Source: Saliniradius amylolyticus
GTDB lineage: Bacteria > Pseudomonadota > Gammaproteobacteria > Enterobacterales > Alteromonadaceae
Reading direction: 5' to 3'
Assembly: GCF_003143555.1 (NCBI RefSeq)
Contig: NZ_CP029347.1
Location: forward strand, 1,550,001 to 1,614,000
DNA: 64,000 nucleotides
The notes under the pieces: generated by a model
Database searches by the model: none
What the model was told of the DNA's origin: nothing
The model's input: the letters and a program-made list of their open reading frames with translations, nothing else
Shown here: positions 1 through 64,000 of the stretch, piece by piece
Layout: each line of letters starts with the position of its first letter
Numbering within the stretch: position 1 is the stretch's first letter
Program-made: the position numbers and the translations under genes

Positions 1-1
1 G

Positions 2-145
2 CAACTGTCCATCAACCTGATTGAAGTTGTGGCCGGTCTGGACCGGCGCACCATTAGCCTGAGTCACCAAGTCAGCCAGCTTTCCCAGATGCTGGAAACG
101 CTGAAAGACCGAGTTAAGCAGTTGGAGGAGGCCGCCCATGCGTAA
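2..145 (+). CDS. Phage protein, C-terminal fragment (5' end outside window)
   Basis: An open frame enters from the left edge and ends at TAA 143-145, giving the last 47 residues of a protein. The visible part is leucine-rich with regularly spaced hydrophobics and heptad-like QLSQML/ETLKDRVKQLEE, which suggests a coiled coil. It overlaps the next gene by 8 bases, so the two are probably translationally coupled. The overlap and coiled-coil character support a real gene, but the function cannot be told from this fragment. Confidence 0.6.
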   Translation, partial: QLSINLIEVVAGLDRRTISLSHQVSQLSQMLETLKDRVKQLEEAAHA

Positions 146-710
146 AGACAATCCAAAAATCGTCGGTGAGATTGATTGTCAGAACCCCGCCTGTGATGAA
201 ATTGCATCGGTTCGCCAGCGCTCCAACGGGCGTAATCTGTATTACACCTATTGCGAGCACTGCAAGAGCTTAAACCAGACCGGGGATGATGCCTTTCAGG
301 ATTACGTGGCCGAGAATATGCGCGAAGTTGGCACCGGAAAACCCGAACAACCCGCAGCAGATGCGGTTTCTGAACCCGAATCAGAACCGAATGGCGAAAC
401 CGAACAACCCGAATCAGACACCGAAACTCAGACCGAACCGGAACCCGAGCAGGAGCCCGAGCCGTTGGCCGCTCGAACCGAATCCGGCGCGGAAAATGAG
501 AATAAATCCGAGCCGGAATTGTGGCGGCCATCGTCCAAACCCGCCGCCAAAACCGCAGCAGAGCCGGAAAAGACCGAATCCGAAAAGGGCGGCTTAACCG
601 GCTGGCATATTTTCGGCCTGGTTGCTCTTGTGATCATGGTCGGAGCTGGGGGCTATTTCGCCTTTAAACGGCTTTCCCGTAAGGCTGAACCACAACCACA
701 GGGGGCGTAA
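138..710 (+). CDS. Zinc-ribbon, acidic-linker, single-span membrane protein of the prophage
   Basis: This 190-aa protein has three visible parts. Residues about 14-45 hold two Cys pairs (CQNPAC and YCEHC) typical of a zinc ribbon. Residues about 65-150 are a Glu/Pro/Thr-rich, strongly acidic low-complexity linker. Residues about 155-175 form one transmembrane segment followed by a short basic tail. It overlaps the upstream gene and abuts the next ATG, so it belongs to the virion/packaging operon. Tailless membrane phages carry many small integral membrane proteins, which suits this architecture. No specific family is recognised; a virion membrane or assembly role is inference. Confidence 0.6.
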   Translation: MRKDNPKIVGEIDCQNPACDEIASVRQRSNGRNLYYTYCEHCKSLNQTGDDAFQDYVAENMREVGTGKPEQPAADAVSEPESEPNGETEQPESDTETQTEPEPEQEPEPLAARTESGAENENKSEPELWRPSSKPAAKTAAEPEKTESEKGGLTGWHIFGLVALVIMVGAGGYFAFKRLSRKAEPQPQGA

Positions 711-1204
711 TGGATTCGGTTTTTGATGGTATGGATCTGGACAGCTTCCTGACCGAAACGGCAGAAAGCGAAGCCAAGACCGAATCCGGCGATTCGGTCC
801 AGACCGGCGAGGAATCAGGGGGTAGAACCGAATTCCTCACCGAGGAACAGGCCAAGGAGAAGGTTTTATCCAGCGCCCGGACGCTGACAAACTGCATCGG
901 CATGGTAACGCGCACCGATGCCACCTTATCGGAGCTTGAATATCGGGATCTGGCCGACACACTCGCCCCCGGCGTCTGCAAGCTGTTTAACAGCGAGGAC
1001 GAGTTGCCGCCTTGGGTGAAGCAATTACTGGATTACATGCCCTATATGGGGATGGGTTTTGCCACGCTCATGTTCGGTTTCTCTGTATTCCGTAAAGTGA
1101 AAACCGAAAAGTTGATCCAGGCGAAGCGCGAAAAGGAGTTGAACCCAAGAAAGGACCAGGACAACAAGACAGAAGGGGGCGCGGATGGCGATCAATCCGA
1201 ATAA
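710..1204 (+). CDS. Prophage membrane protein upstream of the packaging ATPase
   Basis: A 164-aa protein starting at the ATG that overlaps the previous stop codon by one base. The first 40 residues are acidic. A single hydrophobic segment lies near residues 105-125 (around YMGMGFATLMFGFSVF), followed by a basic and then highly charged tail. It overlaps the downstream ATPase gene by 20 bases. Placement directly before the ATPase suggests a membrane protein of the packaging vertex or the internal membrane, as in PM2-like phages, but no homologue is recognised. Confidence 0.6.
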   Translation: MDSVFDGMDLDSFLTETAESEAKTESGDSVQTGEESGGRTEFLTEEQAKEKVLSSARTLTNCIGMVTRTDATLSELEYRDLADTLAPGVCKLFNSEDELPPWVKQLLDYMPYMGMGFATLMFGFSVFRKVKTEKLIQAKREKELNPRKDQDNKTEGGADGDQSE

Positions 1205-1976
1205 CGCCCTTGATTCTGAGCACATCACCTATGTGGCCGCGTCCGGCAATGGGAAGGGCGTTGCGATTAACTGGATGGGGTTAATACCGGCCAAGCCCTG
1301 CTTGGCTATCTTCGACCCTTACGGCGAATACCAGTACCAGAACCGGCAAGGCGGCATCGGGGGCCGCGCCGTTTACCACTTCAAGACCCGCAAAGCCTTT
1401 GGCCGCGCCTTTGCCACCGCATGGAAAAGTGGCAAGCCGTTCAGGGTAGCGTATCAGCCACAGTCTGGATGTGATCGCGCCGAGCTGCTGTGGTTCTGCC
1501 AATTGATGTGGGCGGCCAGTGATGGCGCTCGCCGGTTGCATGTTCATATCTCCGAGCTGGCCCGAATGGTCCTGTCCTCGGGTAAGGAATCGAGCATTCT
1601 GGGCGAATGCTACACCGGCGGCCGCAAGTTTGGCCTGATCATGAGCGCCGACTTTCAGCGTTCAACCGAGGTGCCTAAAACGGTCTGGTCAAACTCACCG
1701 GTTAAGGTTGTCGGCGGTCAGGAATCCATGATTGACGCCGAGCGAATGAAGTCAGAATTAAGCTGCTCACTGGATGAAGTCGTGCAGCTTGGCAAGCTCA
1801 ACGAGGCGTTTAAGGTGGGCGAAGATAAAACCCGACTCCACTATCTGCTGAAAAAGCCAGGGCTAGGCAACTATGAAAAAGTGGCTCTGAACATAAAACC
1901 GAATAAACCGCTACTGGCGCGGGTTCCAGCCCAGTTTAAAGCCCAATCCAAGCAATACCGGCTGATTAACGCTTAA
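1185..1976 (+). CDS. Genome-packaging ATPase, HerA/FtsK-like (PM2 P9 type)
   Basis: A 263-aa P-loop ATPase. The Walker A motif is AASGNGKGV at residues 18-26. A following strand carries IFDPYGEY, the DP-GE pattern of the HerA/VirB4/FtsK superfamily. A Walker-B-like strand with HVHISELARM lies near residue 120, then GGRKFGL and a DFQRSTEVPK segment matching the sensor region of HerA-like ATPases. The size fits the packaging ATPases of double-jelly-roll phages such as PM2 and PRD1 and is far too small for a tailed-phage terminase. In this phage class the protein pumps DNA through a membrane-containing vertex. It is followed by a terminator hairpin and then the capsid gene. The motif assignment is firm; the phage-class assignment is inferred from context. 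Confidence 0.8.
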   Translation: MAINPNNALDSEHITYVAASGNGKGVAINWMGLIPAKPCLAIFDPYGEYQYQNRQGGIGGRAVYHFKTRKAFGRAFATAWKSGKPFRVAYQPQSGCDRAELLWFCQLMWAASDGARRLHVHISELARMVLSSGKESSILGECYTGGRKFGLIMSADFQRSTEVPKTVWSNSPVKVVGGQESMIDAERMKSELSCSLDEVVQLGKLNEAFKVGEDKTRLHYLLKKPGLGNYEKVALNIKPNKPLLARVPAQFKAQSKQYRLINA

Positions 1977-1980
1977 CCGA

Positions 1981-2020
1981 AAAGACCGAATCCATAACCG
2001 AATAGGGTTCGGTCTTTCCT
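1981..2020 (+). terminator. Rho-independent-like terminator after the packaging ATPase
   Basis: A perfect 10-bp inverted repeat, AAAGACCGAA at 1981-1990 and TTCGGTCTTT at 2008-2017, encloses a 17-nt loop and runs into a T/C-rich stretch. It lies five bases after the ATPase stop codon and probably separates packaging from capsid transcription, or tunes their ratio. Confidence 0.6.
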
Positions 2021-2088
2021 TCCCGGCCTTGTTATTCCTGAAAAACACATTTGACGCATTTTCAGGCAACACACAACAAGGTAACTCT

Positions 2089-2214
2089 ATGGACTTTCTG
2101 ACGAAGAAAAAAAGCGTATCGCTGGCCGTTATCATCGGCTTGGTGATCATCGGTTCGGGCTTCGTTGTTTGGGCATCAAACAACGTAGACGCCGTCGAAG
2201 ACGTAATCGGGTAA
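2089..2214 (+). CDS. Small membrane protein before the capsid gene
   Basis: A 41-aa protein starting at ATG 2089, chosen over an upstream in-frame start because AAGGTAACTCT lies immediately before it. Residues 1-9 are basic (MDFLTKKKS), residues about 10-30 are one hydrophobic helix, and the tail is acidic. Small single-span proteins next to the major capsid gene are typical of PM2-like phages, whose inner membrane is packed with virus-encoded peptides. The specific role is inferred only from position. Confidence 0.6.
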   Translation: MDFLTKKKSVSLAVIIGLVIIGSGFVVWASNNVDAVEDVIG

Positions 2215-2223
2215 GGGGGTATC

Positions 2224-3054
2224 GTGAAGACTTCATTACTAGCGGCATCCATGATCCAACTGGCGGGGCCAACTGGCGTAGGGTATGGCGAGGAAGCTAT
2301 CATCAAGCTGCAAGGCGGCCTGGTTTATCAAATCCTGGAACTGGAAACCAATCTGGTTAAGAAAGCCACCTTGAAAAAGGTGACTGTAGACATTGGTGGA
2401 ACGCCAGTGGCTTATTATTCGGGTAAAGACCTGGAACTGAACGATAAGCTGTTTAACCTGCACGAAACCACAGGTCGTTTCTGCATCGACCTGTCCAAGT
2501 TCCGTTATCGGACGCTGGAAGGGATTCACGTATCAGGGCTGAAAACCTCACAGTATGATGACATCACCCTTAAAGTGGAATTTGGCGCTAAGGATGCAGC
2601 CGACCCCGCAGATTTGACCCTCAAGGGTAAAGCCTATGTATCGCCCAACCCTCAAGGTGCGAAACAAGGCGGTGGACGCATCATGATCCCCCAGGCGTAT
2701 GAGGTGACTCAGTACACCCCGGCAGCCGGTGATTATGATTGGAGCTTCCCCAACGGCTCGCCCAATCTAAATGTTCAGCACATGATCATCGACGAATCCG
2801 AAGTATCCATTTCAAAGGTGATCGTTAAGCGTGGAGCCACGACCATTCGCGAGATGCACCGAAGCGACATTGATCATGGTTTACAGCGCTATGCAGGGGT
2901 GACACCTCAACCGGGTAAGCTGCTTCTGGACTTTACTCAGTTCGGCTTTGGTAAGGGTGATTCCGTGGAAACGGCCAACCTCAACTTTACCTTTACGGTG
3001 GATGCTAAGGGCGCACTGAAAACCCGTATTGAGGGCTTTAAGCGCGTAGCATAA
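2224..3054 (+). CDS. Probable major capsid protein (double-jelly-roll, PM2 P2-like)
   Basis: A 276-aa protein from a GTG start with a strong Shine-Dalgarno (AAGGGGGTATC). The sequence alternates short hydrophobic strands and loops throughout, has no transmembrane segment after the first residues and has no enzymatic motif, as expected for a beta-sandwich capsid protein. Its size is close to the 269-aa P2 of PM2. Its position after ATPase and small membrane protein mirrors the conserved P9-P2 block of corticovirus-like prophages. The identification rests on size, context and strand-rich composition, not on a recognised signature. A structure prediction showing two fused eight-stranded jelly rolls would settle it. 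Confidence 0.65.
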   Translation: MKTSLLAASMIQLAGPTGVGYGEEAIIKLQGGLVYQILELETNLVKKATLKKVTVDIGGTPVAYYSGKDLELNDKLFNLHETTGRFCIDLSKFRYRTLEGIHVSGLKTSQYDDITLKVEFGAKDAADPADLTLKGKAYVSPNPQGAKQGGGRIMIPQAYEVTQYTPAAGDYDWSFPNGSPNLNVQHMIIDESEVSISKVIVKRGATTIREMHRSDIDHGLQRYAGVTPQPGKLLLDFTQFGFGKGDSVETANLNFTFTVDAKGALKTRIEGFKRVA

Positions 3055-3063
3055 GGGGGAGTC

Positions 3064-3357
3064 ATGGAAACAACTCAGTCAACGAGTATCTGGGATTCCA
3101 TCATGGACTTTGGGGGCGATGTGGTGGATACGATTTCACCACTCGCCCAGGAATATGCCAGGGCATGGACTCAGAATGAGCTAGGGAACACCAATCAGGA
3201 AAACCCTCAACAAAATCTGACTAATAACCAACAGTCACCGGCTCAGCAGCAACAGCAACCCGCACCCGGCCTTATGGAATGGGTGAAAGATAACCAAGTG
3301 ATGGTTATGGGCGGAGCTCTACTGTTTACCGTTCTTCTGCTGGCCGTGCGCCGATAA
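3064..3357 (+). CDS. Prophage virion membrane protein, Gln/Asn-rich
   Basis: A 97-aa protein ten bases downstream of the capsid gene. The N-terminal 40 residues contain possible amphipathic helix and Trp residues, followed by a Gln/Asn/Pro-rich linker (residues about 42-65). A single C-terminal transmembrane helix follows near residues 75-94, ending in RR. The C-terminal anchor and polar linker fit a small inner-membrane virion protein. No family is recognised. Confidence 0.55.
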   Translation: METTQSTSIWDSIMDFGGDVVDTISPLAQEYARAWTQNELGNTNQENPQQNLTNNQQSPAQQQQQPAPGLMEWVKDNQVMVMGGALLFTVLLLAVRR

Positions 3358-3366
3358 GGGGGATCT

Positions 3367-3510
3367 ATGCCGTTCTTATTTTGGCCGTTAATTGCAGGCG
3401 GGGCCGGTTTCGGCCTTGGCCTGTTCAGCTCTGACACTTTCGGAAGTGCCATTAAGTGGGCCGTTATCGGTGGCGCGGTTTATGTCGCTTATAAGCAGGT
3501 GTCCAAATGA
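3367..3510 (+). CDS. 47-aa prophage membrane peptide
   Basis: An ATG at 3367 preceded by AAGGGGGATCT gives a 47-aa peptide ending at TGA 3508-3510. It is almost wholly hydrophobic and glycine-rich with two short membrane-spanning stretches (LFWPLIAGGAGFGLGLF and IKWAVIGGAVYVAY) and a basic end. It overlaps the next gene by 4 bases (ATGA). The good ribosome-binding site and coupling support a real gene, probably a virion membrane component. Confidence 0.55.
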   Translation: MPFLFWPLIAGGAGFGLGLFSSDTFGSAIKWAVIGGAVYVAYKQVSK

Positions 3511-3689
3511 TCGGCGGCGCGGGGGGCATGAGTGCCAGTAACAGCAGCAGCGCCGCATCAGGCACAGGTGACGTAGGGTTACAGGCCGGTAATAACGACT
3601 TTGGCGGCCTGAACTACAAAACAGGAATACCGTCTTGGCTTATTGCGTTGGCAGTTGCTGGCGTCCTGTTTGTTGTTTTAAGGAAGTGA
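3507..3689 (+). CDS. 60-aa prophage membrane protein, Gly/Ser/Asn-rich
   Basis: A 60-aa protein whose ATG overlaps the upstream stop codon. Residues 1-38 are Gly, Ser, Ala and Asn-rich and flexible. Residues about 42-58 (SWLIALAVAGVLFVVL) form a C-terminal membrane helix ending RK. This is the same polar-linker-plus-anchor plan as the neighbouring small proteins. Function unknown; probably a virion membrane component. Confidence 0.55.
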   Translation: MIGGAGGMSASNSSSAASGTGDVGLQAGNNDFGGLNYKTGIPSWLIALAVAGVLFVVLRK

Positions 3690-3690
3690 T

Positions 3691-4083
3691 ATGAAGCGCA
3701 TCCAGTTAACCAAAGAAGCCAAAAAGCTGCTTAAGCCTGCTCTGTGGGGTAATGCAGAGAAAGAGGTTTTCCGCGAAATCGAACGCGGTATCTCCCGACT
3801 CTACATCACCCACAGCCGGGATATGCTCGCGGTAATTCGGTTTGAGGCCGCAGAAATGGTTGTTGTGGCGGTAGCAGGGAGAAACCTTCGCCAAAACCGA
3901 GGCGAGTTAATCGACTTTGCCAGGGGTAATGATGCGATGACCATTCGCTTTCATACCCGCGCCCCGGAACATCTGAAAAAGGGCCTGTCCGGTCTGCCTA
4001 TTGTGCTGTCCGAGGTTCGAAAGCGCCTGTTAGGGCGAGACGAGTACGTATTTAAATTAGGGGTTAATAATGTTCAGTATTAA
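3691..4083 (+). CDS. Hypothetical soluble prophage protein
   Basis: A 130-aa basic soluble protein starting one base after the previous stop. It has a mixed alpha/beta look, with hydrophobic strands near residues 45-50 and 55-65 (EMVVVAVAG) and charged helices at both ends. No catalytic motif or membrane segment is visible. It overlaps the next gene by 14 bases. No family is recognised. Position within the structural operon suggests an assembly or minor virion role, which is inference. Confidence 0.5.
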   Translation: MKRIQLTKEAKKLLKPALWGNAEKEVFREIERGISRLYITHSRDMLAVIRFEAAEMVVVAVAGRNLRQNRGELIDFARGNDAMTIRFHTRAPEHLKKGLSGLPIVLSEVRKRLLGRDEYVFKLGVNNVQY

Positions 4084-4279
4084 CAACTTGCTTAACCGCT
4101 TTGCCGCACCAAACCCGGCAACAGTGCAAGCAAAAAAAGACCACAAACGCCGCCGCCGAGAGAAGAACCGGCAGAGCCGCACTCGCCGTGGGGTTCCATC
4201 GTATCCGTCTCGCTCTCCGATGCCAGCAAGAACGGCTCCAAAGCCGTTTCATGGTCAGCGCATTTATCGCCTGAGATAA
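4070..4279 (+). CDS. Small highly basic prophage protein
   Basis: A 69-aa protein with a cluster of Arg and Lys between residues 22 and 45 (around KKDHKRRRREKNRQ) and Pro/Arg-rich ends. The strong positive charge suggests nucleic-acid or lipid-headgroup binding. It overlaps the upstream gene by 14 bases and is followed after nine bases by the next start, so it fits the operon. No homologue is recognised; a DNA-condensing role would be speculation. Confidence 0.5.
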   Translation: MFSINNLLNRFAAPNPATVQAKKDHKRRRREKNRQSRTRRGVPSYPSRSPMPARTAPKPFHGQRIYRLR

Positions 4280-4288
4280 GGGGTCCTC

Positions 4289-5389
4289 ATGGGCAGTAAA
4301 TCAAGAAGCTCACAGAACACGACGAATAACCAGCAGACGATTAACCACGTCAATGATGGTGATTTCGCGGGCGCTGAAAACATCGTTAACGATGAGTCAG
4401 AAACTGAGATCGAGGTTTCCGACTCGGGAAATACCGATAGCTCGGTGGATGTTGAGGACTCCAATAATACGACAGTAGAGGACTCCTACAACACCACAAC
4501 AACCAATAAAACAGATGTCGATAACGATTATGACCAGTCTCAGAACTACGATGACTCGTTCAATACGGACAATTCCGATAATCGAGAGTTTGACGAATCC
4601 TTTAACACCGATAACAGCGTCAACATCGACAACGAAGGAGAGTTATCGGGAAATAACGGCACCATCAATATTGTCGATGGCGGCGCGGTGCAGTCTGCAG
4701 AAGCAGTTGCCAAGGAAGCGATAAACGAGTCCATTGAGGGGAATACAGAAGTCGTTGGGGATGCGTTCGACTTCGGTAAAGACGCTATTTCTGAGTCTAT
4801 AGAAGGTAATACCGAAATCGTCGGGGATGCCTTTGATTTTGGTAAAGAATCTATCAGTGGCAATACTGAAATCGTTGGGGATGCGTTCGACTTCGGTAAA
4901 GAATCGCTGTCGCAAGTTGGCCAGCTGGCCGAGAGTCAATCCGATGACCTTAAGGGGCTGGCTGATAAAGCCATCGAATCAACAACGAATGCGGCTGAAA
5001 ATATCACCAGCACAGCGGCCGATTCCATTGAGGAAGTCAGCAAAAACGCTCTGACAGAGGGCTTTGGGTTTGGTGGTGAGGTTATCGGCAGCTTGGAGCG
5101 GGTGACCGAAAGCATTACCGAGTCATATCAGGAAGAACTAGGCGAGCAAGCAACCAAGTTCCAGGAAACCTTAAGCCAGAATGCCGCCATGAACGCCACC
5201 GGCCAAAATGCCGTGCTTAAGGCCCTCGGCGAGAATCAAACCAAGAACAACGAAGCCATTACCGAGCTTGCCAAGAGCGCCAGCTTGCAAGGGCAAGACG
5301 TGGTCGCCGAGTCCAGCCAAAAGATGATCCTTTATGTGGCTGTGGCGCTGGTGCTGATTACTGCCGCTGTTGCATTCGGGAGAAAGTAA
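4289..5389 (+). CDS. Coiled-coil, repeat-containing, C-terminally anchored prophage protein
   Basis: A 366-aa acidic protein. Residues about 1-120 are low-complexity Asn/Asp/Ser/Thr with repeated FNTDNS-like units. Residues about 145-205 contain three near-identical repeats based on GNTE-(V/I)-VGDAFDFGK, encoded at roughly 4738-4905. Residues about 205-340 are heptad-patterned coiled coil. Residues about 348-365 form a membrane helix ending GRK. This is the plan of a long stalk held in a membrane at its C-terminus. In a tailless membrane phage it could be a vertex stalk or a DNA-delivery tube protein, but this is inference from architecture. The next gene starts directly after its stop. Confidence 0.55.
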   Translation: MGSKSRSSQNTTNNQQTINHVNDGDFAGAENIVNDESETEIEVSDSGNTDSSVDVEDSNNTTVEDSYNTTTTNKTDVDNDYDQSQNYDDSFNTDNSDNREFDESFNTDNSVNIDNEGELSGNNGTINIVDGGAVQSAEAVAKEAINESIEGNTEVVGDAFDFGKDAISESIEGNTEIVGDAFDFGKESISGNTEIVGDAFDFGKESLSQVGQLAESQSDDLKGLADKAIESTTNAAENITSTAADSIEEVSKNALTEGFGFGGEVIGSLERVTESITESYQEELGEQATKFQETLSQNAAMNATGQNAVLKALGENQTKNNEAITELAKSASLQGQDVVAESSQKMILYVAVALVLITAAVAFGRK

Positions 5390-6034
5390 ATGCCGATTAA
5401 GACTATAAACCCCGGCCAAGAGCTTCCCATCAAAACATCCGGGCGCTGGCTGTCTGTAATTAACGCCACCGGCCAATTCGTGGTATCAGCGCCTGAATTT
5501 GGCGAGTTGGTGGGTAAGGTATCCCGCCAGTATGACTTGGCATCAGTGACCGAGGTAGCGTTCAAAAACGAGGGCACCGACCCGGTAGAGGTCGAATACG
5601 AAATTGCCAATATCCCGGTGACAGGCTCAGGAACCGGCGTTGTCACAGTCGAAAATGACGTTGTAGTGAAGCGGATTCAAGAAGGTATCAGCGTCAGCGC
5701 CACCGTCAGCAGTATTGAAGACGGCAAAACGCGGCACATCCCGGCCAACGTGATTCAGCAACACCCGGACGTTGTGATCCCCGCCGGCCAATCTAAAAAG
5801 CTGGTAGACGCCAGGGACAACACCAATCGCCTTGTCTCTGTGCAAAATATCAGTGGCCAGATGACCATGGTGAGAATCGGTAACTCATTAGTGGACGGGC
5901 AGGGCGGATTAATGTTGAGAGGGGCACTAGATGCCCCAGCGAGTACAACAGTCAGTAACGCCGCCGAAATATGGGCCTATAACCCGGATGGCCAGGACGC
6001 CACATTGACTGTATCAGAGGAGTACCGGCCATGA
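5390..6034 (+). CDS. Prophage beta-rich structural protein (possible vertex or spike base)
   Basis: A 214-aa soluble protein starting immediately after the previous stop and overlapping the next gene by 4 bases. It is predicted beta-rich throughout (many short V/I/T-rich strands, Gly/Pro turns), has no membrane segment, and has a flat composition resembling phage decoration or penton proteins. It lies between the stalk-like and fibre-like genes, suggesting it forms part of the host-binding vertex. No family signature is recognised. Confidence 0.5.
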   Translation: MPIKTINPGQELPIKTSGRWLSVINATGQFVVSAPEFGELVGKVSRQYDLASVTEVAFKNEGTDPVEVEYEIANIPVTGSGTGVVTVENDVVVKRIQEGISVSATVSSIEDGKTRHIPANVIQQHPDVVIPAGQSKKLVDARDNTNRLVSVQNISGQMTMVRIGNSLVDGQGGLMLRGALDAPASTTVSNAAEIWAYNPDGQDATLTVSEEYRP

Positions 6035-7110
6035 ACGGAGTGAGCAACCCTATCAATATGCCGAAGTTTCTGAACGACCAGTCAGCGTATCTGCTGGCTG
6101 AACTGTTCGCCAAGATACTGGAGGAAGCGGGCAATACTCAGGGCGTGGTCCAGACCGAAACCGGCAATCTGGGCGCCCAGCTAAACGACGTTCTCAATCA
6201 GATCCTGACCAAGATAGCCACCGAAAATGACCAAAACGAGGCGATCCTGGAAAGCATCACCACAGTTAATGGTGAACTGGACACCAACGTACAGACAATC
6301 AACGACCATACAACCGCTGAAAATGACACCCTGCGGGGCGAGATTTTCACGGAGCTACAGCGCACAACAGCAGGGAGTCTCTACAAGCTGCTATATGACG
6401 CCCTAAACGGACGTATTAATACTCGCGCAACACCTGCTGACGTTACCGGCGCTAGAGATTCAGTAAAAGGCGCGGGAAATCGCGACCTGACGCAGGTTTA
6501 CAATGTCGTTAATGCGTTATCAGGCTGGGCTACCGCCGCTGATGTAAATAACGCACGAGACAATGTTAAAAACGAAATTGTTAGGACAACTGCGGGCAGT
6601 CTCTACAAGCTGCTATATGACGCCCTAAACAGTCGCATCGGCACCCGCGCCACGCCAACAAATGTCAATGCGGCCCGCGATGCTGTAAAAGCTGAAATTG
6701 TTAGAACAACAGCAGGCAGTTTATACGACAAGGTGATTGACTGGGTAAATACAAACGTCCGGGCGGGCTGGTCGCTATCCGGTGTTCGCAATGCCATTAA
6801 TACAGACATTGCAAACGCCCGCGACAATATCAAAAGCCACATTAACGCCAAGCAAAGCCCAATCTCTAGTGTTCAGAGGGGGCGTTTCACAGGTTATATA
6901 ACTGGCGGGGCAAGCCATGACATCCCTATTAGCTCTATTGCGCTGTCGAAGTCGATGCTGAATGCATCTGTAGCCGGAAAATACAGCTCTGACGACAATA
7001 CGAGCTACATCACGTATAGGCTGCTAAATTCGACAACAATCCGGATTTACAACGACTTCGGTCAAAATATTAATGTATCCCTAAGTTGGGAGGTGATCGA
7101 GTATGTCTAA
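6031..7110 (+). CDS. Repeat-containing fibre or spike protein of the prophage
   Basis: A 359-aa protein. The N-terminal third is helical and coiled-coil-like. Residues about 110-250 contain three copies of a module around RTTAGSLY(K)LLYDALN followed by TRATP.(D/N)V..ARD.VK. The C-terminal 80 residues are beta-rich, as in a receptor-binding head. The first two modules are identical at DNA level over 33 bp (6376-6408 and 6598-6630). The architecture of trimeric coiled shaft plus beta head suggests the receptor-binding fibre. The following gene resembles fibre-associated proteins. Function is inferred from layout. Confidence 0.55.
   Translation: MNGVSNPINMPKFLNDQSAYLLAELFAKILEEAGNTQGVVQTETGNLGAQLNDVLNQILTKIATENDQNEAILESITTVNGELDTNVQTINDHTTAENDTLRGEIFTELQRTTAGSLYKLLYDALNGRINTRATPADVTGARDSVKGAGNRDLTQVYNVVNALSGWATAADVNNARDNVKNEIVRTTAGSLYKLLYDALNSRIGTRATPTNVNAARDAVKAEIVRTTAGSLYDKVIDWVNTNVRAGWSLSGVRNAINTDIANARDNIKSHINAKQSPISSVQRGRFTGYITGGASHDIPISSIALSKSMLNASVAGKYSSDDNTSYITYRLLNSTTIRIYNDFGQNINVSLSWEVIEYV
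6376..6630 (+). repeat. Direct repeats inside the fibre gene
   Basis: Bases 6376-6408 and 6598-6630 are identical over 33 bp, and a degenerate third copy begins near 6706. The copies are in frame and 222 bp apart, so recombination between them would delete exactly 74 codons and leave the frame intact. Confidence 0.8.
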
Positions 7111-7534
7111 CTATTACGCGCAGCTTAACGCTGAAAATATCGTTGTCGGTGTCTCCCAGCTCTCCGGCGAAGTGGACAATCCCGCACTGGTGCCAGTACC
7201 AGAGTATGACTCTGCGCTAGTGGGCCAGCAATACGACCCGGCCACGGGCGAGTTCTCGCCAGCGCCAGCCAACGAGCCTGAACCCATCCGGGTTATCAGT
7301 ATCGGCTCATTCCGTCGCCGGTTAAGTCTCACTGAAAAGGTCGCCATTGAGGATAGCGCCGACAGCACCGTTAAAGTGCTGGAAAAGGATTTAATGAGCA
7401 GCAGCTTTGTGGACTTGGATTTCCCGGCCACTGTAGATGGTCTGGCATATTTGGAACAAGTGGGAATTTTAGCCACTGGCCGAGCCGACGAACTGCGAGC
7501 CGATGGCACCCCAGACGAACAGCCCAAACAATGA
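7103..7534 (+). CDS. Prophage fibre-associated protein (tail-fibre-assembly-like N-terminus)
   Basis: A 143-aa soluble protein overlapping the fibre gene by 8 bases. The N-terminus (YYAQLNAENIVVGVSQLSGEV) resembles the start of many phage proteins encoded next to tail fibres. Residues 60-75 are Pro-rich and the second half is helical (FRRRLSLTEKVAIED). It overlaps the peptidase gene by 4 bases. A fibre chaperone or tip role is suggested by position; the family assignment is tentative. Confidence 0.5.
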   Translation: MSNYYAQLNAENIVVGVSQLSGEVDNPALVPVPEYDSALVGQQYDPATGEFSPAPANEPEPIRVISIGSFRRRLSLTEKVAIEDSADSTVKVLEKDLMSSSFVDLDFPATVDGLAYLEQVGILATGRADELRADGTPDEQPKQ

Positions 7535-8031
7535 AGCCCTGGCATTTTGCAATTCTCGCAATTGGAGTAATTATCGTGAGTAAGATCTTAAGCAAGCCAA
7601 AGCTAAAGCACTTCGCGCCCTCTGAATTTGGGGCCTGGTATCCGCTGATGAACAGCGAACTACTGCAAAAGCTCGACGCCTTGCGCGAGGAACTAGGTTC
7701 ACCGATCCACGTTTCCCCGGTGAATGGAGCGCTGGGCCGCCACGGCGGTTCCGGCGATCACTCCCAACACAACGTGGATATGTGGGGTGAGGTCAGGGCC
7801 ATCGACGTATTCCCCACACTCAACGGCGAATACATCACCACCGCCCAACAGCGGCAAACCGTCTATGACGCCGCCCGCAAGGTCGGCTTTACCGGAATTG
7901 GCCTGTATACCGACACTCAGCCCGGAAATATGCTGCATGTAGACGTAAGAACCGACAAAACCGAGTCCCAGCCCGCGCTATGGTCCCGCGTCGGCGGGGA
8001 TTACATGGGCATCGGCGAGGTATTGGCATGA
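7531..8031 (+). CDS. Membrane-anchored M15-type peptidoglycan peptidase (endolysin or entry enzyme)
   Basis: A 166-aa protein. Residues about 5-20 form an N-terminal hydrophobic anchor. The rest matches the peptidase M15A layout: an APSEFGAWYPL entry segment, a GSGDHSQHN zinc-ligand region (H77 or H80), AIDVFP with D92, and MLHVDV with H136. M15 enzymes cut D-Ala-containing peptide cross-links of peptidoglycan. The gene sits between fibre genes and small membrane and holin genes, so it may act in lysis, in virion entry, or both. The signal anchor implies export or a virion-membrane location. The fold assignment is good; the specificity is unknown. Confidence 0.7.
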   Translation: MKPWHFAILAIGVIIVSKILSKPKLKHFAPSEFGAWYPLMNSELLQKLDALREELGSPIHVSPVNGALGRHGGSGDHSQHNVDMWGEVRAIDVFPTLNGEYITTAQQRQTVYDAARKVGFTGIGLYTDTQPGNMLHVDVRTDKTESQPALWSRVGGDYMGIGEVLA

Positions 8032-8138
8032 ACCGCATTAACGGGCCGTGGCTAGTTACCACTATTGCCGGAGCCGTGATCGGTGCCGTGGTGGTGTACC
8101 AGCTCCGCAAACACACCAGCGGCATAGTGGACGATTAA
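8028..8138 (+). CDS. 36-aa prophage membrane peptide
   Basis: An ATG overlapping the peptidase stop (ATGA-type overlap, 8028-8031) gives a 36-aa peptide with one membrane helix (WLVTTIAGAVIGAVVVY) and a basic then acidic tail, ending at TAA 8136-8138. Translational coupling and position in the lysis/membrane cassette support it. Function unknown. Confidence 0.5.
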   Translation: MNRINGPWLVTTIAGAVIGAVVVYQLRKHTSGIVDD

Positions 8139-8147
8139 GGAGCGGCT

Positions 8148-8510
8148 ATGTTCAGTTGGATAAAATCCCTATTCAGTCCCGAAACCGTTAGCCAGGGTGT
8201 AAGCGCCGTTGTTAACACCGGGGACGCCCTATGGCACACCGACGAAGAAAAGGCCCATGGCCGGGAGCGGCTATTAAAGCTGTACGAACCCTTCAAACTG
8301 GCCCAGCGTCTGCTTGCCGTGATTTTCTGCGTACCCTATGGGCTGGCGTGGTTTATCACCTTCGCTATGTCGTTCTGGATTAACGTGGACGACCAAATGA
8401 CAATGCTGAAAGGGGATATGGCCGTATTGGTCGGGGTAATTCTCGCGTTTTACTTTGGAGGTGGAGCCTTTGAAGGCTTCATAACTGCCAAGGGAGGGCG
8501 CAAACAGTGA
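8148..8510 (+). CDS. Holin-like protein (GTA_holin_3TM-like)
   Basis: A 120-aa protein with an RBS (AAGGAG) seven bases before the ATG. After an amphipathic N-terminal half there are two or three membrane segments (residues about 57-78 and 88-108) and a short basic end. The layout resembles the three-transmembrane holin family seen in gene transfer agents and marine phages. It follows the M15 peptidase, the usual lysis-cassette pairing. It overlaps the next GTG start by 4 bases. The family assignment is by pattern only. Confidence 0.55.
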   Translation: MFSWIKSLFSPETVSQGVSAVVNTGDALWHTDEEKAHGRERLLKLYEPFKLAQRLLAVIFCVPYGLAWFITFAMSFWINVDDQMTMLKGDMAVLVGVILAFYFGGGAFEGFITAKGGRKQ

Positions 8511-8656
8511 GTTTCAGCATCCCGCAGCAATTCGACGTTAACGCCACCGTCACCCCAGAAAAGCCCGTCAATCTGCATCTGACGGTAGGGGAGAAAGTCG
8601 TATTTCTCGGCGTGGCCGCACTGGTCACACTGATCGTTTTGAAAAAGGTTAAGTAG
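8507..8656 (+). CDS. 49-aa prophage membrane protein
   Basis: A GTG start at 8507, overlapping the holin-like gene by 4 bases and preceded by AGGGAGGG, gives 49 residues ending at TAG 8654-8656. Residues about 29-46 (KVVFLGVAALVTLIVL) are one membrane helix followed by KKVK. It is a further member of the row of small anchored peptides. Function unknown. Confidence 0.5.
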   Translation: MSFSIPQQFDVNATVTPEKPVNLHLTVGEKVVFLGVAALVTLIVLKKVK

Positions 8657-8657
8657 T

Positions 8658-8846
8658 ATGCTGGAAACCATAGCAATAACCGTTATCGGCTCACTGATTA
8701 CCGGCGTAGTCGCCGCCATTGGCACCGTAAAAGCGTTAACCGTCCATATTGACTATCTGAGCAAGTCTGACGACACCATCAACGAAACGCTGAAAGAGCA
8801 CGACACCCGCATTAAAACCCTAGAACTGAGCAACCAGAGAGGATAA
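8658..8846 (+). CDS. 62-aa anchored coiled-coil protein (possible lysis accessory)
   Basis: An N-terminal membrane helix (residues about 4-26) is followed by a short charged coiled coil (SKSDDTINETLKEHDTRIKTLE). This topology, N-in anchor plus periplasmic or cytosolic helix, is seen in small phage lysis and superinfection proteins. It lies two bases after the previous stop. No family is recognised, so a spanin- or holin-partner role is only suggested. Confidence 0.5.
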   Translation: MLETIAITVIGSLITGVVAAIGTVKALTVHIDYLSKSDDTINETLKEHDTRIKTLELSNQRG

Positions 8847-8848
8847 CA

Positions 8849-9055
8849 ATGGACCAATTCCGCCGCCGCATCGTGCGCAACACCAAGGCCATTATGGCGA
8901 ATCGAGAGCAGCCCGAAACAACGGCCCCGGCCACCGCCGCAATCGACCCATTCAAACCCGGCACCCGCCAGCTCCGCCCCGGCTTCAAATATGCCCAAGG
9001 CGGTGCCATAATCCAGGTATCTACTGGCGAGACTGTCAGAACTCAACTGGATTGA
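8849..9055 (+). CDS. 68-aa hypothetical prophage protein
   Basis: A 68-aa protein two bases after the previous stop, preceded by AGAGAGGATAAC, a good ribosome-binding site. The first 20 residues are basic and helical, the middle is Pro/Ala-rich, and the end is polar. It has no membrane segment. Last gene of the tightly packed rightward operon. Function unknown. Confidence 0.45.
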   Translation: MDQFRRRIVRNTKAIMANREQPETTAPATAAIDPFKPGTRQLRPGFKYAQGGAIIQVSTGETVRTQLD

Positions 9056-9108
9056 CATTAGACACTCACGAATCATACTACCTAATCTGGTCTATTCGTG
9101 AGGTGAAC

Positions 9109-9318
9109 ATGACAAAAGTTTACAAATATAACTACAACAAACCGCATTCTGGGCACGGCTATATCGAACCGTTGGTAGAAGATGTGCCAGAAGGTTCAGA
9201 AATAGCTATGAGACTATCATCACCGATAGATGACGATGACGTGGCCTACATTGAAAAAACTCTCGATGTCAGTGTTGTAAAGGTATATAGCAACGAATGC
9301 ATATTAATGAAGCGTTAA
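9109..9318 (+). CDS. 69-aa hypothetical protein at the end of the rightward phage operon
   Basis: The ATG at 9109 is chosen because GTGAGGTGAAC precedes it; an upstream in-frame codon lacks such a site. The 69-aa product is acidic and looks alpha/beta, with an IDDDDVAYIEKTL helix. Its codon use is more AT-rich than the virion genes before it. A perfect palindromic terminator follows directly. It could be a late-acquired accessory gene. Function unknown. Confidence 0.45.
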   Translation: MTKVYKYNYNKPHSGHGYIEPLVEDVPEGSEIAMRLSSPIDDDDVAYIEKTLDVSVVKVYSNECILMKR

Positions 9319-9319
9319 A

Positions 9320-9341
9320 AAAGGGGCCTTAAGGCCCCTTT
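9320..9341. terminator. Bidirectional terminator between rightward and leftward prophage operons
   Basis: A perfect inverted repeat with half AAAGGGGCCTT (9320-9330) and its complement (9331-9341), flanked by A-run on the left and T-run on the right. It lies between the convergent genes ending at 9318 and 9361 and can serve both strands. Confidence 0.8.
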
Positions 9342-9360
9342 AGTAGTGTCTGATATGTAA

Positions 9361-9681
9361 TTAAAGAAAGCGGGCAAAAGTAAAAGCGGCGATAGCTAAG
9401 CCCGTAGCCGTGGTTACATACCAAGCACGATTAGAGGCCAAGCCGACTTTAATATCACTCAGCGCATCTTTCATCTCTTGGTTGTCTTTCCGAATCTCAC
9501 GAATATCGGTTTTGATGTCGCTAATGTCAGAGCGGATATGCTCCACATCAGATTCTAACTTTGCTACACGAGTTTCCAAATCTCCACCTCCGCCGCCTGA
9601 ATCATTACCTTCATTATAGAAGCCTGTATGCCGTGTTGGAAGCTCAAAGACAGGCGCCAACTGTTGTTTATCATCACTCAT
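9361..9681 (-). CDS. Coiled-coil protein with C-terminal membrane anchor (XhlA-like layout)
   Basis: A 106-aa product from the start at 9681, chosen because GAGG lies nine bases upstream; a slightly longer start at 9690 is possible. A Gly run near residue 33 leads to a regular coiled coil (residues about 38-80, ESDVEHIRSDISDIKTDIREIRK). A membrane helix covers residues about 85-104. This matches small haemolysin XhlA-like phage membrane proteins. It overlaps the upstream leftward gene, so both are co-transcribed. Precise function unknown. Confidence 0.55.
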   Translation of the reverse strand: MSDDKQQLAPVFELPTRHTGFYNEGNDSGGGGGDLETRVAKLESDVEHIRSDISDIKTDIREIRKDNQEMKDALSDIKVGLASNRAWYVTTATGLAIAAFTFARFL

Positions 9682-10045
9682 GGGGTCCATCCTCATTGTT
9701 AGACTTTTCTTCTTTCTCAAGGATTTCCTTTGAGATCCTCTCGGCCTTTTTTTCCATCCGCTTTTGAATTAATGCTGGGTTGAAGGGAATAATATGCCCA
9801 CAGTTACCACAAGCAGCTAAAAAAGCATCAACTGGTAAAAAATCAGGATCGGCTAAATGACTAACATAGCCTTCAGAGCCTAAGTGTTCTTCAAGTGGGA
9901 TTGAATAGCGGGCTACGACCTTGCGTTTGTTGCCATCATCATCAACCACAGGCTGCATAAAAGCACCAAGCTTATCTACATTGCCGCAGACAGGGCAACT
10001 AGCACCAATAGAATTGAGATAGTCGAAGAATTCTTCCTTTTCCAT
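9674..10045 (-). CDS. Zinc-ribbon regulatory-module protein of the prophage
   Basis: A 123-aa protein with two Cys pairs, CPVC near residue 17 and CGNCG near residue 80, separated by a strand-rich segment, then a lysine- and glutamate-rich helix to the end. The Cys pairs form a likely zinc-binding site. Part of the leftward regulatory module, in a common operon with the coiled-coil gene downstream and the HTH gene upstream. It could be a small DNA-binding or adaptor protein. No family is recognised. Confidence 0.5.
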   Translation of the reverse strand: MEKEEFFDYLNSIGASCPVCGNVDKLGAFMQPVVDDDGNKRKVVARYSIPLEEHLGSEGYVSHLADPDFLPVDAFLAACGNCGHIIPFNPALIQKRMEKKAERISKEILEKEEKSNNEDGPHE

Positions 10046-10087
10046 ATTGTAAAACTCGCAATACTCCAGAGGCTCAAGAGTGAACCA

Positions 10088-10561
10088 TCATACCGGCAAC
10101 CCGTCAACATCGCTGAGTAACTCCGCAGCCTGACGCACTCGGGATACAAACTCGGGGTCATAACTTTTTCTAAGGCGTTTAAGCTCATTGCTGGCCGCCT
10201 GGTTCTCGATGCGCAAACGCCGGATCTCGTTTTGAAAATACCGCAGCTTATTATCAATCTCTGGCGTAATCGTCGTTCCATAAGGGCTGACCAACGCATC
10301 ACCAGAGAACGACCAGCCAGACCAAGACTCAGACGGCGGAACCCCACAAATACGCTGCCTTAGCAGCTTTAAGGCGCAAGGGTGCGGATCATGCTCAGCA
10401 TTGAGCCAGCCGCGAACCGTCCGGGCGCTCACACCGAAGAAATCAACCAACCGCTGAACCAGATCCGATTCAGATAAACCACCGTGGATCAGGCCAGCTT
10501 GCCAACATTGGGAAAAGAACCATGAATTTTTTTTAACTTTTTTTCGGTTAGTTTTACTCAT
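10088..10561 (-). CDS. Phage HTH regulator, DUF3653-like
   Basis: A 157-aa protein started at ATG 10561, which has GGAG eight bases upstream. The N-terminus is Lys-rich. Residues about 10-70 resemble the DUF3653 phage domain, including a helix-turn-helix-like FFGVSARTVRGWLNAEHDPHPCA and GVPPSESWSGWSF. Residues about 95-125 are coiled coil (RYFQNEIRRLRIENQAASNELKRL). Genes of this type occur in phages integrated at dif in Vibrio. It is the first gene of the leftward operon, next to the dif site, as expected for a repressor or antirepressor controlling lysogeny. Confidence 0.6.
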   Translation of the reverse strand: MSKTNRKKVKKNSWFFSQCWQAGLIHGGLSESDLVQRLVDFFGVSARTVRGWLNAEHDPHPCALKLLRQRICGVPPSESWSGWSFSGDALVSPYGTTITPEIDNKLRYFQNEIRRLRIENQAASNELKRLRKSYDPEFVSRVRQAAELLSDVDGLPV

Positions 10562-10661
10562 GTACAGCACTCCATGCCAACTGACAAAAATACGACTCAA
10601 ATCAGTCAATTAATGCCAGATGCAATAAAAGTACCTTTTGTAAATATTCCCGTACATCACA

Positions 10662-10689
10662 TATGCGCATAATGTATATTATGTTAAAT
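10662..10689. other. dif: dif site (XerCD recombination site) and probable right prophage attachment site
   Basis: The 28 bases match E. coli dif at 26 positions. XerC arm TATGCGCATAA (10662-10672; E. coli begins GG instead of TA), central TGTATA (10673-10678) and XerD arm TTATGTTAAAT (10679-10689) are all present. dif resolves chromosome dimers at the replication terminus. Because the prophage regulatory gene begins just left of it and ordinary genes lie to the right, it is probably also the phage-chromosome junction created by XerCD. A second dif or dif-like copy is expected at the left prophage end, outside the window. Confidence 0.9.
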
Positions 10690-11147
10690 GCATAGTTGAG
10701 TGGCTACGCAGAGTTACGAAGTTTGGCAATCCTTTGCGCTACGCGCTCTAGCTCCTCAAGCGCCTGACTCAGTTGGGTGCTCTCCTTTCGCGTTCTTTTT
10801 AAAACGTTGGCCTCGCGGATGGGAACTCAGATCCGAATGTTGCTCTTGTTGGGCTATGTTCTGGCCGGTCTCATAAACCTGTGCATCACAGGAAGGAATC
10901 GTAGTTCACAAACAACGAGCCAATCAGAACGCCACCTGTCTTAGTCTTTTTATGTGACCTTTCCTTATTTAGTTCTCTGTGCTTTACAACAACCAATAGC
11001 GTCTATTATACAGCCAGCTAACTCGGTGCTTTAAAGTCGACTATGCTTACATTCCTTCCTTACCAGGTAACAGCACCTGCCGTTAGTTGTCCTGTAGTTA
11101 GTTAAGTAAGGCACCTTATTGATTAACTGATTATTTTGGAGAAACAC
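10690..11147. other. Gene-poor interval right of dif
   Basis: About 460 bases between dif and the protease gene. Apart from a possible gene remnant at 10704-10826 no convincing coding frame, RNA gene or repeat was seen. The right end must contain the protease promoter. Such gene-poor spacing beside dif is common at insertion hot spots. Confidence 0.5.
10704..10826 (-). pseudogene. Possible C-terminal gene remnant next to dif
   Basis: Read leftward, an open frame without a start codon runs from 10826 to a stop at 10704-10706. It encodes about 40 residues that look like a real amphipathic coiled coil (TQLSQALEELERVAQRIAKLR). It is cut off upstream by an in-frame stop. It may be the end of a gene truncated by an earlier integration or deletion at dif. 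Chance coding is possible. Confidence 0.3.
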
Positions 11148-11975
11148 ATGTTTAAAAAACAGCTTATTGCACTTGCTTTAGCTTCTTGTGCTTGCAGTTC
11201 GGCCATGGCTATCACCTGGGGTGCGCCGGATAACGGTGAGCATCCTAATGTTGGTACCCTGCTGTTTGTGCAAAATGGCGTTGGGTTCTTCAGTTGTACC
11301 GGCACCATGATCGCACCGAGAGTTATGCTTACTGCCGCTCACTGTGTATCCGAAGCCGGTAATACCAACGATATTACTTATGTGCGTTTCGAAGAAGAGG
11401 CGCTTTCTGGTATAGGTGATTACGCTAGTTTGCAGGACTGGTTCAATAATGAATGGATGTCAACGACTGCGGTTATCGCTCACCCCGATTGGACTGACTA
11501 TGGCGAGTTCCCTATGACCTATGATATTGGCGTGGTGATACTCGACCAACCTTATTACCCATCTAACGGTTTTGGACAACTGCCCCCAGAAGGATTTCTC
11601 GAGAACCTAAAAGGTCAGGATCGCCGCTTCTTTGAGTCTGTAGGGTATGGACGTCAAGGCACCCTACCACCAACTGAAATGAGCGACTATGAACGCTATA
11701 AAGGTGACGTAAGGCTCTTGGAGGTCAATAGCTATCTAAGTGGGCAAGGCGAAGCCAGTGCTAAATTCTCCAACAACCCTGGCGTCGGAGGTGGAACCTG
11801 TTACGGAGACAGTGGCGGCCCGACCTTCTATAAAGAGACCAACCTGGTCGTTTCCGTTACGTCTTTCGGTTGGGCAAAAAACGGGAACTGTGTCGGTAAT
11901 GACTTTAATTACCGGACTGACACCACTGACGCCATTAGTTTTATTAATGATGTTTTAGTCCAGTACGGCAATTAG
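11148..11975 (+). CDS. Secreted trypsin-like serine protease (S1 family)
   Basis: A 275-aa protein from ATG 11148, which has GGAG seven bases upstream; a TTG four codons earlier overlaps that RBS and is unlikely. Residues 1-21 are a signal peptide ending SSAMA. The catalytic triad is visible: H65 in LTAAHC, D126 in YDIGVV and S222 in YGDSGGP. S1 proteases of this kind are exported and degrade extracellular protein or act on surface proteins. It has no C-terminal sorting or GlyGly-CTERM domain. It is a single gene followed by a strong terminator. Substrate unknown. Confidence 0.85.
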   Translation: MFKKQLIALALASCACSSAMAITWGAPDNGEHPNVGTLLFVQNGVGFFSCTGTMIAPRVMLTAAHCVSEAGNTNDITYVRFEEEALSGIGDYASLQDWFNNEWMSTTAVIAHPDWTDYGEFPMTYDIGVVILDQPYYPSNGFGQLPPEGFLENLKGQDRRFFESVGYGRQGTLPPTEMSDYERYKGDVRLLEVNSYLSGQGEASAKFSNNPGVGGGTCYGDSGGPTFYKETNLVVSVTSFGWAKNGNCVGNDFNYRTDTTDAISFINDVLVQYGN

Positions 11976-11980
11976 TGAGT

Positions 11981-12006
11981 AAGGTGCCTGCAATCAGGCA
12001 CCTTTT
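11981..12006. terminator. Bidirectional terminator between protease and HiPIP genes
   Basis: A perfect 10-bp stem, AAGGTGCCTG (11981-11990) and CAGGCACCTT (11995-12004), with a CAAT loop and T-rich flank. It lies between convergent genes ending at 11975 and 12013. Confidence 0.8.
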
Positions 12007-12012
12007 CCAGCC

Positions 12013-12303
12013 TTAAGGCTGTTTGACCCAGCCTGCGCACCAGCCATTGTTGTTCACTAAATGATTTGGGAATAACGCACATGGCCGCCACTCATTACCG
12101 GCGTCGCCCTGAATGTGCATGCAGTTGGCGCACGTCTGCCCTTCTTTGTCAGACTGATGAGTGTATTTCAAGGCCTTAGCGCTGGGGTTGTCCAGTGGCA
12201 ATTGTTCTTTGGCCAAGGCTTGCAAAGAAACACCGCCGGTTGTTACTCCAATAAGCGCAGAACCTGTCACTTTTAAAAAATCTCGCCGCGATAGTGCTTT
12301 CAT
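12013..12303 (-). CDS. High-potential iron-sulfur protein (HiPIP) with Tat signal
   Basis: A 96-aa protein. The N-terminus MKALSRRDFLKVTGSALIG is a twin-arginine signal, so the folded protein is exported with its cofactor. The mature part has the HiPIP cysteine pattern: C-x2-C in CANCMHIQG, then PCALFP, then NGWCAGWVK, giving four ligands to a 4Fe-4S cluster. HiPIPs are periplasmic electron carriers to oxidases or reaction centres. It stands alone, about 2.8 kb from the cbb3 oxidase operon, which could be an electron acceptor; that link is inference. Confidence 0.85.
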   Translation of the reverse strand: MKALSRRDFLKVTGSALIGVTTGGVSLQALAKEQLPLDNPSAKALKYTHQSDKEGQTCANCMHIQGDAGNEWRPCALFPNHLVNNNGWCAGWVKQP

Positions 12304-12412
12304 TTCGACCTCTCTTAAAATAAGAATAGTTGCGATTTACACCTTGTTAAAACCAGCAAGGCCCGCCGCGTGGCGAGCCTTGCTTTGTGAAACCGGATGA
12401 TGTGGGCTTGAT

Positions 12413-12604
12413 TCATTCATTTTCAGCCCTGGCATCAACGTAATACTCGTGTCCATCATCGGTAACTCTGATAACAATAGGTTGGCAGCATACTTGGCAA
12501 TCGACAACCTGCGATTGATCCACATCATTGATGGGGTCAACCTCAAGATCATTGATTGCCATGCAATACGGACATTCAAAGGATTGGGCGTCGGATAAAC
12601 TCAT
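12413..12604 (-). CDS. CPXCG-type cysteine-rich small protein
   Basis: A 63-aa acidic protein with two Cys pairs: CPYC at residues 11-14 and CQVCC near residues 36-40, followed by the PIVIRV strand typical of the CPXCG cysteine-rich family. These are small putative zinc-binding proteins of unknown function, frequent in gammaproteobacteria. It is transcribed alone, leftward. Confidence 0.75.
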   Translation of the reverse strand: MSLSDAQSFECPYCMAINDLEVDPINDVDQSQVVDCQVCCQPIVIRVTDDGHEYYVDARAENE

Positions 12605-12681
12605 TTTCTTCTTAATTATCTTCTTACTAAGTTATTTGTACACTAAGGTAGCTAACTCGTTGCTATATTTACAGTTTTTAT

Positions 12682-12695
12682 GGTTACGCGTAACC
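12682..12695. promoter_or_regulatory. Palindrome GGTTACGCGTAACC in an intergenic region
   Basis: A perfect 14-bp palindrome between the divergent CPXCG and antiporter genes. Its 12-bp core recurs at 27456-27467 upstream of another gene. It may be an operator of an unknown regulator. Confidence 0.4.
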
Positions 12696-12896
12696 TTTTC
12701 ATCCCCGTATAGTGCTATTTTTTTCCAGTTCACACCCTTTATACGAGCACTGGGTTAAGCCGGATCTTGTTTGTATAACACTTTGGTTTAAATCAATTTT
12801 TAAGAGACTTTTTAACTAAATCCTTTGCCGTACAGGGCGTTTGCTCGCTATCCTTAGCAGCAATCTGGATTCATAATCAATAAAACAGCTTAATAC

Positions 12897-14480
12897 ATGG
12901 ATTACGTTTTTATTATCTTTGCCTTTATATGCGGCCTCGGCGTGCGTTTGCTTAAGCTTCCGCCATTGATTGGTTTTTTGGCTGCAGGCTTTGTACTTCA
13001 TTTTCTCGGCTTTGAGGCCAATCAGAGCCTGCACGCTCTGGCCGATCTGGGCATCACCCTGTTGCTGTTTACCATTGGCTTAAAACTTAATGTCAGAGGC
13101 TTGCTGAAGCGGGAAGTCTGGCTGGGCTCGACCACCCATATGGTACTGTGGACCAGCATTGCTGTTGGCCTGGTCAGTCTGGCAGCGGCGATCGGTCTAC
13201 CTTACCTGGATAGCGTAAGCTTGCAGGAAGCTGCCCTACTGGGCTTTGCGCTGAGTTTTTCCAGTACCGTGTGTATTGTTAAAATCCTGGAAGAAGCGGC
13301 AGAAATGCAGACTCGGCATGGCCGGCTGGCGGTAGGCATCCTGATTATGCAGGATATCGCCGCAGTAGTATTCCTGGTATTGGCCACCGGCAAGGTGCCT
13401 TCCATCTATGCGTTGGGCCTGCTGGCATTAATCCCCCTGCGCCCGTTGCTGACCCGATTGCTACAGATGTCCGGCCATGGTGAACTTCTGCCTCTTACTG
13501 GCTTTTTCCTGGCGCTGGGCGGTTATGAGCTGTTTGAGTTGGTTGGCGTAAAAGGCGATCTTGGTGCCTTGATCGTCGGCGTATTGCTCTCCGGGCATAC
13601 CAAGTCGGCAGAATTGAATAAGGCGCTGATGAACTTTAAGGATCTTTTCCTTATCGGCTTCTTCCTGACCATCGGATTTACCGCCATTCCTAATCTTCCC
13701 ATGCTACTGATGGCGCTTGGTCTTACTCTGGTACTACCAATAAAATTCTGGCTGTTTTTCTTCTTGTTTACCGGTCTGCGACTAAGGGGACGTACCGCCT
13801 ACCTATGTGGCATGGCACTGGCAAATTTCAGTGAATTCGGGTTAATCGTGGTCGCACTGAGTGTGGATATGGGGTGGCTGGCCAAAGAATGGCTGGTCAT
13901 TTTGGCACTGGCTGTGTCGCTGTCGTTTATATTGACCAGTGTAAGCTACCAGTTTGCTCACAGCGGGTACAGCCGCTGGCACAAGCTGTTGAATTTCTTC
14001 GAGCGTCGCCGCCGACTGCCCGAAGACGTTTATCAGCAGCCAAAAGGTGCGCGCGTCTTGGTACTGGGTATGGGACGCGTAGGTAAAGGGGCCTTTATGG
14101 CGCTTAGAAACGTATTGGGTGATCAAGTCTGGGGGCTGGATGCCGACTCTGAACGGGTAGCACGGCAGAAAAAGGCCGGATTACAGGTAATGCTGGCCGA
14201 TGGTGAGGATGCCGATCTCTGGGAAAACCTCGACCTCAGCGAAGTAGAAATGCTCCTGATCGCCCTACCGTCGGTAGATGACATCAAACACGTTCAGGAT
14301 CAACTTAAGTCCATTGGTTATTCTGGAAAATCTGCCGCTATTGCCCGTTATGAAGATGAACGCAGAGAGTTATTAGACTACGGTATTGAGCACGTATTTA
14401 ACTTCTATACCGAGGCCGGTTCAGGCTTTGCCGAAGAGAGCCTGAACCTGATTGAGAAGCGGCCTATCGCTGCGTTGTAA
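12897..14480 (+). CDS. Cation:proton antiporter of the KefB/KefC type with TrkA-N domain
   Basis: A 527-aa inner-membrane protein. Residues about 1-365 contain some eleven to twelve hydrophobic helices of the Na+/H+ exchanger (CPA2) fold. Residues about 383-500 form a TrkA-N/RCK Rossmann domain starting GARVLVLGMGRVGKG. KefB/C proteins export K+ in exchange for protons, gated by ligand binding to the Rossmann domain. The glutathione-regulated subfamily carries ancillary KefF/KefG; none is encoded here, so the gating ligand is unknown. The RBS is weak. The last 17 bases overlap the convergent hypothetical gene. Confidence 0.8.
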   Translation: MDYVFIIFAFICGLGVRLLKLPPLIGFLAAGFVLHFLGFEANQSLHALADLGITLLLFTIGLKLNVRGLLKREVWLGSTTHMVLWTSIAVGLVSLAAAIGLPYLDSVSLQEAALLGFALSFSSTVCIVKILEEAAEMQTRHGRLAVGILIMQDIAAVVFLVLATGKVPSIYALGLLALIPLRPLLTRLLQMSGHGELLPLTGFFLALGGYELFELVGVKGDLGALIVGVLLSGHTKSAELNKALMNFKDLFLIGFFLTIGFTAIPNLPMLLMALGLTLVLPIKFWLFFFLFTGLRLRGRTAYLCGMALANFSEFGLIVVALSVDMGWLAKEWLVILALAVSLSFILTSVSYQFAHSGYSRWHKLLNFFERRRRLPEDVYQQPKGARVLVLGMGRVGKGAFMALRNVLGDQVWGLDADSERVARQKKAGLQVMLADGEDADLWENLDLSEVEMLLIALPSVDDIKHVQDQLKSIGYSGKSAAIARYEDERRELLDYGIEHVFNFYTEAGSGFAEESLNLIEKRPIAAL

Positions 14481-14895
14481 AGTAAAGCTCGCGACTAATG
14501 GTGGCGTTTTGGTCTTGTTGTTCTAACCTCAGGGCTAGGCGCCACTGCATGCGAGGCTCAGAGCAAGCCCCCAAAAAAGTGATGCCACGGTTGGGCCCTT
14601 CAAAGATAACGGGGATTTGGCCCATATACATATTAACACCTTCGATAACCGCCGAGTTCAGCTGCCACCCTTCGGGTAATTCAAATTGCAGCGTTAACTC
14701 TTCTTCGAGGGGAATGGGCTGAGGTGTCAGCATGATACGACCTTGACGTGGACCAAGCTGAATAGGACAGCTTCCTTGATCAAGCTGACACGGTTCGTCG
14801 TTTAGGGTGGTGACACCGGACCAATCTGAAAAAATAAAGACGCTCGCCATCAGGGCGGCAAAAGAGAGAAACAGAGGCCATAGAGAGTGCTTCAT
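14464..14895 (-). CDS. Membrane-anchored hypothetical protein divergent from ccoN
   Basis: A 143-aa protein with an N-terminal membrane segment (residues about 5-23) and a periplasmic beta-rich remainder containing three Cys residues (two near residues 36-43, one in LGACSEPR). No family is recognised with certainty. It is divergent from the cbb3 operon and its start lies 54 bases from a perfect FNR box, so it may be induced with the oxidase under low oxygen. A role in cbb3 assembly or copper handling is conceivable but not shown. Its 3' end overlaps the convergent antiporter gene by 17 bases. Confidence 0.65.
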   Translation of the reverse strand: MKHSLWPLFLSFAALMASVFIFSDWSGVTTLNDEPCQLDQGSCPIQLGPRQGRIMLTPQPIPLEEELTLQFELPEGWQLNSAVIEGVNMYMGQIPVIFEGPNRGITFLGACSEPRMQWRLALRLEQQDQNATISRELYFTTQR

Positions 14896-14948
14896 TGAGG
14901 CTATGGTGGATAATTCGACGAACTTGATTTAGGCGGCAGTGTGCAGCA

Positions 14949-14962
14949 TTGATACGGATCAA
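14949..14962. promoter_or_regulatory. FNR/Anr box TTGATACGGATCAA
   Basis: A perfect match to the FNR consensus TTGAT-N4-ATCAA in the divergent region, 149 bases before ccoN and 54 bases before the leftward hypothetical gene. The FNR protein encoded at 22134-22880 is the natural ligand. Expected effect: activation of the cbb3 operon, and perhaps of the divergent gene, when oxygen is low. Confidence 0.85.
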
Positions 14963-15110
14963 TCAAGCCGGCATTAGGCTATCTTTTAATGCCCAAAAAA
15001 CGTATCATTCGCAGCCACTGTACTCGTATTTTTGGCTAATTATCAGTTAATTAACCAGGCTGTAACAATTAGTTAAAAAATCAGAAGCATTTAAAACCAG
15101 CAGCGGAAAA

Positions 15111-16544
15111 ATGACAATGAGTGAAACCAGTCAAGCACATACTGACTACAACTATAAGGTGGTGCGACAATTCGCCGTGATGACGGTGATATGGGGGATT
15201 GTCGGCATGAGTGTAGGCGTTCTGCTTGCGGCTCAGTTAATCTGGCCCGAGCTTAACTTCAACACCCCCTGGCTAACCTATTCCCGTCTCAGACCTCTTC
15301 ACACCAACGCGGTAATCTTTGCCTTTGGCGGCAGCGCTTTGTTTGCTACCTCCTATTATGTGGTGCAAAGGACCTCTCAGGTGCGTCTGTTCAGCGACAA
15401 GCTCGCAGCCTTTACCTTCTGGGGTTGGCAAGCGGTGATTGTGGCGGCAGCCATTACCCTGCCGTTGGGACTGACCTCATCTAAAGAGTACGCTGAGCTG
15501 GAATGGCCCATCGATATTCTGATCACCCTTGTCTGGGTTGCCTATGCCATTGTGTTTTTCGGCACCATGATCATTCGTAAAGTCAGTCATATATATGTTG
15601 CGAACTGGTTCTTCGGCGCCTTTATCCTGACTGTAGCGGTGCTGCACATCGCCAACAGCATGGCGGTGCCGGTATCCTTCTTTAAATCCTATTCGGTGTA
15701 CGCCGGTGCCGTCGATGCCATGGTGCAGTGGTGGTATGGTCACAACGCCGTGGGCTTTTTCCTGACGGCGGGCTTTTTGGGCATGATGTACTACTTTGTG
15801 CCTAAGCAGGCCGGTCGTCCCGTGTACTCTTATCGCCTTTCTGTAGTGCACTTCTGGGCACTGATCGCCTTGTATATCTGGGCCGGTCCTCACCACCTGC
15901 ACTATACTGCTCTACCTGACTGGACTCAGTCACTGGGAATGGTGATGTCGGTCATCCTGTTCGTACCGTCATGGGGTGGCATGATCAATGGTATTATGAC
16001 CCTGTCCGGTGCCTGGCATAAACTGCGTACCGATCCTGTATTACGCTTTTTGATTGTATCCTTGTCCTTCTATGGTATGTCGACCTTTGAAGGTCCGATG
16101 ATGGCGATCAAGACCGTGAATGCCCTCTCCCACTACACCGACTGGACCATTGGTCACGTGCACTCCGGTGCCCTAGGCTGGGTTGCTATGGTGTCGATTG
16201 GCTCTATTTATCACCTGATTCCGGTGTTATTCGGTCAGCCGCGTATGTACTCGACTCATTTAGTCAATGTGCACTTCTGGCTGGCAACCATCGGCGTGGT
16301 GCTGTACATCGTAGCTATGTGGATCTCCGGGGTAATGCAAGGTCTGATGTGGCGCGCGGTTAACTCCGACGGCACCCTGACCTACAGCTTTATCGAAAGC
16401 ATTGATGCCTCCAAACCGTTCTATATTGTCCGCTTCCTGGGCGGCTGCTTTATCGTCGCCGGTATGTTGCTGATGGCTTATAACTGCTATCGCACTATTC
16501 GCGCGCCCAAAGACAGCCTGCAGGCCGAAGCTCAGCCAGCATAA
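15111..16544 (+). CDS. ccoN: cbb3-type cytochrome c oxidase subunit I (CcoN)
   Basis: A 477-aa polytopic protein with about twelve membrane helices. It binds the low-spin haem b and the high-spin haem b3/CuB centre. Expected ligands are seen: LHTNAV (haem b His), WYGHNAV and GPHHLHYT (CuB side), and GHVHSGALG (haem b3/b His pair). It reduces oxygen to water with high affinity and pumps protons. First gene of ccoNOQP; a start two codons later (15117) is also possible. An FNR box lies 149 bases upstream, indicating microaerobic induction. Confidence 0.95.
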
Positions 16545-16556
16545 GGAAACAGATTA

Positions 16557-17162
16557 ATGAAGAACGTACACGAGTTAGTTGAAAAGAATACCGGCCTGTT
16601 GGCCATCATGGTACTGGTGGTAATTAGCTTTGGTGCCTTAGTGGAAATCGTGCCGCTGATGTACCAGAAGCAAACCACTGAGCCGGTAAAAGGTTTAGAA
16701 CCATACACAGCCTTGCAGTTGGAAGGACGCGATATTTATATCCGTGAAGGCTGCGTAGGTTGTCACAGTCAGATGATTCGCCCCTTCCGTGCCGAAACCG
16801 AGCGCTATGGTCATTATTCGGTTGCTGGCGAGTCTGTTTGGGAACGTCCTTTCCTGTGGGGCTCCAAGCGCACTGGCCCTGACTTGGCCCGCGTGGGAGG
16901 TCGTTACAGTGACGAATGGCACCGTGTTCACCTGATCAACCCAAGAGCCGTGGTACCAGAGTCGAATATGCCTGGCTTCCCCTGGTTGGCAGAAAACACT
17001 CTGGACGGAGAACTGACGGCTAAGAAGATGAAAGTCTTCCGTGACTTCGGCGTGCCCTACACCGATGAGCAAATTGCCGGAGCCAAAGACGCCGTAAAAG
17101 GCAAGACTGAGATGCAGGCGCTGATCGCTTATCTGCAGTCACTTGGAACGGCGCTGAAATAA
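16557..17162 (+). CDS. ccoO: cbb3 oxidase mono-haem subunit (CcoO)
   Basis: A 201-aa membrane-anchored cytochrome c. One helix spans residues about 15-35. The haem-binding motif CVGCH lies in [14 protein letters not shown] near residue 66, with a distal Met expected in SNMPGFPWL. It passes electrons from CcoP to the CcoN core. It lies 12 bases after ccoN with a clear RBS (AAGGAAAC) and its stop overlaps the ccoQ start region. Length is normal for the family. Confidence 0.95.
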
Positions 17163-17356
17163 TGGATTCGGTAACCATCAACATTATTTGGACGGTTGCC
17201 GTCTTTGTACTATTTATCGCAATCGTGGTGTGGGCGTACAGCAAGAAATCCAAAAAGGGTTTTGACGAGGCGGCAAACCTAGTGTTTGACGACGAGAACA
17301 AGCCGTCCAAGCGCGAAGCACAACAAGAAAAGCGGGAGTCATCGAGCAATGAGTAG
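17162..17356 (+). CDS. ccoQ: cbb3 oxidase subunit CcoQ
   Basis: A 64-aa protein with one N-terminal membrane helix (residues about 5-25, IIWTVAVFVLFIAIVVWAYS) and a charged cytosolic tail, the standard CcoQ plan. It stabilises the cbb3 complex against oxygen and degradation. It starts at the last base of the ccoO stop codon and overlaps ccoP by 8 bases, so all four subunits are translationally coupled. Confidence 0.9.
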   Translation: MDSVTINIIWTVAVFVLFIAIVVWAYSKKSKKGFDEAANLVFDDENKPSKREAQQEKRESSSNE

Positions 17357-18320
17357 CTTTTGGAGCATCTGGATCTCAGTGATCACACTGGGCACCATCT
17401 TAGGCTGTTTTTTAATCTTACGTTGGTGTCTGAAAAATAAAACTGGCGTTAAGGAAGGCGACGATATGCATCATGAATTTGATGGTATCGTTGAGATTAA
17501 TAATCCCCTGCCCCGGTGGTGGACCATCATGTTCTACGCCACCATCGTATGGGGACTGATTTACCTGGCACTTTACCCTGGTCTGGGTAACTTTGCCGGT
17601 CTGCTTGGTTGGCAGAGCTCGATTCAGGATGCTCGCAGCGTCGAGGAGGTTCAGCAGAAGCGCCAGGCAGCCATGGAAGAAGGTGGTTTGCTGCAATACG
17701 CCCGTGAGATGGAGCAGGCTGAAGAACGCTTTGGCCCGATCTTCGAAGCCTATGCCAAACGGGACGTAAAAGATCTGGCTACTGACCCTGAGGCATTAAA
17801 GGTCGGTCAACGCCTGTTTATTCAAAACTGCTCCCAGTGCCATGGTTCGGATGCCCGCGGAATGAGAGGCTTTCCCAACCTGACCGATGATGATTGGCTC
17901 TATGGTGGCAGCCCCAGCGCGATTAAGACGACCCTGCTGCAAGGCCGTCAAGGTCAGATGCCAGCATGGAAAGACGCATTCGGTGAGCAAGGGGTAAAAG
18001 AAGTAGTGGCCTATACCTTGAGTCTGAGTGGCCGTAAGGTGGATCCCAAGTTAGCTGAAGCCGGTGAATCCCGCTTCGCAGCCTGTGCGGCCTGCCATGG
18101 CCAGGATGGCAAAGGCAAGTATGCATTTGGTGCGCCTAATTTGACCGACAACACCTGGTTGTATGGCGGCAGCGAAAAAGCCGTTACCGAAACGTTGATG
18201 TACGGCCGCAATGGCGTCATGCCTGCCTGGAAAGATATTCTGGGTGAAGACAAGGTTCATGTGCTGACAGCCTATGTATACAGCCTGTCACAGGATACGT
18301 CTGAACAAGCGCAACAATAA
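17349..18320 (+). CDS. ccoP: cbb3 oxidase di-haem subunit (CcoP)
   Basis: Started at ATG 17349 (323 aa), because the product then begins with a membrane helix and overlaps ccoQ by 8 bases; an upstream in-frame start would add 21 charged residues lying inside ccoQ. Two membrane helices occupy residues about 4-25 and 55-75. Two cytochrome c domains follow, with CSQCH and CAACH motifs, each with a downstream GQMPAW or GVMPAW Met ligand. It receives electrons from soluble cytochrome c. A strong terminator follows. Confidence 0.95.
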   Translation: MSSFWSIWISVITLGTILGCFLILRWCLKNKTGVKEGDDMHHEFDGIVEINNPLPRWWTIMFYATIVWGLIYLALYPGLGNFAGLLGWQSSIQDARSVEEVQQKRQAAMEEGGLLQYAREMEQAEERFGPIFEAYAKRDVKDLATDPEALKVGQRLFIQNCSQCHGSDARGMRGFPNLTDDDWLYGGSPSAIKTTLLQGRQGQMPAWKDAFGEQGVKEVVAYTLSLSGRKVDPKLAEAGESRFAACAACHGQDGKGKYAFGAPNLTDNTWLYGGSEKAVTETLMYGRNGVMPAWKDILGEDKVHVLTAYVYSLSQDTSEQAQQ

Positions 18321-18333
18321 TTGTTGGCAAAGG

Positions 18334-18356
18334 AACGCCCCGCTCCGCGGGGCGTT
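18334..18356 (+). terminator. Terminator after ccoP
   Basis: A GC-rich 10-bp stem, AACGCCCCGC and GCGGGGCGTT, with a TCC loop, followed by a GT-rich then TTTT tract. It separates the structural ccoNOQP operon from the maturation genes. Confidence 0.8.
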
Positions 18357-18386
18357 GTTGTATTTTAACCTGTATTTTATTTAACA

Positions 18387-18875
18387 ATGTCTGACTCTCG
18401 CCCTTGGTATAAACAATTCTGGCCCTGGTTTTTGATCGCCATCCCAGTGCTGTCCATCATTCTTAGTAGCCATATGCTGTATCTGGCTGTCACCACCAAA
18501 GACAGTCTGGTGGTAGACGATTATTATAAAGAAGGTAAGGCCATTAACCGCCAGTTGGCAGCGGTACGCCGGGCACAAAAACTGGGCATATCAACCGAGT
18601 TAAGTGTCTCTGAAACCGTCCTTAGTTTGGAGTTTATCAGTGGCCAACCTGAGAGCGGAACGGCGCTGGAACTCTTTTTCCAACACCCGACACTGGAGAA
18701 CAAGGATTTCCGCGTTTTGTTAACCCGTGATGCTGGCGGCATCTATCGTGCCGAGCTGCCTCATCAACTTGAAGGTAAGTGGAAGCTGAACTTGCACCCT
18801 TTAAACGGACAATGGAAAATCCAGCAGCCACTAAGCTTTAACGGTCAGCAGCAGACACAGCGTTTGCTCCCTTAG
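18387..18875 (+). CDS. fixH: FixH family cbb3 assembly protein (CcoH)
   Basis: A 162-aa protein with one N-terminal membrane helix (residues about 12-34) followed by the diagnostic DSLVVDDYYKEGKAIN segment of FixH and a periplasmic beta-sandwich. FixH is needed for cbb3 assembly, probably in partnership with the CcoI copper ATPase that is encoded next. It sits 10 bases before ccoI and downstream of the ccoP terminator, so it needs its own promoter or read-through. Confidence 0.9.
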   Translation: MSDSRPWYKQFWPWFLIAIPVLSIILSSHMLYLAVTTKDSLVVDDYYKEGKAINRQLAAVRRAQKLGISTELSVSETVLSLEFISGQPESGTALELFFQHPTLENKDFRVLLTRDAGGIYRAELPHQLEGKWKLNLHPLNGQWKIQQPLSFNGQQQTQRLLP

Positions 18876-18885
18876 GGAAACCAAC

Positions 18886-21255
18886 TTGACCCAGTGTTAC
18901 CACTGCCATGAGCCTGTGGCTCAACAGAATCAATACACCGCCGAAGTATTAGGTCAGTCTCGTGCCATGTGCTGCCCCGGCTGTCAGGCGGTGGCACAGT
19001 CGATCGTCGATAACGGCCTGGAAGATTATTACCGATTCCGCACTGCCCCGGCAGAGACACCCAGTGAACAGCAAAGCCTGCTGGACACACTGAGGCTGTA
19101 TGACTCGCCCGAATTACAGCAGGAGCTGGTTGCTGACGAGGGCAACAGCAAGCAGATACAGCTGACGCTTGAAGGCATCAAGTGTGCGGCCTGTGCCTGG
19201 CTGATTGAAAAGCAGCTGTTAAAGCTGGATGGCATTATCCAGGTGGCGGTTAATGTCAGTGCCCATCGGGCGACGGTACGCTGGCAGGCGGATAAGCTCA
19301 AGCTAAGCGCGTTACTGCAGCAATTCGAACGTATTGGCTATCACGCTCAACCTTTCCAGCCAGAAGTCCATGAGCAGGAATACCAGCAGGTCGGACGCTC
19401 GTTTCTGAAAAAGCTTGGTCTGGCCGGACTCATGTCCATGCAAGTGATGATGATCGCGGTGGCTTTGTATTTTGGTCTGTTGGGCAATCTGGATGAAGAC
19501 ACCAGACACTTCCTGCATTGGGTGAGCCTGGTACTGACGACCCCTGTAGTTGCCTATTCCGGAATCGATTTTTATCACAGTGCCTGGCGCGCTATGCGCG
19601 CCAGATCGGTGAATATGGATGTGCCTGTAAGCCTGGCTATTCTTATTCTTTTTAGTGCCAGCGCCCTGGCAACATTAACTCAACAGGGCGAAGTCTTCTT
19701 CGAGTCAGTATGCATGTTCATCTTTTTGCTGCTGATCAGTCGCTACCTGGAGCATCGCGCCAGGCATAAAGCCAGTGAGATGTCGGCCAATATTACTCAG
19801 TTCATTCCAGTAGCCGCCACCGTCATCGACGATGGCGAGCACCGTCAGTGTCTGGCTCGCTCTCTGACTCAGGGCCAGAAGGTATTGGTGAAAGCCGGTG
19901 AAACCATACCGGTGGACGGCCGGATTATCGACGGCAACAGCTATATCGATGAATCCATGCTAAGTGGTGAATTCGAGCCAGTGCATAAATCCACTGGCGA
20001 TGTGGTCTATGGTGGTAGCCAGAATCAGTACGGAGCCTTGGTGATTGAAGTCAGCCGACCATTAAAGCAAGCCCTGATAAGCCAAATTATGGCGCTACAG
20101 GATAAAGCACTAGCCAGTAAACCAAAGGTAGCGCTGATGGTGGACAGGTTGGCTCGTCATTTTGTTACCGTCGTGCTTATCACTGCCCTGTTAACCTTCG
20201 TGGGCTGGCAATGGGCCGGACATCCCGATGCGCTTTGGTTCGCTGTGTCGGTATTGGTAGCGACCTGTCCCTGCGCTCTGGCTCTGGCGACACCATCCGC
20301 GCTGACGGCAGCCATGGGGGCGCTCAACCAGAGAGGGATTCTGCTAAAACGCTCTGACTTGCTCGAAGGTGTAATAGGCGTACAAAAGGTCGCCTTCGAT
20401 AAGACTGGCACCTTAACCGAAGGCCACTTTCGTTTGGCTGACATCCATACAGCCCCGGGCTATGATGCTGCTAAGTTAAAATCTGTTGCCGCCAGCCTGG
20501 AGGCGTTTTCTGAACACCCCATCGCCCGGGCTTTTGCCGGGCTTCCGCGCGTTCAAGCGGAGCGGGTGGAAGTGCATCCGGGGATGGGCCTAAGCGGGTG
20601 GGTCGAGGGGCAGTTCTACCGACTCGGCGCCCCGAGATTCATGCGCCATACCATCAATAGCCCTCTCAAGGACTGTCATATTCTTGTGGAGGATGAGCAT
20701 CAGGTACTTGGCGGCTTTGTGCTGGAAGATCCGCTGCGGAAAGAAGCTGCTGCGGTAGTGGCTGCACTGCCTTGTGACAGTCTGATTATCAGTGGTGATC
20801 ACGCCAAGCACGTAGCAAAGGTCGCCCAACAGCTGAACATTCAGCAGTATTTTTCTCAGTGTACACCTGAACAAAAATTACAGCAGCTCAAGCAATTACA
20901 GGAACAGAGTAAAGTCATGATGATCGGCGATGGCATTAACGACAGTCCGGTTTTGGCGGCCGCCGATATTTCCGTGGCGGTGGGCGGAGCCAGCGACTTG
21001 GCTAAAAATGCCGCCGATGTTATTTTGGTTGGCCGCTCATTGACCGCCCTGCCGGATCTACTGGAACTGGCGAGGCGTTGTCGCAATAAGATTCGTCAGA
21101 ACATCGCCTGGGCTCTCGGCTACAACCTGCTGGCGATGCCCCTGGCTGTCGCCGGCATACTTACACCCTGGATGGGGGTGATCGGCATGTCTGCCAGTTC
21201 CATCATTGTGGTGGTTAACTCGGTTCGTCTGTTAACAGGAGACTCGACCCGATGA
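18886..21255 (+). CDS. ccoI: Copper-exporting P1B-type ATPase for cbb3 assembly (CcoI/FixI)
   Basis: A 789-aa protein. The TTG start at 18886 has AGGGA upstream and gives the family N-terminus with CYHCHEP and CCPGCQAV cysteines. A heavy-metal domain (GIKCAACAW) follows. The ATPase core is complete: CPCALALATP in the sixth helix, DKTGTLTEG phosphorylation loop, HP locus (SEHPIA) and GDGINDSPVL. CcoI delivers copper to the cbb3 CuB site. It overlaps ccoS by 4 bases. Confidence 0.93.
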   Translation: MTQCYHCHEPVAQQNQYTAEVLGQSRAMCCPGCQAVAQSIVDNGLEDYYRFRTAPAETPSEQQSLLDTLRLYDSPELQQELVADEGNSKQIQLTLEGIKCAACAWLIEKQLLKLDGIIQVAVNVSAHRATVRWQADKLKLSALLQQFERIGYHAQPFQPEVHEQEYQQVGRSFLKKLGLAGLMSMQVMMIAVALYFGLLGNLDEDTRHFLHWVSLVLTTPVVAYSGIDFYHSAWRAMRARSVNMDVPVSLAILILFSASALATLTQQGEVFFESVCMFIFLLLISRYLEHRARHKASEMSANITQFIPVAATVIDDGEHRQCLARSLTQGQKVLVKAGETIPVDGRIIDGNSYIDESMLSGEFEPVHKSTGDVVYGGSQNQYGALVIEVSRPLKQALISQIMALQDKALASKPKVALMVDRLARHFVTVVLITALLTFVGWQWAGHPDALWFAVSVLVATCPCALALATPSALTAAMGALNQRGILLKRSDLLEGVIGVQKVAFDKTGTLTEGHFRLADIHTAPGYDAAKLKSVAASLEAFSEHPIARAFAGLPRVQAERVEVHPGMGLSGWVEGQFYRLGAPRFMRHTINSPLKDCHILVEDEHQVLGGFVLEDPLRKEAAAVVAALPCDSLIISGDHAKHVAKVAQQLNIQQYFSQCTPEQKLQQLKQLQEQSKVMMIGDGINDSPVLAAADISVAVGGASDLAKNAADVILVGRSLTALPDLLELARRCRNKIRQNIAWALGYNLLAMPLAVAGILTPWMGVIGMSASSIIVVVNSVRLLTGDSTR

Positions 21256-21443
21256 GCATTATCTATGTGTTGATTCCTCTGGCAATACTGCTGGTAGCCG
21301 TAGCCGTGATGGTATTTTTCTGGGCAGTAAAGAGCGGTCAGTTCGACGATCTGGAGCGTCACGGCTCGAGCATCCTATTTGACGAAGACGACACACCCTC
21401 TCAATCAAAGCGCAAACCGAACGACGATGGCCCCAGAGATTAG
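21252..21443 (+). CDS. ccoS: cbb3 oxidase assembly protein CcoS
   Basis: A 63-aa protein with one N-terminal membrane helix and the family motif FFWAVKSGQFDDLERHGSSIL with acidic, Ser-rich tail. CcoS is required to insert haem and copper cofactors into cbb3 oxidase. Its start overlaps the ccoI stop (ATGA) and its end overlaps the next gene by 17 bases. Confidence 0.92.
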   Translation: MSIIYVLIPLAILLVAVAVMVFFWAVKSGQFDDLERHGSSILFDEDDTPSQSKRKPNDDGPRD

Positions 21444-22098
21444 CCTGCTATCGGCGCTTCTTATCGGTTTAGCCGGCGGTATACACTGCATCGGTATGTG
21501 TGGCGGCGTGGTCGGTGCACTCAGTTACGCGATTCCCCGGGGCCGTTCCCACTGGCCCTACGTGCTTGGTTACAACGTCGGCCGGATTGCCAGCTACACC
21601 CTGGCAGGCACCTTAGCGGGCGCCTTAGGTAGCACCGCGGGCGCGCATCTTCCTCTGGGACCTTATATTCTTAATACCATAAGTGGTTTATTACTGTTGG
21701 CCATGGGTCTGTACTTGGGCAACTGGTGGCGAGGACTGACGTATTTAGAACGGCTGGGAGGCAGAGTCTGGCGGCACATTGCCCCGCTGTCTAAGTCTTT
21801 GTTGCCATTTCGCTCACCGCTGGCTGCCTTGCCCTATGGGTTAGTCTGGGGATGGCTTCCCTGTGGATTGGTATATTCCACCTTAAGTTGGTCGGTCGCT
21901 TCTGGTTCCGCTATTCAAGGCGCCCAAATTATGCTGCTTTTCGGACTCGGTACGCTACCGACACTCATTGCGCTGGGAACACTCGGTCAGCAACTTCGGC
22001 AATGGCTAGGATTTCGGTGGGTACGTTCGACCTTAGCCCTGATATTAGTAATTTTTTCTTTGTGGGTACTTTTAAAGCCCTGGCTAGATTCGATATAG
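21427..22098 (+). CDS. TauE/SafE-family membrane protein of the cco cluster
   Basis: A 223-aa polytopic protein starting at ATG 21427, chosen since it places the first helix at the N-terminus; an earlier in-frame start lies within ccoS. About six hydrophobic helices, with GGIHCIGMCGGVVGAL near the start, the signature of the small UreH/TauE-like family. Its conserved His and Cys suggest metal transport. In many proteobacteria this gene follows ccoS and relatives aid copper supply to cbb3; that role is family knowledge, not shown here. Confidence 0.8.
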   Translation: MAPEISLLSALLIGLAGGIHCIGMCGGVVGALSYAIPRGRSHWPYVLGYNVGRIASYTLAGTLAGALGSTAGAHLPLGPYILNTISGLLLLAMGLYLGNWWRGLTYLERLGGRVWRHIAPLSKSLLPFRSPLAALPYGLVWGWLPCGLVYSTLSWSVASGSAIQGAQIMLLFGLGTLPTLIALGTLGQQLRQWLGFRWVRSTLALILVIFSLWVLLKPWLDSI

Positions 22099-22133
22099 TG
22101 TGGAAAGAATAATATCAAGGTATAAAATCCGGT

Positions 22134-22880
22134 ATGTCCAAGTTTTCCAGCGGTACCATTCACTGTCAGAACTGTAGCTTCAGTCAACTCTGTTTGCCCT
22201 TCTCGTTAAGTGAAAACGAAATGGCCAAGCTGGATGATATTATTCAGCGTAAACGCCCATTCCAGAAAAACGACACCCTGTTTCAATCGGGTGACCCGCT
22301 GACTAACTTATACGCGGTGCGAACCGGGACCTTCAAAACCTATACTGTCACTCCCGATGGTGAAGAACAGATTATTGGCTTTCATCTTCCCGGCGATGTG
22401 GTGGGTTTTGATGCCATTCAAAATAGTGCCCACCGCAGTACGGCTATGGCGTTAGAGACCGCCATGGTTTGTGAAATCCCCTACTCCACGCTGGAGAACC
22501 TCAGTGGCGATCTACCGCGATTGCGCCAGCAGGTAATGCGCATGATGAGCCAGGAGATTTTCGCCGATCAGGAGATGTTCCTGTTACTGAATAAACGTAC
22601 CGCCACTCAACGGTTGGCTTTCTTCCTGTCACAGCTGGGTCGACGCTATGGCGAACGAGGCTTTTCGGCAAAGGAATTCAGACTGACCATGACCCGTGCC
22701 GAGATTGGTAACTTCCTGGGGTTGACGGTAGAAACCATCAGTCGCCTGCTAACTCGCTTCCAGCAGGAAGGCTTGATCCAGGTGGATGGCAAGCTTATTA
22801 CCTTGCTGGACCCACGGCGACTGGAACAGAGTGTTGAGAACGTGGCGGCGCTGAAAAACCCCAATACACAAGCGTCCTAG
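22134..22880 (+). CDS. fnr: FNR/EtrA-type oxygen-sensing transcription regulator
   Basis: A 248-aa CRP/FNR-family protein. Four cysteines for an oxygen-labile 4Fe-4S cluster are present: C11, C14, C20 and C113. A cyclic-nucleotide-binding-like beta roll, dimer helix and C-terminal winged helix follow. The recognition helix contains VETISR, as in E. coli FNR, which binds TTGAT-N4-ATCAA. It directly follows the cco cluster whose promoter region carries a perfect site. It is the expected activator of cbb3 and anaerobic genes. Confidence 0.93.
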
Positions 22881-23220
22881 TGTTAAGGGGTTTTTTACCC
22901 CTTTAATCATCTTTTTTGATGCCGTAAGAGCCACTCAGCTGCATTTAGCGCAGTCAGTGCGGCTTGTCACCGTAAGATACAGAACGGTGTTCTGGCATTC
23001 GCGCTTGCTTGGTTGAAATCACTTTCCCGCTTACGGCGCCTCTGAATTTCTCCTCCGCCCTTGCCCGCAAAGAACACGCCCAATCACCATGGCGACGCCG
23101 TTCTTAAAGCTCTCAGGCTTGATCCACCGCAAATTCAGACTATTGGCGAAAACTCCCTTTTGAACATACACTTAATGCCAGTTGTTTAACTTGCTATTAG
23201 CTGAGTAAGGTATTTAAAGG
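22881..23220. other. Non-coding interval between fnr and uspE
   Basis: 340 bases. The first 25 hold a hairpin (AAGGGG / CCCCTT at 22885-22890 and 22898-22903) in a T-rich setting that probably ends fnr transcription. No convincing coding frame was found in the rest. It could hold the uspE promoter or a small RNA, but no specific structure was recognised. Confidence 0.5.
22884..22904 (+). terminator. Probable fnr terminator
   Basis: Short stem AAGGGG / CCCCTT with a T6A loop directly after the fnr stop codon, followed by T-rich sequence including TTTTTT at 22912-22917. Confidence 0.55.
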
Positions 23221-24153
23221 ATGCTGGATTTCAATAATATTTTGGTGGTGGTCGACCCGACTGTCGAGCAGCAAAAGGCACTAAACCGAGCGGTCGAGCT
23301 GGCCAAGAAAACCGGGGCGGACATCACCGCCTTTTTGACCATTTATGACTTTTCTTACGAGATGACCACCATGCTGTCGGTGGAAGAACGAGAAACCATG
23401 CGACAGGCAGTGGTAGATGATCGCACCGAGTGGTTGAGTGAACTCATTACCAGCCAGGTTCAGGACGACAGTATCACTGTTAAAGCAAAAGTGGTTTGGC
23501 ATAACCGTCCCTATGAAGCCATCGTTCATGAGGCTCTGGAACATCAGTATGATCTGATCGTTAAAGGCACTCACCAACACAGTGCACTTAAGTCAGTGAT
23601 CTTCACGCCTACTGACTGGCATCTGTTGAGAAAATCCCCTGTTCCGGTACTGCTGGTTAAGGATCATGACTGGCGTGATCAGGGCCATATCCTGGCCGCA
23701 GTGAATGTGGGTACCGAGGACGAGGAACATGCCAAGTTAAATGACAAAATCGCCACTACTGCCAAGGCTTATGCCGATACACTGAATGCGGATATGAATC
23801 TGGTGAACTCCTATCCGGGAACACCAGTCAATATTGCCGTGGAGATCCCTGAGTTCGATCCGGCCAGTTTCAATCAATCGGTCAAAGAGCACCATGAACA
23901 AACAATGCGCGAATTTGCCGATAAGCACGGCATCGGTCAGGAACACTGTTTTGTGCGCGAAGGCTTGCCAGAAGACGCGATACCAGCCGCGGCTCGTAAT
24001 GTGGATGCCGAGTTAGTCGTATTGGGTACCGTCGGTCGCCAGGGCATTTCTGCTGCCTTGATTGGCAATACTGCCGAGCATGTCATTGATGAGTTGGACT
24101 GCGATGTACTGGCACTCAAGCCAGATGGTTTCGTCAGTCCCTTAAAGCAATAA
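23221..24153 (+). CDS. uspE: Universal stress protein UspE
   Basis: A 310-aa protein made of two tandem Usp domains (residues about 1-145 and 155-305). The second carries [24 protein letters not shown], the nucleotide-binding loop; the first has [17 protein letters not shown]. The fnr-uspE-ttcA order is the same as in E. coli and Shewanella relatives, supporting the name. UspE is linked to stress survival, motility and aggregation. A strong terminator follows. Confidence 0.92.
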
Positions 24154-24163
24154 CCAGCTTGCC

Positions 24164-24190
24164 ATCGCCCCTTTCCAGGGGCGATTTTTT
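24164..24190 (+). terminator. Terminator after uspE
   Basis: Perfect 9-bp stem ATCGCCCCT / AGGGGCGAT with TTCC loop, followed by T6. It lies entirely upstream of the ttcA start chosen here and rules out an earlier ttcA start. Confidence 0.9.
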
Positions 24191-24245
24191 ATTTCGCTTT
24201 CGCTATAATCGCCGCCCTTATTGTCGGGTCAACCAAGGTGGCGAA

Positions 24246-25151
24246 ATGAGCCAGATAGACACACTGTCAGCCAAGCAGAAATACGACTTCAACAAACTGC
24301 ATAAACGCTTGCGCCGTGGAGTTGGCAAGGCCATTGCTGATTTTGCCATGATCGAAGAAGGCGATAAGGTAATGGTTTGCCTGTCCGGCGGTAAAGACAG
24401 CTACGGCATGCTTGAGATTCTGCGCTCTTTACAGCGCTCAGCCCCGGTGTCGTTTGAATTGATTGCCGTTAACCTGGACCAAAAGCAGCCCGGCTTTCCC
24501 GAGCATGTGTTGCCCGAGTACCTCGACGCCATTGATATGCCTTACCATATCGTCAATGAAGACACTTATTCCATTGTTAAGGACAAAATACCCGAGGGCA
24601 AAACCACCTGCTCTTTGTGCTCACGTCTGCGCCGCGGGATTCTTTATCGCACTGCCAGTGAGCTCGGTGCCACCAAGATCGCTCTGGGCCATCACAGAGA
24701 CGATATGATCGAAACCCTGCTGTTGAATATGTTTCATGGCGGGACCTTAAAGTCCATGCCGCCGAAGCTTGTAAGCGATGATGGCCAGCATATGGTGATC
24801 CGCCCGTTGGCCTACTGCTCAGAAAAGGATTTGGCCCGCTTCGCGGAGGTCATGGCATTCCCCATCATTCCCTGTAATCTCTGTGGTTCGCAGGAAAACC
24901 TGCAGCGTAAAATGATTAAGCAGATGTTGCAGGATTGGGATCAGCGCTATCCCGGTCGCATTGAAAATATGGCTCGCGCCTTACAGCACGTGACGCCCTC
25001 CCATTTGGCCGATACTGAGTTGTTTGACTTTGCCAACCTGAGAACGCAGGACAGTCCCTTCGAAGGCGGCGATATCGGCTTTGACGCCCCGGAGCTGCCA
25101 AGCGGTGCCCCAGAGCATCGTGATGATGTGCAGATTGTGGAGCTGTCTTAG
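24246..25151 (+). CDS. ttcA: tRNA 2-thiocytidine biosynthesis protein TtcA
   Basis: A 301-aa PP-loop enzyme. The ATP-binding SGGKDS motif lies near residue 53, with [10 protein letters not shown] and a later CNLCG providing the cysteines for the iron-sulfur cluster. TtcA adds sulfur to cytidine 32 of several tRNAs. The start at ATG 24246 (after AAGGTGGCGAA) is preferred, since an upstream in-frame ATG lies inside the uspE terminator. Conserved position after fnr-uspE. Confidence 0.93.
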
Positions 25152-25813
25152 TCAGACTGCTCCACCCAGGCCGTGATACGCTTGGGCGCCTTTGGCAGGC
25201 TTAATTCGCCCCCCTGTTCAGTTAACCAGCTACTCGACAGCCTAATCTGACGGTCATGAACCGGCAGGTCAACAGGCTTGCCATTTAAGGTCACCTCGCC
25301 CGGCATTGGAGCGACATCAAACTGCAGCTGAATCCCTTGCGTTCCAGGCATTAAAAACGACAGGAAGCTCCCCATCTCATCAAAAAACACCTGGTACTGC
25401 TCAGATAAGGCCCTTAACTCGGCAAGGTCGTACTGCGTCTTGTTATATTCTGGCTTGGCTTCCAGCTGCACTGACATATCACAGTGCTCGGCAGACTCCG
25501 TCAATTGCAGTTTTACCTTGGCCTTTGCCATTTTTAAGGCACGCTCTGCCCAAACCGTAAACCGCCCTTCCTCAGTGACGGGCAGCTCGAATTTTTTTTT
25601 CTGAGTTACCAGAGTGGCCGATTGGATCTGACACAACTGACCGCCGGTAGAGCGATTATCGAGCAGGCCAAAAGCAAACTGCAGCGCTGGCATGGTGTCG
25701 TCGTCCAGCTTACGTACATGGCTGTAGAGACTTTTGTAATCGAGTTCAAGGGTGTTGGCGTTGACGGGGCAGCATAAAGCCGCGAGCACGGGGATAAGTA
25801 ATATAGAACGCAT
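25148..25813 (-). CDS. DUF2987 family secreted protein
   Basis: A 221-aa protein with an N-terminal signal peptide (residues 1-19, ending VNA). The mature part matches the DUF2987 pattern known from Alteromonas, Shewanella and Vibrio: [29 protein letters not shown], with one Cys pair (LCQIQSAT ... EHCDMSV). Periplasmic; function unknown. Its start abuts the Bax stop codon, so the two form an operon. Convergent with ttcA, overlapping it by 4 bases. Confidence 0.8.
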
Positions 25814-26619
25814 TAGCTAAAGTATTTCCGGTTGATTCGAATCATCAATAAAAGTTCATCAATATAAGCCTGCCCGCGTTGAGAGTATCGCATCAGGCCT
25901 TGTGCCAGGCGCTCGGCCTTGACAGAGCGTTGCAGCTGACGCAAACGGGCGCGGATGGTGCGTAAGTCAGCGTAAGCACTGTTGGTATTGATATTATGCA
26001 GATAGGCGGCTACCGCCTGTTCCAGGCTGTCGAACTTAGCCACCTCATGGCTGGCTCCCTGGTTGCGCTGTTTTGGCACAAAGCCACAGCCGCGGCTAAA
26101 GCACCACATCCCAAAGAAGTTGTAGCCCTGACGGGCAAAGCGTGAGGTTCCCCAGGCAGACTCATTGGCAGCCTGAACCAAAACCAAAGCTTCTGGGACG
26201 ATATCCAGCCGTTCGAGTAACGGTGTCAGGCCGGCATCGGTATCAGGTACTGCGACTTCATAGTGTTCAGCGAGTGTCTCCAGTCTGGAATTCTGTATCG
26301 GGGTCAGGGTTTCACCGGCTCGCCAGATTTCCCGAACCGCCAACACAAACAAGCGCTGCTCCAATATACGCTCATTTTGTTTTTCAATGACTGGCTGCAG
26401 ATATTGGAAGAAGGCGCGCTTTTTTTGCTTAACATCACTGAATCGGTCAAAGTCCGGAATTCGGCTGACCGGTGATGGTGCGTCAGGAGCCACAGCATCT
26501 GGCTGTGGCGTCTTGGGCCAAAAAGGATACAGCACGGCCGAAACACCAATAACGGTGATCAGAAGCCACTTGGCCCGTTTACGCCAGCGTTTAAGCCTTG
26601 AATACGGACTCGCCTTCAT
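25813..26619 (-). CDS. Bax-like glucosaminidase-domain protein
   Basis: A 268-aa protein from the start at 26619, which has AGGAGG upstream; an earlier in-frame start would overlap the neighbour by a further 100 bases. One N-terminal membrane anchor (residues about 14-32). The C-terminal half is the FlgJ/Bax-type glucosaminidase domain: ALVLVQAANESAWGTSRFARQGYNFFGMWCF with the catalytic Glu in ANESAWG. Such enzymes cut peptidoglycan between GlcNAc and MurNAc. Cellular role of Bax is unclear. Confidence 0.85.
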   Translation of the reverse strand: MKASPYSRLKRWRKRAKWLLITVIGVSAVLYPFWPKTPQPDAVAPDAPSPVSRIPDFDRFSDVKQKKRAFFQYLQPVIEKQNERILEQRLFVLAVREIWRAGETLTPIQNSRLETLAEHYEVAVPDTDAGLTPLLERLDIVPEALVLVQAANESAWGTSRFARQGYNFFGMWCFSRGCGFVPKQRNQGASHEVAKFDSLEQAVAAYLHNINTNSAYADLRTIRARLRQLQRSVKAERLAQGLMRYSQRGQAYIDELLLMIRINRKYFS

Positions 26620-27334
26620 TCGAGCCTCCTGAGCCTTGAATATACACTGTAACCCCAAATAACTCGCGGTACAGTACGCCTTTGACATTATAATAAAACG
26701 GCAGCACCCAGATAGCCGCAATGCCGAAACTGGCCACTACCAATAACATTAGCAGTGCAAACAGAAAATACAGCGCGATAAATTGTAGCCACAACTGACT
26801 CACCGATAGGATTGAGTACCAGATGGCTTTCAGTGGCGTCAGTTTCTTTTCGATGATGAGTGGCAGTGCGAAGCCAGTGGCGATCATCAGATATATCCCT
26901 GGCACAATGAGCAGCATTAATCCCAGCTCCACAAGTAAACTGACGACCAGTGCGGTTACCGACAGGTACAGCGTTTTGGGAATAAAATGAAACAGATGAT
27001 CCAAGCGAGATACACCACCAACGCTATGGTTAATGCCCATCATAAGCAGGCCAGTGATCAACGGCGCCATTAACAAGGTTAAGACTAAGTTGGTGGCTAA
27101 CTGTACATTAGGATCGGTGAGTGCCAAGCCTCGGGTCTCGGATAACCAGGTTGTTGTCAGCACGACGACCAAGGCCGCAACAAACACCACTAATATCGCT
27201 TGTAATAATACCCACTTGGTAACTTGGGTTAGCTGCCAAGCCTCCTTGAGAAGGGATTTCACATCAAGGCTGATCTCCCCTTTCAATGCCTTTTCCAGGC
27301 TTCCACCAATTGTCAGTGCTTGTTTCTGGGTCAC
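26591..27334 (-). CDS. Polytopic inner-membrane protein, uncharacterised
   Basis: A 247-aa protein with about five or six membrane helices (residues about 40-62, 80-102, 118-150 and 165-215) and short charged ends. It resembles the YciC-like group of uncharacterised membrane proteins. It overlaps the Bax start by 29 bases, so both are co-expressed. No transport or catalytic motif is visible. Confidence 0.65.
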   Translation of the reverse strand: MTQKQALTIGGSLEKALKGEISLDVKSLLKEAWQLTQVTKWVLLQAILVVFVAALVVVLTTTWLSETRGLALTDPNVQLATNLVLTLLMAPLITGLLMMGINHSVGGVSRLDHLFHFIPKTLYLSVTALVVSLLVELGLMLLIVPGIYLMIATGFALPLIIEKKLTPLKAIWYSILSVSQLWLQFIALYFLFALLMLLVVASFGIAAIWVLPFYYNVKGVLYRELFGVTVYIQGSGGSNEGESVFKA

Positions 27335-27455
27335 TGCTTAAACCTTCGCTGTAAAAGTGGCGACATAATACCAGCCACACAATGAAATGTCGGTACTCCC
27401 TTCGTTTCCAAAGTGGTCAAAATGTTTACTTATTTAGTAAATTAGCCAATAAAAA

Positions 27456-27467
27456 GTTACGCGTAAC
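27456..27467. promoter_or_regulatory. Palindrome GTTACGCGTAAC upstream of the GVG-repeat gene
   Basis: A perfect 12-bp palindrome in the divergent region between 27334 and 27566, 98 bases before the rightward gene. The same core is found at 12683-12694. Possible operator. Confidence 0.4.
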
Positions 27468-27565
27468 AGACCTAATTTTATTAAGTTGTTGATATTGAGG
27501 CAGTTATTATTTGGCCCGATGCTTGCTGAATCAAGATCTGTTCATAGCACTAAGAAGGAAGAATT

Positions 27566-28174
27566 ATGCACATCCCTGCTGTATTACTAACAACTCTGGT
27601 TATTAGCACCTCCGTGGTGGCCTCTGAGAAAGTATCACTGAGCGATCAACATCCTGTGAGCGCCAATAGCCAGGTTGAGCTGGATATCCCTGTGGGTGAA
27701 CTGGATATCCAAGTTCATGACCAGCCTGAAGTTCGCTACGAGGTGAAAATCGAAGAACAGGATGGTAACTGGTTTGGTAGCGTTGACCTGTCCGATGTTG
27801 AGGTGAATGTTAAACACAATGACCAGCGTTTATATCTGTCGATTGATGACGATGACATTCACCAGCACTGGATTATCTGGCTACCGTCCGATGCAAACCT
27901 TGAGGTGGATCTGGGCGTTGGTGAGGTCAATATCGCCGGCGTACAACAGAACCTGATGATGGAAGTCGGCGTGGGTTCTGTGGATGTATCACTGGGGGCA
28001 AAAAATTATCACTCTATTCGTTTAGAAGCTGGTGTGGGTGACGCCGATCTCAGTGGTTTTAAAGATGTTGAGCAGGAGCGGAGTATCGTGTCTCAAGATG
28101 TGCATTGGCGCGGCAACGGCCAATACGAAGTCGATATTGAAGTCGGCGTGGGTGATGTGGATGTCCATTTCTAA
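27566..28174 (+). CDS. Secreted GVG-repeat beta-solenoid-like protein
   Basis: A 202-aa protein with a signal peptide (residues 1-19) and RBS AAGGAAG. Five short units of the form (V/I)G(V/E)(V/L)D(I/V) recur (IPVGELDIQV, LGVGEVNIAG, VGVGSVDVSL, AGVGDADLSG, VGVGDVDVHF), the pattern of DUF4097-type adhesin or polar beta-helix proteins. It is acidic and Asp-rich. Likely periplasmic or outer-membrane associated. Function unknown; the repeat gives the rungs of a beta-solenoid. Confidence 0.65.
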   Translation: MHIPAVLLTTLVISTSVVASEKVSLSDQHPVSANSQVELDIPVGELDIQVHDQPEVRYEVKIEEQDGNWFGSVDLSDVEVNVKHNDQRLYLSIDDDDIHQHWIIWLPSDANLEVDLGVGEVNIAGVQQNLMMEVGVGSVDVSLGAKNYHSIRLEAGVGDADLSGFKDVEQERSIVSQDVHWRGNGQYEVDIEVGVGDVDVHF

Positions 28175-28201
28175 AACGGATTCCGCTGAACTCAGACGTT
28201 A

Positions 28202-28837
28202 CTAACCCGCGGGCCAGACCAGTTTGATTGCCAGGGCGATTAATGCCAGGCCCATAAGGCGGTCAAACCAATGGCCCCGACGTTGCAGCCAGTCACGCAC
28301 CTTACCCGCGCTCAACAACAGAGACAAACCGATAAACCAGATGCCGGTGGCCAAGGCCAGGTAACCACCGTACATCAGTTTAATTGCGATAGGTGTTTGC
28401 TGTGAAATCGCCACTGCGAAAAGGGATAGAAAGAACAGTGTTGCCTTTGGGTTAAGGCCATTAGTGATAAAGCCAATGACAAAAGCGCGCTTGTCCGAGA
28501 TGGATTTTACCGCTGTAGATGGCGAGTCTTCTGTCCCGGGCTTCGCGGGTTGACTGCGTAGCGCTCCCCAGGCGATATACAACAAGTAAACCGCTGCGAC
28601 ATAGCTCAGTAACTGAAAAAGCCAGGGAGTCGTTTTGATGATAAGGCCAATCCCGAGTAACGAATAGGCCACATGTAGCAAGATAGCGACGCCGATTCCT
28701 AAGCTGGTCATAATTGCAATGCGCCGGCCAAACCGGATGCTGTGGCGCACCACAATCGCAAAGTCCGGTCCCGGGCTGGCTACCGCAAGTAAGTGAACCG
28801 TGGCGATAGTGATAAATTCCAGCCAGTATTGTTGCAT
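28202..28837 (-). CDS. LysE/RhtB-family exporter
   Basis: A 211-aa protein with about six membrane helices and the family N-terminus HLLAVASPGPDFAIVVRHS. LysE/RhtB proteins export amino acids or related metabolites. The substrate cannot be told. It starts two bases after the cobB stop and is the third gene of the nagR-cobB-lysE operon. Confidence 0.88.
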   Translation of the reverse strand: MQQYWLEFITIATVHLLAVASPGPDFAIVVRHSIRFGRRIAIMTSLGIGVAILLHVAYSLLGIGLIIKTTPWLFQLLSYVAAVYLLYIAWGALRSQPAKPGTEDSPSTAVKSISDKRAFVIGFITNGLNPKATLFFLSLFAVAISQQTPIAIKLMYGGYLALATGIWFIGLSLLLSAGKVRDWLQRRGHWFDRLMGLALIALAIKLVWPAG

Positions 28838-28839
28838 GA

Positions 28840-29544
28840 TTACCGCAGCTCCAAGATCTCATTCACCCAGTCAGGCACCAATTCCGAGGCTCGTCCCCGG
28901 CGTTTTTCCTTAAAATCGCTATCGCTGGACTCCAGGTTTAACTCAAGGGTATGTGCGCCATTACGGTTGGCCTCAGCAACCAGCCCTGCGGCGGGATAGA
29001 CGGTGCCAGAGGTACCAATAGCCACAAAAATATCCGCTTGCCAGAGCGCTTCATAGATTTCGTCCATGTACAGTGGCATCTCACCAAACCAGACGATATG
29101 GGGCCGCATTGAGCTTGGTGGCTCACAGCACCGACAGTGGTTTGCGCGATCCAGCTCTCCCTTCAGAAGCATCAGTTTGTCGGTACGGCAGCAACGGGCC
29201 TTGAGCAACTCTCCGTGCATGGGAAGCAATCGTTTGCTGCCAGCGCGCTGATGCAGGTCATCCACATTCTGAGTAACAAGGGTAAAACGTCCACCCAGGT
29301 ACTGCTCCAGTTGCACCAGAGCGTGATGGGCCGCATTCGGTTGCACCTGACCGGACAGTAACGCCTGGCGTCGCAAGTTATAGAAGCGGTACACCAGATC
29401 GGGATTACGGGCAAAGGCTTCGGGGGTTGCCACCTCTTCGACCCGGTGCTCTTCCCACAAGCCGTTATTATCGCGGAACGTTTTCAGTCCTGACTCGGCG
29501 CTGATACCTGCACCGGTCAAAACCACAACATTAGGTTTGCTCAT
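28840..29544 (-). CDS. cobB: NAD-dependent protein deacylase, sirtuin (CobB)
   Basis: A 234-aa sirtuin from ATG 29544. Motifs: [21 protein letters not shown] (NAD binding), [12 protein letters not shown], catalytic His in LPMHGEL, four zinc cysteines (ARCC and HCRCC) and VWFGE. CobB removes acetyl and succinyl groups from lysines and activates acetyl-CoA synthetase. Its start overlaps the end of the nagR gene by 14 bases, so it is translationally coupled to the GlcNAc repressor; GlcNAc breakdown releases acetate, giving a plausible link. Confidence 0.92.
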
Positions 29545-30574
29545 AGGGTTGTTGGGTAGATTCGCGGATGACCAGCTGAGGCTCAAAGTGGAAATGGCCA
29601 ATGCGGGTATCTTTCGCTCTCGTCCCCCGCTGGGCGGCGATATTATTAACCAACATGGAGGCTGCTTCCCGCGCGATGTCATTAGTAGGTTGCGCAGCTG
29701 TAGTCAGCTTGGGCCAGGTCTGGCGTGAGAAAGGGCTGTCCTCAAAGCCTGCAATCGCCAGTTGGACCGGCACATCCACCCCCAGCAAGCGGGCGGCAAA
29801 TAAGGCGCCCGCAGCTATTTCATCGTTACAGGCAAAAATTGCAGAGGGCGGATTGTCCAGCTGCAACAGTTGCTTCGCTCCCTGTACTCCGGTTTCGAAG
29901 GAATAACGCCCCTCATAAACATAACCAGGCTGAAAACGGATGTCATTGTCGGACAGTGCAGCCTTATAGCCATTTAAGCGTTCAGTCGTAGAGCGGTGAT
30001 CTTTATCACCACTGATAAAGGCGATCCGGGAATGTCCCTGACAGGCCAGATGTTGCGTAATGTTATAAGCCGCCTCATGGTCGTGCACATAGATGCTGGC
30101 GTAATTTTCTTTACTCTCAAATGAACCGGATATGATACGCACAAAGGGAATAGCCATCTCAGTCAGGCGCTCCAGTACGTGCGGCATCTCCGATAATGGC
30201 GGCGAGATCACCAATCCGGCCAATTGAGATTTGCGGACCATCGCTCCCAGTTCGTCACAGATATTTGCAGCACTGGCGTCACAGGGATGGATCACCAGTT
30301 CATAGCCTTGCTCACGGCATTCATCCAAAATACCGTTTTGCATCCCAATTACGTAATAGGCATTTGGGTTATCGTATACGTAACCGATAGTGTAAGAGCG
30401 GGTCCCCGCCAAATTACGCGCGGCCTTGTTGGGCTCATATCCTAACTTTTCAATAGCTTGGGTAACGCGTTTAACCGTTTCATCCTTAACGGAGTTTTCC
30501 TTGTTAATAACCCGGGAAACGGTCTTGATGGAAACGCCGGCTTCATGAGCGACGTCCTTTATGGTTGCTTTCAT
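29531..30574 (-). CDS. nagR: LacI-family repressor of the GlcNAc locus (NagR-type)
   Basis: A 347-aa LacI/GalR regulator starting at ATG 30574. The N-terminal HTH ([24 protein letters not shown]) and hinge are followed by a periplasmic-binding-protein-like effector domain. Four copies of a LacI-type palindrome TGACAACGYTGTCA lie upstream of the divergent TonB receptor, the hex/sulfotransferase pair and nagK. NagR of this class binds such sites and releases them on GlcNAc-6-P in Shewanella and relatives (family knowledge). The first gene of an operon with cobB and lysE. Confidence 0.85.
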
Positions 30575-30741
30575 TAATTTTTCCACCGCGATGAATAAAG
30601 GATAAATAACATGAATCCCCCAACTAAATCCAGCCAAGTCATTGAGCTTACGTACTTCGGCAGGAACAGCGAGCCCCGGCCCTGTAATTTTTTTGTAAAC
30701 GCCAGGTTGCAGAGGTAAATATAATGGTGTAAGTTGTGATT

Positions 30742-30759
30742 CATGACAACGCTGTCATG
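30742..30759. promoter_or_regulatory. NagR operator 1 (CATGACAACGCTGTCATG)
   Basis: Extended palindrome in the divergent nagR / TonB-receptor region, 168 bases from the nagR start. Same core as operators 2-4. Confidence 0.75.
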
Positions 30760-30807
30760 GCTGATGTACCCTACTGCTGGGATTGCCAACTTTAAAAAAC
30801 AACAATA

Positions 30808-30823
30808 ATGACAACGCTGTCAG
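30808..30823. promoter_or_regulatory. NagR operator 2 (core TGACAACGCTGTCA)
   Basis: Core at 30809-30822, 29 bases before the TonB-dependent receptor ATG and 65 bases after operator 1. Position suggests direct repression of the receptor promoter or its leader; two sites could allow looping. Confidence 0.8.
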
Positions 30824-30850
30824 TATAAACTTAAAACGCGAGAGGGCATC

Positions 30851-33463
30851 ATGAAACAACTCAATAAAATAACTCGAAGCTTGAAACTGGCATTGATGGT
30901 GGGTTCCACCTTAAGTGCTCAGCAAGTCTTGGCTCAACAGGAAGATAACAACGCTCAGAACAATAGTGCTGATGATGTGGAAGTTATCCAGGTCAGTGGT
31001 ATTCGGGCATCCCAGGCCAAGAATCTTAATCAAAAACGCTTTTCTGACTCCATTGTGGACGCCATTACCGCAGAGGACATTGGCAAGTTCCCTGACAAGA
31101 ACGTTGCCGAATCCTTGCAAAGGATTCCGGGAGTTACCATTCAGCGCCAGTTTGGTGAAGGGGCTGCGGTTTCTATTCGTGGTGTAGGTAATGAGCTAAC
31201 CAAGACTACCCTAAATGGTCAAAACGTTGCCTCTACCGGTTGGTTTGTTCTGGAACCGGCAAAACGAAGCTTTAACTATGAACTACTCCCTTCTGAACTG
31301 GTTGGGGATCTGGAAGTTTATAAGAGTTCACAGGCGGACATCGCCGAAGGTGGTGTCGGGGGTACGGTTATTGTTAATACCCGTAAGCCGCTGGATCTCG
31401 ATCCTAATACCGTTTATGCGTCGCTCGAAGGCTCCTACCAAAGTGACTCTGAAGAAACTGATCCTCAGCTTTCCGGCCTTTACAGCTGGAAAAATGACGA
31501 TGGCAACTTTGGCGTATTAGTGAGTGCCGTCGCTCAGAAGCGCAACCTGGCTCGCCAGGGGAACGAGGCGTTCTGGCAATGGGGCGCAGGCCCTGTAGGC
31601 TTTGAACAAGAGCGTGAGCGTAGTGCCTTTACCACGGCAGTCCAGTATTTGCCTACCGACAACCTTGAGTTGGTAGTTAACTATATGGACATGCAAATGG
31701 AGGCTGATAACACCAACTACGCATTATGGTTAACTCAGGCTGATACCACCTGGGGTGATACCAGTGCCACCGAGGAGTTTTTGGGTTCCGGGGACAACAT
31801 CACACCGGTAAAAGGTCCCATTGCAAACGCTTATTATCAGGCTCGTCCTCGTGAAGCGACCATGAATTCTGAAGTGTTTGATGTGGAAGCGAACTATACC
31901 GGTGACGGGTATGAGCTGCATCTTCAGGCTGGTAAAACAACCTCCGATGGTGGTACCGATTTTGAAATGGTCGTAGACGATGCCTTCTTCCCTGCGTCTG
32001 TGGTGAACAATGGAACGTATGACTTTACCAATGGTAACCAACAGTGGATGTTTGACAGCATTGAAAGCGCAAATGGCGCGGTCAGCGATATCTCGGATTA
32101 CGATCCTGGGCTGTTAGCCATGGGTACTGGCCCTAATTTCAACCGTACTCCCAAAACCGATGAAGAGACCTATTTCCAGGGTGATATTGAGTTTAATGTG
32201 GATTACGGCCCCATCTACGCCATCAAGACCGGTGCCAAGTTTGTCGACCACGAGAGTACCAGTCTGCGTTTTGAGTACACACAGACAGACGGCTTTGATA
32301 ACACCTTCGCAACATCAGAGTATGGTCAGGGTCTGGTAGACGTTGGCGTTGAGGATCAGTCCATTTTAGGACTGAATGTGGATGCGGTGAAAGATTGGGC
32401 CAAGGCGAGTATCACGGGTCAGGTTGAAGATCTTGGTGCTCACAGTGAAATCCAGGAAGACAACTTCGCCGCCTATGTGATGGCCAAATATCAAGGCGAC
32501 ATGATCCGCGGTAACTTTGGCTTGCGCTATGTTACCACCGATGCGACGTCAACCTTCTATGTGGATGGTCAGCGTACTAACGAGAAAGCGGATTACTCCC
32601 AAGTATTACCAAGCTTTAACATGGCGATGGACTTGGCCGATGATGTGATTCTGCGCTTCTCTGCATCACGAGCCATGGCGCGCCCACAATACATTGATAT
32701 GTATACTAACCCGGACGTGCGCGGCACTAACGACGATTTGCCCAACAACCAAATGTGGATCAAAGGTAACGTCGGCCTGCTGCCCTTTATCTCCGACCAG
32801 TTTGATTTGGGCATAGAGTGGTACTTTAATGATTCTTCTCTGTTGTCTGCGGGTTTATTCCAAAAAGACGTAAAGAACTTTGTTAATTTCAGCGAATACA
32901 GTGCCCCCGCTAGCGAGATTCCGTTCGACTTAACCGGTGACGAGGCCGCCAATGGCTGGACCGTTCAGGAGAAAGACAACGGTAAGACCGCTAAAGTCAG
33001 AGGCCTGGAACTTCAGTATCAACAAGATTTTGGTAACGGGTTTGGCTCAATTCTGAACTATACCTACACCGACACGGATACCGATAATGACACCTTCGTT
33101 GATGGCAACGGTGTTCTGAGTGACAGCTCACCTCATGTTGTGAACGCCAGCGCTTACTATGAAAATGATTCGTTCCAAGTACGAGTCTCATACAACTGGC
33201 GGGATGAATATATGATTCGTGAAACCGGTTCTTACGGTAACCGTCTGCACGATGACTTCGGTGTTCTTGACCTTAGCGCCACCTACCACGTCACTGACAA
33301 TGTGGATGTGAAGCTGGATGTGAATAACCTGACTGAAGAACATGCTAAGCAATTCGGTAACAACGCAGTGCCAACCTTCTACAGTGGCTTCCAGGATGGA
33401 TTCCCGTTGTATGAGTACGTTCTGGCCCGTCGTATTACCGCTGGCGTGTCCGTTCGCTTCTAA
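30851..33463 (+). CDS. TonB-dependent receptor for chito-oligosaccharide/GlcNAc uptake
   Basis: An 870-aa outer-membrane protein with a signal peptide (ending AQQVLAQ), a plug domain (DIGKFPDKNVAESLQRIPGVTIQR, GNELTKTTLNGQNVAS) and a 22-strand-type barrel ending in an aromatic residue (VSVRF). This FPDKNVAESLQRIPGV subfamily serves carbohydrates in Alteromonadales, Xanthomonads and Caulobacter. It is flanked by two NagR operators, so the substrate is probably chitin oligosaccharides. A terminator separates it from the SapC gene. Confidence 0.9.
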   Translation: MKQLNKITRSLKLALMVGSTLSAQQVLAQQEDNNAQNNSADDVEVIQVSGIRASQAKNLNQKRFSDSIVDAITAEDIGKFPDKNVAESLQRIPGVTIQRQFGEGAAVSIRGVGNELTKTTLNGQNVASTGWFVLEPAKRSFNYELLPSELVGDLEVYKSSQADIAEGGVGGTVIVNTRKPLDLDPNTVYASLEGSYQSDSEETDPQLSGLYSWKNDDGNFGVLVSAVAQKRNLARQGNEAFWQWGAGPVGFEQERERSAFTTAVQYLPTDNLELVVNYMDMQMEADNTNYALWLTQADTTWGDTSATEEFLGSGDNITPVKGPIANAYYQARPREATMNSEVFDVEANYTGDGYELHLQAGKTTSDGGTDFEMVVDDAFFPASVVNNGTYDFTNGNQQWMFDSIESANGAVSDISDYDPGLLAMGTGPNFNRTPKTDEETYFQGDIEFNVDYGPIYAIKTGAKFVDHESTSLRFEYTQTDGFDNTFATSEYGQGLVDVGVEDQSILGLNVDAVKDWAKASITGQVEDLGAHSEIQEDNFAAYVMAKYQGDMIRGNFGLRYVTTDATSTFYVDGQRTNEKADYSQVLPSFNMAMDLADDVILRFSASRAMARPQYIDMYTNPDVRGTNDDLPNNQMWIKGNVGLLPFISDQFDLGIEWYFNDSSLLSAGLFQKDVKNFVNFSEYSAPASEIPFDLTGDEAANGWTVQEKDNGKTAKVRGLELQYQQDFGNGFGSILNYTYTDTDTDNDTFVDGNGVLSDSSPHVVNASAYYENDSFQVRVSYNWRDEYMIRETGSYGNRLHDDFGVLDLSATYHVTDNVDVKLDVNNLTEEHAKQFGNNAVPTFYSGFQDGFPLYEYVLARRITAGVSVRF

Positions 33464-33494
33464 ACGGCGAGAAAGTAGACTGAGTGTATAACGT

Positions 33495-33519
33495 AAAAGG
33501 GGGCTTGCCCCCCTTTTTT
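33495..33519 (+). terminator. Terminator after the TonB-dependent receptor
   Basis: Stem GGGGGC / GCCCCC with TT loop, A-run before and T6 after. Likely partial, letting some transcription reach the SapC and halogenase-like genes while keeping receptor mRNA in excess. Confidence 0.8.
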
Positions 33520-33566
33520 GTCTCAGGCTTACTATAAGTCGCTCTTCACTTTTTAGGATAAGAACA

Positions 33567-34280
33567 ATGACAGCATCCATGACTCCTCTGACTCCCGAAC
33601 AGCATGGCCACTTGAAAGTAGTGGCACAGGTCACCCCCAGCGATTATTGTGGCGAGCAAGCCATTCCCGTCACAGCCCAGGAGTTTGCAGCCGTGGCGAG
33701 CCAATGGCCCGTGGTTTTTTTAAAACACGGTCAGACCGGTGACTTTCAAGCCGTTGCCCTGATGGGGCTGAACCCAGGGCAGAATCTGTATTGTCAGAAT
33801 AATGACTGGTCCCTGCCCTACATGCCTCAGGCAATGCGCCATCGTCCCTTTGCCGTCACCCGCGAAACCCCGGACAGTGAGCAACTTATCATCTGCATTG
33901 ATGAATCCCATCCCAAGGTCAGCGCACATCAAGGTGAGGCTTTATTTGACAGCCAGGGTGAGCAGACGCCGTTTCTAAAACAACGAGCACAGAGTTTGGT
34001 GGACTACCTCCATCAAATAGATGCCACTCGGTGGTTGGTAAACTTTTTCAAACAACATGATCTGCTAATAACCCAGGAATTACGAGTTAATGATAAAGAG
34101 CAGAGCACTAAGCCTATTGCAGGTTTGTACATGGTGGATGAACAAAAGCTCAAACAATTAGACGATGAGGTTGTGAACGAGCTACGCCGACGCGGTTTTC
34201 TCGGTGCTATCTATAGCCACTTAACTTCATTGCACCAGATCCAGCGGCTGACTCACGACTTTATCCAATACAACCGCTAA
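33567..34280 (+). CDS. SapC family protein
   Basis: A 237-aa soluble protein starting after AGGATAAGAAC. The SapC hallmark LYCQNNDWSLPYMPQAMRHRPF lies near residues 70-92, with PVVFLKHG before it. SapC was first named from a Campylobacter S-layer locus, but in Alteromonadales, Xanthomonads and Caulobacter it sits beside TonB-dependent receptors and halogenase-like genes in sugar loci. Role unknown. It ends three bases before the first halogenase-like gene, forming a three-gene set. Confidence 0.85.
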   Translation: MTASMTPLTPEQHGHLKVVAQVTPSDYCGEQAIPVTAQEFAAVASQWPVVFLKHGQTGDFQAVALMGLNPGQNLYCQNNDWSLPYMPQAMRHRPFAVTRETPDSEQLIICIDESHPKVSAHQGEALFDSQGEQTPFLKQRAQSLVDYLHQIDATRWLVNFFKQHDLLITQELRVNDKEQSTKPIAGLYMVDEQKLKQLDDEVVNELRRRGFLGAIYSHLTSLHQIQRLTHDFIQYNR

Positions 34281-34283
34281 ACT

Positions 34284-35837
34284 ATGAGCCCGATTCATAA
34301 TATCGTAGTCCTCGGTGGTGGAACCGCAGGCTGGTTGGCCGCGAATCATTTAGCTAAGGCTCTCAATTGTCGGGACTCCGATGAAATCAGTGTCACCCTG
34401 GTTGAATCGCCGGATGTGCCCACCATTGGTGTGGGCGAAGGTACGGTGCCACACATTCGCCATACCCTAAAGTATCTGGGCATCTCAGAAACTGATGTGT
34501 TAAGACATTGCCAGGCCACGTTAAAGCAGAGTATTCAGTTCATCAATTGGAATGACTCGCCGTCTCACCGTGGTAAACACAGTTATCATCACCTGTTTGA
34601 TTACCCGGATATGAGCCGAGGTGATCTCACCCCCTATTGGCTGCTATCCGAGACGAAAACACCTTATGCCGATTATGTCTCGGTACAGAGTCACCTTATC
34701 CATCAAGGCCTGGCGCCTAAAAGTATGATGCATCCGGAATACCAAGGTGTCACCGAGTATGCCTATCATATGGACGCTCTAAAGTTCAGTGAGTTACTGG
34801 CTTCACATGCCACCGAAAAGCTTGGCGTAAAGCGGGTATCGGGCCATGTGACTCAACCTCTACTGCACCCAAATGGCGACATTAAGGCCCTGCAGTTCAA
34901 AGACGGTAATACCCTCGAAGGTGACTTCTTTGTCGATGCCAGCGGCTTTAATGCCAGGTTGTTGTCCGACGCCTATCAAATCCCGCTCATAGATAAACGC
35001 CATGTTTTACTGGCCGATACCGCCCTGGCACTGCAAGTGCCCTACTCCCAGCCTGATGCCGCCATCCCGTGTTCAACATTGGCGACAGCCCAGGAACACG
35101 GTTGGATCTGGGATATAGGCCTGACTCAACGCCGGGGTGTCGGGTACGTATATTCGTCTGCTCATACCAGTGAACAACAGGCGGCAGACACCCTAAGTCA
35201 GTATTTGGTACAAAGCGGTAATGCCGCCGATCTTGATTACCGTCGTATCCCGATGCAAGTCGGCTACCGACAACAATTCTGGCATCGGAACTGCTGCGCC
35301 ATTGGTCTCTCACAAGGGTTTGTGGAGCCATTAGAGGCAACGGGTCTGTTGATGTTCGATCTTACAGCCCGAATGCTCGCGGACACCCTACCGGCGCGCC
35401 GCGACCAGTTAGCCCATGCAGCAAAACGTTATAATCAACATGTCTGTTATGCGTGGGAACGGGTCATTGACTTCATTAAGCTGCACTACTGTATTTCACG
35501 ACGGGATGACTCAGATTTTTGGCGGGATAACAGAGAACCAGCATCCATTCCTGAGCATTTATCGGACAAGCTGTATCGCTGGCGCTACCAGGTTCCCTCG
35601 GCCTACGACTTTGCACAGACAAACAGTATTTTCAATTTAGATAACTATCTTTATGTCCTATACGGCATGGAGTATCACACCGACATCAGCGCGGGAGCCT
35701 TTCGGTATGCTCATTCACAGCAGGCACGACAGCAGGCCCAGTTTCTTAAGCAAATGGCCGACCAACAAAGCAAGCAGCTGATGTCACACCGAAAATTTCT
35801 GGAGCTCGCCGGTCAGCACGGATTACAACGGATTTAG
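34284..35837 (+). CDS. Flavin-dependent tryptophan-halogenase-like protein 1
   Basis: A 517-aa FAD protein. GGGTAG (residues 11-16) binds FAD, followed by GVGEGT. The lysine that relays hypohalous acid in PrnA/RebH is kept (K81 in CQATLKQ), as is the essential Glu in FVEPLEATG. The WxWxIP signature is altered to WIWDIG, losing Pro. So the machinery seems present but the signature diverges. Embedded in the GlcNAc locus with SapC and a second paralogue; substrate unknown and probably not free tryptophan. Probably requires a flavin reductase encoded elsewhere. Confidence 0.85.
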   Translation: MSPIHNIVVLGGGTAGWLAANHLAKALNCRDSDEISVTLVESPDVPTIGVGEGTVPHIRHTLKYLGISETDVLRHCQATLKQSIQFINWNDSPSHRGKHSYHHLFDYPDMSRGDLTPYWLLSETKTPYADYVSVQSHLIHQGLAPKSMMHPEYQGVTEYAYHMDALKFSELLASHATEKLGVKRVSGHVTQPLLHPNGDIKALQFKDGNTLEGDFFVDASGFNARLLSDAYQIPLIDKRHVLLADTALALQVPYSQPDAAIPCSTLATAQEHGWIWDIGLTQRRGVGYVYSSAHTSEQQAADTLSQYLVQSGNAADLDYRRIPMQVGYRQQFWHRNCCAIGLSQGFVEPLEATGLLMFDLTARMLADTLPARRDQLAHAAKRYNQHVCYAWERVIDFIKLHYCISRRDDSDFWRDNREPASIPEHLSDKLYRWRYQVPSAYDFAQTNSIFNLDNYLYVLYGMEYHTDISAGAFRYAHSQQARQQAQFLKQMADQQSKQLMSHRKFLELAGQHGLQRI

Positions 35838-35842
35838 AGACT

Positions 35843-37360
35843 ATGACAACATCCAACACCCTCCCTGTAATTACTATCGTTGGCGGCGGCTCTGCCGGGT
35901 GGATGAGCGCCATTTATTTAAACCGCTATTTCAACAAAGATCACAAGCAATACCACATACGCCTGATTGAAAGCCCGGATGTGGGGATCATTGGCGTCGG
36001 TGAGGCAACAGTTCACAGCATCCGCTACTTTTTTGCCGCCATGGGGTTGAATGAAGCTGAGTTAATACGACAGTCCCAGGGTACGCTAAAATCCGGAATT
36101 TTATTTCGTAACTGGATGAAGCCTAAAGATGGGCGCACCCATGAGTACTTTCATCCTTTTGAGTCGAATTTCAGTGGGCCGGGTATTGATATTTCCTCGC
36201 TTTGGATGCAATCCAGTTCCCCCTTCCAGCGCTATGATGAGGCAGTTTGCACCAGTGCTCACCACATCCGGGATGGGTTGTGCGCCAAAGGTAAAAACTC
36301 TCGCCCCTATACCGGACTGGTCCCCTATGGCTATCATCTAGACGCCAACCTTATGGCACGTTATCTGCGTCAACAAGCGACCGCAGCGGGTGTCGAGCAC
36401 ATCGAAGCCCTGGTCGATGATGTGATCGTTGAAAATCATCGTATTCGGGCAGTACACACCGACCAGGGCACCTTCAGCGGCGATATTTTTATCGATTGTT
36501 CCGGCTTTAAGGGCCTGCTGATCAATCAACTGGAGCCGGACAACTGGCGCTCCTTTAAAGCGGAGCTTCCTTGTGACCGCGCCGTTGCTGTGCAGACCAA
36601 ATACGAAGAAGACACCGTGCCCAAGCCTTATACAGTAGCGACCGCTCTGTCTAATGGCTGGGCCTGGGAAATCGATTTAGTCAACCGACGGGGCAATGGC
36701 TATGTTTACGACAGCAACAGGCTGACACCTGAGCAAGCTGAAGCCGAGTTACTGCGCCATATAGACGTGACGAGTGACGATATTATCAAAACCAATCACT
36801 TAGCTATGCAGGTGGGATGCCGAAATAAGTTCTGGAGCGGTAACTGCATTGCCATCGGGTTGTCTGGCGGATTTATTGAGCCTCTGGAGTCCACCGGATT
36901 ACATGTGATTAACCTGGGTGTGCGCCTGCTGGCAAGCCACTTAAGTGGCTCTGAAGCTGAGTCTGTCGCCCAGGCTTACAATCAGGCCATGAATGGCATT
37001 TACGACGACCTCAAGCAATTCATTGTGCTGCACTACTGTCTAACCGACAGGGATGATACGCCCTTTTGGCAACATGCTCAGACTACCGCATCCGCATGCC
37101 CCGGCCTGGAGCGTAAGCTTGAGCTCTGGCAGCATAAGGTCTGTGAGTACTTTGATTTGGCGGGGGGCTACTCCAGCACTTTCACCGACGAAAACTATCG
37201 CTATGTGCTGTATGGGATGGAGCGCTCCCCTTCTCTGAGTTTACGCATTGATCCGGCAACCGCCGCGGCAACATTTGAACAATGCCAGTCACGTATCCAA
37301 ACGATGGCAGAACAGTTGCTACCGCATCATGATTATCTAGCCAGTATCCATCAGGCCTAA
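35843..37360 (+). CDS. Flavin-dependent tryptophan-halogenase-like protein 2
   Basis: A 505-aa paralogue of the preceding gene, five bases downstream. GGGSAG (residues 14-19) and GVGEAT are present. The catalytic lysine is kept (K83 in QGTLKSG) and so is Glu in FIEPLESTG. The WxWxIP signature reads WAWEID. Tandem, divergent halogenase-like genes in one sugar-induced operon suggest two steps or a heterodimer acting on a shared substrate; this is inference. The 3' end overlaps the convergent sulfotransferase gene by 24 bases. Confidence 0.85.
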   Translation: MTTSNTLPVITIVGGGSAGWMSAIYLNRYFNKDHKQYHIRLIESPDVGIIGVGEATVHSIRYFFAAMGLNEAELIRQSQGTLKSGILFRNWMKPKDGRTHEYFHPFESNFSGPGIDISSLWMQSSSPFQRYDEAVCTSAHHIRDGLCAKGKNSRPYTGLVPYGYHLDANLMARYLRQQATAAGVEHIEALVDDVIVENHRIRAVHTDQGTFSGDIFIDCSGFKGLLINQLEPDNWRSFKAELPCDRAVAVQTKYEEDTVPKPYTVATALSNGWAWEIDLVNRRGNGYVYDSNRLTPEQAEAELLRHIDVTSDDIIKTNHLAMQVGCRNKFWSGNCIAIGLSGGFIEPLESTGLHVINLGVRLLASHLSGSEAESVAQAYNQAMNGIYDDLKQFIVLHYCLTDRDDTPFWQHAQTTASACPGLERKLELWQHKVCEYFDLAGGYSSTFTDENYRYVLYGMERSPSLSLRIDPATAAATFEQCQSRIQTMAEQLLPHHDYLASIHQA

Positions 37361-38854
37361 TTGGTTATAGATAGGTTCAAGTTGCGATTCAAAGCGACGC
37401 CAGTTTTCTATGCCAGTGGCATAAAGAGGCTGGCGCACCTGCTCGCTGCTTAAAGTGGCCATCGGCCGGCCTGCAAGGTGAAAGCCGCGCCAGTCAAAGT
37501 CTGATTCACAACCAATAAACTCAGAGAGTTCCTGAAGTACAGCATCTGTCTGTGTTACCAACCGCTCATAGTCGAGGTGGTAGATCCTTCCGGGTAACTG
37601 TAAGTCCCACAGGGTCATAAGCTTTCTGTAACTCTGATAATACTGGTGCATCCGGGTAAAGTCGTAGGTGTATTCATGCCCATTGGCAAATAGCTGTCGA
37701 AAGCACGCCCAGTAGAGGTCCCGGGGCTGACGCCGACAGTGGATAATTCGGGCGTTAGGTAATGCCCGGGCTATGATGCCAAGGGATTTAAAATTATGGG
37801 GCATCTTATCCGTTATAAATTCATTATTGCCTGCTTGTTGTCGCTCAAGGTAGTTATCGCCAATCGCTTGCCACTGCCTAGCGTCAAGTTGGTTTACCCA
37901 CTGATATCCGAACTTTGAAATGCCTTCATGCTGCAAAACGTGCTGAGTCGCCTGAGCCAGAGCGAGTGATTCGCCTCTTGGCAGTATCTGTTTGTGAGTC
38001 GCCAGTATCGATTCCAGTAAAGAAGTACCACTGCGGGGTAGCCCACAAATGAAAATTGGTCCCTTAGCCTTCTGTTGCCGTTCGGGCGACTTGATGTCTA
38101 CTGTTCCGGCACTGCAAAATACCGAATGCAAAAGCGAGAGTTCACGCTGCTCTGAGTGCGCTGCTCGTGATAACCTATCCCTCATTTTTTGAGCGCCGAC
38201 CTGATACCATTGAAAACTGTCGGCGCGCTTATCTGGGTAAGCTTCCAGGGCTTTGCCAATGGCATAAGCCAAAGGAGCGGGGTTGCGTGATTCTGGCAGC
38301 TCCTCAAAGCGCTGAATCATCGCCTCGATATCAGTCATCGCAAGCGTTCTGACCAAGGGAGCCCGGGCCCAATAACTGGCCACTTTGTCTGGGGCGAGTT
38401 TGATGGCCTGATTGAGTGCTGTAAGCGCTTCGTTTCGGCGACCCAGCTCGGATAACAACAAGCCGTATTGATGGTAGAGTGATGCCTGCGCATCCCCTTT
38501 TGATATGAGCTCGTGCATCAGTTTACAAGCTTCCTCGTGCTGCCCGTAGTAACGCTGAGCCGTTGTGATTGCCATTACTACCGCGCTCTGACGATCACCC
38601 AACGCCCAACGCTCATGGGCATCGTTAAGCAACGCCCTGAAATCACCCAGTTCAAATCTGGCTTTGAATAAATAACCACAGATCTTCTTTGCTAACGGCT
38701 GCCCGGGATCGATCTGTGCGGCAACATACGCCAGTTGATTCCAGTTTCCCTTTGACTGCCAGGTAAATAAACGCTGAATGAGTTGCTCTTCATTCAGAGA
38801 CACGACGTCCTGGTTGGGACTGAGCCTGACGTGGATTAATGACCGTTTATCCAT
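37337..38854 (-). CDS. TPR-containing sulfotransferase family protein
   Basis: A 505-aa protein from ATG 38854 (a TTG nine codons upstream is possible). Residues about 20-215 hold helical TPR-like repeats (YHQYGLLLSELGRRNEALTALNQAIKLAP). Residues about 235-490 are a sulfotransferase domain: PIFICGLPRSGTSLLESIL binds the PAPS 5'-phosphosulfate, and a later RQPRDLYWACF segment fits the 3'-phosphate motif. It is divergent from hex with a NagR palindrome between, so likely induced with the chitin genes. Target unknown. Confidence 0.8.
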   Translation of the reverse strand: MDKRSLIHVRLSPNQDVVSLNEEQLIQRLFTWQSKGNWNQLAYVAAQIDPGQPLAKKICGYLFKARFELGDFRALLNDAHERWALGDRQSAVVMAITTAQRYYGQHEEACKLMHELISKGDAQASLYHQYGLLLSELGRRNEALTALNQAIKLAPDKVASYWARAPLVRTLAMTDIEAMIQRFEELPESRNPAPLAYAIGKALEAYPDKRADSFQWYQVGAQKMRDRLSRAAHSEQRELSLLHSVFCSAGTVDIKSPERQQKAKGPIFICGLPRSGTSLLESILATHKQILPRGESLALAQATQHVLQHEGISKFGYQWVNQLDARQWQAIGDNYLERQQAGNNEFITDKMPHNFKSLGIIARALPNARIIHCRRQPRDLYWACFRQLFANGHEYTYDFTRMHQYYQSYRKLMTLWDLQLPGRIYHLDYERLVTQTDAVLQELSEFIGCESDFDWRGFHLAGRPMATLSSEQVRQPLYATGIENWRRFESQLEPIYNQLGLMDTG

Positions 38855-38905
38855 AGGTTCATTCCGACAAAGTATTTGCAACCATAATAACCTTTAGTTA
38901 ACATT

Positions 38906-38923
38906 AATGACAACGTTGTCATT
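38906..38923. promoter_or_regulatory. NagR operator 3 (AATGACAACGTTGTCATT)
   Basis: A perfect 18-bp palindrome between the divergent sulfotransferase (start 38854) and hexosaminidase (start 38940) genes, 17 bases before the latter. It can control both. Confidence 0.85.
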
Positions 38924-38939
38924 TGCAGCAGAGATCTTT

Positions 38940-41507
38940 ATGAAAACCATCGTTTATACAACTGCTCTTATCGGTGCTATGAGCATATCTGGCTGTGCAC
39001 CACAAAACGAGGGGCTGTCTCAACAGCAGCTGCATCGTTTTGCCCAGCAGTTAGACCTGACCTTCAGGGTTAATGATAACCTGTCTGCAAAAGACTGTTC
39101 TGAAACACTCGGAGGTGGCCAATGCTTTTCAGGCGAACTGGTCTTACGGTCACCCTTGCCTTTTGAAAGCAACAACTGGGCTATTTATTTTAGCAATACC
39201 AAGCCGATTCAGTCGGACAGCAGTGATGCGTTCGACATTACCCATATCAATGGCGACTTGCATGCACTTACGCCCACTAAAAATTTCACCGGTTTTGAAG
39301 CTGATGCAAGCCTGGAGATTCCGTTTAAAGGAACCTTCTGGTCGATCAGTCAAACTGACGCCACACCGAATTATTTTATCGTCAGTGGTGAGCTCGAACC
39401 TGAAATAATCCAGTCTACTCAGGAACAAGTGAACACCTCGACCGAAGAAGCCTACCTGCCCTTTGTAGCCGAATTTAAACGACCCGAGCAATATAAGCGC
39501 AGTGAGCAGGACAACAGCCCGTTGGCCGATGCTGAGCACCTCTATCAGTACTACCAGAACCTGCAGGCAAGTACCGCTGCCGAGTCACAGCCGCGTATTA
39601 TTCCTAAACCTGCGCAGAGCAACTGGACCGGGGATACTATGAGCCTGGACAAGGGCTTACAGCTACCGGCGGATTTTTTAAGCTCAGCGCTGGGTAAGCT
39701 GTTCAGTCTTGAATCATTGCCATTGAGTCAGACGGGCTTGTTGGTGCAACTGAATCAGGATGACGATATTGCAAAGCAAGGCTATCAATTGGATATCGGT
39801 GATACGATCCAACTGAGGTATCGGGACACTGCCGGACAGTTTTATGGCTTAATCACCCTGGCTGGTCTATACGATCCAGACTCCAACAGCCTACCCAAGG
39901 GCCAAATACAGGATCAGCCCCGCTATGACTTCCGCGGCGTTCATCTGGATGTAGCGCGTAATTTTCATAGTAAGACCTTCATTGAAAAACTGCTCGATCA
40001 GATGGCTTTGCTAAAGCTCAATAAACTGCATTTGCACCTGGCTGATGATGAGGGCTGGCGCCTGGAGATCCCCGGCCTTCCCGAACTGACCGACATTGGT
40101 GGCTATCGCTGCTTTGATCTTACTGAACGTCGCTGTTTACAACCCCAGCTTGGCAGCGGCCCTTTTAAAGACACCTCCGTCAATGGTTATCTGAGTGTTA
40201 CTGAATATCAGCAGCTATTGCAATATGCGGCCGAGCGACACATTGAGATTATCCCATCGCTCGATATGCCCGGTCATTCCCGGGCTGCTATTAAGTCGAT
40301 GGAGGTCAGGTACCAGCGCCTGATGGCGGAAGGCAAAACTGAGCAGGCCCAACGCTATCGCTTGGTAGAGCCAGAAGATAAGACGGTCTATTCATCGGTG
40401 CAATACTACAATGACAACACATTGAATCCTTGCATTGACAGCACCTATCGCTTTGTTGAGAAGGTTCTCAGTGAGGTACAGGCCATGCACCAAGCTGTTG
40501 GTGTACCTATTCAGCGGTATCACATCGGAGCCGATGAAACCGAGGGAGCCTGGGTGGACTCACCGGCCTGTCAGGCTCTGATGCAACAACAAGGCATTAA
40601 TGAGGCGGATAAACTCACCGGCTACTTTATCGAGAAGGTGACCGCAACTGTGGCTGGCATGGGGGTTACTGCCGGTGCCTGGAGTGACGGCCTGAGTCAT
40701 GTAGACGCACAAAAATTGCCAGAACAAATTCACGCCAATGTATGGGGAACTCTGTACTGGGATGGAGCAAAGACCGCTCATCAGATGGCCAATACCGGCT
40801 GGGATGTCGTGTTGAGTATCCCCGATGTACTTTACTTTGACTTCCCTTACAGTGCCCACCCAGACGAACCAGGCTATTACTGGGCCACTCGCAGTACTGA
40901 CAGTTTTCAGGTATTCCAGTTTATGCCGGATAACCTGCCGGTCCACGCCGAAATTTGGCGCGACCGAATGGGCAATGCATTTCGTGTAGAGGACAATACC
41001 CCACTGCAAGACGACGCCCGAGCTTATGGCATTCAGGGACAGCTTTGGAGCGAGACGCTCAGACTGGACTCTCAGGTCAGCTACATGTTGTTTCCTCGCC
41101 TCCATGCTCTGGCAGAACGTGCCTGGCATAAAGCCGATTGGGAGCTGGCCTATACAGCCGGACAAAGCTATGGTCCGGATACAAATTATTTTGATCAGGC
41201 CCATCGTCAACAACAACTTGCTGACTGGCAGGGGTTTGCGGGCACACTGGTCACCGGATATTTACCTTTGCTGACCCAACAGGAATTGATGTTCCGCTTA
41301 CCTCCCCCCGGGGCCGTGATAGAGCATGGCGTATTGAGTATCGCCCTGCCCTGGCCCCATTTGGAAGCAGAGTACCGAACTCACAATGGTAAGTGGCAAA
41401 CCTATAAGGCGCCTGTCGAGACTGATACGCCGATCAATGTACGTACACGTTTACCGGGAACGGATAAGGTAAGTCGAGCGTTCTTCTTGAATAATGATTC
41501 CAAATAG
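38940..41507 (+). CDS. hex: Beta-N-acetylhexosaminidase, GH20, lipoprotein
   Basis: An 855-aa enzyme. The start at ATG 38940 gives a lipoprotein signal with lipobox ISGC (Cys18). A chitobiase-type N-terminal carbohydrate-binding domain (residues about 30-190) and a GH20b domain precede the GH20 barrel. The catalytic pair is D532-E533 in HIGADETEG. It cleaves terminal GlcNAc from chito-oligosaccharides in the periplasm or at the membrane, feeding NagP. Under a NagR palindrome. Confidence 0.93.
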   Translation: MKTIVYTTALIGAMSISGCAPQNEGLSQQQLHRFAQQLDLTFRVNDNLSAKDCSETLGGGQCFSGELVLRSPLPFESNNWAIYFSNTKPIQSDSSDAFDITHINGDLHALTPTKNFTGFEADASLEIPFKGTFWSISQTDATPNYFIVSGELEPEIIQSTQEQVNTSTEEAYLPFVAEFKRPEQYKRSEQDNSPLADAEHLYQYYQNLQASTAAESQPRIIPKPAQSNWTGDTMSLDKGLQLPADFLSSALGKLFSLESLPLSQTGLLVQLNQDDDIAKQGYQLDIGDTIQLRYRDTAGQFYGLITLAGLYDPDSNSLPKGQIQDQPRYDFRGVHLDVARNFHSKTFIEKLLDQMALLKLNKLHLHLADDEGWRLEIPGLPELTDIGGYRCFDLTERRCLQPQLGSGPFKDTSVNGYLSVTEYQQLLQYAAERHIEIIPSLDMPGHSRAAIKSMEVRYQRLMAEGKTEQAQRYRLVEPEDKTVYSSVQYYNDNTLNPCIDSTYRFVEKVLSEVQAMHQAVGVPIQRYHIGADETEGAWVDSPACQALMQQQGINEADKLTGYFIEKVTATVAGMGVTAGAWSDGLSHVDAQKLPEQIHANVWGTLYWDGAKTAHQMANTGWDVVLSIPDVLYFDFPYSAHPDEPGYYWATRSTDSFQVFQFMPDNLPVHAEIWRDRMGNAFRVEDNTPLQDDARAYGIQGQLWSETLRLDSQVSYMLFPRLHALAERAWHKADWELAYTAGQSYGPDTNYFDQAHRQQQLADWQGFAGTLVTGYLPLLTQQELMFRLPPPGAVIEHGVLSIALPWPHLEAEYRTHNGKWQTYKAPVETDTPINVRTRLPGTDKVSRAFFLNNDSK

Positions 41508-41545
41508 ACCAAACTTAGTTCGGATAAAATATTCCAATAACATTA

Positions 41546-41561
41546 ATGACAACGCTGTCAT
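41546..41561. promoter_or_regulatory. NagR operator 4 (core TGACAACGCTGTCA)
   Basis: Core at 41547-41560, 57 bases before the nagK ATG. Controls the catabolic operon nagK to nagX. Confidence 0.85.
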
Positions 41562-41617
41562 CAGTCTGCTAGGCTAGGTGGATACGATGGCAGGCAAGGC
41601 CAACAAGTGAGGAAACC

Positions 41618-42514
41618 ATGACAACGCAACAGCCTCTCTATTACATGGGCATCGATGGTGGCGGCAGTAAGTGCCGAGCCCTGCTCACCGATGCCGAGGG
41701 CAAGGAACTGGGAACCGGACAGTCAGGTCCCGCTAACCCCAATCAGGGGCTGGATCAGTCACTGAACTCGATTCTCGATTGCGCGACTCAGGCCATCGAT
41801 AACGCAGGCTTACCCGCAAGTACCATCGATAAAGTTTATGCAGGAATGGGGCTGGCTGGGTTGAATCTACCCAAATACTATCAATGGATGGCCAACTGGG
41901 ATCATCCGTTTGCCCGCCTTAACATCAGCACGGATTTACATATCGCCTGTTTAGGCGCTCACGGGGGGGGGGACGGAGCCGTCATCATTACCGGCACGGG
42001 ATCGTGCGGCATGGTCAATGTCAAAGGTCAACGGCGTCAATTCGGTGGTCATGGCTTCACCGTCGGCGATCAGGGTAGCGGAGCCTGGTTAGGTATCAAT
42101 GCCATTCGCCAAAGCTTGCAAGCCTTAGACGGCCTGTTGCCCAAAACCGACTTAGTGGAGCGGGTACTGGATCTCACACAATGCCAAACCGCTCGGGAAC
42201 TGGCTCAGACCATGGCAGGCCAAAGTCCGGCCAAATATGCCAAACTGGCTCCAGTCGTCTTTGAACAGGCTAATGTGAAAGATGAGTTAGCCACTGAACT
42301 GGTGATCAAGGGTGCCGACTACATCAACCGTCTGGCCCGTCGCTTATTTGGCTACAACCCACCGCGCTTTTCCATGATTGGTGGCTTGGCTCCGATTATT
42401 GCTCCCTGGCTGGATGAAGATGTAAAGGAGCGACTCCAGCCCAGTCTGCACAGTCCGGAAATGGGTGCTGTGCTATTTGCTCAACAAGACAATCCAAAGC
42501 GAGATACCTTATGA
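41618..42514 (+). CDS. nagK: N-acetylglucosamine kinase, BadF/BadG ATPase family (NagK)
   Basis: A 298-aa ASKHA-fold kinase. Phosphate-1 loop GIDGGGSKCRALL near residue 13, phosphate-2 segment IITGTGSCGM, and a later GGLAPIIAPW adenosine loop. It makes GlcNAc-6-P from imported GlcNAc, the step expected when uptake is by a permease and not a PTS. Gene overlaps nagB-II by 4 bases. A run of ten G bases (41963-41972) in the coding sequence is unusual and may be slippage-prone. Confidence 0.9.
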   Translation: MTTQQPLYYMGIDGGGSKCRALLTDAEGKELGTGQSGPANPNQGLDQSLNSILDCATQAIDNAGLPASTIDKVYAGMGLAGLNLPKYYQWMANWDHPFARLNISTDLHIACLGAHGGGDGAVIITGTGSCGMVNVKGQRRQFGGHGFTVGDQGSGAWLGINAIRQSLQALDGLLPKTDLVERVLDLTQCQTARELAQTMAGQSPAKYAKLAPVVFEQANVKDELATELVIKGADYINRLARRLFGYNPPRFSMIGGLAPIIAPWLDEDVKERLQPSLHSPEMGAVLFAQQDNPKRDTL

Positions 42515-43506
42515 CCAGTATTATGTCCAAAGAAGCGGCAGAAGCACCTGTCCGCGTTAAAGAACAACTGACACAGAATCAAGCTGCCTGCGAACGACTA
42601 GGACACCAGATTCGACTTTTCGAGCCTGCTTTTGTATTGATGGTGGGACGGGGCTCGTCGGATCATGCGGGGGTGTTTGCCAAGTATTTGATTGAAGTCG
42701 AAACCGGCGTTCCTGTCACCGCATCAGCCCCATCGGTGGCGAGTATTTACGGCCAGAACCTGAAGTTAGACAAGGCACTGGTACTAGTGATATCCCAATC
42801 TGGCCGCAGTCCGGACATTCTGGCTCAGGCCAAGTCAGCCAAAGCCTCAGGCGCATTGGTCGTCGCTTTGGTTAACGACGAAAGCTCACCACTGGCGGAA
42901 ATGGTTGATCATGTACTGCCGCTGAATGCGGGCGAAGAAAAAGCCGTTGCCGCCACCAAGAGCTACCTGTGCACTCTCAGCGCCCTCCTGCAGATGGTAG
43001 CGTACTGGAAACAGGATAAATCACTGATCGAGTCTTTAGATCATCTTCCCGAAGGCTTACAAAAAGCCGTCGATGCGCCCGCGCAATTGGACCGGGTGTT
43101 CATAAAACCGCTGGCCCACTGTGTCGTTCTGGGGCGCAGCTTCGGTTATGCCATCGCCCGGGAGCTGGCGTTAAAGTTAAAAGAGGTGGTGGCTGTCCAC
43201 GCCGAAGCCTTCTCCAGTGCCGAGTTTTTGCATGGCCCGGTGACGTTGGTGCAAAAACAGCTTGCCGTAGTGGATATTGAAGTCACCGATGAATCGGTAG
43301 AGGCTCACCGAGAGCAAATTAAAGAGATCAAACACCGCGGGGCCAAGCTATGCCATCTTTCCAACCCTGCACCGGACCTACATCCACGCCTGGCGCCACT
43401 GGCGATCATGCAGCGTTTTTATCTGGATATTGAAAATGTTGCTCAGCAAATGGGACTGGACCCGGATAACCCAGAGGGCCTTAAAAAAGTCACTCAAACT
43501 CTGTAG
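42511..43506 (+). CDS. nagB-II: Glucosamine-6-phosphate deaminase, SIS type (NagB-II)
   Basis: A 331-aa protein with two SIS domains. ISQSGRSPDIL and GEEKAVAATKSYLCTL form the first sugar-phosphate site; LGRSFGYAIARELALKLKEV and SAEFLHGPVTL form the second, as in GlmS-type isomerase domains without the glutaminase part. NagB-II converts GlcN-6-P to fructose-6-P and ammonia in Shewanella and Alteromonas, replacing the classical NagB. It lies between nagK and nagA. Confidence 0.9.
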   Translation: MTSIMSKEAAEAPVRVKEQLTQNQAACERLGHQIRLFEPAFVLMVGRGSSDHAGVFAKYLIEVETGVPVTASAPSVASIYGQNLKLDKALVLVISQSGRSPDILAQAKSAKASGALVVALVNDESSPLAEMVDHVLPLNAGEEKAVAATKSYLCTLSALLQMVAYWKQDKSLIESLDHLPEGLQKAVDAPAQLDRVFIKPLAHCVVLGRSFGYAIARELALKLKEVVAVHAEAFSSAEFLHGPVTLVQKQLAVVDIEVTDESVEAHREQIKEIKHRGAKLCHLSNPAPDLHPRLAPLAIMQRFYLDIENVAQQMGLDPDNPEGLKKVTQTL

Positions 43507-43514
43507 AGGCACCT

Positions 43515-44639
43515 ATGGCTATTACCTATCTTGCAGAGCGTTTCTTTGACGGTGACACTCTGCATACCAATACGACGGTCACCATTGACCAGGGCAAAGT
43601 TCTGGCGATCGGCAATCACACTGACAGCCCCACGCCACTGGCGGGAACGTTGGTGCCTGGTTTCGTAGACGTGCAGGTGAATGGCGGCGGCGGTGTGCTG
43701 TTTAACAGCAATACCAGTGCCGATGCTCTTAACCGCATTCGTCACGCTCACAGCCAGTTTGGCACAACAGCCATGATGCCGACGTTGATTACAGACAGTC
43801 TGGATACGATCACTCGTGCCGCCGATGCGATGGCCGAGGCCATCGCACAAGACAGCCCCGGTATTTTGGGGATCCATTTTGAAGGCCCCCACCTTAGCGA
43901 GCCTAAGAAAGGCATTCACCGCAGTCAGTTTATTCGCCCCATTACCGACGATGAGCTTAAGCAGTTTACCCGTCAGGACCTGGGCAAGGTCATGCTCACG
44001 GTAGCGCCGGAAAATGTCCCCGCCGATGTGATCGCCGATCTGGTGCGTCAGGGTGTCAGGGTCTGCCTAGGACATACCAACGCCGATTGTGATACCACCT
44101 TAAAAGCACTGGAAGCCGGTGCCAACGGTTTTACCCACCTTCACAATGCCATGTCCCCCATGACCAGTCGGGAACCGGGCGTAGTCGGCGCAGCACTGGC
44201 TGACGACAACAGCTACTGCGGCCTGATCGTGGATAACTACCATGTGGACAAGGTTACTGTTAAGGCGTCCATAAAAGCGAAAGGTATCGATCAGGTTATG
44301 TTGGTTACCGATGCGATGGCCCATGTGGGCTCGGACATTGATGATCTGGCCTTTTTCGACACCCGCATCATCCGCACTGGCGATAAGCTCACTATTCCGG
44401 CGGGCAACCTGGCCGGCTCTGCCCTGGATATGGCCTCGGCGGTACGTAACACCTGCCAGAGCGGTCTGTCATTAGAGCAAGCATTGATTATGGCGTCTCG
44501 CACTCCCGCTCGCTATTTGGGACTGGCGGATCAACTCGGTAAGCTCCAGCCCGGTTATCAGGCCGACATGGTGCTGCTGGACGATACACTTAACGCGACT
44601 CAGACCTGGATCCAGGGCCAAGTCGTGACTCAACAATAA
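43515..44639 (+). CDS. nagA: N-acetylglucosamine-6-phosphate deacetylase (NagA)
   Basis: A 374-aa amidohydrolase. Family motifs present: PGFVDVQVNGGGG, GIHFEGPHL, LGHTNAD, HLHNAMS and the catalytic Asp in MLVTDAMAHVG. It removes acetate from GlcNAc-6-P. Starts nine bases after nagB-II with AGAGG upstream. Acetate released here links to the cobB gene co-transcribed with nagR (inference). Confidence 0.93.
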   Translation: MAITYLAERFFDGDTLHTNTTVTIDQGKVLAIGNHTDSPTPLAGTLVPGFVDVQVNGGGGVLFNSNTSADALNRIRHAHSQFGTTAMMPTLITDSLDTITRAADAMAEAIAQDSPGILGIHFEGPHLSEPKKGIHRSQFIRPITDDELKQFTRQDLGKVMLTVAPENVPADVIADLVRQGVRVCLGHTNADCDTTLKALEAGANGFTHLHNAMSPMTSREPGVVGAALADDNSYCGLIVDNYHVDKVTVKASIKAKGIDQVMLVTDAMAHVGSDIDDLAFFDTRIIRTGDKLTIPAGNLAGSALDMASAVRNTCQSGLSLEQALIMASRTPARYLGLADQLGKLQPGYQADMVLLDDTLNATQTWIQGQVVTQQ

Positions 44640-44661
44640 TAACAATCAAGAGGACAACCTG

Positions 44662-45996
44662 ATGGAGACCACTATGTCTGACCAGCCTCAATACCGCAGT
44701 TCTGTGGTACCCATGATGATCATCGGTACCCTATTTTTTATCTTCGGCTTTGTTACCTGGCTGAACGGCGCCCTGATCCCGTTTTTACAGATCGTCTGTG
44801 AATTGAACGAGACTCAGGCACTGTTCATCGCATTTGCGTTTTACATCGCCTACACGGTGATGGCACTGCCTATGGCCTTTATTCTGGAACGTACCGGGTA
44901 TAAGAAAGGCATGGCACTGGGTCTTCTCCTGATTGCCGTGGGCAGCCTGGTGTTTATTCCGGCGGCCTACTCCCAGCAATTTGTGGTGTTCTTACTGGCG
45001 CAGTTCGTAGTGGGCACAGGCCTGACCATACTGCAAACGGCCTCCAACCCCTATATCGTGCATATCGGTCCTCAGGAAAGTGCGGCGGCCCGAATTTCCA
45101 TAATGGGCCTGCTTAATAAAGGGGCCGGCGTGGCTGCTCCTATCGTATTCACGGCCTTGGTTATGGGCGATTTCGAGGGCGTCACCGCCAAAACCGTAGA
45201 AGTCTTAGGTGCCGCCGAAAAAGCAGCACAAATCGAAGCGCTGTCGAATGCGCTGGTGATGCCTTACCTAGGGATGGCGATAGCTTTGGTCGTACTCATG
45301 GTAGGCCTGCTGTATTCGCCGCTACCGGATATCGAATTTGAAGACGATGACTCTTTGGCCGATCTGGCTGAGGGCGATGCCAAGACGTCGGTAACTCAGT
45401 TCCCCCACCTAATTCTGGGTGCCATTGCCTTGTTCTTCTACGTGGGCGTGGAAGTGATCGCCGGTGATACTATCGGTCTGTTTGGATCCAAACTGGGCGT
45501 CGCGAATGCCACCTCCCTGACCAGCTATACCATGGCCTTTATGGTACTAGGGTATCTGCTGGGATTGGCATTGATCCCAAGAGTGATCAAACAGGATCAG
45601 GCGTTGACGTTCTCCGCTGTACTGGGAATCATTCTGTCACTCGCGGTGGTCTTCTCCAGCCATGAAAGCACGGCGGTGTCGGCGGTTGCCTGGGGCTGGC
45701 TGGGCTTCCCTGAAATGCCGAACACCGTAGCCTATGTGGCACTGTTGGGCTTTGCCAATGCCATGGTATGGCCCGCAATATGGCCACTGGCATTAGCCAA
45801 CCTGGGCAAATTCACCGCCAAAGGCTCGGCATTGCTGATTATGGGAATCGCCGGTGGTGCAGTGATCCCCATGATTTACGGCTTGTTTGCCGATCTCTTT
45901 ACCAATCAGCAAGCTTACCTGATGATGATCCCCTGCTACCTTTACATTCTGCACTTCGCGTTGTCGGGTCATAAAAAACGTCAGTGGAAGTCATGA
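44662..45996 (+). CDS. nagP: N-acetylglucosamine permease, MFS sugar family (NagP)
   Basis: A 444-aa transporter with about twelve membrane helices, related to FucP-type sugar/H+ symporters (VTWLNGALIPFLQIVCELNETQALF, LTILQTASNPYIVHIGPQESAAARIS). It brings GlcNAc across the inner membrane. Start taken at 44662, which has AGAGG upstream; ATG 44674 is also possible. Overlaps the nagX ATG by 4 bases. Confidence 0.9.
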   Translation: METTMSDQPQYRSSVVPMMIIGTLFFIFGFVTWLNGALIPFLQIVCELNETQALFIAFAFYIAYTVMALPMAFILERTGYKKGMALGLLLIAVGSLVFIPAAYSQQFVVFLLAQFVVGTGLTILQTASNPYIVHIGPQESAAARISIMGLLNKGAGVAAPIVFTALVMGDFEGVTAKTVEVLGAAEKAAQIEALSNALVMPYLGMAIALVVLMVGLLYSPLPDIEFEDDDSLADLAEGDAKTSVTQFPHLILGAIALFFYVGVEVIAGDTIGLFGSKLGVANATSLTSYTMAFMVLGYLLGLALIPRVIKQDQALTFSAVLGIILSLAVVFSSHESTAVSAVAWGWLGFPEMPNTVAYVALLGFANAMVWPAIWPLALANLGKFTAKGSALLIMGIAGGAVIPMIYGLFADLFTNQQAYLMMIPCYLYILHFALSGHKKRQWKS

Positions 45997-47075
45997 AACG
46001 TGAAGTCAGCTTAGATATCTTTCGCGGCCTGACCCTGGCCGCGATGATACTGGTTAATACCCCTGGTTCGTGGAGCCATATTTATGCTCCGCTAAAACAC
46101 GCCGCCTGGCATGGTATGACTCCCACGGATCTGATCTTTCCTTTCTTCTTATTCGTGGTGGGCGCAGCCATGTTCCATTCCATGAGTAAGTTTCAGGGCC
46201 GGAGCATTCCCTGGGGCAAGATCGGCAAGCGAACCGCGCTGCTGTTTCTTATTGGTGTGGGGCTCAATGCCTATCCTTTTACCCACTCACCGGATGAATG
46301 GCGGATTATGGGGGTGTTACAGCGAATTGCCCTGTGTTATTGCGTGGCATCCATACTGATTCTGACACTGTCTAAACGTCAGCTATACGTATCCGCGGGT
46401 CTTATCTTGCTGGCCTACTGGGGACTCATGTTAACCGTCGATGCGCCCTGGCAGCTTCAGACCAACCTGGTGCGCACTGTAGATCTTACTTTACTGGGTA
46501 GTGGACATATGTACCAAGGCTTCGGGCTGCCTTTCGATCCCGAAGGATTGCTCAGTACCCTACCCGCCGTGGTTACCGTGCTTGCGGGTTACTTTACCAG
46601 CTCTGAGCTGGCGCGTTTGAGTGAGCCATTGCATAAGTGTCGCCGCTTACTAGTCTGGGCTTCTCTGTCCATCTCAGCAGGCCTGATCTGGTCGCTGGCA
46701 CAGCCGGTTAACAAAGCGCTCTGGACTGGTTCTTATGTACTGGTCACAGCCGGTTGCGCCTGGCTCTTACTCAGCCTGATTATCTATGCCTACGATATCA
46801 AAGGATGGCAAAAAGGCTTTGGTTGGATGGCAATTTATGGCACAAACCCGCTGTTTATCTATGTACTCTCATGGATTTATGCCGCTAGTCTGGCTCAATT
46901 GATTCGCTTCGACATTAACGGACAGACTACCAATGCCTATCAATGGATCTTTGATGGCTTCAATCACGTTATGAGTGCCAAGAACGCCTCGTTGTTGTTT
47001 GCACTCATCGCGGTTGGTCTGTTCTACACCCTATCTCATTGGCTTTACCAGAAACGCATCTTTATCAAGCTGTAA
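45993..47075 (+). CDS. nagX: NagX, DUF5009/heparan-glucosaminide acetyltransferase-like membrane protein
   Basis: A 360-aa protein with about ten membrane helices and the family N-terminus SLDIFRGLTLAAMILVNTPGSW, including FPFFLFVVGAAM. NagX is found with nagP in GlcNAc loci of Shewanella and Alteromonas; relatives transfer acetyl groups across membranes. Its exact role is unproven. The start at 45993 overlaps the nagP stop (ATGA); a GTG three codons earlier is possible. Confidence 0.88.
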   Translation: MKREVSLDIFRGLTLAAMILVNTPGSWSHIYAPLKHAAWHGMTPTDLIFPFFLFVVGAAMFHSMSKFQGRSIPWGKIGKRTALLFLIGVGLNAYPFTHSPDEWRIMGVLQRIALCYCVASILILTLSKRQLYVSAGLILLAYWGLMLTVDAPWQLQTNLVRTVDLTLLGSGHMYQGFGLPFDPEGLLSTLPAVVTVLAGYFTSSELARLSEPLHKCRRLLVWASLSISAGLIWSLAQPVNKALWTGSYVLVTAGCAWLLLSLIIYAYDIKGWQKGFGWMAIYGTNPLFIYVLSWIYAASLAQLIRFDINGQTTNAYQWIFDGFNHVMSAKNASLLFALIAVGLFYTLSHWLYQKRIFIKL

Positions 47076-47227
47076 TGCTTTCCCTGGATCCCCTGTGCTG
47101 ATTAGGTTGTACGGCACAGGGCTTCTACCTGTAGGTCCGATATTTACAAATACAAGTCCAATTGGATTGATTTATACCGAAGTTGTGCAATATTTAGCCA
47201 TAAACCCACCACAACCTAAGGTATACA

Positions 47228-48781
47228 ATGAAAATAATTCCAACCCTTTGTTGTCTTGCTGCGCTCTTTACCAGCACGTTACAAGCCCAGGACTACCGTG
47301 ACGCCGATGCGATTCTCGCTAATCAGGACGAGGTCTATGTAAATTACAATTGCGGCTATCCGACGTTCGAAGTACCACCGTTAATCGTTGAGGGACGGAC
47401 CTTCGTCGAGCTAAACACCCTTTTTACGGCGATGGGGATTGCTTTAACCTGGGACGGTGAAACCCAAAAGATTACCGGCACCAAGGACGGAACAGTCATT
47501 GAATTATGGATTGGGAGTACAACCGCCTATGTGGATGGTCAAAGCACGACTCTGGATGCCGCCCCTTTTATCGCCACGCCCTATAATCGAACGATGGTTC
47601 CTGTTGCCTTTATATCAGAGGCGACCGGCGCGGATACCAGCTGGGAAGGCAACAGCCGTACAGTGATCGTTAACGATGCGCCCTGCACGGTTGCAGCAGA
47701 CTGGCAATCCGGGGCATTAAACAGTGATATTGTGGATTGGACTCTCCTGCGGAATTTATCAATAAAAGTAGACGAAAAAACCATCTGGAAGAGTAATAAT
47801 CCAGAAGCCATAGAGGGCACTGGTTGGATGATGCAAAGCAGTCGTACCGATGGCGCCCGTGGTGGTCAATCCACGCCTTTACAAGGCTGTAACGATATCT
47901 ATTTATTTCACATCAACAAATCCGGTTCGGATAAATATGTACACTTATTAGCATCCAACCCGAATGACGTATCTGCTTCAGTCACCTTGTCGGGTTCTAT
48001 GTATAACAACACCGAAAAGCCCTTATATGGCAAAGGCACTGGTCTTAATTATCAGGTCGCCTATGACTGGCTGTATGACACACCTCGTACCAACATCCAA
48101 CGAATCGTATCGCCTTATACGGCCCAAGAGCTGGTTAGGATTAAGCTGGATAGTATGATCGATGGACGCTATGAAATCTGTTCCGATGAAGGGGTTTACC
48201 TGTACACCGTTGCGACCAATACAGGGAGCAGCAGCGACGCCATTAACCTGTCTCAGGGCAATGTGGCACCAGGTTTTATCGCCGAGCCTGACGTTGATAA
48301 ATTTGGTCGTGAAGCGGGAATTTATAGCGGCTCCGGAGTGAAAAGTGTCCAGAGCATCGTGCTGCCAGACAATCAGGGCTATATCGGCTTTAACTTTAAT
48401 AGTACCAATAAAATCTATACCTATCTGCAGGATCAGACCTCTGATGCAATCATGAACCTATCTGACTCCTCAGCACAGACTCATGGTAACTATGGTCACC
48501 ATTACAATGTAACGCTGCATTTGATTAATAATAACTCCGTCGATCGCTCAGTCACCTTTAGGTTTGGTTCGAATGTAACCAATAGCCCGGTGTCTTTTAC
48601 CTGGAACAGTCCGGCTCTGGTTAACGGGAGCCTGGTGGATCTGTTTACCACACCGAGCTCCCCCTCCGCCGTGATTGATACCTATACTATTCCGGCCAAT
48701 GGTAGTCGTAACATTAACCTTGAGCTTTATGTACCTGGACTGATTACCACCAATCAACAACTGATCTTAGAAGCCAATTGA
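47228..48781 (+). CDS. Secreted copper-amine-oxidase-N-domain (stalk) protein
   Basis: A 517-aa protein with a signal peptide (residues 1-20, ending LQAQ). Residues about 40-155 match the Cu_amine_oxidN1 stalk domain (VEGRTFVELNTLFTAMGIALTWDGETQKI, TMVPVAFISEATGA), more common in Gram-positive surface proteins. The remaining 360 residues are beta-rich with Thr/Ser/Asn repeats and two Cys, of no recognised family. No anchor is seen, so it is probably exported. It follows nagX by 150 bases and has its own terminator; a role in chitin or surface binding is possible but not shown. Confidence 0.7.
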   Translation: MKIIPTLCCLAALFTSTLQAQDYRDADAILANQDEVYVNYNCGYPTFEVPPLIVEGRTFVELNTLFTAMGIALTWDGETQKITGTKDGTVIELWIGSTTAYVDGQSTTLDAAPFIATPYNRTMVPVAFISEATGADTSWEGNSRTVIVNDAPCTVAADWQSGALNSDIVDWTLLRNLSIKVDEKTIWKSNNPEAIEGTGWMMQSSRTDGARGGQSTPLQGCNDIYLFHINKSGSDKYVHLLASNPNDVSASVTLSGSMYNNTEKPLYGKGTGLNYQVAYDWLYDTPRTNIQRIVSPYTAQELVRIKLDSMIDGRYEICSDEGVYLYTVATNTGSSSDAINLSQGNVAPGFIAEPDVDKFGREAGIYSGSGVKSVQSIVLPDNQGYIGFNFNSTNKIYTYLQDQTSDAIMNLSDSSAQTHGNYGHHYNVTLHLINNNSVDRSVTFRFGSNVTNSPVSFTWNSPALVNGSLVDLFTTPSSPSAVIDTYTIPANGSRNINLELYVPGLITTNQQLILEAN

Positions 48782-48800
48782 GACAAACGGCTTACACATA

Positions 48801-48826
48801 AACAGGCCGGAATTTGGCCTGTTTTA
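48801..48826 (+). terminator. Terminator after the stalk-domain protein gene
   Basis: Stem AACAGGCC / GGCCTGTT with a GGAATTT loop and following T-rich tract, 20 bases after the stop codon; it can also serve the convergent GGDEF gene. Confidence 0.8.
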
Positions 48827-48848
48827 TTAGCGTCTGAAAGAATACTGT

Positions 48849-49895
48849 TTATGGCTGGTGAAAAATCTCAAAACCGTTCTTGGATGCCCGCTTTACCCTG
48901 TACATGGCCGCATCAGCCTGGTCGATGAGTTTTTTCACTTCCGTGGCGCTATTTGGATAAAAAGAAACGCCAATACTACACCCGACGGTAAGCGAAAATG
49001 CACCATCACTCAGTGCAATAGGTGACTCAATAGACTTCACTATGCGCTGTGCCAGCGGCTTCACTTCAACCGGTGCGATATCCTCCAGCAAAAACGCAAA
49101 TTCATCCCCGCCCAACCGAAACACTGACTCACTCTTTCGGTTGACGTTGGCAAAGCGCTGGGCGACCTGAGTCAGAACTTCATCCCCTACGGAGTGACCG
49201 TAGGTATCGTTAATCTCTTTAAACCGGTTTAAATCCACCAGATAGAGGGCCACTACCCCTTCATTGTGGCGATCTGCCCGGGCCATCGCTCTGTCCAGCA
49301 TCTCCGAGAAGGCTGCCCGGTTGTAAAGCCCGGTCAATGGATCATGCATGGCCTTATATAATATTTGTTCGTCATGCTTTAGTTGTTCAGTGATGTCCCT
49401 GGCGATCGCATAGAGATTGTTGACCCCCGGAGTTAATGACGGACAGACCCACGCAATATGATGCCAACTGCCATCCGCATGCCGGTATCGATTCCTGAAA
49501 TCAACCGCATCCTGATTTCCATTAATCAGCTTTTCATACTCTTTTTGTGTCTTCTCGCGATCGTCTGGGTGAACAAAATCTATAATGGGACGGGAAAGCA
49601 ACTCCTTCTCAGAGTATCCAAGCGCTTTGACAAAAGCAGGGTTTACTCGCCTAAAGTACCCTTGCTTCGTTGCGATACACAGCATTTCGCTGGAGTGCTG
49701 AAAGAACCAGTCCCACTCATCCAGTAATTTTTGGTAGATACCGACTTCTTCCCTGAGCTTATCTGAACTGTCTTTGTACTCACTACAACGCTTCTCAAGC
49801 TCCTCCAAACGGCTTTCAAGTTTGAAAAGGTGTTGGCTTTTGCTTCTCAGTTCTTCGAGCTCTTGGGCGAACTCATCCTCAGGAAGTTTATTCAT
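48849..49895 (-). CDS. Diguanylate cyclase with PAS domain
   Basis: A 348-aa cytosolic protein. Residues 1-55 are coiled coil. Residues about 60-180 are a PAS domain (SSEMLCIATKQGYFRRVNPAFVKALGYS) with its PAC extension. Residues about 185-345 are a GGDEF domain with intact FRLGGDEFAFL. The product-inhibition I-site reads RKSE in place of RxxD, so feedback by c-di-GMP is probably weakened. It makes c-di-GMP in response to an unknown PAS signal. No membrane helix. Confidence 0.9.
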   Translation of the reverse strand: MNKLPEDEFAQELEELRSKSQHLFKLESRLEELEKRCSEYKDSSDKLREEVGIYQKLLDEWDWFFQHSSEMLCIATKQGYFRRVNPAFVKALGYSEKELLSRPIIDFVHPDDREKTQKEYEKLINGNQDAVDFRNRYRHADGSWHHIAWVCPSLTPGVNNLYAIARDITEQLKHDEQILYKAMHDPLTGLYNRAAFSEMLDRAMARADRHNEGVVALYLVDLNRFKEINDTYGHSVGDEVLTQVAQRFANVNRKSESVFRLGGDEFAFLLEDIAPVEVKPLAQRIVKSIESPIALSDGAFSLTVGCSIGVSFYPNSATEVKKLIDQADAAMYRVKRASKNGFEIFHQP

Positions 49896-50018
49896 AAGTT
49901 AACTGTGGCGAAATCTGAGCGTTAAGACTTGGAAAAATGCGAATTTGGTGCTGTTTCTCCTTCTAAGGACCCTCTTGTCTTACTCCTGTCTACCAAACTG
50001 GCACGCCGAACAGGAACA

Positions 50019-50037
50019 GCAACACACCCAGTGTTGC
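50019..50037 (-). terminator. Possible terminator of the gntR-nanE operon
   Basis: Stem GCAACAC / GTGTTGC with a 5-nt loop, between the nanE stop (50103) and the next leftward gene (start 49895). The U-tract is weak on the leftward strand. Tentative. Confidence 0.3.
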
Positions 50038-50102
50038 CAACCTTAACTAATACTAGATTGCACTTTATCACTGCACAAGTTTGTGCAGAAAACGGCAAGG
50101 AA

Positions 50103-50786
50103 TTAACGCGATGGCCAGTCGGTATTCAAGGCGTCAGCAAACCAGCCTGTAACCACCTCGGTACGGGTAATCGCCGTTCCGACTGTCACTGCCCATGCGC
50201 CTAATGAGCGCGCCTTTGCGCAGTCCTGCGGGGTATTGAAACGCCCTTCTGCCATCACTTTAGGACAATGACTGACCAACTGTTCCAGAAGCTTGTAATC
50301 AGGCTCTGTGGGGGGAGGGCCGCCTGTGTAACCGGAGAGCGTCGAACCGACAATATCGGCGCCATAAGACATCGCACTTAAGGCATCTGACAGGCAAGAG
50401 CAGTCAGCCATTGCCCATTTGCCCTGCTGCTTAATCGCTTCTATCAAATCCTTTACCGGCACTGGGCGGTCACGGTCTGTCGCGTCCACAGCGATCACAT
50501 CGGCGCCTGCCGTTGCCAGTGCTGCCACATCCTCTAAGTATGGCGTTATCCGCACCGGGCTGTCATCCAAATCGCGCTTCACAATACCGATAATAAGCGC
50601 TTCAGGCATAGCCTCTCGCACCTGAGCCACACGGCGGGCATTCTCGATACGAACCCCGTCGGCACCACCGGCAATAGCCGCCTGAGCCAGACGCTTGACC
50701 ACATCGTCATTATCCATGGGACCATTGTCCACTGGCTGACAGGATACGATAAGCCCCCCGCTCAGTTTCTCATCCCGTACCTGCAT
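50103..50786 (-). CDS. nanE: N-acetylmannosamine-6-phosphate 2-epimerase (NanE)
   Basis: A 227-aa TIM-barrel protein from ATG 50786 (RBS AAGGAGATGTC). Motifs ADGVRIENARRV, IGIVKRD, DVIAVDATDRDRP, MADCSCL and the C-terminal MAEGRFNTP and GAWAVTVGTAITR are typical of NanE. It converts ManNAc-6-P to GlcNAc-6-P, which then enters the nag route encoded upstream. It overlaps the end region of the GntR gene transcription unit. No sialic acid lyase (nanA) is seen in the window, so the ManNAc source is probably not sialic acid. Confidence 0.9.
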   Translation of the reverse strand: MQVRDEKLSGGLIVSCQPVDNGPMDNDDVVKRLAQAAIAGGADGVRIENARRVAQVREAMPEALIIGIVKRDLDDSPVRITPYLEDVAALATAGADVIAVDATDRDRPVPVKDLIEAIKQQGKWAMADCSCLSDALSAMSYGADIVGSTLSGYTGGPPPTEPDYKLLEQLVSHCPKVMAEGRFNTPQDCAKARSLGAWAVTVGTAITRTEVVTGWFADALNTDWPSR

Positions 50787-50796
50787 GACATCTCCT

Positions 50797-51534
50797 TTAC
50801 TGTTCATAAACGGTGGCAATCTGAGTGCCACTGCGCTCTACAGCCACATCGAAGCGGTACTTATCGGCCCGGTAAATGCTCTTGGCGTATTCAATAGTAC
50901 GTCCCTGTTCATCACTGACCGTACGCTCCACCAGCAACGCAGGGCTGAATGGCGGAATTTGTAAGAGCTCGGCTTCCTCTTCGGTAACCACCGTTGCCTC
51001 AATACTCTGTCTGGCGCTATGGGCCAGGGTTTCATATTGCTCATACAGCAGTTCATATAAAGAGCCGCTGGCCAGTTGCTTGGTTTGAAGCTGTGGGAAA
51101 ATAGCCCGGGGCAGGTAGACGCGTTCTATAGCGACAGGGGAATTATCGGCGAGTCTCAAACGACGCAAAAGAAATAGCTCTGCACCTGGCTGGACATTGA
51201 GCTTTCTGGCCACCTTAATCGCAGCCTGAACCATATCGTTAAACAGCATCTCACTGGATGGAGTCAGGCCACGCTGGCGCATTTCTTCCGTGAAGGACAT
51301 CAGACGCAGTTTCTGTGAGAGCGGCTTAGGCCGGATGAAAATACCTGCTCCCTGGCGGATTTCAACGTGCCCGTCCTTTTCTGCCTCTTTCAGGACTCTT
51401 CGCAAAGTATCCCGAGAAACACCCAAAGTGTCGCTTAGCTCCCGTTCGGCGGGCAAACGAGTGCCGGGCGCCTGTCTGTCGGCAATCCGAATAAGCTCTG
51501 CCAATAAGCGCTGTTGTTTTGCTGTTCTTGCCAC
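50797..51534 (-). CDS. GntR-family regulator with UTRA domain
   Basis: A 245-aa protein from a GTG start. N-terminal winged helix (APGTRLPAERELSDTLGVSRDTLRRVLKEAE) and C-terminal UTRA ligand-binding domain (residues about 85-240). UTRA regulators of the HutC subgroup bind sugar phosphates or similar ligands. It sits ahead of nanE and divergent from the large ABC/GH38 operon, and is probably the local repressor. A shared half-site TATACCAA occurs in the divergent region. Confidence 0.88.
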   Translation of the reverse strand: MARTAKQQRLLAELIRIADRQAPGTRLPAERELSDTLGVSRDTLRRVLKEAEKDGHVEIRQGAGIFIRPKPLSQKLRLMSFTEEMRQRGLTPSSEMLFNDMVQAAIKVARKLNVQPGAELFLLRRLRLADNSPVAIERVYLPRAIFPQLQTKQLASGSLYELLYEQYETLAHSARQSIEATVVTEEEAELLQIPPFSPALLVERTVSDEQGRTIEYAKSIYRADKYRFDVAVERSGTQIATVYEQ

Positions 51535-51567
51535 TGCGTCTCACCCTGTAAAAAATTGGACTACAAG

Positions 51568-51577
51568 TATACCAAAT
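51568..51577. promoter_or_regulatory. Half-site TATACCAAAT, possible GntR operator
   Basis: TATACCAA at 51568-51575 recurs at 51609-51616 in the same divergent region; spacing is 41 bases, about four helical turns. Confidence 0.4.
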
Positions 51578-51608
51578 CAGGCATTAAGGTCGCCCCTGAT
51601 AAAAATAA

Positions 51609-51625
51609 TATACCAATTGGTTTGA
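51609..51625. promoter_or_regulatory. Palindrome around ACCAATTGGT, possible GntR operator
   Basis: TATACCAATTGGTTTGA contains the 10-bp palindrome ACCAATTGGT (51612-51621). It lies between the divergent GntR start (51534) and the solute-binding-protein start (51687). Confidence 0.5.
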
Positions 51626-51686
51626 TTTGCAAAAAAAGATTGGCTAAATTGTTAATCAGTTGTCAGTCATTCTCATGGGGTTAACT

Positions 51687-52946
51687 ATGCGCCCGTTACG
51701 TTTAATCTGCCGCCCGTTGATAATGGGATTGTTACTGTGCAGCGGACCCGCTTTAAGTGCTGTACAGATCCAGTTTTGGACCATGCAGCTCTCCCCTTTT
51801 CACGATGAATATGTCAACGGACTCATTGAACGCTTCGAAGCAGATCACCCTGATATCCGGGTAAAGTGGGTGGATGTTCCCTGGAAGGAGATGGAAAAGA
51901 AAATGCTGGCCTCGGTAGCGGCCAGGACGGCCCCCGATGTGGTCAACCTCAACCCGCAGTTTTCTTCAAAGCTCGCCTCCTATGGCGCTTTAGCAGATCC
52001 TGAAGACTACCTGACCCAATCGCAGGTCAACCGTTTTCTGCCCGCCATCTGGAAAGCGAATCGTTACCATGGCCAGACGTTTGCCATTCCCTGGTATTTG
52101 TCCACCACTATCACTATTTACAACCGCCAAATGATGCAACAAGCGGACGTCTCGGTGCCCGAAACCCATGAAGGTATTCTGGAAGCGGCTAAAACCATTA
52201 AGAAAAAGCTGGGCAAGTACACCTACTTCCCGGCTATGGACGGCAGTAAGCCACTGGAAGATCTGGTCACCTCAGGTGCCAAACTGGTCAATGATAGTCA
52301 AACTGCCGCAGGTTTTAATACCGGGCAAGGCCGCGAGTTTTTCGAACTCTATCGTCAGCTCTATCAGCAAGAGCTGATCCCAAAGAATGTCCTTACCGAG
52401 GGACATCATAAAGCCGTAGACCTGTTTCAGTCCGGACAACTGGCGATGATCAGCACGGGTATGCAGTTCCTCAACACCATTAAGATCAATGCGCCGGATC
52501 TCTACCAGCAGATAGACGTCGCTCCCCAGCTTGGAGCCCAATCGGGTCGATTTAATGTGGCCGCCATGAATCTGGCCGTCCCCATGCTCTCCAGGCATAA
52601 ACACGCCGCATTTGAATTTGCCGCCTTTGTGACCAATGCTGAAAATCAAATGGCACTGGCTAAACGAGTGCCCTTACTGCCCTCTACAAAAGCCAGTTAC
52701 CAGTCTGACTTTTTCCAACCCAAAGACAGTCAGGCACCCAAAAGCCTGTTCGAGAAGGCGCGCTACGTATCTGCCGAGCAAGTGTTAGAAGGCCACGTAC
52801 TGGTACCACCGCTGCCTAAATACAGCAAACTCAGAAACAGCTTCGTTCGCAACCTGCAATCGGCCATGGTGGGCAAGCTCTCGGTGGATGAGGCGGTACA
52901 GCAAGCCGCCGATACCTGGGCTCTGTTTTTAGGAGATCGCTCGTGA
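51687..52946 (+). CDS. ABC transporter sugar-binding protein (family 1)
   Basis: A 419-aa extracellular solute-binding protein. The start at ATG 51687 gives a good signal peptide (RPLRLICRPLIMGLLLCSGPALSA); earlier TTG and ATG codons are less suitable. Family 1 features: VQIQFWTMQLSPFHDEYVNGLIERFEADHPDIRVKW and TAPDVVNLNPQFSSKLASYGAL. It binds oligosaccharides in the periplasm for the MalF/MalG-type permeases encoded downstream. Its stop overlaps the next GTG. Confidence 0.9.
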   Translation: MRPLRLICRPLIMGLLLCSGPALSAVQIQFWTMQLSPFHDEYVNGLIERFEADHPDIRVKWVDVPWKEMEKKMLASVAARTAPDVVNLNPQFSSKLASYGALADPEDYLTQSQVNRFLPAIWKANRYHGQTFAIPWYLSTTITIYNRQMMQQADVSVPETHEGILEAAKTIKKKLGKYTYFPAMDGSKPLEDLVTSGAKLVNDSQTAAGFNTGQGREFFELYRQLYQQELIPKNVLTEGHHKAVDLFQSGQLAMISTGMQFLNTIKINAPDLYQQIDVAPQLGAQSGRFNVAAMNLAVPMLSRHKHAAFEFAAFVTNAENQMALAKRVPLLPSTKASYQSDFFQPKDSQAPKSLFEKARYVSAEQVLEGHVLVPPLPKYSKLRNSFVRNLQSAMVGKLSVDEAVQQAADTWALFLGDRS

Positions 52947-53854
52947 ATCAGGTTATTGGCATCGATATTGGCGGCACCAAGGTGCGGGGGGCTTGCTTTG
53001 ATAAAGCCCTAACGCCCTCTCATATGCAGCAGTTGCCTGCCAACGCCGCTGAGGGTCGAGAGGCGGTACTGGAAGCCATTAATAAGCTCCTCACTGAGTT
53101 GTTCGCCGTCTCCTCAACCCCTGTTAAAGCCATTGGCATTTCCAGTGCAGGTATAATCGACCCGGCCACAGGCGTTGTGATAGATGCCACCGACGCCATT
53201 CCCGGCTGGTCTGGCACGCCCCTGACCGCCGAGGTAGAAAAGGCCTTTAACATTCCCGCAGTCGCCGTCAATGATGTCAAAGCGGCGTTACTGGGCGAAT
53301 TATCGGCAAATAACGCCTTACAACAGGGGCGCTGTTTTATGTTGACCCTGGGTACCGGCTTGGGTGGCGCACTGGCAGAACAAGGGCAGATCGTTCACGG
53401 CCGGCACCAGCTCGCCGGACACATCGGCCGCACGCGTTTACCCCACCCCTGGAAACCAAGTGAGTGGCTCACCCTGGATAGGCTGGTGTCTGGCTCTGGT
53501 CTTGCTTTTATTGCCAATCAGTTAGCTTCTGAAGCGCTCTTTGCCGATGGCAAAGCAGTGACAAGAGCGCTGGATCAAGGTAACCACTTGGCCTCTCAAG
53601 CCATCGAACTGTTTTGCCAGCACCTGGCCGCTACTATAGAAAACCTGTACTGGCTGTTGGACCCCGACGCCATTGTTATTGGGGGCGGTCTTATCGACGC
53701 TCGCCAGTACTGGTGGTCACAAGTACAGGAGCGTCTGCAACAGCGTGATCTTGATATCAATCTGCAGGTGGCCCAATTGGCCAACGATGCTGGCGCCGTC
53801 GGCGCGGCTAAGCTGGCATTGCAATCTATAGGAATTCGCCATGTTGAATCGTAA
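52943..53854 (+). CDS. ROK-family kinase, probable N-acetylmannosamine kinase (NanK-type)
   Basis: A 303-aa ROK protein from a GTG start with AGGAGA upstream. GIDIGGTKVRGA binds phosphate; TLGTGLGGAL and GHIGRTRLPHPWK follow. The ROK zinc-binding Cys cluster normally found after the GH motif is absent here. Pairing with nanE in the same locus suggests ManNAc as substrate, though glucose or other hexoses are possible. Overlaps the first permease gene by 14 bases. Confidence 0.8.
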   Translation: MNQVIGIDIGGTKVRGACFDKALTPSHMQQLPANAAEGREAVLEAINKLLTELFAVSSTPVKAIGISSAGIIDPATGVVIDATDAIPGWSGTPLTAEVEKAFNIPAVAVNDVKAALLGELSANNALQQGRCFMLTLGTGLGGALAEQGQIVHGRHQLAGHIGRTRLPHPWKPSEWLTLDRLVSGSGLAFIANQLASEALFADGKAVTRALDQGNHLASQAIELFCQHLAATIENLYWLLDPDAIVIGGGLIDARQYWWSQVQERLQQRDLDINLQVAQLANDAGAVGAAKLALQSIGIRHVES

Positions 53855-54704
53855 CAGTCTGACTCCATACCTGTTTCTAATTCCGGCCTGTGCCATCATC
53901 GGTGCCTTTGTGCTCTACCCGATGTTGCACGCGATCGCCGCCAGCCTGACTGATTACAATATGATCACCGAATCCCGGTTTGTGGGATTGGATAACTATG
54001 CTCAGCTGGCCGAAGATCCCTTCTTCTGGAATGCACTGCAAAATACTCTATTGTATTTGGTCATTGTAGTACCGGTCTTGGTCATTGCGCCCATCTTCCT
54101 GGCCATTTTAGTCAACCGCTCGCTGCCGGGAATCAAACTGTTTAGGGCCATTTTCTATCTACCGGTAATCACATCACTGGTGGTTACCGGTCTCATCTGG
54201 AAATGGTTGTACGAAGAGCAGGGGCTGCTTAATTATTTTCTGATGGCCACCGGCATTACCGATGATCCAGTTGCCTTTCTCACCGATCCGGCTAACGCCC
54301 TGTTTTCGGTGATGGCGGTAACCATCTGGACCGGTATGGGCTATTACATGGTGATTTACCTGGCAGGATTACAATCCATCCCACGAGATCTGTATGAAGC
54401 CGCCGAGGTAGAAGGCATCTCCAAGTTTAAACAGACCCTGTATATCACCATTCCGCTGTTAAAGCCCTCCATCGCCGTGGTCAGTGTGATGTCCTCCATC
54501 GCTGCCATGAAAGTATTTGAAGAGATCTATGTGATGACTCAGGGTGGGCCGCTGGATGCCACCAAGACGCTGGTGTACTTCATTTACCAAAGCGCCTTTG
54601 AGGAGTTTGAAATGGGCTATGCCTCCGCCGCCGGTGTGGTGTTATTCCTGATGACGCTGTGCTTTTCCCTGATTAACCTGTTTATGCTAAGGAAAGACAA
54701 ATGA
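53841..54704 (+). CDS. ABC sugar transporter permease (MalF/UgpA-type)
   Basis: A 287-aa permease with six membrane helices. The EAA loop appears as YEAAEVEGISKFKQTLYITIPLLKPSI. It pairs with the next gene as heterodimeric channel of the ABC importer. Overlaps its neighbours by 14 and 4 bases, so synthesis is coupled. Confidence 0.92.
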   Translation: MLNRNSLTPYLFLIPACAIIGAFVLYPMLHAIAASLTDYNMITESRFVGLDNYAQLAEDPFFWNALQNTLLYLVIVVPVLVIAPIFLAILVNRSLPGIKLFRAIFYLPVITSLVVTGLIWKWLYEEQGLLNYFLMATGITDDPVAFLTDPANALFSVMAVTIWTGMGYYMVIYLAGLQSIPRDLYEAAEVEGISKFKQTLYITIPLLKPSIAVVSVMSSIAAMKVFEEIYVMTQGGPLDATKTLVYFIYQSAFEEFEMGYASAAGVVLFLMTLCFSLINLFMLRKDK

Positions 54705-55528
54705 AACACCCCGCGTTTGCCGTGTTAAATCGTTACCTTGGCCTGCTATTGATGGCAGTAGTCACCATAGGGCCTTTCCTATGGCTGCTGTCCACCGCTC
54801 TCAAATCCGGTGACGAAAATATCTTCCAGTATCCGCCGTCGTTGTTGCCAGAAGATCCAACCCTGGACAACTTCTGGCGGGTGATTGAGAGCCAGCCCTT
54901 TATGCTGTATTTAAAAAACAGTGTGCTGGTGGCCATATTGTCGGTTACTGCCAATCTTATTTTTGCTTCTCTGGCCGCTTACCCGCTGGCCCGGATGGAG
55001 TTTAAAGGTAAGAACCTGATCTTCATTGTTCTACTTAGCTCCATGATGATCCCCTTTCAGCTGCTGATGATCCCAGTCTACAGCATCGCCATTTCCCTGG
55101 GACTGCAGAACTCCTACCTGGGGCTCATATTGCCCCATGCCTGCAGTGCCTTTGGGGTATTTTTAATGCGGCAAGCCTTCTTAGGCATTCCCCGGGCACT
55201 GGAAGAAGCTGCCATGGTGGAAGGCTTAAACCGCTTGCAGATCTGGTGGCATATTCTGCTGCCGCTGGTGAAGCCGTCGCTGGCAACCCTGGCGGTATTC
55301 AGCTTTATCGCCGTATGGGGCGACTTTCTCTGGCCCCTGATTATCCTGGATGATCCGGGCTACTACACCCTGCCGTTGGGCGTGAATCGCCTGGCCAATA
55401 CTTTTTCCATGGATTGGCGCTTAGTGGCCGCTGGCGCGATCTTCTCCATCGTCCCCATATTGATCGTATTTATTTTCAGTCAGAAGTACTTTATCGAAGG
55501 TGCCATGAAAGGGAGCGTAAAAGGATGA
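54701..55528 (+). CDS. ABC sugar transporter permease (MalG/UgpE-type)
   Basis: A 275-aa permease with six membrane helices and EAA motif LEEAAMVEGLNRLQIWWHILLPLVKPSL. Second subunit of the importer. Its stop codon overlaps the GH38 start (ATGA). The ABC ATPase of the system lies six genes further on at 61135. Confidence 0.92.
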   Translation: MKHPAFAVLNRYLGLLLMAVVTIGPFLWLLSTALKSGDENIFQYPPSLLPEDPTLDNFWRVIESQPFMLYLKNSVLVAILSVTANLIFASLAAYPLARMEFKGKNLIFIVLLSSMMIPFQLLMIPVYSIAISLGLQNSYLGLILPHACSAFGVFLMRQAFLGIPRALEEAAMVEGLNRLQIWWHILLPLVKPSLATLAVFSFIAVWGDFLWPLIILDDPGYYTLPLGVNRLANTFSMDWRLVAAGAIFSIVPILIVFIFSQKYFIEGAMKGSVKG

Positions 55529-58071
55529 GTCAGTCCGTTGCCGTTGTTGTACAAACCCATTGGGATCGGGAGTGGTATTATCCCCACCAAACCTTCCTGG
55601 CCCGCCTGCTACAGGTTATGGAGCAGGTGGTAGAACAGCTGGACGCCGGGGAACTAACAAGCTTTTTGTTCGACGGCCAGGTATCGGCCATCGACGACTT
55701 TTATACCGCCGCCGAGCCTGAGCTGGCCGCACGGGTTCAGGACTATGTACGCCAGGGCAAGATCGTCATCGGCCCCTGGTACATCATGGCCGACGAATTT
55801 CTCTGTGCCGGTGAGTCGCTGATCCGCAACCTGGAACTGGGCCGGACGCGTGCCGATGAACTCGGCCAGTGTCAGAATGTGGGCTATCTGCCCGACACCT
55901 TTGGTCACATCTCCCAGATGCCGCAGATTTTAAAAGGCTTTGGCATCGATAATGCGGTGGCCTGGCGCGGCATCGATCACAGCGAATCGGAAATGATCTG
56001 GCAGGCCGCCGATGGCAGCGAGGTGTTTACCGTCTTTCTTACCGAGGGCTATTACCAGCACCCGTTCAATACCGACAACTGGCAGAGAAACCTAACCACT
56101 TACTTAGATAAAATTGCCACGCGCTCCACCGGTCAGCGTCTGCTACTGACCCAAGGGGGCGATCATCTGCTGACCCGGGAAGGCTTGCAAACGCGCATCC
56201 AGGAATTTAATCAAGGTCAAAACACCTACCAACTCGAGCAGCAACGCCTCGAAGACTATGTGAATGAGCTTAAAGGCAGCAGCGGTCAGTTAGGCCGACT
56301 CACCGGCGAGCTCAGAGGCAATGACAATATTTTCGTACTGCCCGATGTACTCTCCACCCGCCAGTATCTGAAACAGGCCAACCAACACATTGAAGACCGC
56401 CTCACCGGCTTGATTGAGCCGCTGCTGGCTATTGCGCCTCTGGCCCGCTATCCGGAGCACTATCTGAGGCAAACCTGGAAGCTGCTTATTGAGCAGCACG
56501 CCCACGATTCTATCTGCGGCTGCAGCGTGGATGAAGTGCATGAAGAGATGCAGGTGCGCTTTAAACAGCTTAATCAGCGCCTGGATGCCTTGCAGAAGCA
56601 AGCCCAGCTGGCATTGGGGCTGTCCAATAACCGCATGACCAAACACCGCGAGCAGGGTTTATCCAATCCTTTTGCCGATGACAGCCGGTTCAGCCTATTT
56701 AATCCAAGTCCCAAACCGGTCAGCGGCTGGCAACCACTGAGCCTGTTTTTGGCCGGTGAAGAGGCCCAGATGCTGACCATTACCGACAATAAGGGTAATA
56801 CCCTGCCCTGCACGGTAATAAGCTCCGAGCCAACGGCGGATTTTCACTCGCCAATTGACGACTTTCCCGACCAGGTGTCAGGTATTCGTTACCAGGTATT
56901 ACTCAAGGCCGACTTAGATGGCCTTGAATTAAAACCGCTTAATGTTGAGGCTGACCGCCAATCCGTTGCTGGCCCGACGAACACTGAGACGACTTACTTT
57001 GAAAACGCGTATTATCGAATCGAGCCGACTCAAGATGGCAAGCTGCAGTTTACCGACAAACAAAGCCAGAAACGTTACGACAATTGGCTGAGCCTGACCT
57101 CCGAACTGGACGCCGGGGACAGCTATAATTTTTCGCCGGTGGATGGGGTGCTACGCCATAGCCAAATTACCCGAGTGCGTCAGTGTCGACACTGGGACAA
57201 TGGTTTACAGCAGTTGGTGCTGGAAATCACACTGACCCAACCGGCAAGCCTTAACGACGATCGCCAGGGTGCCCACGATAAGACCGTCGACAGCCAAGGC
57301 CAGCTTTGCCTGACCCTGCTGCCTGACCGCCAGCATATCGACGTGAGTCTAAGTTGGCATAACCGGGCTCAGGATCAGCGCCTTCGTATCAACCTGCCGC
57401 TTGGCGAGCGCGTCGCGCACTCTTACGCCGACAGCGCCTTTGACTGGGTCAAACGGCCTAAGGTCTATTTCGATGATGCGCCGGTCTCCGGCATGCAGGA
57501 AACCCCGGTGGCGGTGAACCCCAGCTATTCGGCCATCAAGGCGGGTCGCCTTGGTGTGATGCAGCGTGGCCTGCAGGAATTTGAACTGGTCGGTGATGAG
57601 CACGGCGATACCCTGGCGGTAACCTTACTGCGCAGCGTCGGCTGGTTGTCGCGCCGGGACCTCAGCACCCGGGGTCAGGGTGCAGGCCCCGATCTGGCTA
57701 CCCCCCAGGCTCAGTGTTTAGGCCAGTATGAGTTTCACTTTGCGCTACTGCCTGGTGATCCCACGCCCACTAAACTGCTCAATCAGGCCCGGCAGTTCCG
57801 TCAGCCGGTGGCTGTGTTACGGGGGCACAGCGAGCATCAGGCGCCTCAGGTCCAGCTACACAGCCCGGAGCTGCAGATCACCAGCTGCCGCCGTGTTAAA
57901 GACCATCTGGAAGTGCGGCTTTGGAACCCGCAGGAGTCCGAGGTTAAGGCCGACTTTGGCACTCAATCAGTGACCCGCACCGATCTAAACGGCGATCCTC
58001 TGCCACTGTCACTGGTGGTCCAGCCAAAACAGATTGCCACCTTCACCCTTAAATTAGGAGCCAACCAATGA
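55525..58071 (+). CDS. Cytosolic alpha-mannosidase, GH38
   Basis: An 848-aa enzyme from ATG 55525 (AAAAGG upstream). No signal peptide, so it acts on imported sugar. GH38 motifs: VVQTHWDREWYYP with zinc ligands His and Asp near residues 11-13, YLPDTFGHISQMPQIL with the nucleophile Asp, AWRGIDHSE, and EQHAHDSICGCSVDEVHEEM with the fourth zinc ligand. A C-terminal beta-sandwich completes the family fold. It releases alpha-linked mannose (or a modified mannose such as ManNAc). Overlaps both neighbours. Confidence 0.92.
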   Translation: MSQSVAVVVQTHWDREWYYPHQTFLARLLQVMEQVVEQLDAGELTSFLFDGQVSAIDDFYTAAEPELAARVQDYVRQGKIVIGPWYIMADEFLCAGESLIRNLELGRTRADELGQCQNVGYLPDTFGHISQMPQILKGFGIDNAVAWRGIDHSESEMIWQAADGSEVFTVFLTEGYYQHPFNTDNWQRNLTTYLDKIATRSTGQRLLLTQGGDHLLTREGLQTRIQEFNQGQNTYQLEQQRLEDYVNELKGSSGQLGRLTGELRGNDNIFVLPDVLSTRQYLKQANQHIEDRLTGLIEPLLAIAPLARYPEHYLRQTWKLLIEQHAHDSICGCSVDEVHEEMQVRFKQLNQRLDALQKQAQLALGLSNNRMTKHREQGLSNPFADDSRFSLFNPSPKPVSGWQPLSLFLAGEEAQMLTITDNKGNTLPCTVISSEPTADFHSPIDDFPDQVSGIRYQVLLKADLDGLELKPLNVEADRQSVAGPTNTETTYFENAYYRIEPTQDGKLQFTDKQSQKRYDNWLSLTSELDAGDSYNFSPVDGVLRHSQITRVRQCRHWDNGLQQLVLEITLTQPASLNDDRQGAHDKTVDSQGQLCLTLLPDRQHIDVSLSWHNRAQDQRLRINLPLGERVAHSYADSAFDWVKRPKVYFDDAPVSGMQETPVAVNPSYSAIKAGRLGVMQRGLQEFELVGDEHGDTLAVTLLRSVGWLSRRDLSTRGQGAGPDLATPQAQCLGQYEFHFALLPGDPTPTKLLNQARQFRQPVAVLRGHSEHQAPQVQLHSPELQITSCRRVKDHLEVRLWNPQESEVKADFGTQSVTRTDLNGDPLPLSLVVQPKQIATFTLKLGANQ

Positions 58072-59552
58072 CGCGCGCCACGATTCTCGCCCTGCCGGTG
58101 GATGGCCGTCCGGTTACCCGTGAGCAGCTAGGCCTTCTTGCCAGGGCTGCTGACTGTGAGCTACTGCTGCCCGAGGTGGATGCGCTGGGCTTTTTCCGGG
58201 AACCTGCCGATCGTAAGCAGCTACATCAATGGATCCACCAGCAAGCCTCGAAGGCCGATGGCTTTATACTGTCGCTGGATATGCTGGTCTATGGCGGTTT
58301 GGTGCCATCGCGCTTTATCGAGGACGATCTGGACAGCCTGCGTGAGTGGCTGGAATTGCTTAAAGACTTAAAACAGCACTATCCCGACAAGCCTTTGTAT
58401 GGCTTTTGCGCCACCATGCGCATGTCCAATAACAACGAAAACGAAGAGGAAAAGCTCTATTGGGCCGATTATGGCACCGATATCTGGGAGTGGTCCTTTT
58501 ACAGCGATCGTTTCGACTGCTTAGCCGACAGTGAAGATAAGACCCGCGCCGAGGCGGCCAAGGCGCGTATTCCCAAAGCCATCCGTGAGGATTATCTGGC
58601 AACGCGCAGGCGTAATCTGGCGATCACCGAACAAATCCTGGATTGGGTTGACGACGGTATCATCGACCGGTTGATCCTGCCCCAGGATGACACCGCCGAA
58701 TACGGCTTTAATATTGCCGAGCGCCGCCACTGGCAGCAGCAGGTAGCAAGCCGAGGGCTTAGCCAAAACGTCGCCATTTACGCCGGGGCCGACGAAGTCG
58801 CCGCCACCTTACTGGCCTGTCAGTTACAGCAGCTTGGTGTGGTCGAAAAAACCAGACTGGCTATCGACCCTCATCATGCCGACAGCCTGAGCCAGATGGT
58901 GGCGCGTTATGAAGATCGTCCGGTGGTGGACTCACTCCAGGGCCAGATAGCCGCAGCAGGCGCAGAACTCGTATCATCCCCGGACGATGCCGATGCCATT
59001 ATCGCCGTACACTGCCAGGGCCACCAGCAGGGCGACTGGGCGCTGGGCTACCCCTTACCCGAAAGCCTGCCTCATGATCCTGAGTGGCTTGAGCGTATTG
59101 CCAACGTCGATAAGCCGGTGGGCTTGTTGGATCTGGCCTATGCCAATGGCGGCGATCCTGAGCTTATTCAGGCTCTGGATGCCAAGCTTAATCAATTCAG
59201 CGCCTATGGCGCCTGGAATACCGCCAGCAACAGCATTGGCTTTTTAGTGACTCAGTTATGTCTGGCTAAAAAGCCTGATGCCGCCGCCAATCGCCACCTG
59301 CTGGCCATTCGGCTGCTGGACGATTATCTGTATCAGGCAAGGTTACGCCAGCATCTTCGCCGTCAGCTTACCGGCACAGAATCGGCCAGCGAATTAACCG
59401 CACTGGCGCGCAAGACCTACCTGTCAGTGGCCAGACAGTGGCTAGCCGACCATGGCCTGGAGGATATTCAACTGGATGATGTCTACCTGCCCTGGCAGCG
59501 CAGCTTCGAGATCGGCCTTGTTACCAAAATCGCGCAGGGAGCCACGTCATGA
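58068..59552 (+). CDS. DUF4127 family protein
   Basis: A 494-aa cytosolic protein. The DUF4127 pattern is clear: LALPVDGRPVTREQLGLLARAADCELLLPE, then SLDMLVYGGLVPSR and CATMRMSNNNENEEEKLYWADYG, then LPQDDTAEYGFNIAERR and LDLAYANGGD. Conserved Asp, Glu and Asn stretches suggest a metal-dependent or acid-base enzyme. The biochemical activity is unknown. It overlaps the GH38 and FAD-oxidoreductase genes by 4 bases each, so it most likely acts on the same substrate. Confidence 0.85.
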   Translation: MTRATILALPVDGRPVTREQLGLLARAADCELLLPEVDALGFFREPADRKQLHQWIHQQASKADGFILSLDMLVYGGLVPSRFIEDDLDSLREWLELLKDLKQHYPDKPLYGFCATMRMSNNNENEEEKLYWADYGTDIWEWSFYSDRFDCLADSEDKTRAEAAKARIPKAIREDYLATRRRNLAITEQILDWVDDGIIDRLILPQDDTAEYGFNIAERRHWQQQVASRGLSQNVAIYAGADEVAATLLACQLQQLGVVEKTRLAIDPHHADSLSQMVARYEDRPVVDSLQGQIAAAGAELVSSPDDADAIIAVHCQGHQQGDWALGYPLPESLPHDPEWLERIANVDKPVGLLDLAYANGGDPELIQALDAKLNQFSAYGAWNTASNSIGFLVTQLCLAKKPDAAANRHLLAIRLLDDYLYQARLRQHLRRQLTGTESASELTALARKTYLSVARQWLADHGLEDIQLDDVYLPWQRSFEIGLVTKIAQGATS

Positions 59553-61132
59553 ACAGCTATCAAACCCAGGTCGCCGTTATCGGGGCCAGCCTGGGCGGCG
59601 TGATGGCCGCCTGGCAAAGCTGTCGTCAGGGCGTTAAGACGATTCTGGTCAGCGAATACCACTGGCTGGGCGGACAGATGACATCCCAGGGCGTACCGCC
59701 CGACGAACACCGCTTTATCGAATCTTTTGGCGCCTCAAAAAGCTATTACGCCTTTCGCAAGGCCATTCGCGAGCACTACCAGGCGCAGCCGGATTTTGTC
59801 GATAACAGCAGCCTTACCGAAGGACTGAACCCCGGCGATGGTTGGGTCAGCCGTTTGTGCTTCGAGCCTAAAGTCGCCGAGGACTACTTCCGGGACCTGC
59901 TTCAGCCCTTTGTGGAACAGGGACTACTGGTGTTACTGGAGCGCCATCGACTCAGTTCGGTCCAGTGCCAGCAAGATCGCATCACCGCCGTCGAGGTTCA
60001 GTGCCCTCAAGGCAAAGCGGTCAGCCTGATGGCCGATGTTTACTTAGATGCCACGGACACCGGCGAGCTGCTGAAACAGGCCAATATGCCCTATGCGCTG
60101 GGCAAGGAAAGCCGGGACGAATTTAACGAACCGCAGACTCCGGAGACGGCTGATCCCATGGATCAGCAGCCGGTGACCTGGGTGATGGCACTAAGAAAAT
60201 ACCCGGGCAAGGCACCGGCTATTGCTAAACCCCCTGCCTATGACTTCTGGCGGGACTATCACCTGCCCGGTTATGACTATCCGATCTTCAGTGAGAAGCT
60301 GCCCGGTGGTGAGCCTTTCGGTCATATCACCTTGCCACTTTTTGGTCAGGGCGAGACCTTGGATCTGTGGCGCTACCGGCGGGTTATCGCCGCGAAAAAC
60401 TGGCGCAGCGACAAGCAGGATGTGAGTCTTATCAACTGGGCGCAAAACGATTACGCGCTGGAACCTTATCTGGATAACCCAGATTTTAGTGAAGAAGAAC
60501 TGGCAGAGCGCGCCCGTCAGTTATCCCTGTGTCTGCTCTACTGGCTGCAAAATGAGGCACCGCGCCACTCGGTATGCGAAGCCGGTTTTGGCTTTCCCGA
60601 ACTGGGTTTAGCGCCCGACGTGACCGGCACCGAAGACGGCCTGGCACAGCAGCTTTATATTCGCGAATCGAGACGCATCAAGGGCCTGGAAACCCTGACC
60701 TTGTGCGACATTCAGGCCGATGGGAATAGCGATAGCAATCCGTTACGCGCAACCAATTCAGTAGGCATTGGGCTGTATAATATGGATATCCACCCCACCT
60801 GTCGTTCTCAGATGGGGGCCAATGCCCGGGTGCGTCCCTTCGAACTGCCCTTGGGTATCTTTATCCCCAAAACCATCACCAACCTGTTACCCGCCTGTAA
60901 GAACTTAAGCGTCACCCATCTGGTAGGCGCCGTGACCCGGGTACATCCGGTGGAATGGCTGGTCGGTGAAGTGGCCGGACTGATCGCCGCCTACAGCATA
61001 AGCCAGGGAAAAACACCGGCCGACATACACAGTGATCCCAGGCAGGTAACACAGCTACAACAGCTGCTGGAGGTTCAGGGCATTCCCCTGCACTGGCCCG
61101 ATAACAATGCATTCAGTCGCTATGAGGAGTAA
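59549..61132 (+). CDS. FAD-dependent oxidoreductase (FAD_oxidored type)
   Basis: A 527-aa protein. N-terminal FAD-binding motif AVIGASLGGVMAAWQSCRQG (GASLGG in place of the usual GxGxxG), then WLGGQMTSQGVPPDEH and a C-terminal LPACKNLSVTHLVGAVTRVHPVEWLVGEVAG closing the FAD fold. These are hallmarks of the FAD_oxidored family found in many sugar loci. Sugar oxidation is likely; substrate and acceptor are unknown. No signal peptide, so cytosolic. Overlaps the DUF4127 gene by 4 bases. Confidence 0.85.
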   Translation: MNSYQTQVAVIGASLGGVMAAWQSCRQGVKTILVSEYHWLGGQMTSQGVPPDEHRFIESFGASKSYYAFRKAIREHYQAQPDFVDNSSLTEGLNPGDGWVSRLCFEPKVAEDYFRDLLQPFVEQGLLVLLERHRLSSVQCQQDRITAVEVQCPQGKAVSLMADVYLDATDTGELLKQANMPYALGKESRDEFNEPQTPETADPMDQQPVTWVMALRKYPGKAPAIAKPPAYDFWRDYHLPGYDYPIFSEKLPGGEPFGHITLPLFGQGETLDLWRYRRVIAAKNWRSDKQDVSLINWAQNDYALEPYLDNPDFSEEELAERARQLSLCLLYWLQNEAPRHSVCEAGFGFPELGLAPDVTGTEDGLAQQLYIRESRRIKGLETLTLCDIQADGNSDSNPLRATNSVGIGLYNMDIHPTCRSQMGANARVRPFELPLGIFIPKTITNLLPACKNLSVTHLVGAVTRVHPVEWLVGEVAGLIAAYSISQGKTPADIHSDPRQVTQLQQLLEVQGIPLHWPDNNAFSRYEE

Positions 61133-61134
61133 CC

Positions 61135-62247
61135 ATGGCCGCACTATCCCTATCTAAGGTAAAAAAACGCTTTGGCGATACCCAGACCATCCACGGTGTG
61201 GATCTGGGCATCCAGTCCGGTGAATTTGTGGTTTTTGTCGGCCCCTCGGGCTGCGGTAAATCCACCCTGCTGCGCATGATCGCAGGCTTAGAAACCGTCA
61301 CCGAAGGCAAGATCCACATCGGTGAGCGCGATGTGACCAAGCTCCCGCCCAGCGAGCGTCAGGTGGCCATGGTGTTTCAGTCCTATGCCCTCTACCCCCA
61401 TATGACCGCCGAGCAAAACCTAAGCTTCGGCATGAAGATGCGCAAAGAGCCTAAGGATAAAATAAAGCAAAAGGTGGCAAACGCCGCCGATATGTTGCAA
61501 TTATCGCCCTATCTTAAGCGTAAACCCGGCGAATTATCCGGCGGCCAGTGCCAGCGGGTGGCCATAGGCCGGGCCATCGTTCAGGACCCCGAGGTATTTC
61601 TGTTCGATGAGCCTTTATCCAATCTGGATGCGGAGCTAAGAGTTAAGATGCGGGTGGAGTTGTCCGAGCTGCACCACCGCCTGGGCGCGACCATGATCTA
61701 TGTGACCCATGATCAGGTGGAAGCCATGACCCTGGCCGATCGCATCGTGGTACTCAAAGACGGCAATATCGAACAGGTGGGTACGCCCATGGAGCTGTAC
61801 ACCAATCCGGTGAATGAATTTGTGGCCGGTTTTATCGGCTCGCCCAAGATGAATATCGTGGATGTGGGCGTTGGCGAGCAGCATAACGGGCACTTAAATG
61901 TATTGGTGGAGCAGCAAGCCGGTGTGCAGGTGGCGATAAAAGATGGTGTCGAGTTGCCCCGCAGCGTCGCCAGACTGGGCGTTCGCCCCGAACATATTCT
62001 GATCGCTGATGATGGTCAGTTGGAGGTGCGAGTGAACGTGATCGAACGCTTAGGCTCCACAAGCTACCTGTATTGCCAGTTAGGCAAACAAGAGATCTGC
62101 GTGCAGAGCCATGCGGTCAACCTCCCGAACACCGGCGATACCGTGCGTCTCAAGCTCACCGAGTCCAGCCTGTATCTGTTCGATCATCAGGGGCAACGCT
62201 TGTCGGCAGAGAAAGCCGAGCAGCAGCTTGTGGCGGAGGCGTCCTGA
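61135..62247 (+). CDS. ABC transporter ATP-binding protein (UgpC/MsmX/MalK family)
   Basis: A 370-aa ATPase. Walker A GPSGCGKSTLL near residue 40, Q-loop VFQSYALYPHM, signature LSGGQCQRVAIGRAI (Cys in place of the usual Gln), Walker B VFLFDEPLSNLD and switch His in YVTHDQVEAM. C-terminal OB-type regulatory domain (residues about 235-360). It powers the two permeases encoded at 53841-55528. It starts two bases after the oxidoreductase stop (RBS GAGGAG). Confidence 0.93.
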   Translation: MAALSLSKVKKRFGDTQTIHGVDLGIQSGEFVVFVGPSGCGKSTLLRMIAGLETVTEGKIHIGERDVTKLPPSERQVAMVFQSYALYPHMTAEQNLSFGMKMRKEPKDKIKQKVANAADMLQLSPYLKRKPGELSGGQCQRVAIGRAIVQDPEVFLFDEPLSNLDAELRVKMRVELSELHHRLGATMIYVTHDQVEAMTLADRIVVLKDGNIEQVGTPMELYTNPVNEFVAGFIGSPKMNIVDVGVGEQHNGHLNVLVEQQAGVQVAIKDGVELPRSVARLGVRPEHILIADDGQLEVRVNVIERLGSTSYLYCQLGKQEICVQSHAVNLPNTGDTVRLKLTESSLYLFDHQGQRLSAEKAEQQLVAEAS

Positions 62248-63243
62248 ATGATGTCAGATACAACCCAGGTGGTCTGCTTTGGCGAGGCCTTGGTGGATAT
62301 GCTGTCCAATCGCATTGGCGATAGTGAGAGCGGCGGCCCTGAGACCTTTACTAAGTATGCCGGTGGTGCGCCTGCCAACGCCGCAGTCGCCGTCGCTAAG
62401 CTCGGCGGAAAGGCCGCCTTTGTGGGCGCGTTGGGTCAGGATCAGTTCGGCCACTTCTTACAGCAAAACCTGGCCGATGCCGGGGTCGACATTCAGCATA
62501 TTGTGACCACCGACAAGGCCAAAACCGCCCTGGCCTTTGTCTCACTGGATGAGCATGGCGAACGCACCTTTGAATTTTACCGGCCCCCGGCCGCCGATCT
62601 CTGCTTTCGACCAGAGGATTTTCGCCCTGAGCTCTTTAAACAGTCCGGTATTTTGCATATCTGCTCCAATAGCCTCACCGAAATGGCTATTGCTCAGACC
62701 ACCGCATATGGTGTGCAGCAAGCCTCGAAGTCCGGCTGGATCACCAGCTTCGATGTGAATTTACGTCATAACCTCTGGCCCGAGGGCAAGGCCGACGCTA
62801 ACAGGGTTAACCATCTGGCTCAGCAGTGCCAGATTATCAAGATGAGCACCGAAGAGCTGGATTATCTGGCCCAAGGTCATAAGGATTACTTAACACAGTT
62901 GCTACAACACAAACCTGAGCTCATCCTGATAACCGACGGCGCGAGACCCGTACAATGGTACACCAAAGCCGATCAGGGGCAGCTTTCACCGCCTAAGGTA
63001 GCGATGGTAGATGCCACCGCTGCGGGAGATGCCTTTATTGGCGGTTTGCTAAGCTGTTTATCGGCTAAGCCTATGCACAGCAATACACTTACCGAGTGGC
63101 TGAGTGGCCATGAGCTTGAGGATGATCTTTATTTTGCCTGTTGCTGCGGCGCTCATGCCGCCTCAATCAAAGGCGCTTTTAGCTCATTGCCTGACCCGGA
63201 TTCATTACAACCTTTTTTAAACCAAGGAGCCAACCATGCCTGA
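62248..63243 (+). CDS. PfkB-family carbohydrate kinase, probable fructokinase
   Basis: A 331-aa ribokinase-fold protein. Motifs: GEALVDML, AGGAPANAAVAVAKLGGKAAFVGALGQDQFG (PfkB signature 1) and MVDATAAGDAFIGGLL (signature 2, catalytic Asp). It starts immediately after the ABC ATPase stop and overlaps the epimerase gene by 8 bases. With the adjacent AGE family gene the likely path is mannose to fructose to fructose-6-P. Confidence 0.88.
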   Translation: MMSDTTQVVCFGEALVDMLSNRIGDSESGGPETFTKYAGGAPANAAVAVAKLGGKAAFVGALGQDQFGHFLQQNLADAGVDIQHIVTTDKAKTALAFVSLDEHGERTFEFYRPPAADLCFRPEDFRPELFKQSGILHICSNSLTEMAIAQTTAYGVQQASKSGWITSFDVNLRHNLWPEGKADANRVNHLAQQCQIIKMSTEELDYLAQGHKDYLTQLLQHKPELILITDGARPVQWYTKADQGQLSPPKVAMVDATAAGDAFIGGLLSCLSAKPMHSNTLTEWLSGHELEDDLYFACCCGAHAASIKGAFSSLPDPDSLQPFLNQGANHA

Positions 63244-64000
63244 TTTTAAAGACGCGCGCTTTCTTCGCCAGCATATCGACGACATCCTGGCCTTTTACGA
63301 TCCCCAGGTGGTGGATGGGGTTAACGGCGGCTTTCACCAGAACTATTACGACAATGGCACTGTGTTTGATAAGGGCCACAAACATCTGGTCAGCTCCACC
63401 CGTATGGTGGTCAACTACTGCCGCGCCTATCAGGACACCGGTAAAGAGCGCTATCTGGCGCTGGCGAAGCACGGCCTTAGCTATATTCGCAATCAGCACT
63501 GGGACACGGCCCGCCAGGGGTATAACTGGATCTTGCAGGACAATCAGCCGGTGGATCAGACCAATCACTGCTATGGCCTGGCCTTTGTGATACTGGCCTA
63601 CTCCCGCTGTGTGGAGGTGGGGATTGAATCGGCCCGCGCCGATCTGTATCGCACCTGGGAGATCCTGAACCGCCGTTTCTGGCAGTCCCACATTGAACTG
63701 TACGCCGACGAAGCCTCACCGGATTGGAAGCAGCTGGGTGATTACCGCGGGCAAAATGCCAACATGCACTGCTGCGAAGCGACTCTGGCCGCTTATCAGG
63801 CCACCGGCGATGAGGTCTTTTTAGAGCGCGCCTACACCCTGGCAAAAACAGTGGCGGTCAAACTGGCCGACAAAACCGGTGGTCTTATCTGGGAACATTT
63901 CGGTAAACAGCTCAATATCGACTGGGACTACAACAAAGACGACCCACAAAACCTCTACCGCCCGTGGGGGTTCCAGCCCGGTCACCAAACCGAATGGACC
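63236..64000 (+). CDS. AGE-family epimerase/isomerase, cut by the window edge
   Basis: The first 255 residues are visible; the family is near 390-420 aa. The start at 63236 has AAGGAG upstream. Features of N-acylglucosamine 2-epimerase or mannose isomerase: VDGVNGGFHQNYY, KHLVSSTRMVVNYCRAYQ, RGQNANMHCCEATLAAYQATGD and a W-rich (alpha/alpha)6 barrel. Next to a fructokinase-like gene and an alpha-mannosidase the mannose-to-fructose reaction seems more likely than GlcNAc/ManNAc epimerisation; NanE already supplies the latter at the phosphate level. Confidence 0.85.
   Translation, partial: MPDFKDARFLRQHIDDILAFYDPQVVDGVNGGFHQNYYDNGTVFDKGHKHLVSSTRMVVNYCRAYQDTGKERYLALAKHGLSYIRNQHWDTARQGYNWILQDNQPVDQTNHCYGLAFVILAYSRCVEVGIESARADLYRTWEILNRRFWQSHIELYADEASPDWKQLGDYRGQNANMHCCEATLAAYQATGDEVFLERAYTLAKTVAVKLADKTGGLIWEHFGKQLNIDWDYNKDDPQNLYRPWGFQPGHQTEWT

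Follow-up and report, generated by a model that had tools for sequence, protein, structure and literature searches.

In Saliniradius amylolyticus, the genes of a TonB-dependent receptor, a SapC protein and two halogenase-like flavoproteins, Hal1 and Hal2, make up a single unit within a NagR-type GlcNAc locus. The locus lies in the window analysed here, a stretch of 64,000 nucleotides. Proteobacteria commonly have halogenase-family genes next to those of TonB receptors, and the module of SapC, flavoenzyme and receptor is solid as a genomic unit. We tentatively regard SapC, Hal1 and Hal2 as the GlcNAc-locus version of a receptor-dedicated module, which may modify side chains in the cytoplasm before export.

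Organisation of the locus

A sequence-only reading had placed SapC and two halogenase-like flavoenzymes inside a GlcNAc locus. The three genes are open frames at exactly the coordinates that it gave, and their products match Pfam families PF07277 and, twice, PF04820 (Table 1). The GlcNAc assignment is borne out by the NCBIfam equivalogs NagK_SO3507, NagB-II_SO3506 and nagA, together with a LacI-type regulator, an MFS permease, a NagX-like protein and a GH20 enzyme. The receptor scores 609.9 bits against TIGR01782, for which the NCBIfam cut-off is 310. The regulator gene is divergent from the receptor gene.

Table 1 Features of the GlcNAc locus (positions in the window).
Feature	Position	Strand	Evidence
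NagR-like LacI-family regulator	29531..30637	-	PF00356 and PF13377; homologues 53-61% identical in GlcNAc loci L121-L123
NagR-type operator 1, 5' of receptor	30744..30757	+	exact TGACAACGCTGTCA
NagR-type operator 2, 5' of receptor	30809..30822	+	exact TGACAACGCTGTCA
TonB-dependent receptor, Xanthomonas/Caulobacter type; candidate substrate protein	30851..33463	+	PF00593 1.9e-36, PF07715 1.6e-17; TIGR01782 8.6e-183
Terminator/attenuator-like hairpin, receptor-enzyme gap	33499..33512	+	GGGGGCTTGCCCCC then CTTTTTT
SapC protein, 237 aa	33567..34280	+	PF07277 1.7e-67
Hal1, type-A flavoprotein	34284..35837	+	PF04820 6.7e-126
Hal2, type-C flavoprotein	35843..37360	+	PF04820 1.8e-122
TPR-sulfotransferase	37337..38881	-	PF13469 2.3e-38; PAPS-loop PRSGTS
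NagR-type operator 5' of GH20	38908..38921	+	exact TGACAACGTTGTCA
GH20 beta-N-acetylhexosaminidase	38907..41507	+	PF00728 2.2e-93
NagR-type operator 5' of nagK	41547..41560	+	exact match
NagK, GlcNAc kinase	41618..42514	+	NF046058 3.8e-119, above cut-off
NagB-II, glucosamine-6-phosphate deaminase	42511..43506	+	NF046059 1.4e-163, above cut-off
NagA, GlcNAc-6-phosphate deacetylase	43515..44639	+	TIGR00221 7e-84, above cut-off
NagP-like MFS permease	44662..45996	+	PF07690; 50-61% identity in syntenic loci
NagX-like membrane protein	45984..47075	+	PF07786; homologues in L127 and L135

Four exact TGACARCGYTGTCA palindromes were found, two 5' of the receptor gene and one each 5' of the GH20 gene and nagK; four matches were reached in 0 of 100 shuffles. 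These predicted NagR-type operators precede transcription units, and the same sites are predicted in syntenic loci such as L122-L124 and L127. The longest GH20 frame begins within its operator, and translation more probably starts from the in-frame ATG at 38940. The TPR-sulfotransferase gene lies tail-to-tail with Hal2, with an overlap of 24 bp. It is an accessory gene, present in few related loci, and it occupies the same position in the Thalassotalea locus L122. The scanned genes, which cover part of the open reading frames of the window, include no flavin reductase, and we count this against the function proposed below.

Active sites of Hal1 and Hal2

Hal1 and Hal2 score 421 and 410 bits, respectively, against PF04820 (Pfam gathering score 21), and both keep the GxGxxG FAD-binding motif, as GGGTAG at 11 and GGGSAG at 14. 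As the earlier reading had it, both also keep the catalytic Lys and Glu, which are K81 and E351 in Hal1 (EPLEATG at 348) and K83 and E349 in Hal2 (EPLESTG at 346), and which we take to correspond to K79 and E346 of PrnA. Both residues occur without exception in the 89 type-A and 6 type-C sequences. Also kept are the His and Phe (YHHLF, YFHPF) that presumably flank the indole, as in the PrnA and PyrH structures of tryptophan halogenases. The same reading was right that the WxWxIP signature is replaced, by WIWDIG in Hal1 (274-279) and by WAWEID in Hal2 (273-278); W-x-W and the Ile are kept in both enzymes and the Pro is lost. The motif Fx.Px.Sx.G is intact in Hal2 (FIEPLESTG), while Hal1 (FVEPLEATG) has A352 in place of the Ser. 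This loss had not been remarked on before, nor had a His in Hal2 that replaces the Pro of the GVGEATxP loop (GVGEATVH, 51-58).

Judged from the sequences compared, WIWDIG and WAWEID are conserved signatures of two subfamilies. WxWDI is present in 89 of 89 type-A enzymes, a set partly selected by motif, and in 9 of 9 enzymes of an independent set. The latter is the unbiased test of the type-A motif, since the query of the genome scan was a type-A alignment and its patterns include WxWDIG, which biases the motif counts in L120-L199. The motif Ser is Ala in 80 of the 89 type-A sequences, and WAW(E/Q)ID together with the GVGEATVH loop is found in all five GlcNAc-type second enzymes. Because the variants are strict subfamily signatures, they give no sign of an inactive enzyme, and motif decay was rejected. 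The label halogenase-like is apt and halogenase would overreach; halogenation is a candidate activity of Hal1 and Hal2.

SapC and the module across genomes

SapC scores 227.7 bits against PF07277, for which the gathering score is 28.9. Its fold is confidently predicted (AlphaFold model, mean pLDDT 94.8), and the model has no PDB relative, with no Foldseek match at E<=0.001 in the PDB or the viral library. SapC was rejected as a known enzyme, there being no sequence or fold match in the PDB and no match in the viral library. SapC has no obvious signal peptide, and none is visible on the module proteins.

At least 585 type-A relatives were found in one scan. Partners were counted within 6 kb of type A at 78 loci from Alpha-, Beta- and Gammaproteobacteria. 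A TonB receptor was present at 64 of these loci and SapC at 60, followed by a second PF04820 gene (30), Cupin_8 (29) and DUF6445 (19). In six genomes, 31 of 36 strong PF04820 genes also accompany a TonB receptor. The constant company of TonB receptors in sugar loci, as first proposed from the window, is thus upheld, and the association is fixed across many kinds of sugar locus. The catabolic cargo varies between loci and the receptor stays, which makes the receptor, and not the sugar, the constant partner. Moreover, single genomes hold several receptor loci with one module set each, as expected for a local substrate. The S. amylolyticus genome has nine PF04820 genes and four SapC genes. Receptor and type-A distances are correlated (Mantel r=0.62), which partly reflects shared species history.

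The wider module includes Cupin_8 (JmjC-like) and DUF6445 oxygenases and, occasionally, the TPR-sulfotransferase. DUF6445 is identified here as a 2-oxoglutarate/Fe(II) oxygenase, in which H133xD135 and H225 are invariant and R243 is near-invariant, and which Foldseek matches to OGFOD1 and collagen P3H1. Cupin_8/JmjC and 2OG-Fe oxygenases are families that often act on proteins. The presence of these oxygenases and of a sulfotransferase points to protein side-chain chemistry and not to sugar. Cluster C6, which has no Pfam match, was dropped as a probable antisense frame of halogenase genes. The literature searched yielded no established function for the module, in agreement with the earlier reading.

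Receptor residue W293

W293 is the residue that best separates linked (n=81) from unlinked (n=20) receptors (80% vs 10%). It is near-invariant when linked, being present in 87 of 105 linked and 18 of 76 unlinked receptors, and it sits in a variable stretch (0.83 bits, compared with 2.4-3.3 before W293). W293 covaries with the Gly of WIWDIG (Fisher p=1.7e-5, confounded by clade). Under control for receptor phylogeny, its association with the module is gone (9 independent pairs, no signal, in a test of limited power), and Trp at this position is also found in some receptors from genomes without PF04820 halogenase-type genes. W293 as a proven target was therefore rejected, and it is kept as one candidate site of the proposed receptor modification.

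Proposed function and alternatives

We infer the substrate, the reaction, the role of SapC and the benefit as follows. GlcNAc catabolism would relieve NagR, the receptor would be made in quantity, and read-through past the hairpin would give less of SapC, Hal1 and Hal2. SapC would serve as adaptor or escort of the receptor in the cytoplasm, ahead of export and outer-membrane folding. The two flavoproteins, with O2 and with FADH2 from a reductase encoded elsewhere, would oxidise an aromatic side chain of the receptor, most likely a Trp. Halogenation of the residue would be likelier for Hal2, in which E-S-T-G is intact; for Hal1, which is without the WxWxIP proline and the motif Ser, hydroxylation would be a possible outcome. 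In related loci, the JmjC-like and DUF6445 2OG-Fe oxygenases would join. Through this mark the cell would adjust how firmly the ligand is held, the chemistry of the loops or protection against phage, bacteriocin or protease. The full generalisation, that every such sugar receptor has a Trp (or a residue next to it) halogenated or hydroxylated before export by its own set of 2OG-Fe and FADH2-dependent oxygenases, SapC being a new-fold adaptor, is unlikely as stated. Hairpins comparable with the one in the receptor-enzyme gap occur in 21 of 66 receptor-to-module gaps (0.7 expected) and in 1 of 144 inner gaps, and we count them for the receptor-module reading; hairpins 3' of outer-membrane protein genes are common in general. 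Also counted for this reading are the retained His and Phe of the two enzymes, the correlation of receptor and type-A distances, and the other setting of SapC, next to very large exported-type proteins.

Hal1 and Hal2 could instead halogenate or hydroxylate a free aromatic, either indole-like or carried on an imported sugar, and so make a signal, a defence compound or a receptor ligand, with co-expression of the receptor serving import or export. This is possible but rather doubtful. The known substrates of PF04820 enzymes are mainly small molecules, and the solved structures nearest to Hal2 are those of PyrH (2wet, 2wes and 2weu; E=1.6e-96), a free-Trp 5-halogenase. Furthermore, free indole-type compounds are converted in vitro by the related BrvH, at a low rate, and by the X. 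campestris halogenases (PMC5945002, PMC7336383), which we count against the receptor reading and which leaves room for a small aromatic substrate. However, the authors who described BrvH doubt that indole is its natural substrate, given the low activity, and its open substrate site could admit larger substrates. A free aromatic would also leave SapC and the 2OG oxygenases unexplained, the modules recur per receptor locus while the sugars differ, and the locus is without biosynthetic genes.

It is improbable that the modified protein is another partner, such as SapC itself, a TonB/ExbB component, a secreted hydrolase or a surface protein. SapC is linked to type A about as often as the receptor is (60 vs 64 of 78), and elsewhere it adjoins very large exported-type proteins and outer-membrane secretion components. 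The receptor is nevertheless kept without SapC in L125, L143, L148, L181 and L195, some of which are on short contigs, and a general TonB target would need no enzyme set per receptor.

It is decidedly improbable that Hal1, and perhaps Hal2, has ceased to halogenate with the change of WxWxIP and serves as a monooxygenase, as an oxidase that produces H2O2 or as a structural partner of the other flavoprotein. WxWxIP is proposed to keep the flavin away from the substrate and so prevent hydroxylation, but the same review leaves the role of the motif residues unsettled (PMC10696468). The Ser-to-Ala change of type A fits a loss of halogenation, while the invariant Lys and Glu would not be needed without it. 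A chitin sugar as the halogenation substrate was rejected on chemistry, as it has no electron-rich aromatic, and an antibiotic cluster, which the sequence-only reading had also discounted, was rejected as no biosynthetic genes are nearby.

Modification of the receptor is directly testable by mass spectrometry on one abundant outer-membrane protein. If the receptor is the substrate, an entire class of 'halogenases' would in fact modify proteins, receptor peptides would be the right substrates for enzymologists, and a new type of protein modification would be at hand in the enzymatic halogenation or hydroxylation of outer-membrane proteins.

Comparison with known systems

The locus shares nagK, nagB-II, nagP, nagX, a LacI-type regulator and a TonB receptor with the Shewanella-type NagR/NagP pathway, whose literature lists the receptor and the pathway genes (PMC2996990, PMC5343134); the terms halogenase and SapC are absent from the main text of PMC2996990. 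BrvH and the Xcc4156-type halogenases belong to the same PF04820 family as Hal1 and Hal2, and the BrvH gene likewise lies beside a second halogenase gene (PMC5945002, PMC7336383). These enzymes resemble the type-B partner of the module; type B is absent from the GlcNAc locus, which has types A and C. The WxWxIP region is present in BrvH, and in its place stand WxWDIG in type A and WAWxID in type C.

The solved structures nearest to Hal1 are 9lu2, 2pyx and 9ltb, all of which show WxWDI(G/A) in the alignments, and for which no established function was found. PyrH (2wet, 2weu) has the Lys, E-S-T-G and HPF in common with Hal2, but it has WMWTIP where Hal2 has WAWEID; Hal2 also differs by the His of its GVGEATVH loop, and the natural-product setting of PyrH is absent from the Hal2 locus.

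QhpG, LodB and GoxB are FAD proteins needed for the oxidation of Trp within a protein during tryptophylquinone maturation. QhpG, a halogenase-like FAD protein, acts in the cytoplasm, ahead of translocation, by dihydroxylating a peptidyl Trp (PMC7876137). Hal1 and Hal2 are below threshold for the three NCBIfam models, with scores for Hal1 of 59.8, 29.3 and 24.6 bits, respectively, against equivalog cut-offs of 240-400 bits. The GlcNAc locus has no quinone enzyme. The likeness to QhpG is taken as an analogy only, one that offers a precedent for Trp chemistry on a protein.

The GlcNAc locus

The sequence-only reading had placed SapC and two halogenase-like flavoenzymes (here called Hal1 and Hal2) in a GlcNAc locus. 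The three genes lie at the positions stated in that reading and belong to families PF07277 (SapC) and PF04820 (both enzymes). The observation was correct and understated; the module of SapC and PF04820 flavoenzymes accompanying a TonB receptor is real, conserved and under NagR-type operators. A TIGR01782-type TonB receptor precedes the three genes; the receptor-to-SapC gap is 103 bp and the gaps within the enzyme part are 3 and 5 bp. The NagR-type GlcNAc pathway is full, with a LacI-type regulator, GH20, NagK, NagB-II, NagA, an MFS permease and a NagX-like protein. The palindrome TGACARCGYTGTCA has four exact copies, two upstream of the receptor and the others upstream of GH20 and nagK. The neighbour of Hal2 in tail-to-tail orientation is a TPR-sulfotransferase that carries a PAPS loop. 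Elsewhere in the window, a sugar cluster looks like a mannoside/ManNAc pathway.

Features of the window
Feature	Position	Strand	Remarks
PM2-like (corticovirus-type) provirus or remnant	1-8031		left end
Packaging-ATPase-like frame	1185-1976		within PM2-like region
Coat protein P2 domains	2224-3054		PF18628, PF25513
Endolysin-like frame	7531-8031		within PM2-like region
TonB-dependent receptor	30851-33463	+	
G+C-rich hairpin with T run	33499-33512		receptor-to-SapC gap
SapC	33567-34280	+	
Hal1	34284-35837	+	
Hal2	35843-37360	+	
Protein with copper-amine-oxidase N-terminal-like domain	47228-48781		DUF3370 match; directly 3' of nag genes
Sugar cluster	50103-63243		NanE, GntR/UTRA regulator, ABC importer, ROK kinase, GH38 alpha-mannosidase, DUF4127, FAD_oxidored protein, PfkB kinase

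The receptor, SapC and both enzyme types are also found in four other loci, L120-L123 (Cellvibrionaceae MAG, Woeseiaceae MAG, Thalassotalea, Paraglaciecola). The nag genes are kept in L121-L123, operators are found in L122 and L123, and the sulfotransferase in L122. Identity to the window's proteins is 62-66% for the receptors of L121-L123 and 50-55% for the first enzymes of L120-L123. Since these counterparts are closer to the window's proteins than the paralogues in its own genome, the module is inherited as a unit.

Distribution and partners

The 3.2-Mb genome of S. amylolyticus has four SapC genes and nine PF04820 genes, eight of which lie within five TonB-receptor loci. By our count over six genomes, strong PF04820 genes number 36, and 31 of these are near such receptors. 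SapC and strong PF04820 genes co-occur above expectation (SapC in 7 of 12 PF04820 genomes, p=4e-4, among 274 sampled genomes of the same class). An alignment of type A, the Hal1 subfamily, was scanned against 84,980 species genomes and gave at least 585 relatives. Among the 78 scorable loci of the best 80, 64 have a receptor at ≤6 kb, 60 have SapC, 30 a second PF04820 gene, 29 Cupin_8 and 19 DUF6445 (L124, L126, L128, L158, L163 and others). Type-A loci occur in Alteromonadales, Xanthomonadales, Caulobacter, sphingomonads and Oxalobacteraceae, and their sugar genes vary (GH3, GH20, others). Orphan PF04820 genes with no nearby receptor are found in L014 (7452-8960), L241 and L242; one in L242 has WCWQIE.

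DUF6445 (PF20043), listed as unknown in Pfam, has a distal H besides an invariant HxD, and an R that is near-invariant. OGFOD1 and collagen prolyl-3-hydroxylase are among the 2OG-Fe oxygenases that its model (pLDDT 90.3) matches. This conserved HxD...H...R and the predicted fold identify DUF6445 as a 2OG-Fe(II) oxygenase.

The SapC model is confident (pLDDT 94.8), and its predicted fold had no match in the PDB or the viral library BFVD. A SapC set gathered irrespective of PF04820 includes about ten loci of the receptor/flavoenzyme kind. At least 12 loci of the set lie near open frames of more than 2,000 residues; some of these frames, from G+C-rich genomes, could be spurious. Two of the loci near such frames were checked, and they carry an efflux protein of the outer membrane and a secretion protein of the ShlB type. 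In L083, L085, L088, L090 and L093, SapC adjoins frames of 2,300-3,100 residues, one starting 'LEPLEPRFLLSADP', and is accompanied by outer-membrane secretion proteins. These giant-frame neighbourhoods are a second, receptor-free context of SapC. A lone SapC of S. amylolyticus (L019 8850-9626, at 2.63 Mb) has no adjacent receptor or flavoenzyme, and its neighbours look like mraZ/mraW/fts cell-division genes.

Enzyme types

The PF04820 enzymes of the module can be separated into three types. Type A, which includes Hal1, has W(I/V/L)WDI(G), F-x-E-P-L-E-A and invariant Lys and Glu; among solved structures, 9lu2, 2pyx and 9ltb are nearest to it. Type B is BrvH-like, with W(Q)W(R)IP and PLESTS. Type C, which includes Hal2, has WAW(E/Q/R)ID and PLESTG, with GVGEATVH too in the five GlcNAc loci, and is nearest to the structure of PyrH. 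The altered WxWxIP of types A and C is therefore a conserved feature. According to a review, this motif is proposed to shield the substrate site, so preventing hydroxylation, with the role of its single residues unclear (PMC10696468); thus, the sequence does not decide between halogenation and hydroxylation in these types. For at least one of them, halogenation is favoured by the invariant Lys and Glu. Because the WxWxIP of true halogenases was looked for and is lacking in Hal1 and Hal2, we do not claim that they belong to that group; its lack makes it less likely that they are halogenases but leaves untouched that they may work like one.

Proposed modification of the receptor

Trp at receptor position 293 (W293) separates best, across the whole receptor, those linked to the module from unlinked ones (80% versus 10%). 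In a set of 12 receptors, most of which share 25-30% identity with that of the window, it is the sole invariant Trp; the variable stretch that holds it is, judging from the strand pattern, probably extracellular. Among 40 genomes of one family, this Trp is present in every receptor that ranks as most similar to the linked set, while a close unlinked receptor has Tyr. Unlinked receptors with Trp at this position exist, some in genomes that lack strong PF04820 genes, and shared ancestry accounts for the association in a tree of 182 receptors. W293 was therefore dropped as evidence for modification and remains a candidate site. An unlinked receptor near the linked clade in S. amylolyticus (L282, 2.727-2.730 Mb) keeps a W293-type Trp (YNWFW) and is a possible target in trans.

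No signal peptide was visible on inspection of the starts of SapC, Hal1 and Hal2, so these proteins should act in the cytoplasm. The sugar itself lacks a ring open to halogenation by enzymes of this kind. 2OG-Fe oxygenases are among the partners, and the enzyme set of each receptor locus is its own. A hairpin is found in 21 of 66 receptor-to-enzyme gaps (0.7 expected) and in 1 of 144 inner gaps; behind the receptor, it would keep receptor output high and enzyme output low. Together with the precedent of QhpG, these points lead us to favour, tentatively, that the flavoenzymes modify the receptor before its export. A small aromatic molecule is a possible but less probable substrate. Modification of a protein other than the receptor is unlikely, and a role as a non-halogenating helper more unlikely still. 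Receptor modification, the likeliest function of the module, would, if true, mean that receptors mature in a new way.

The window's enzymes score weakly against models of QhpG, LodB and GoxB. QhpG resembles FAD halogenases and dihydroxylates an unmodified protein Trp in the cytoplasm, prior to translocation (PMC7876137), and it is a direct precedent for cytoplasmic modification of protein Trp before export.
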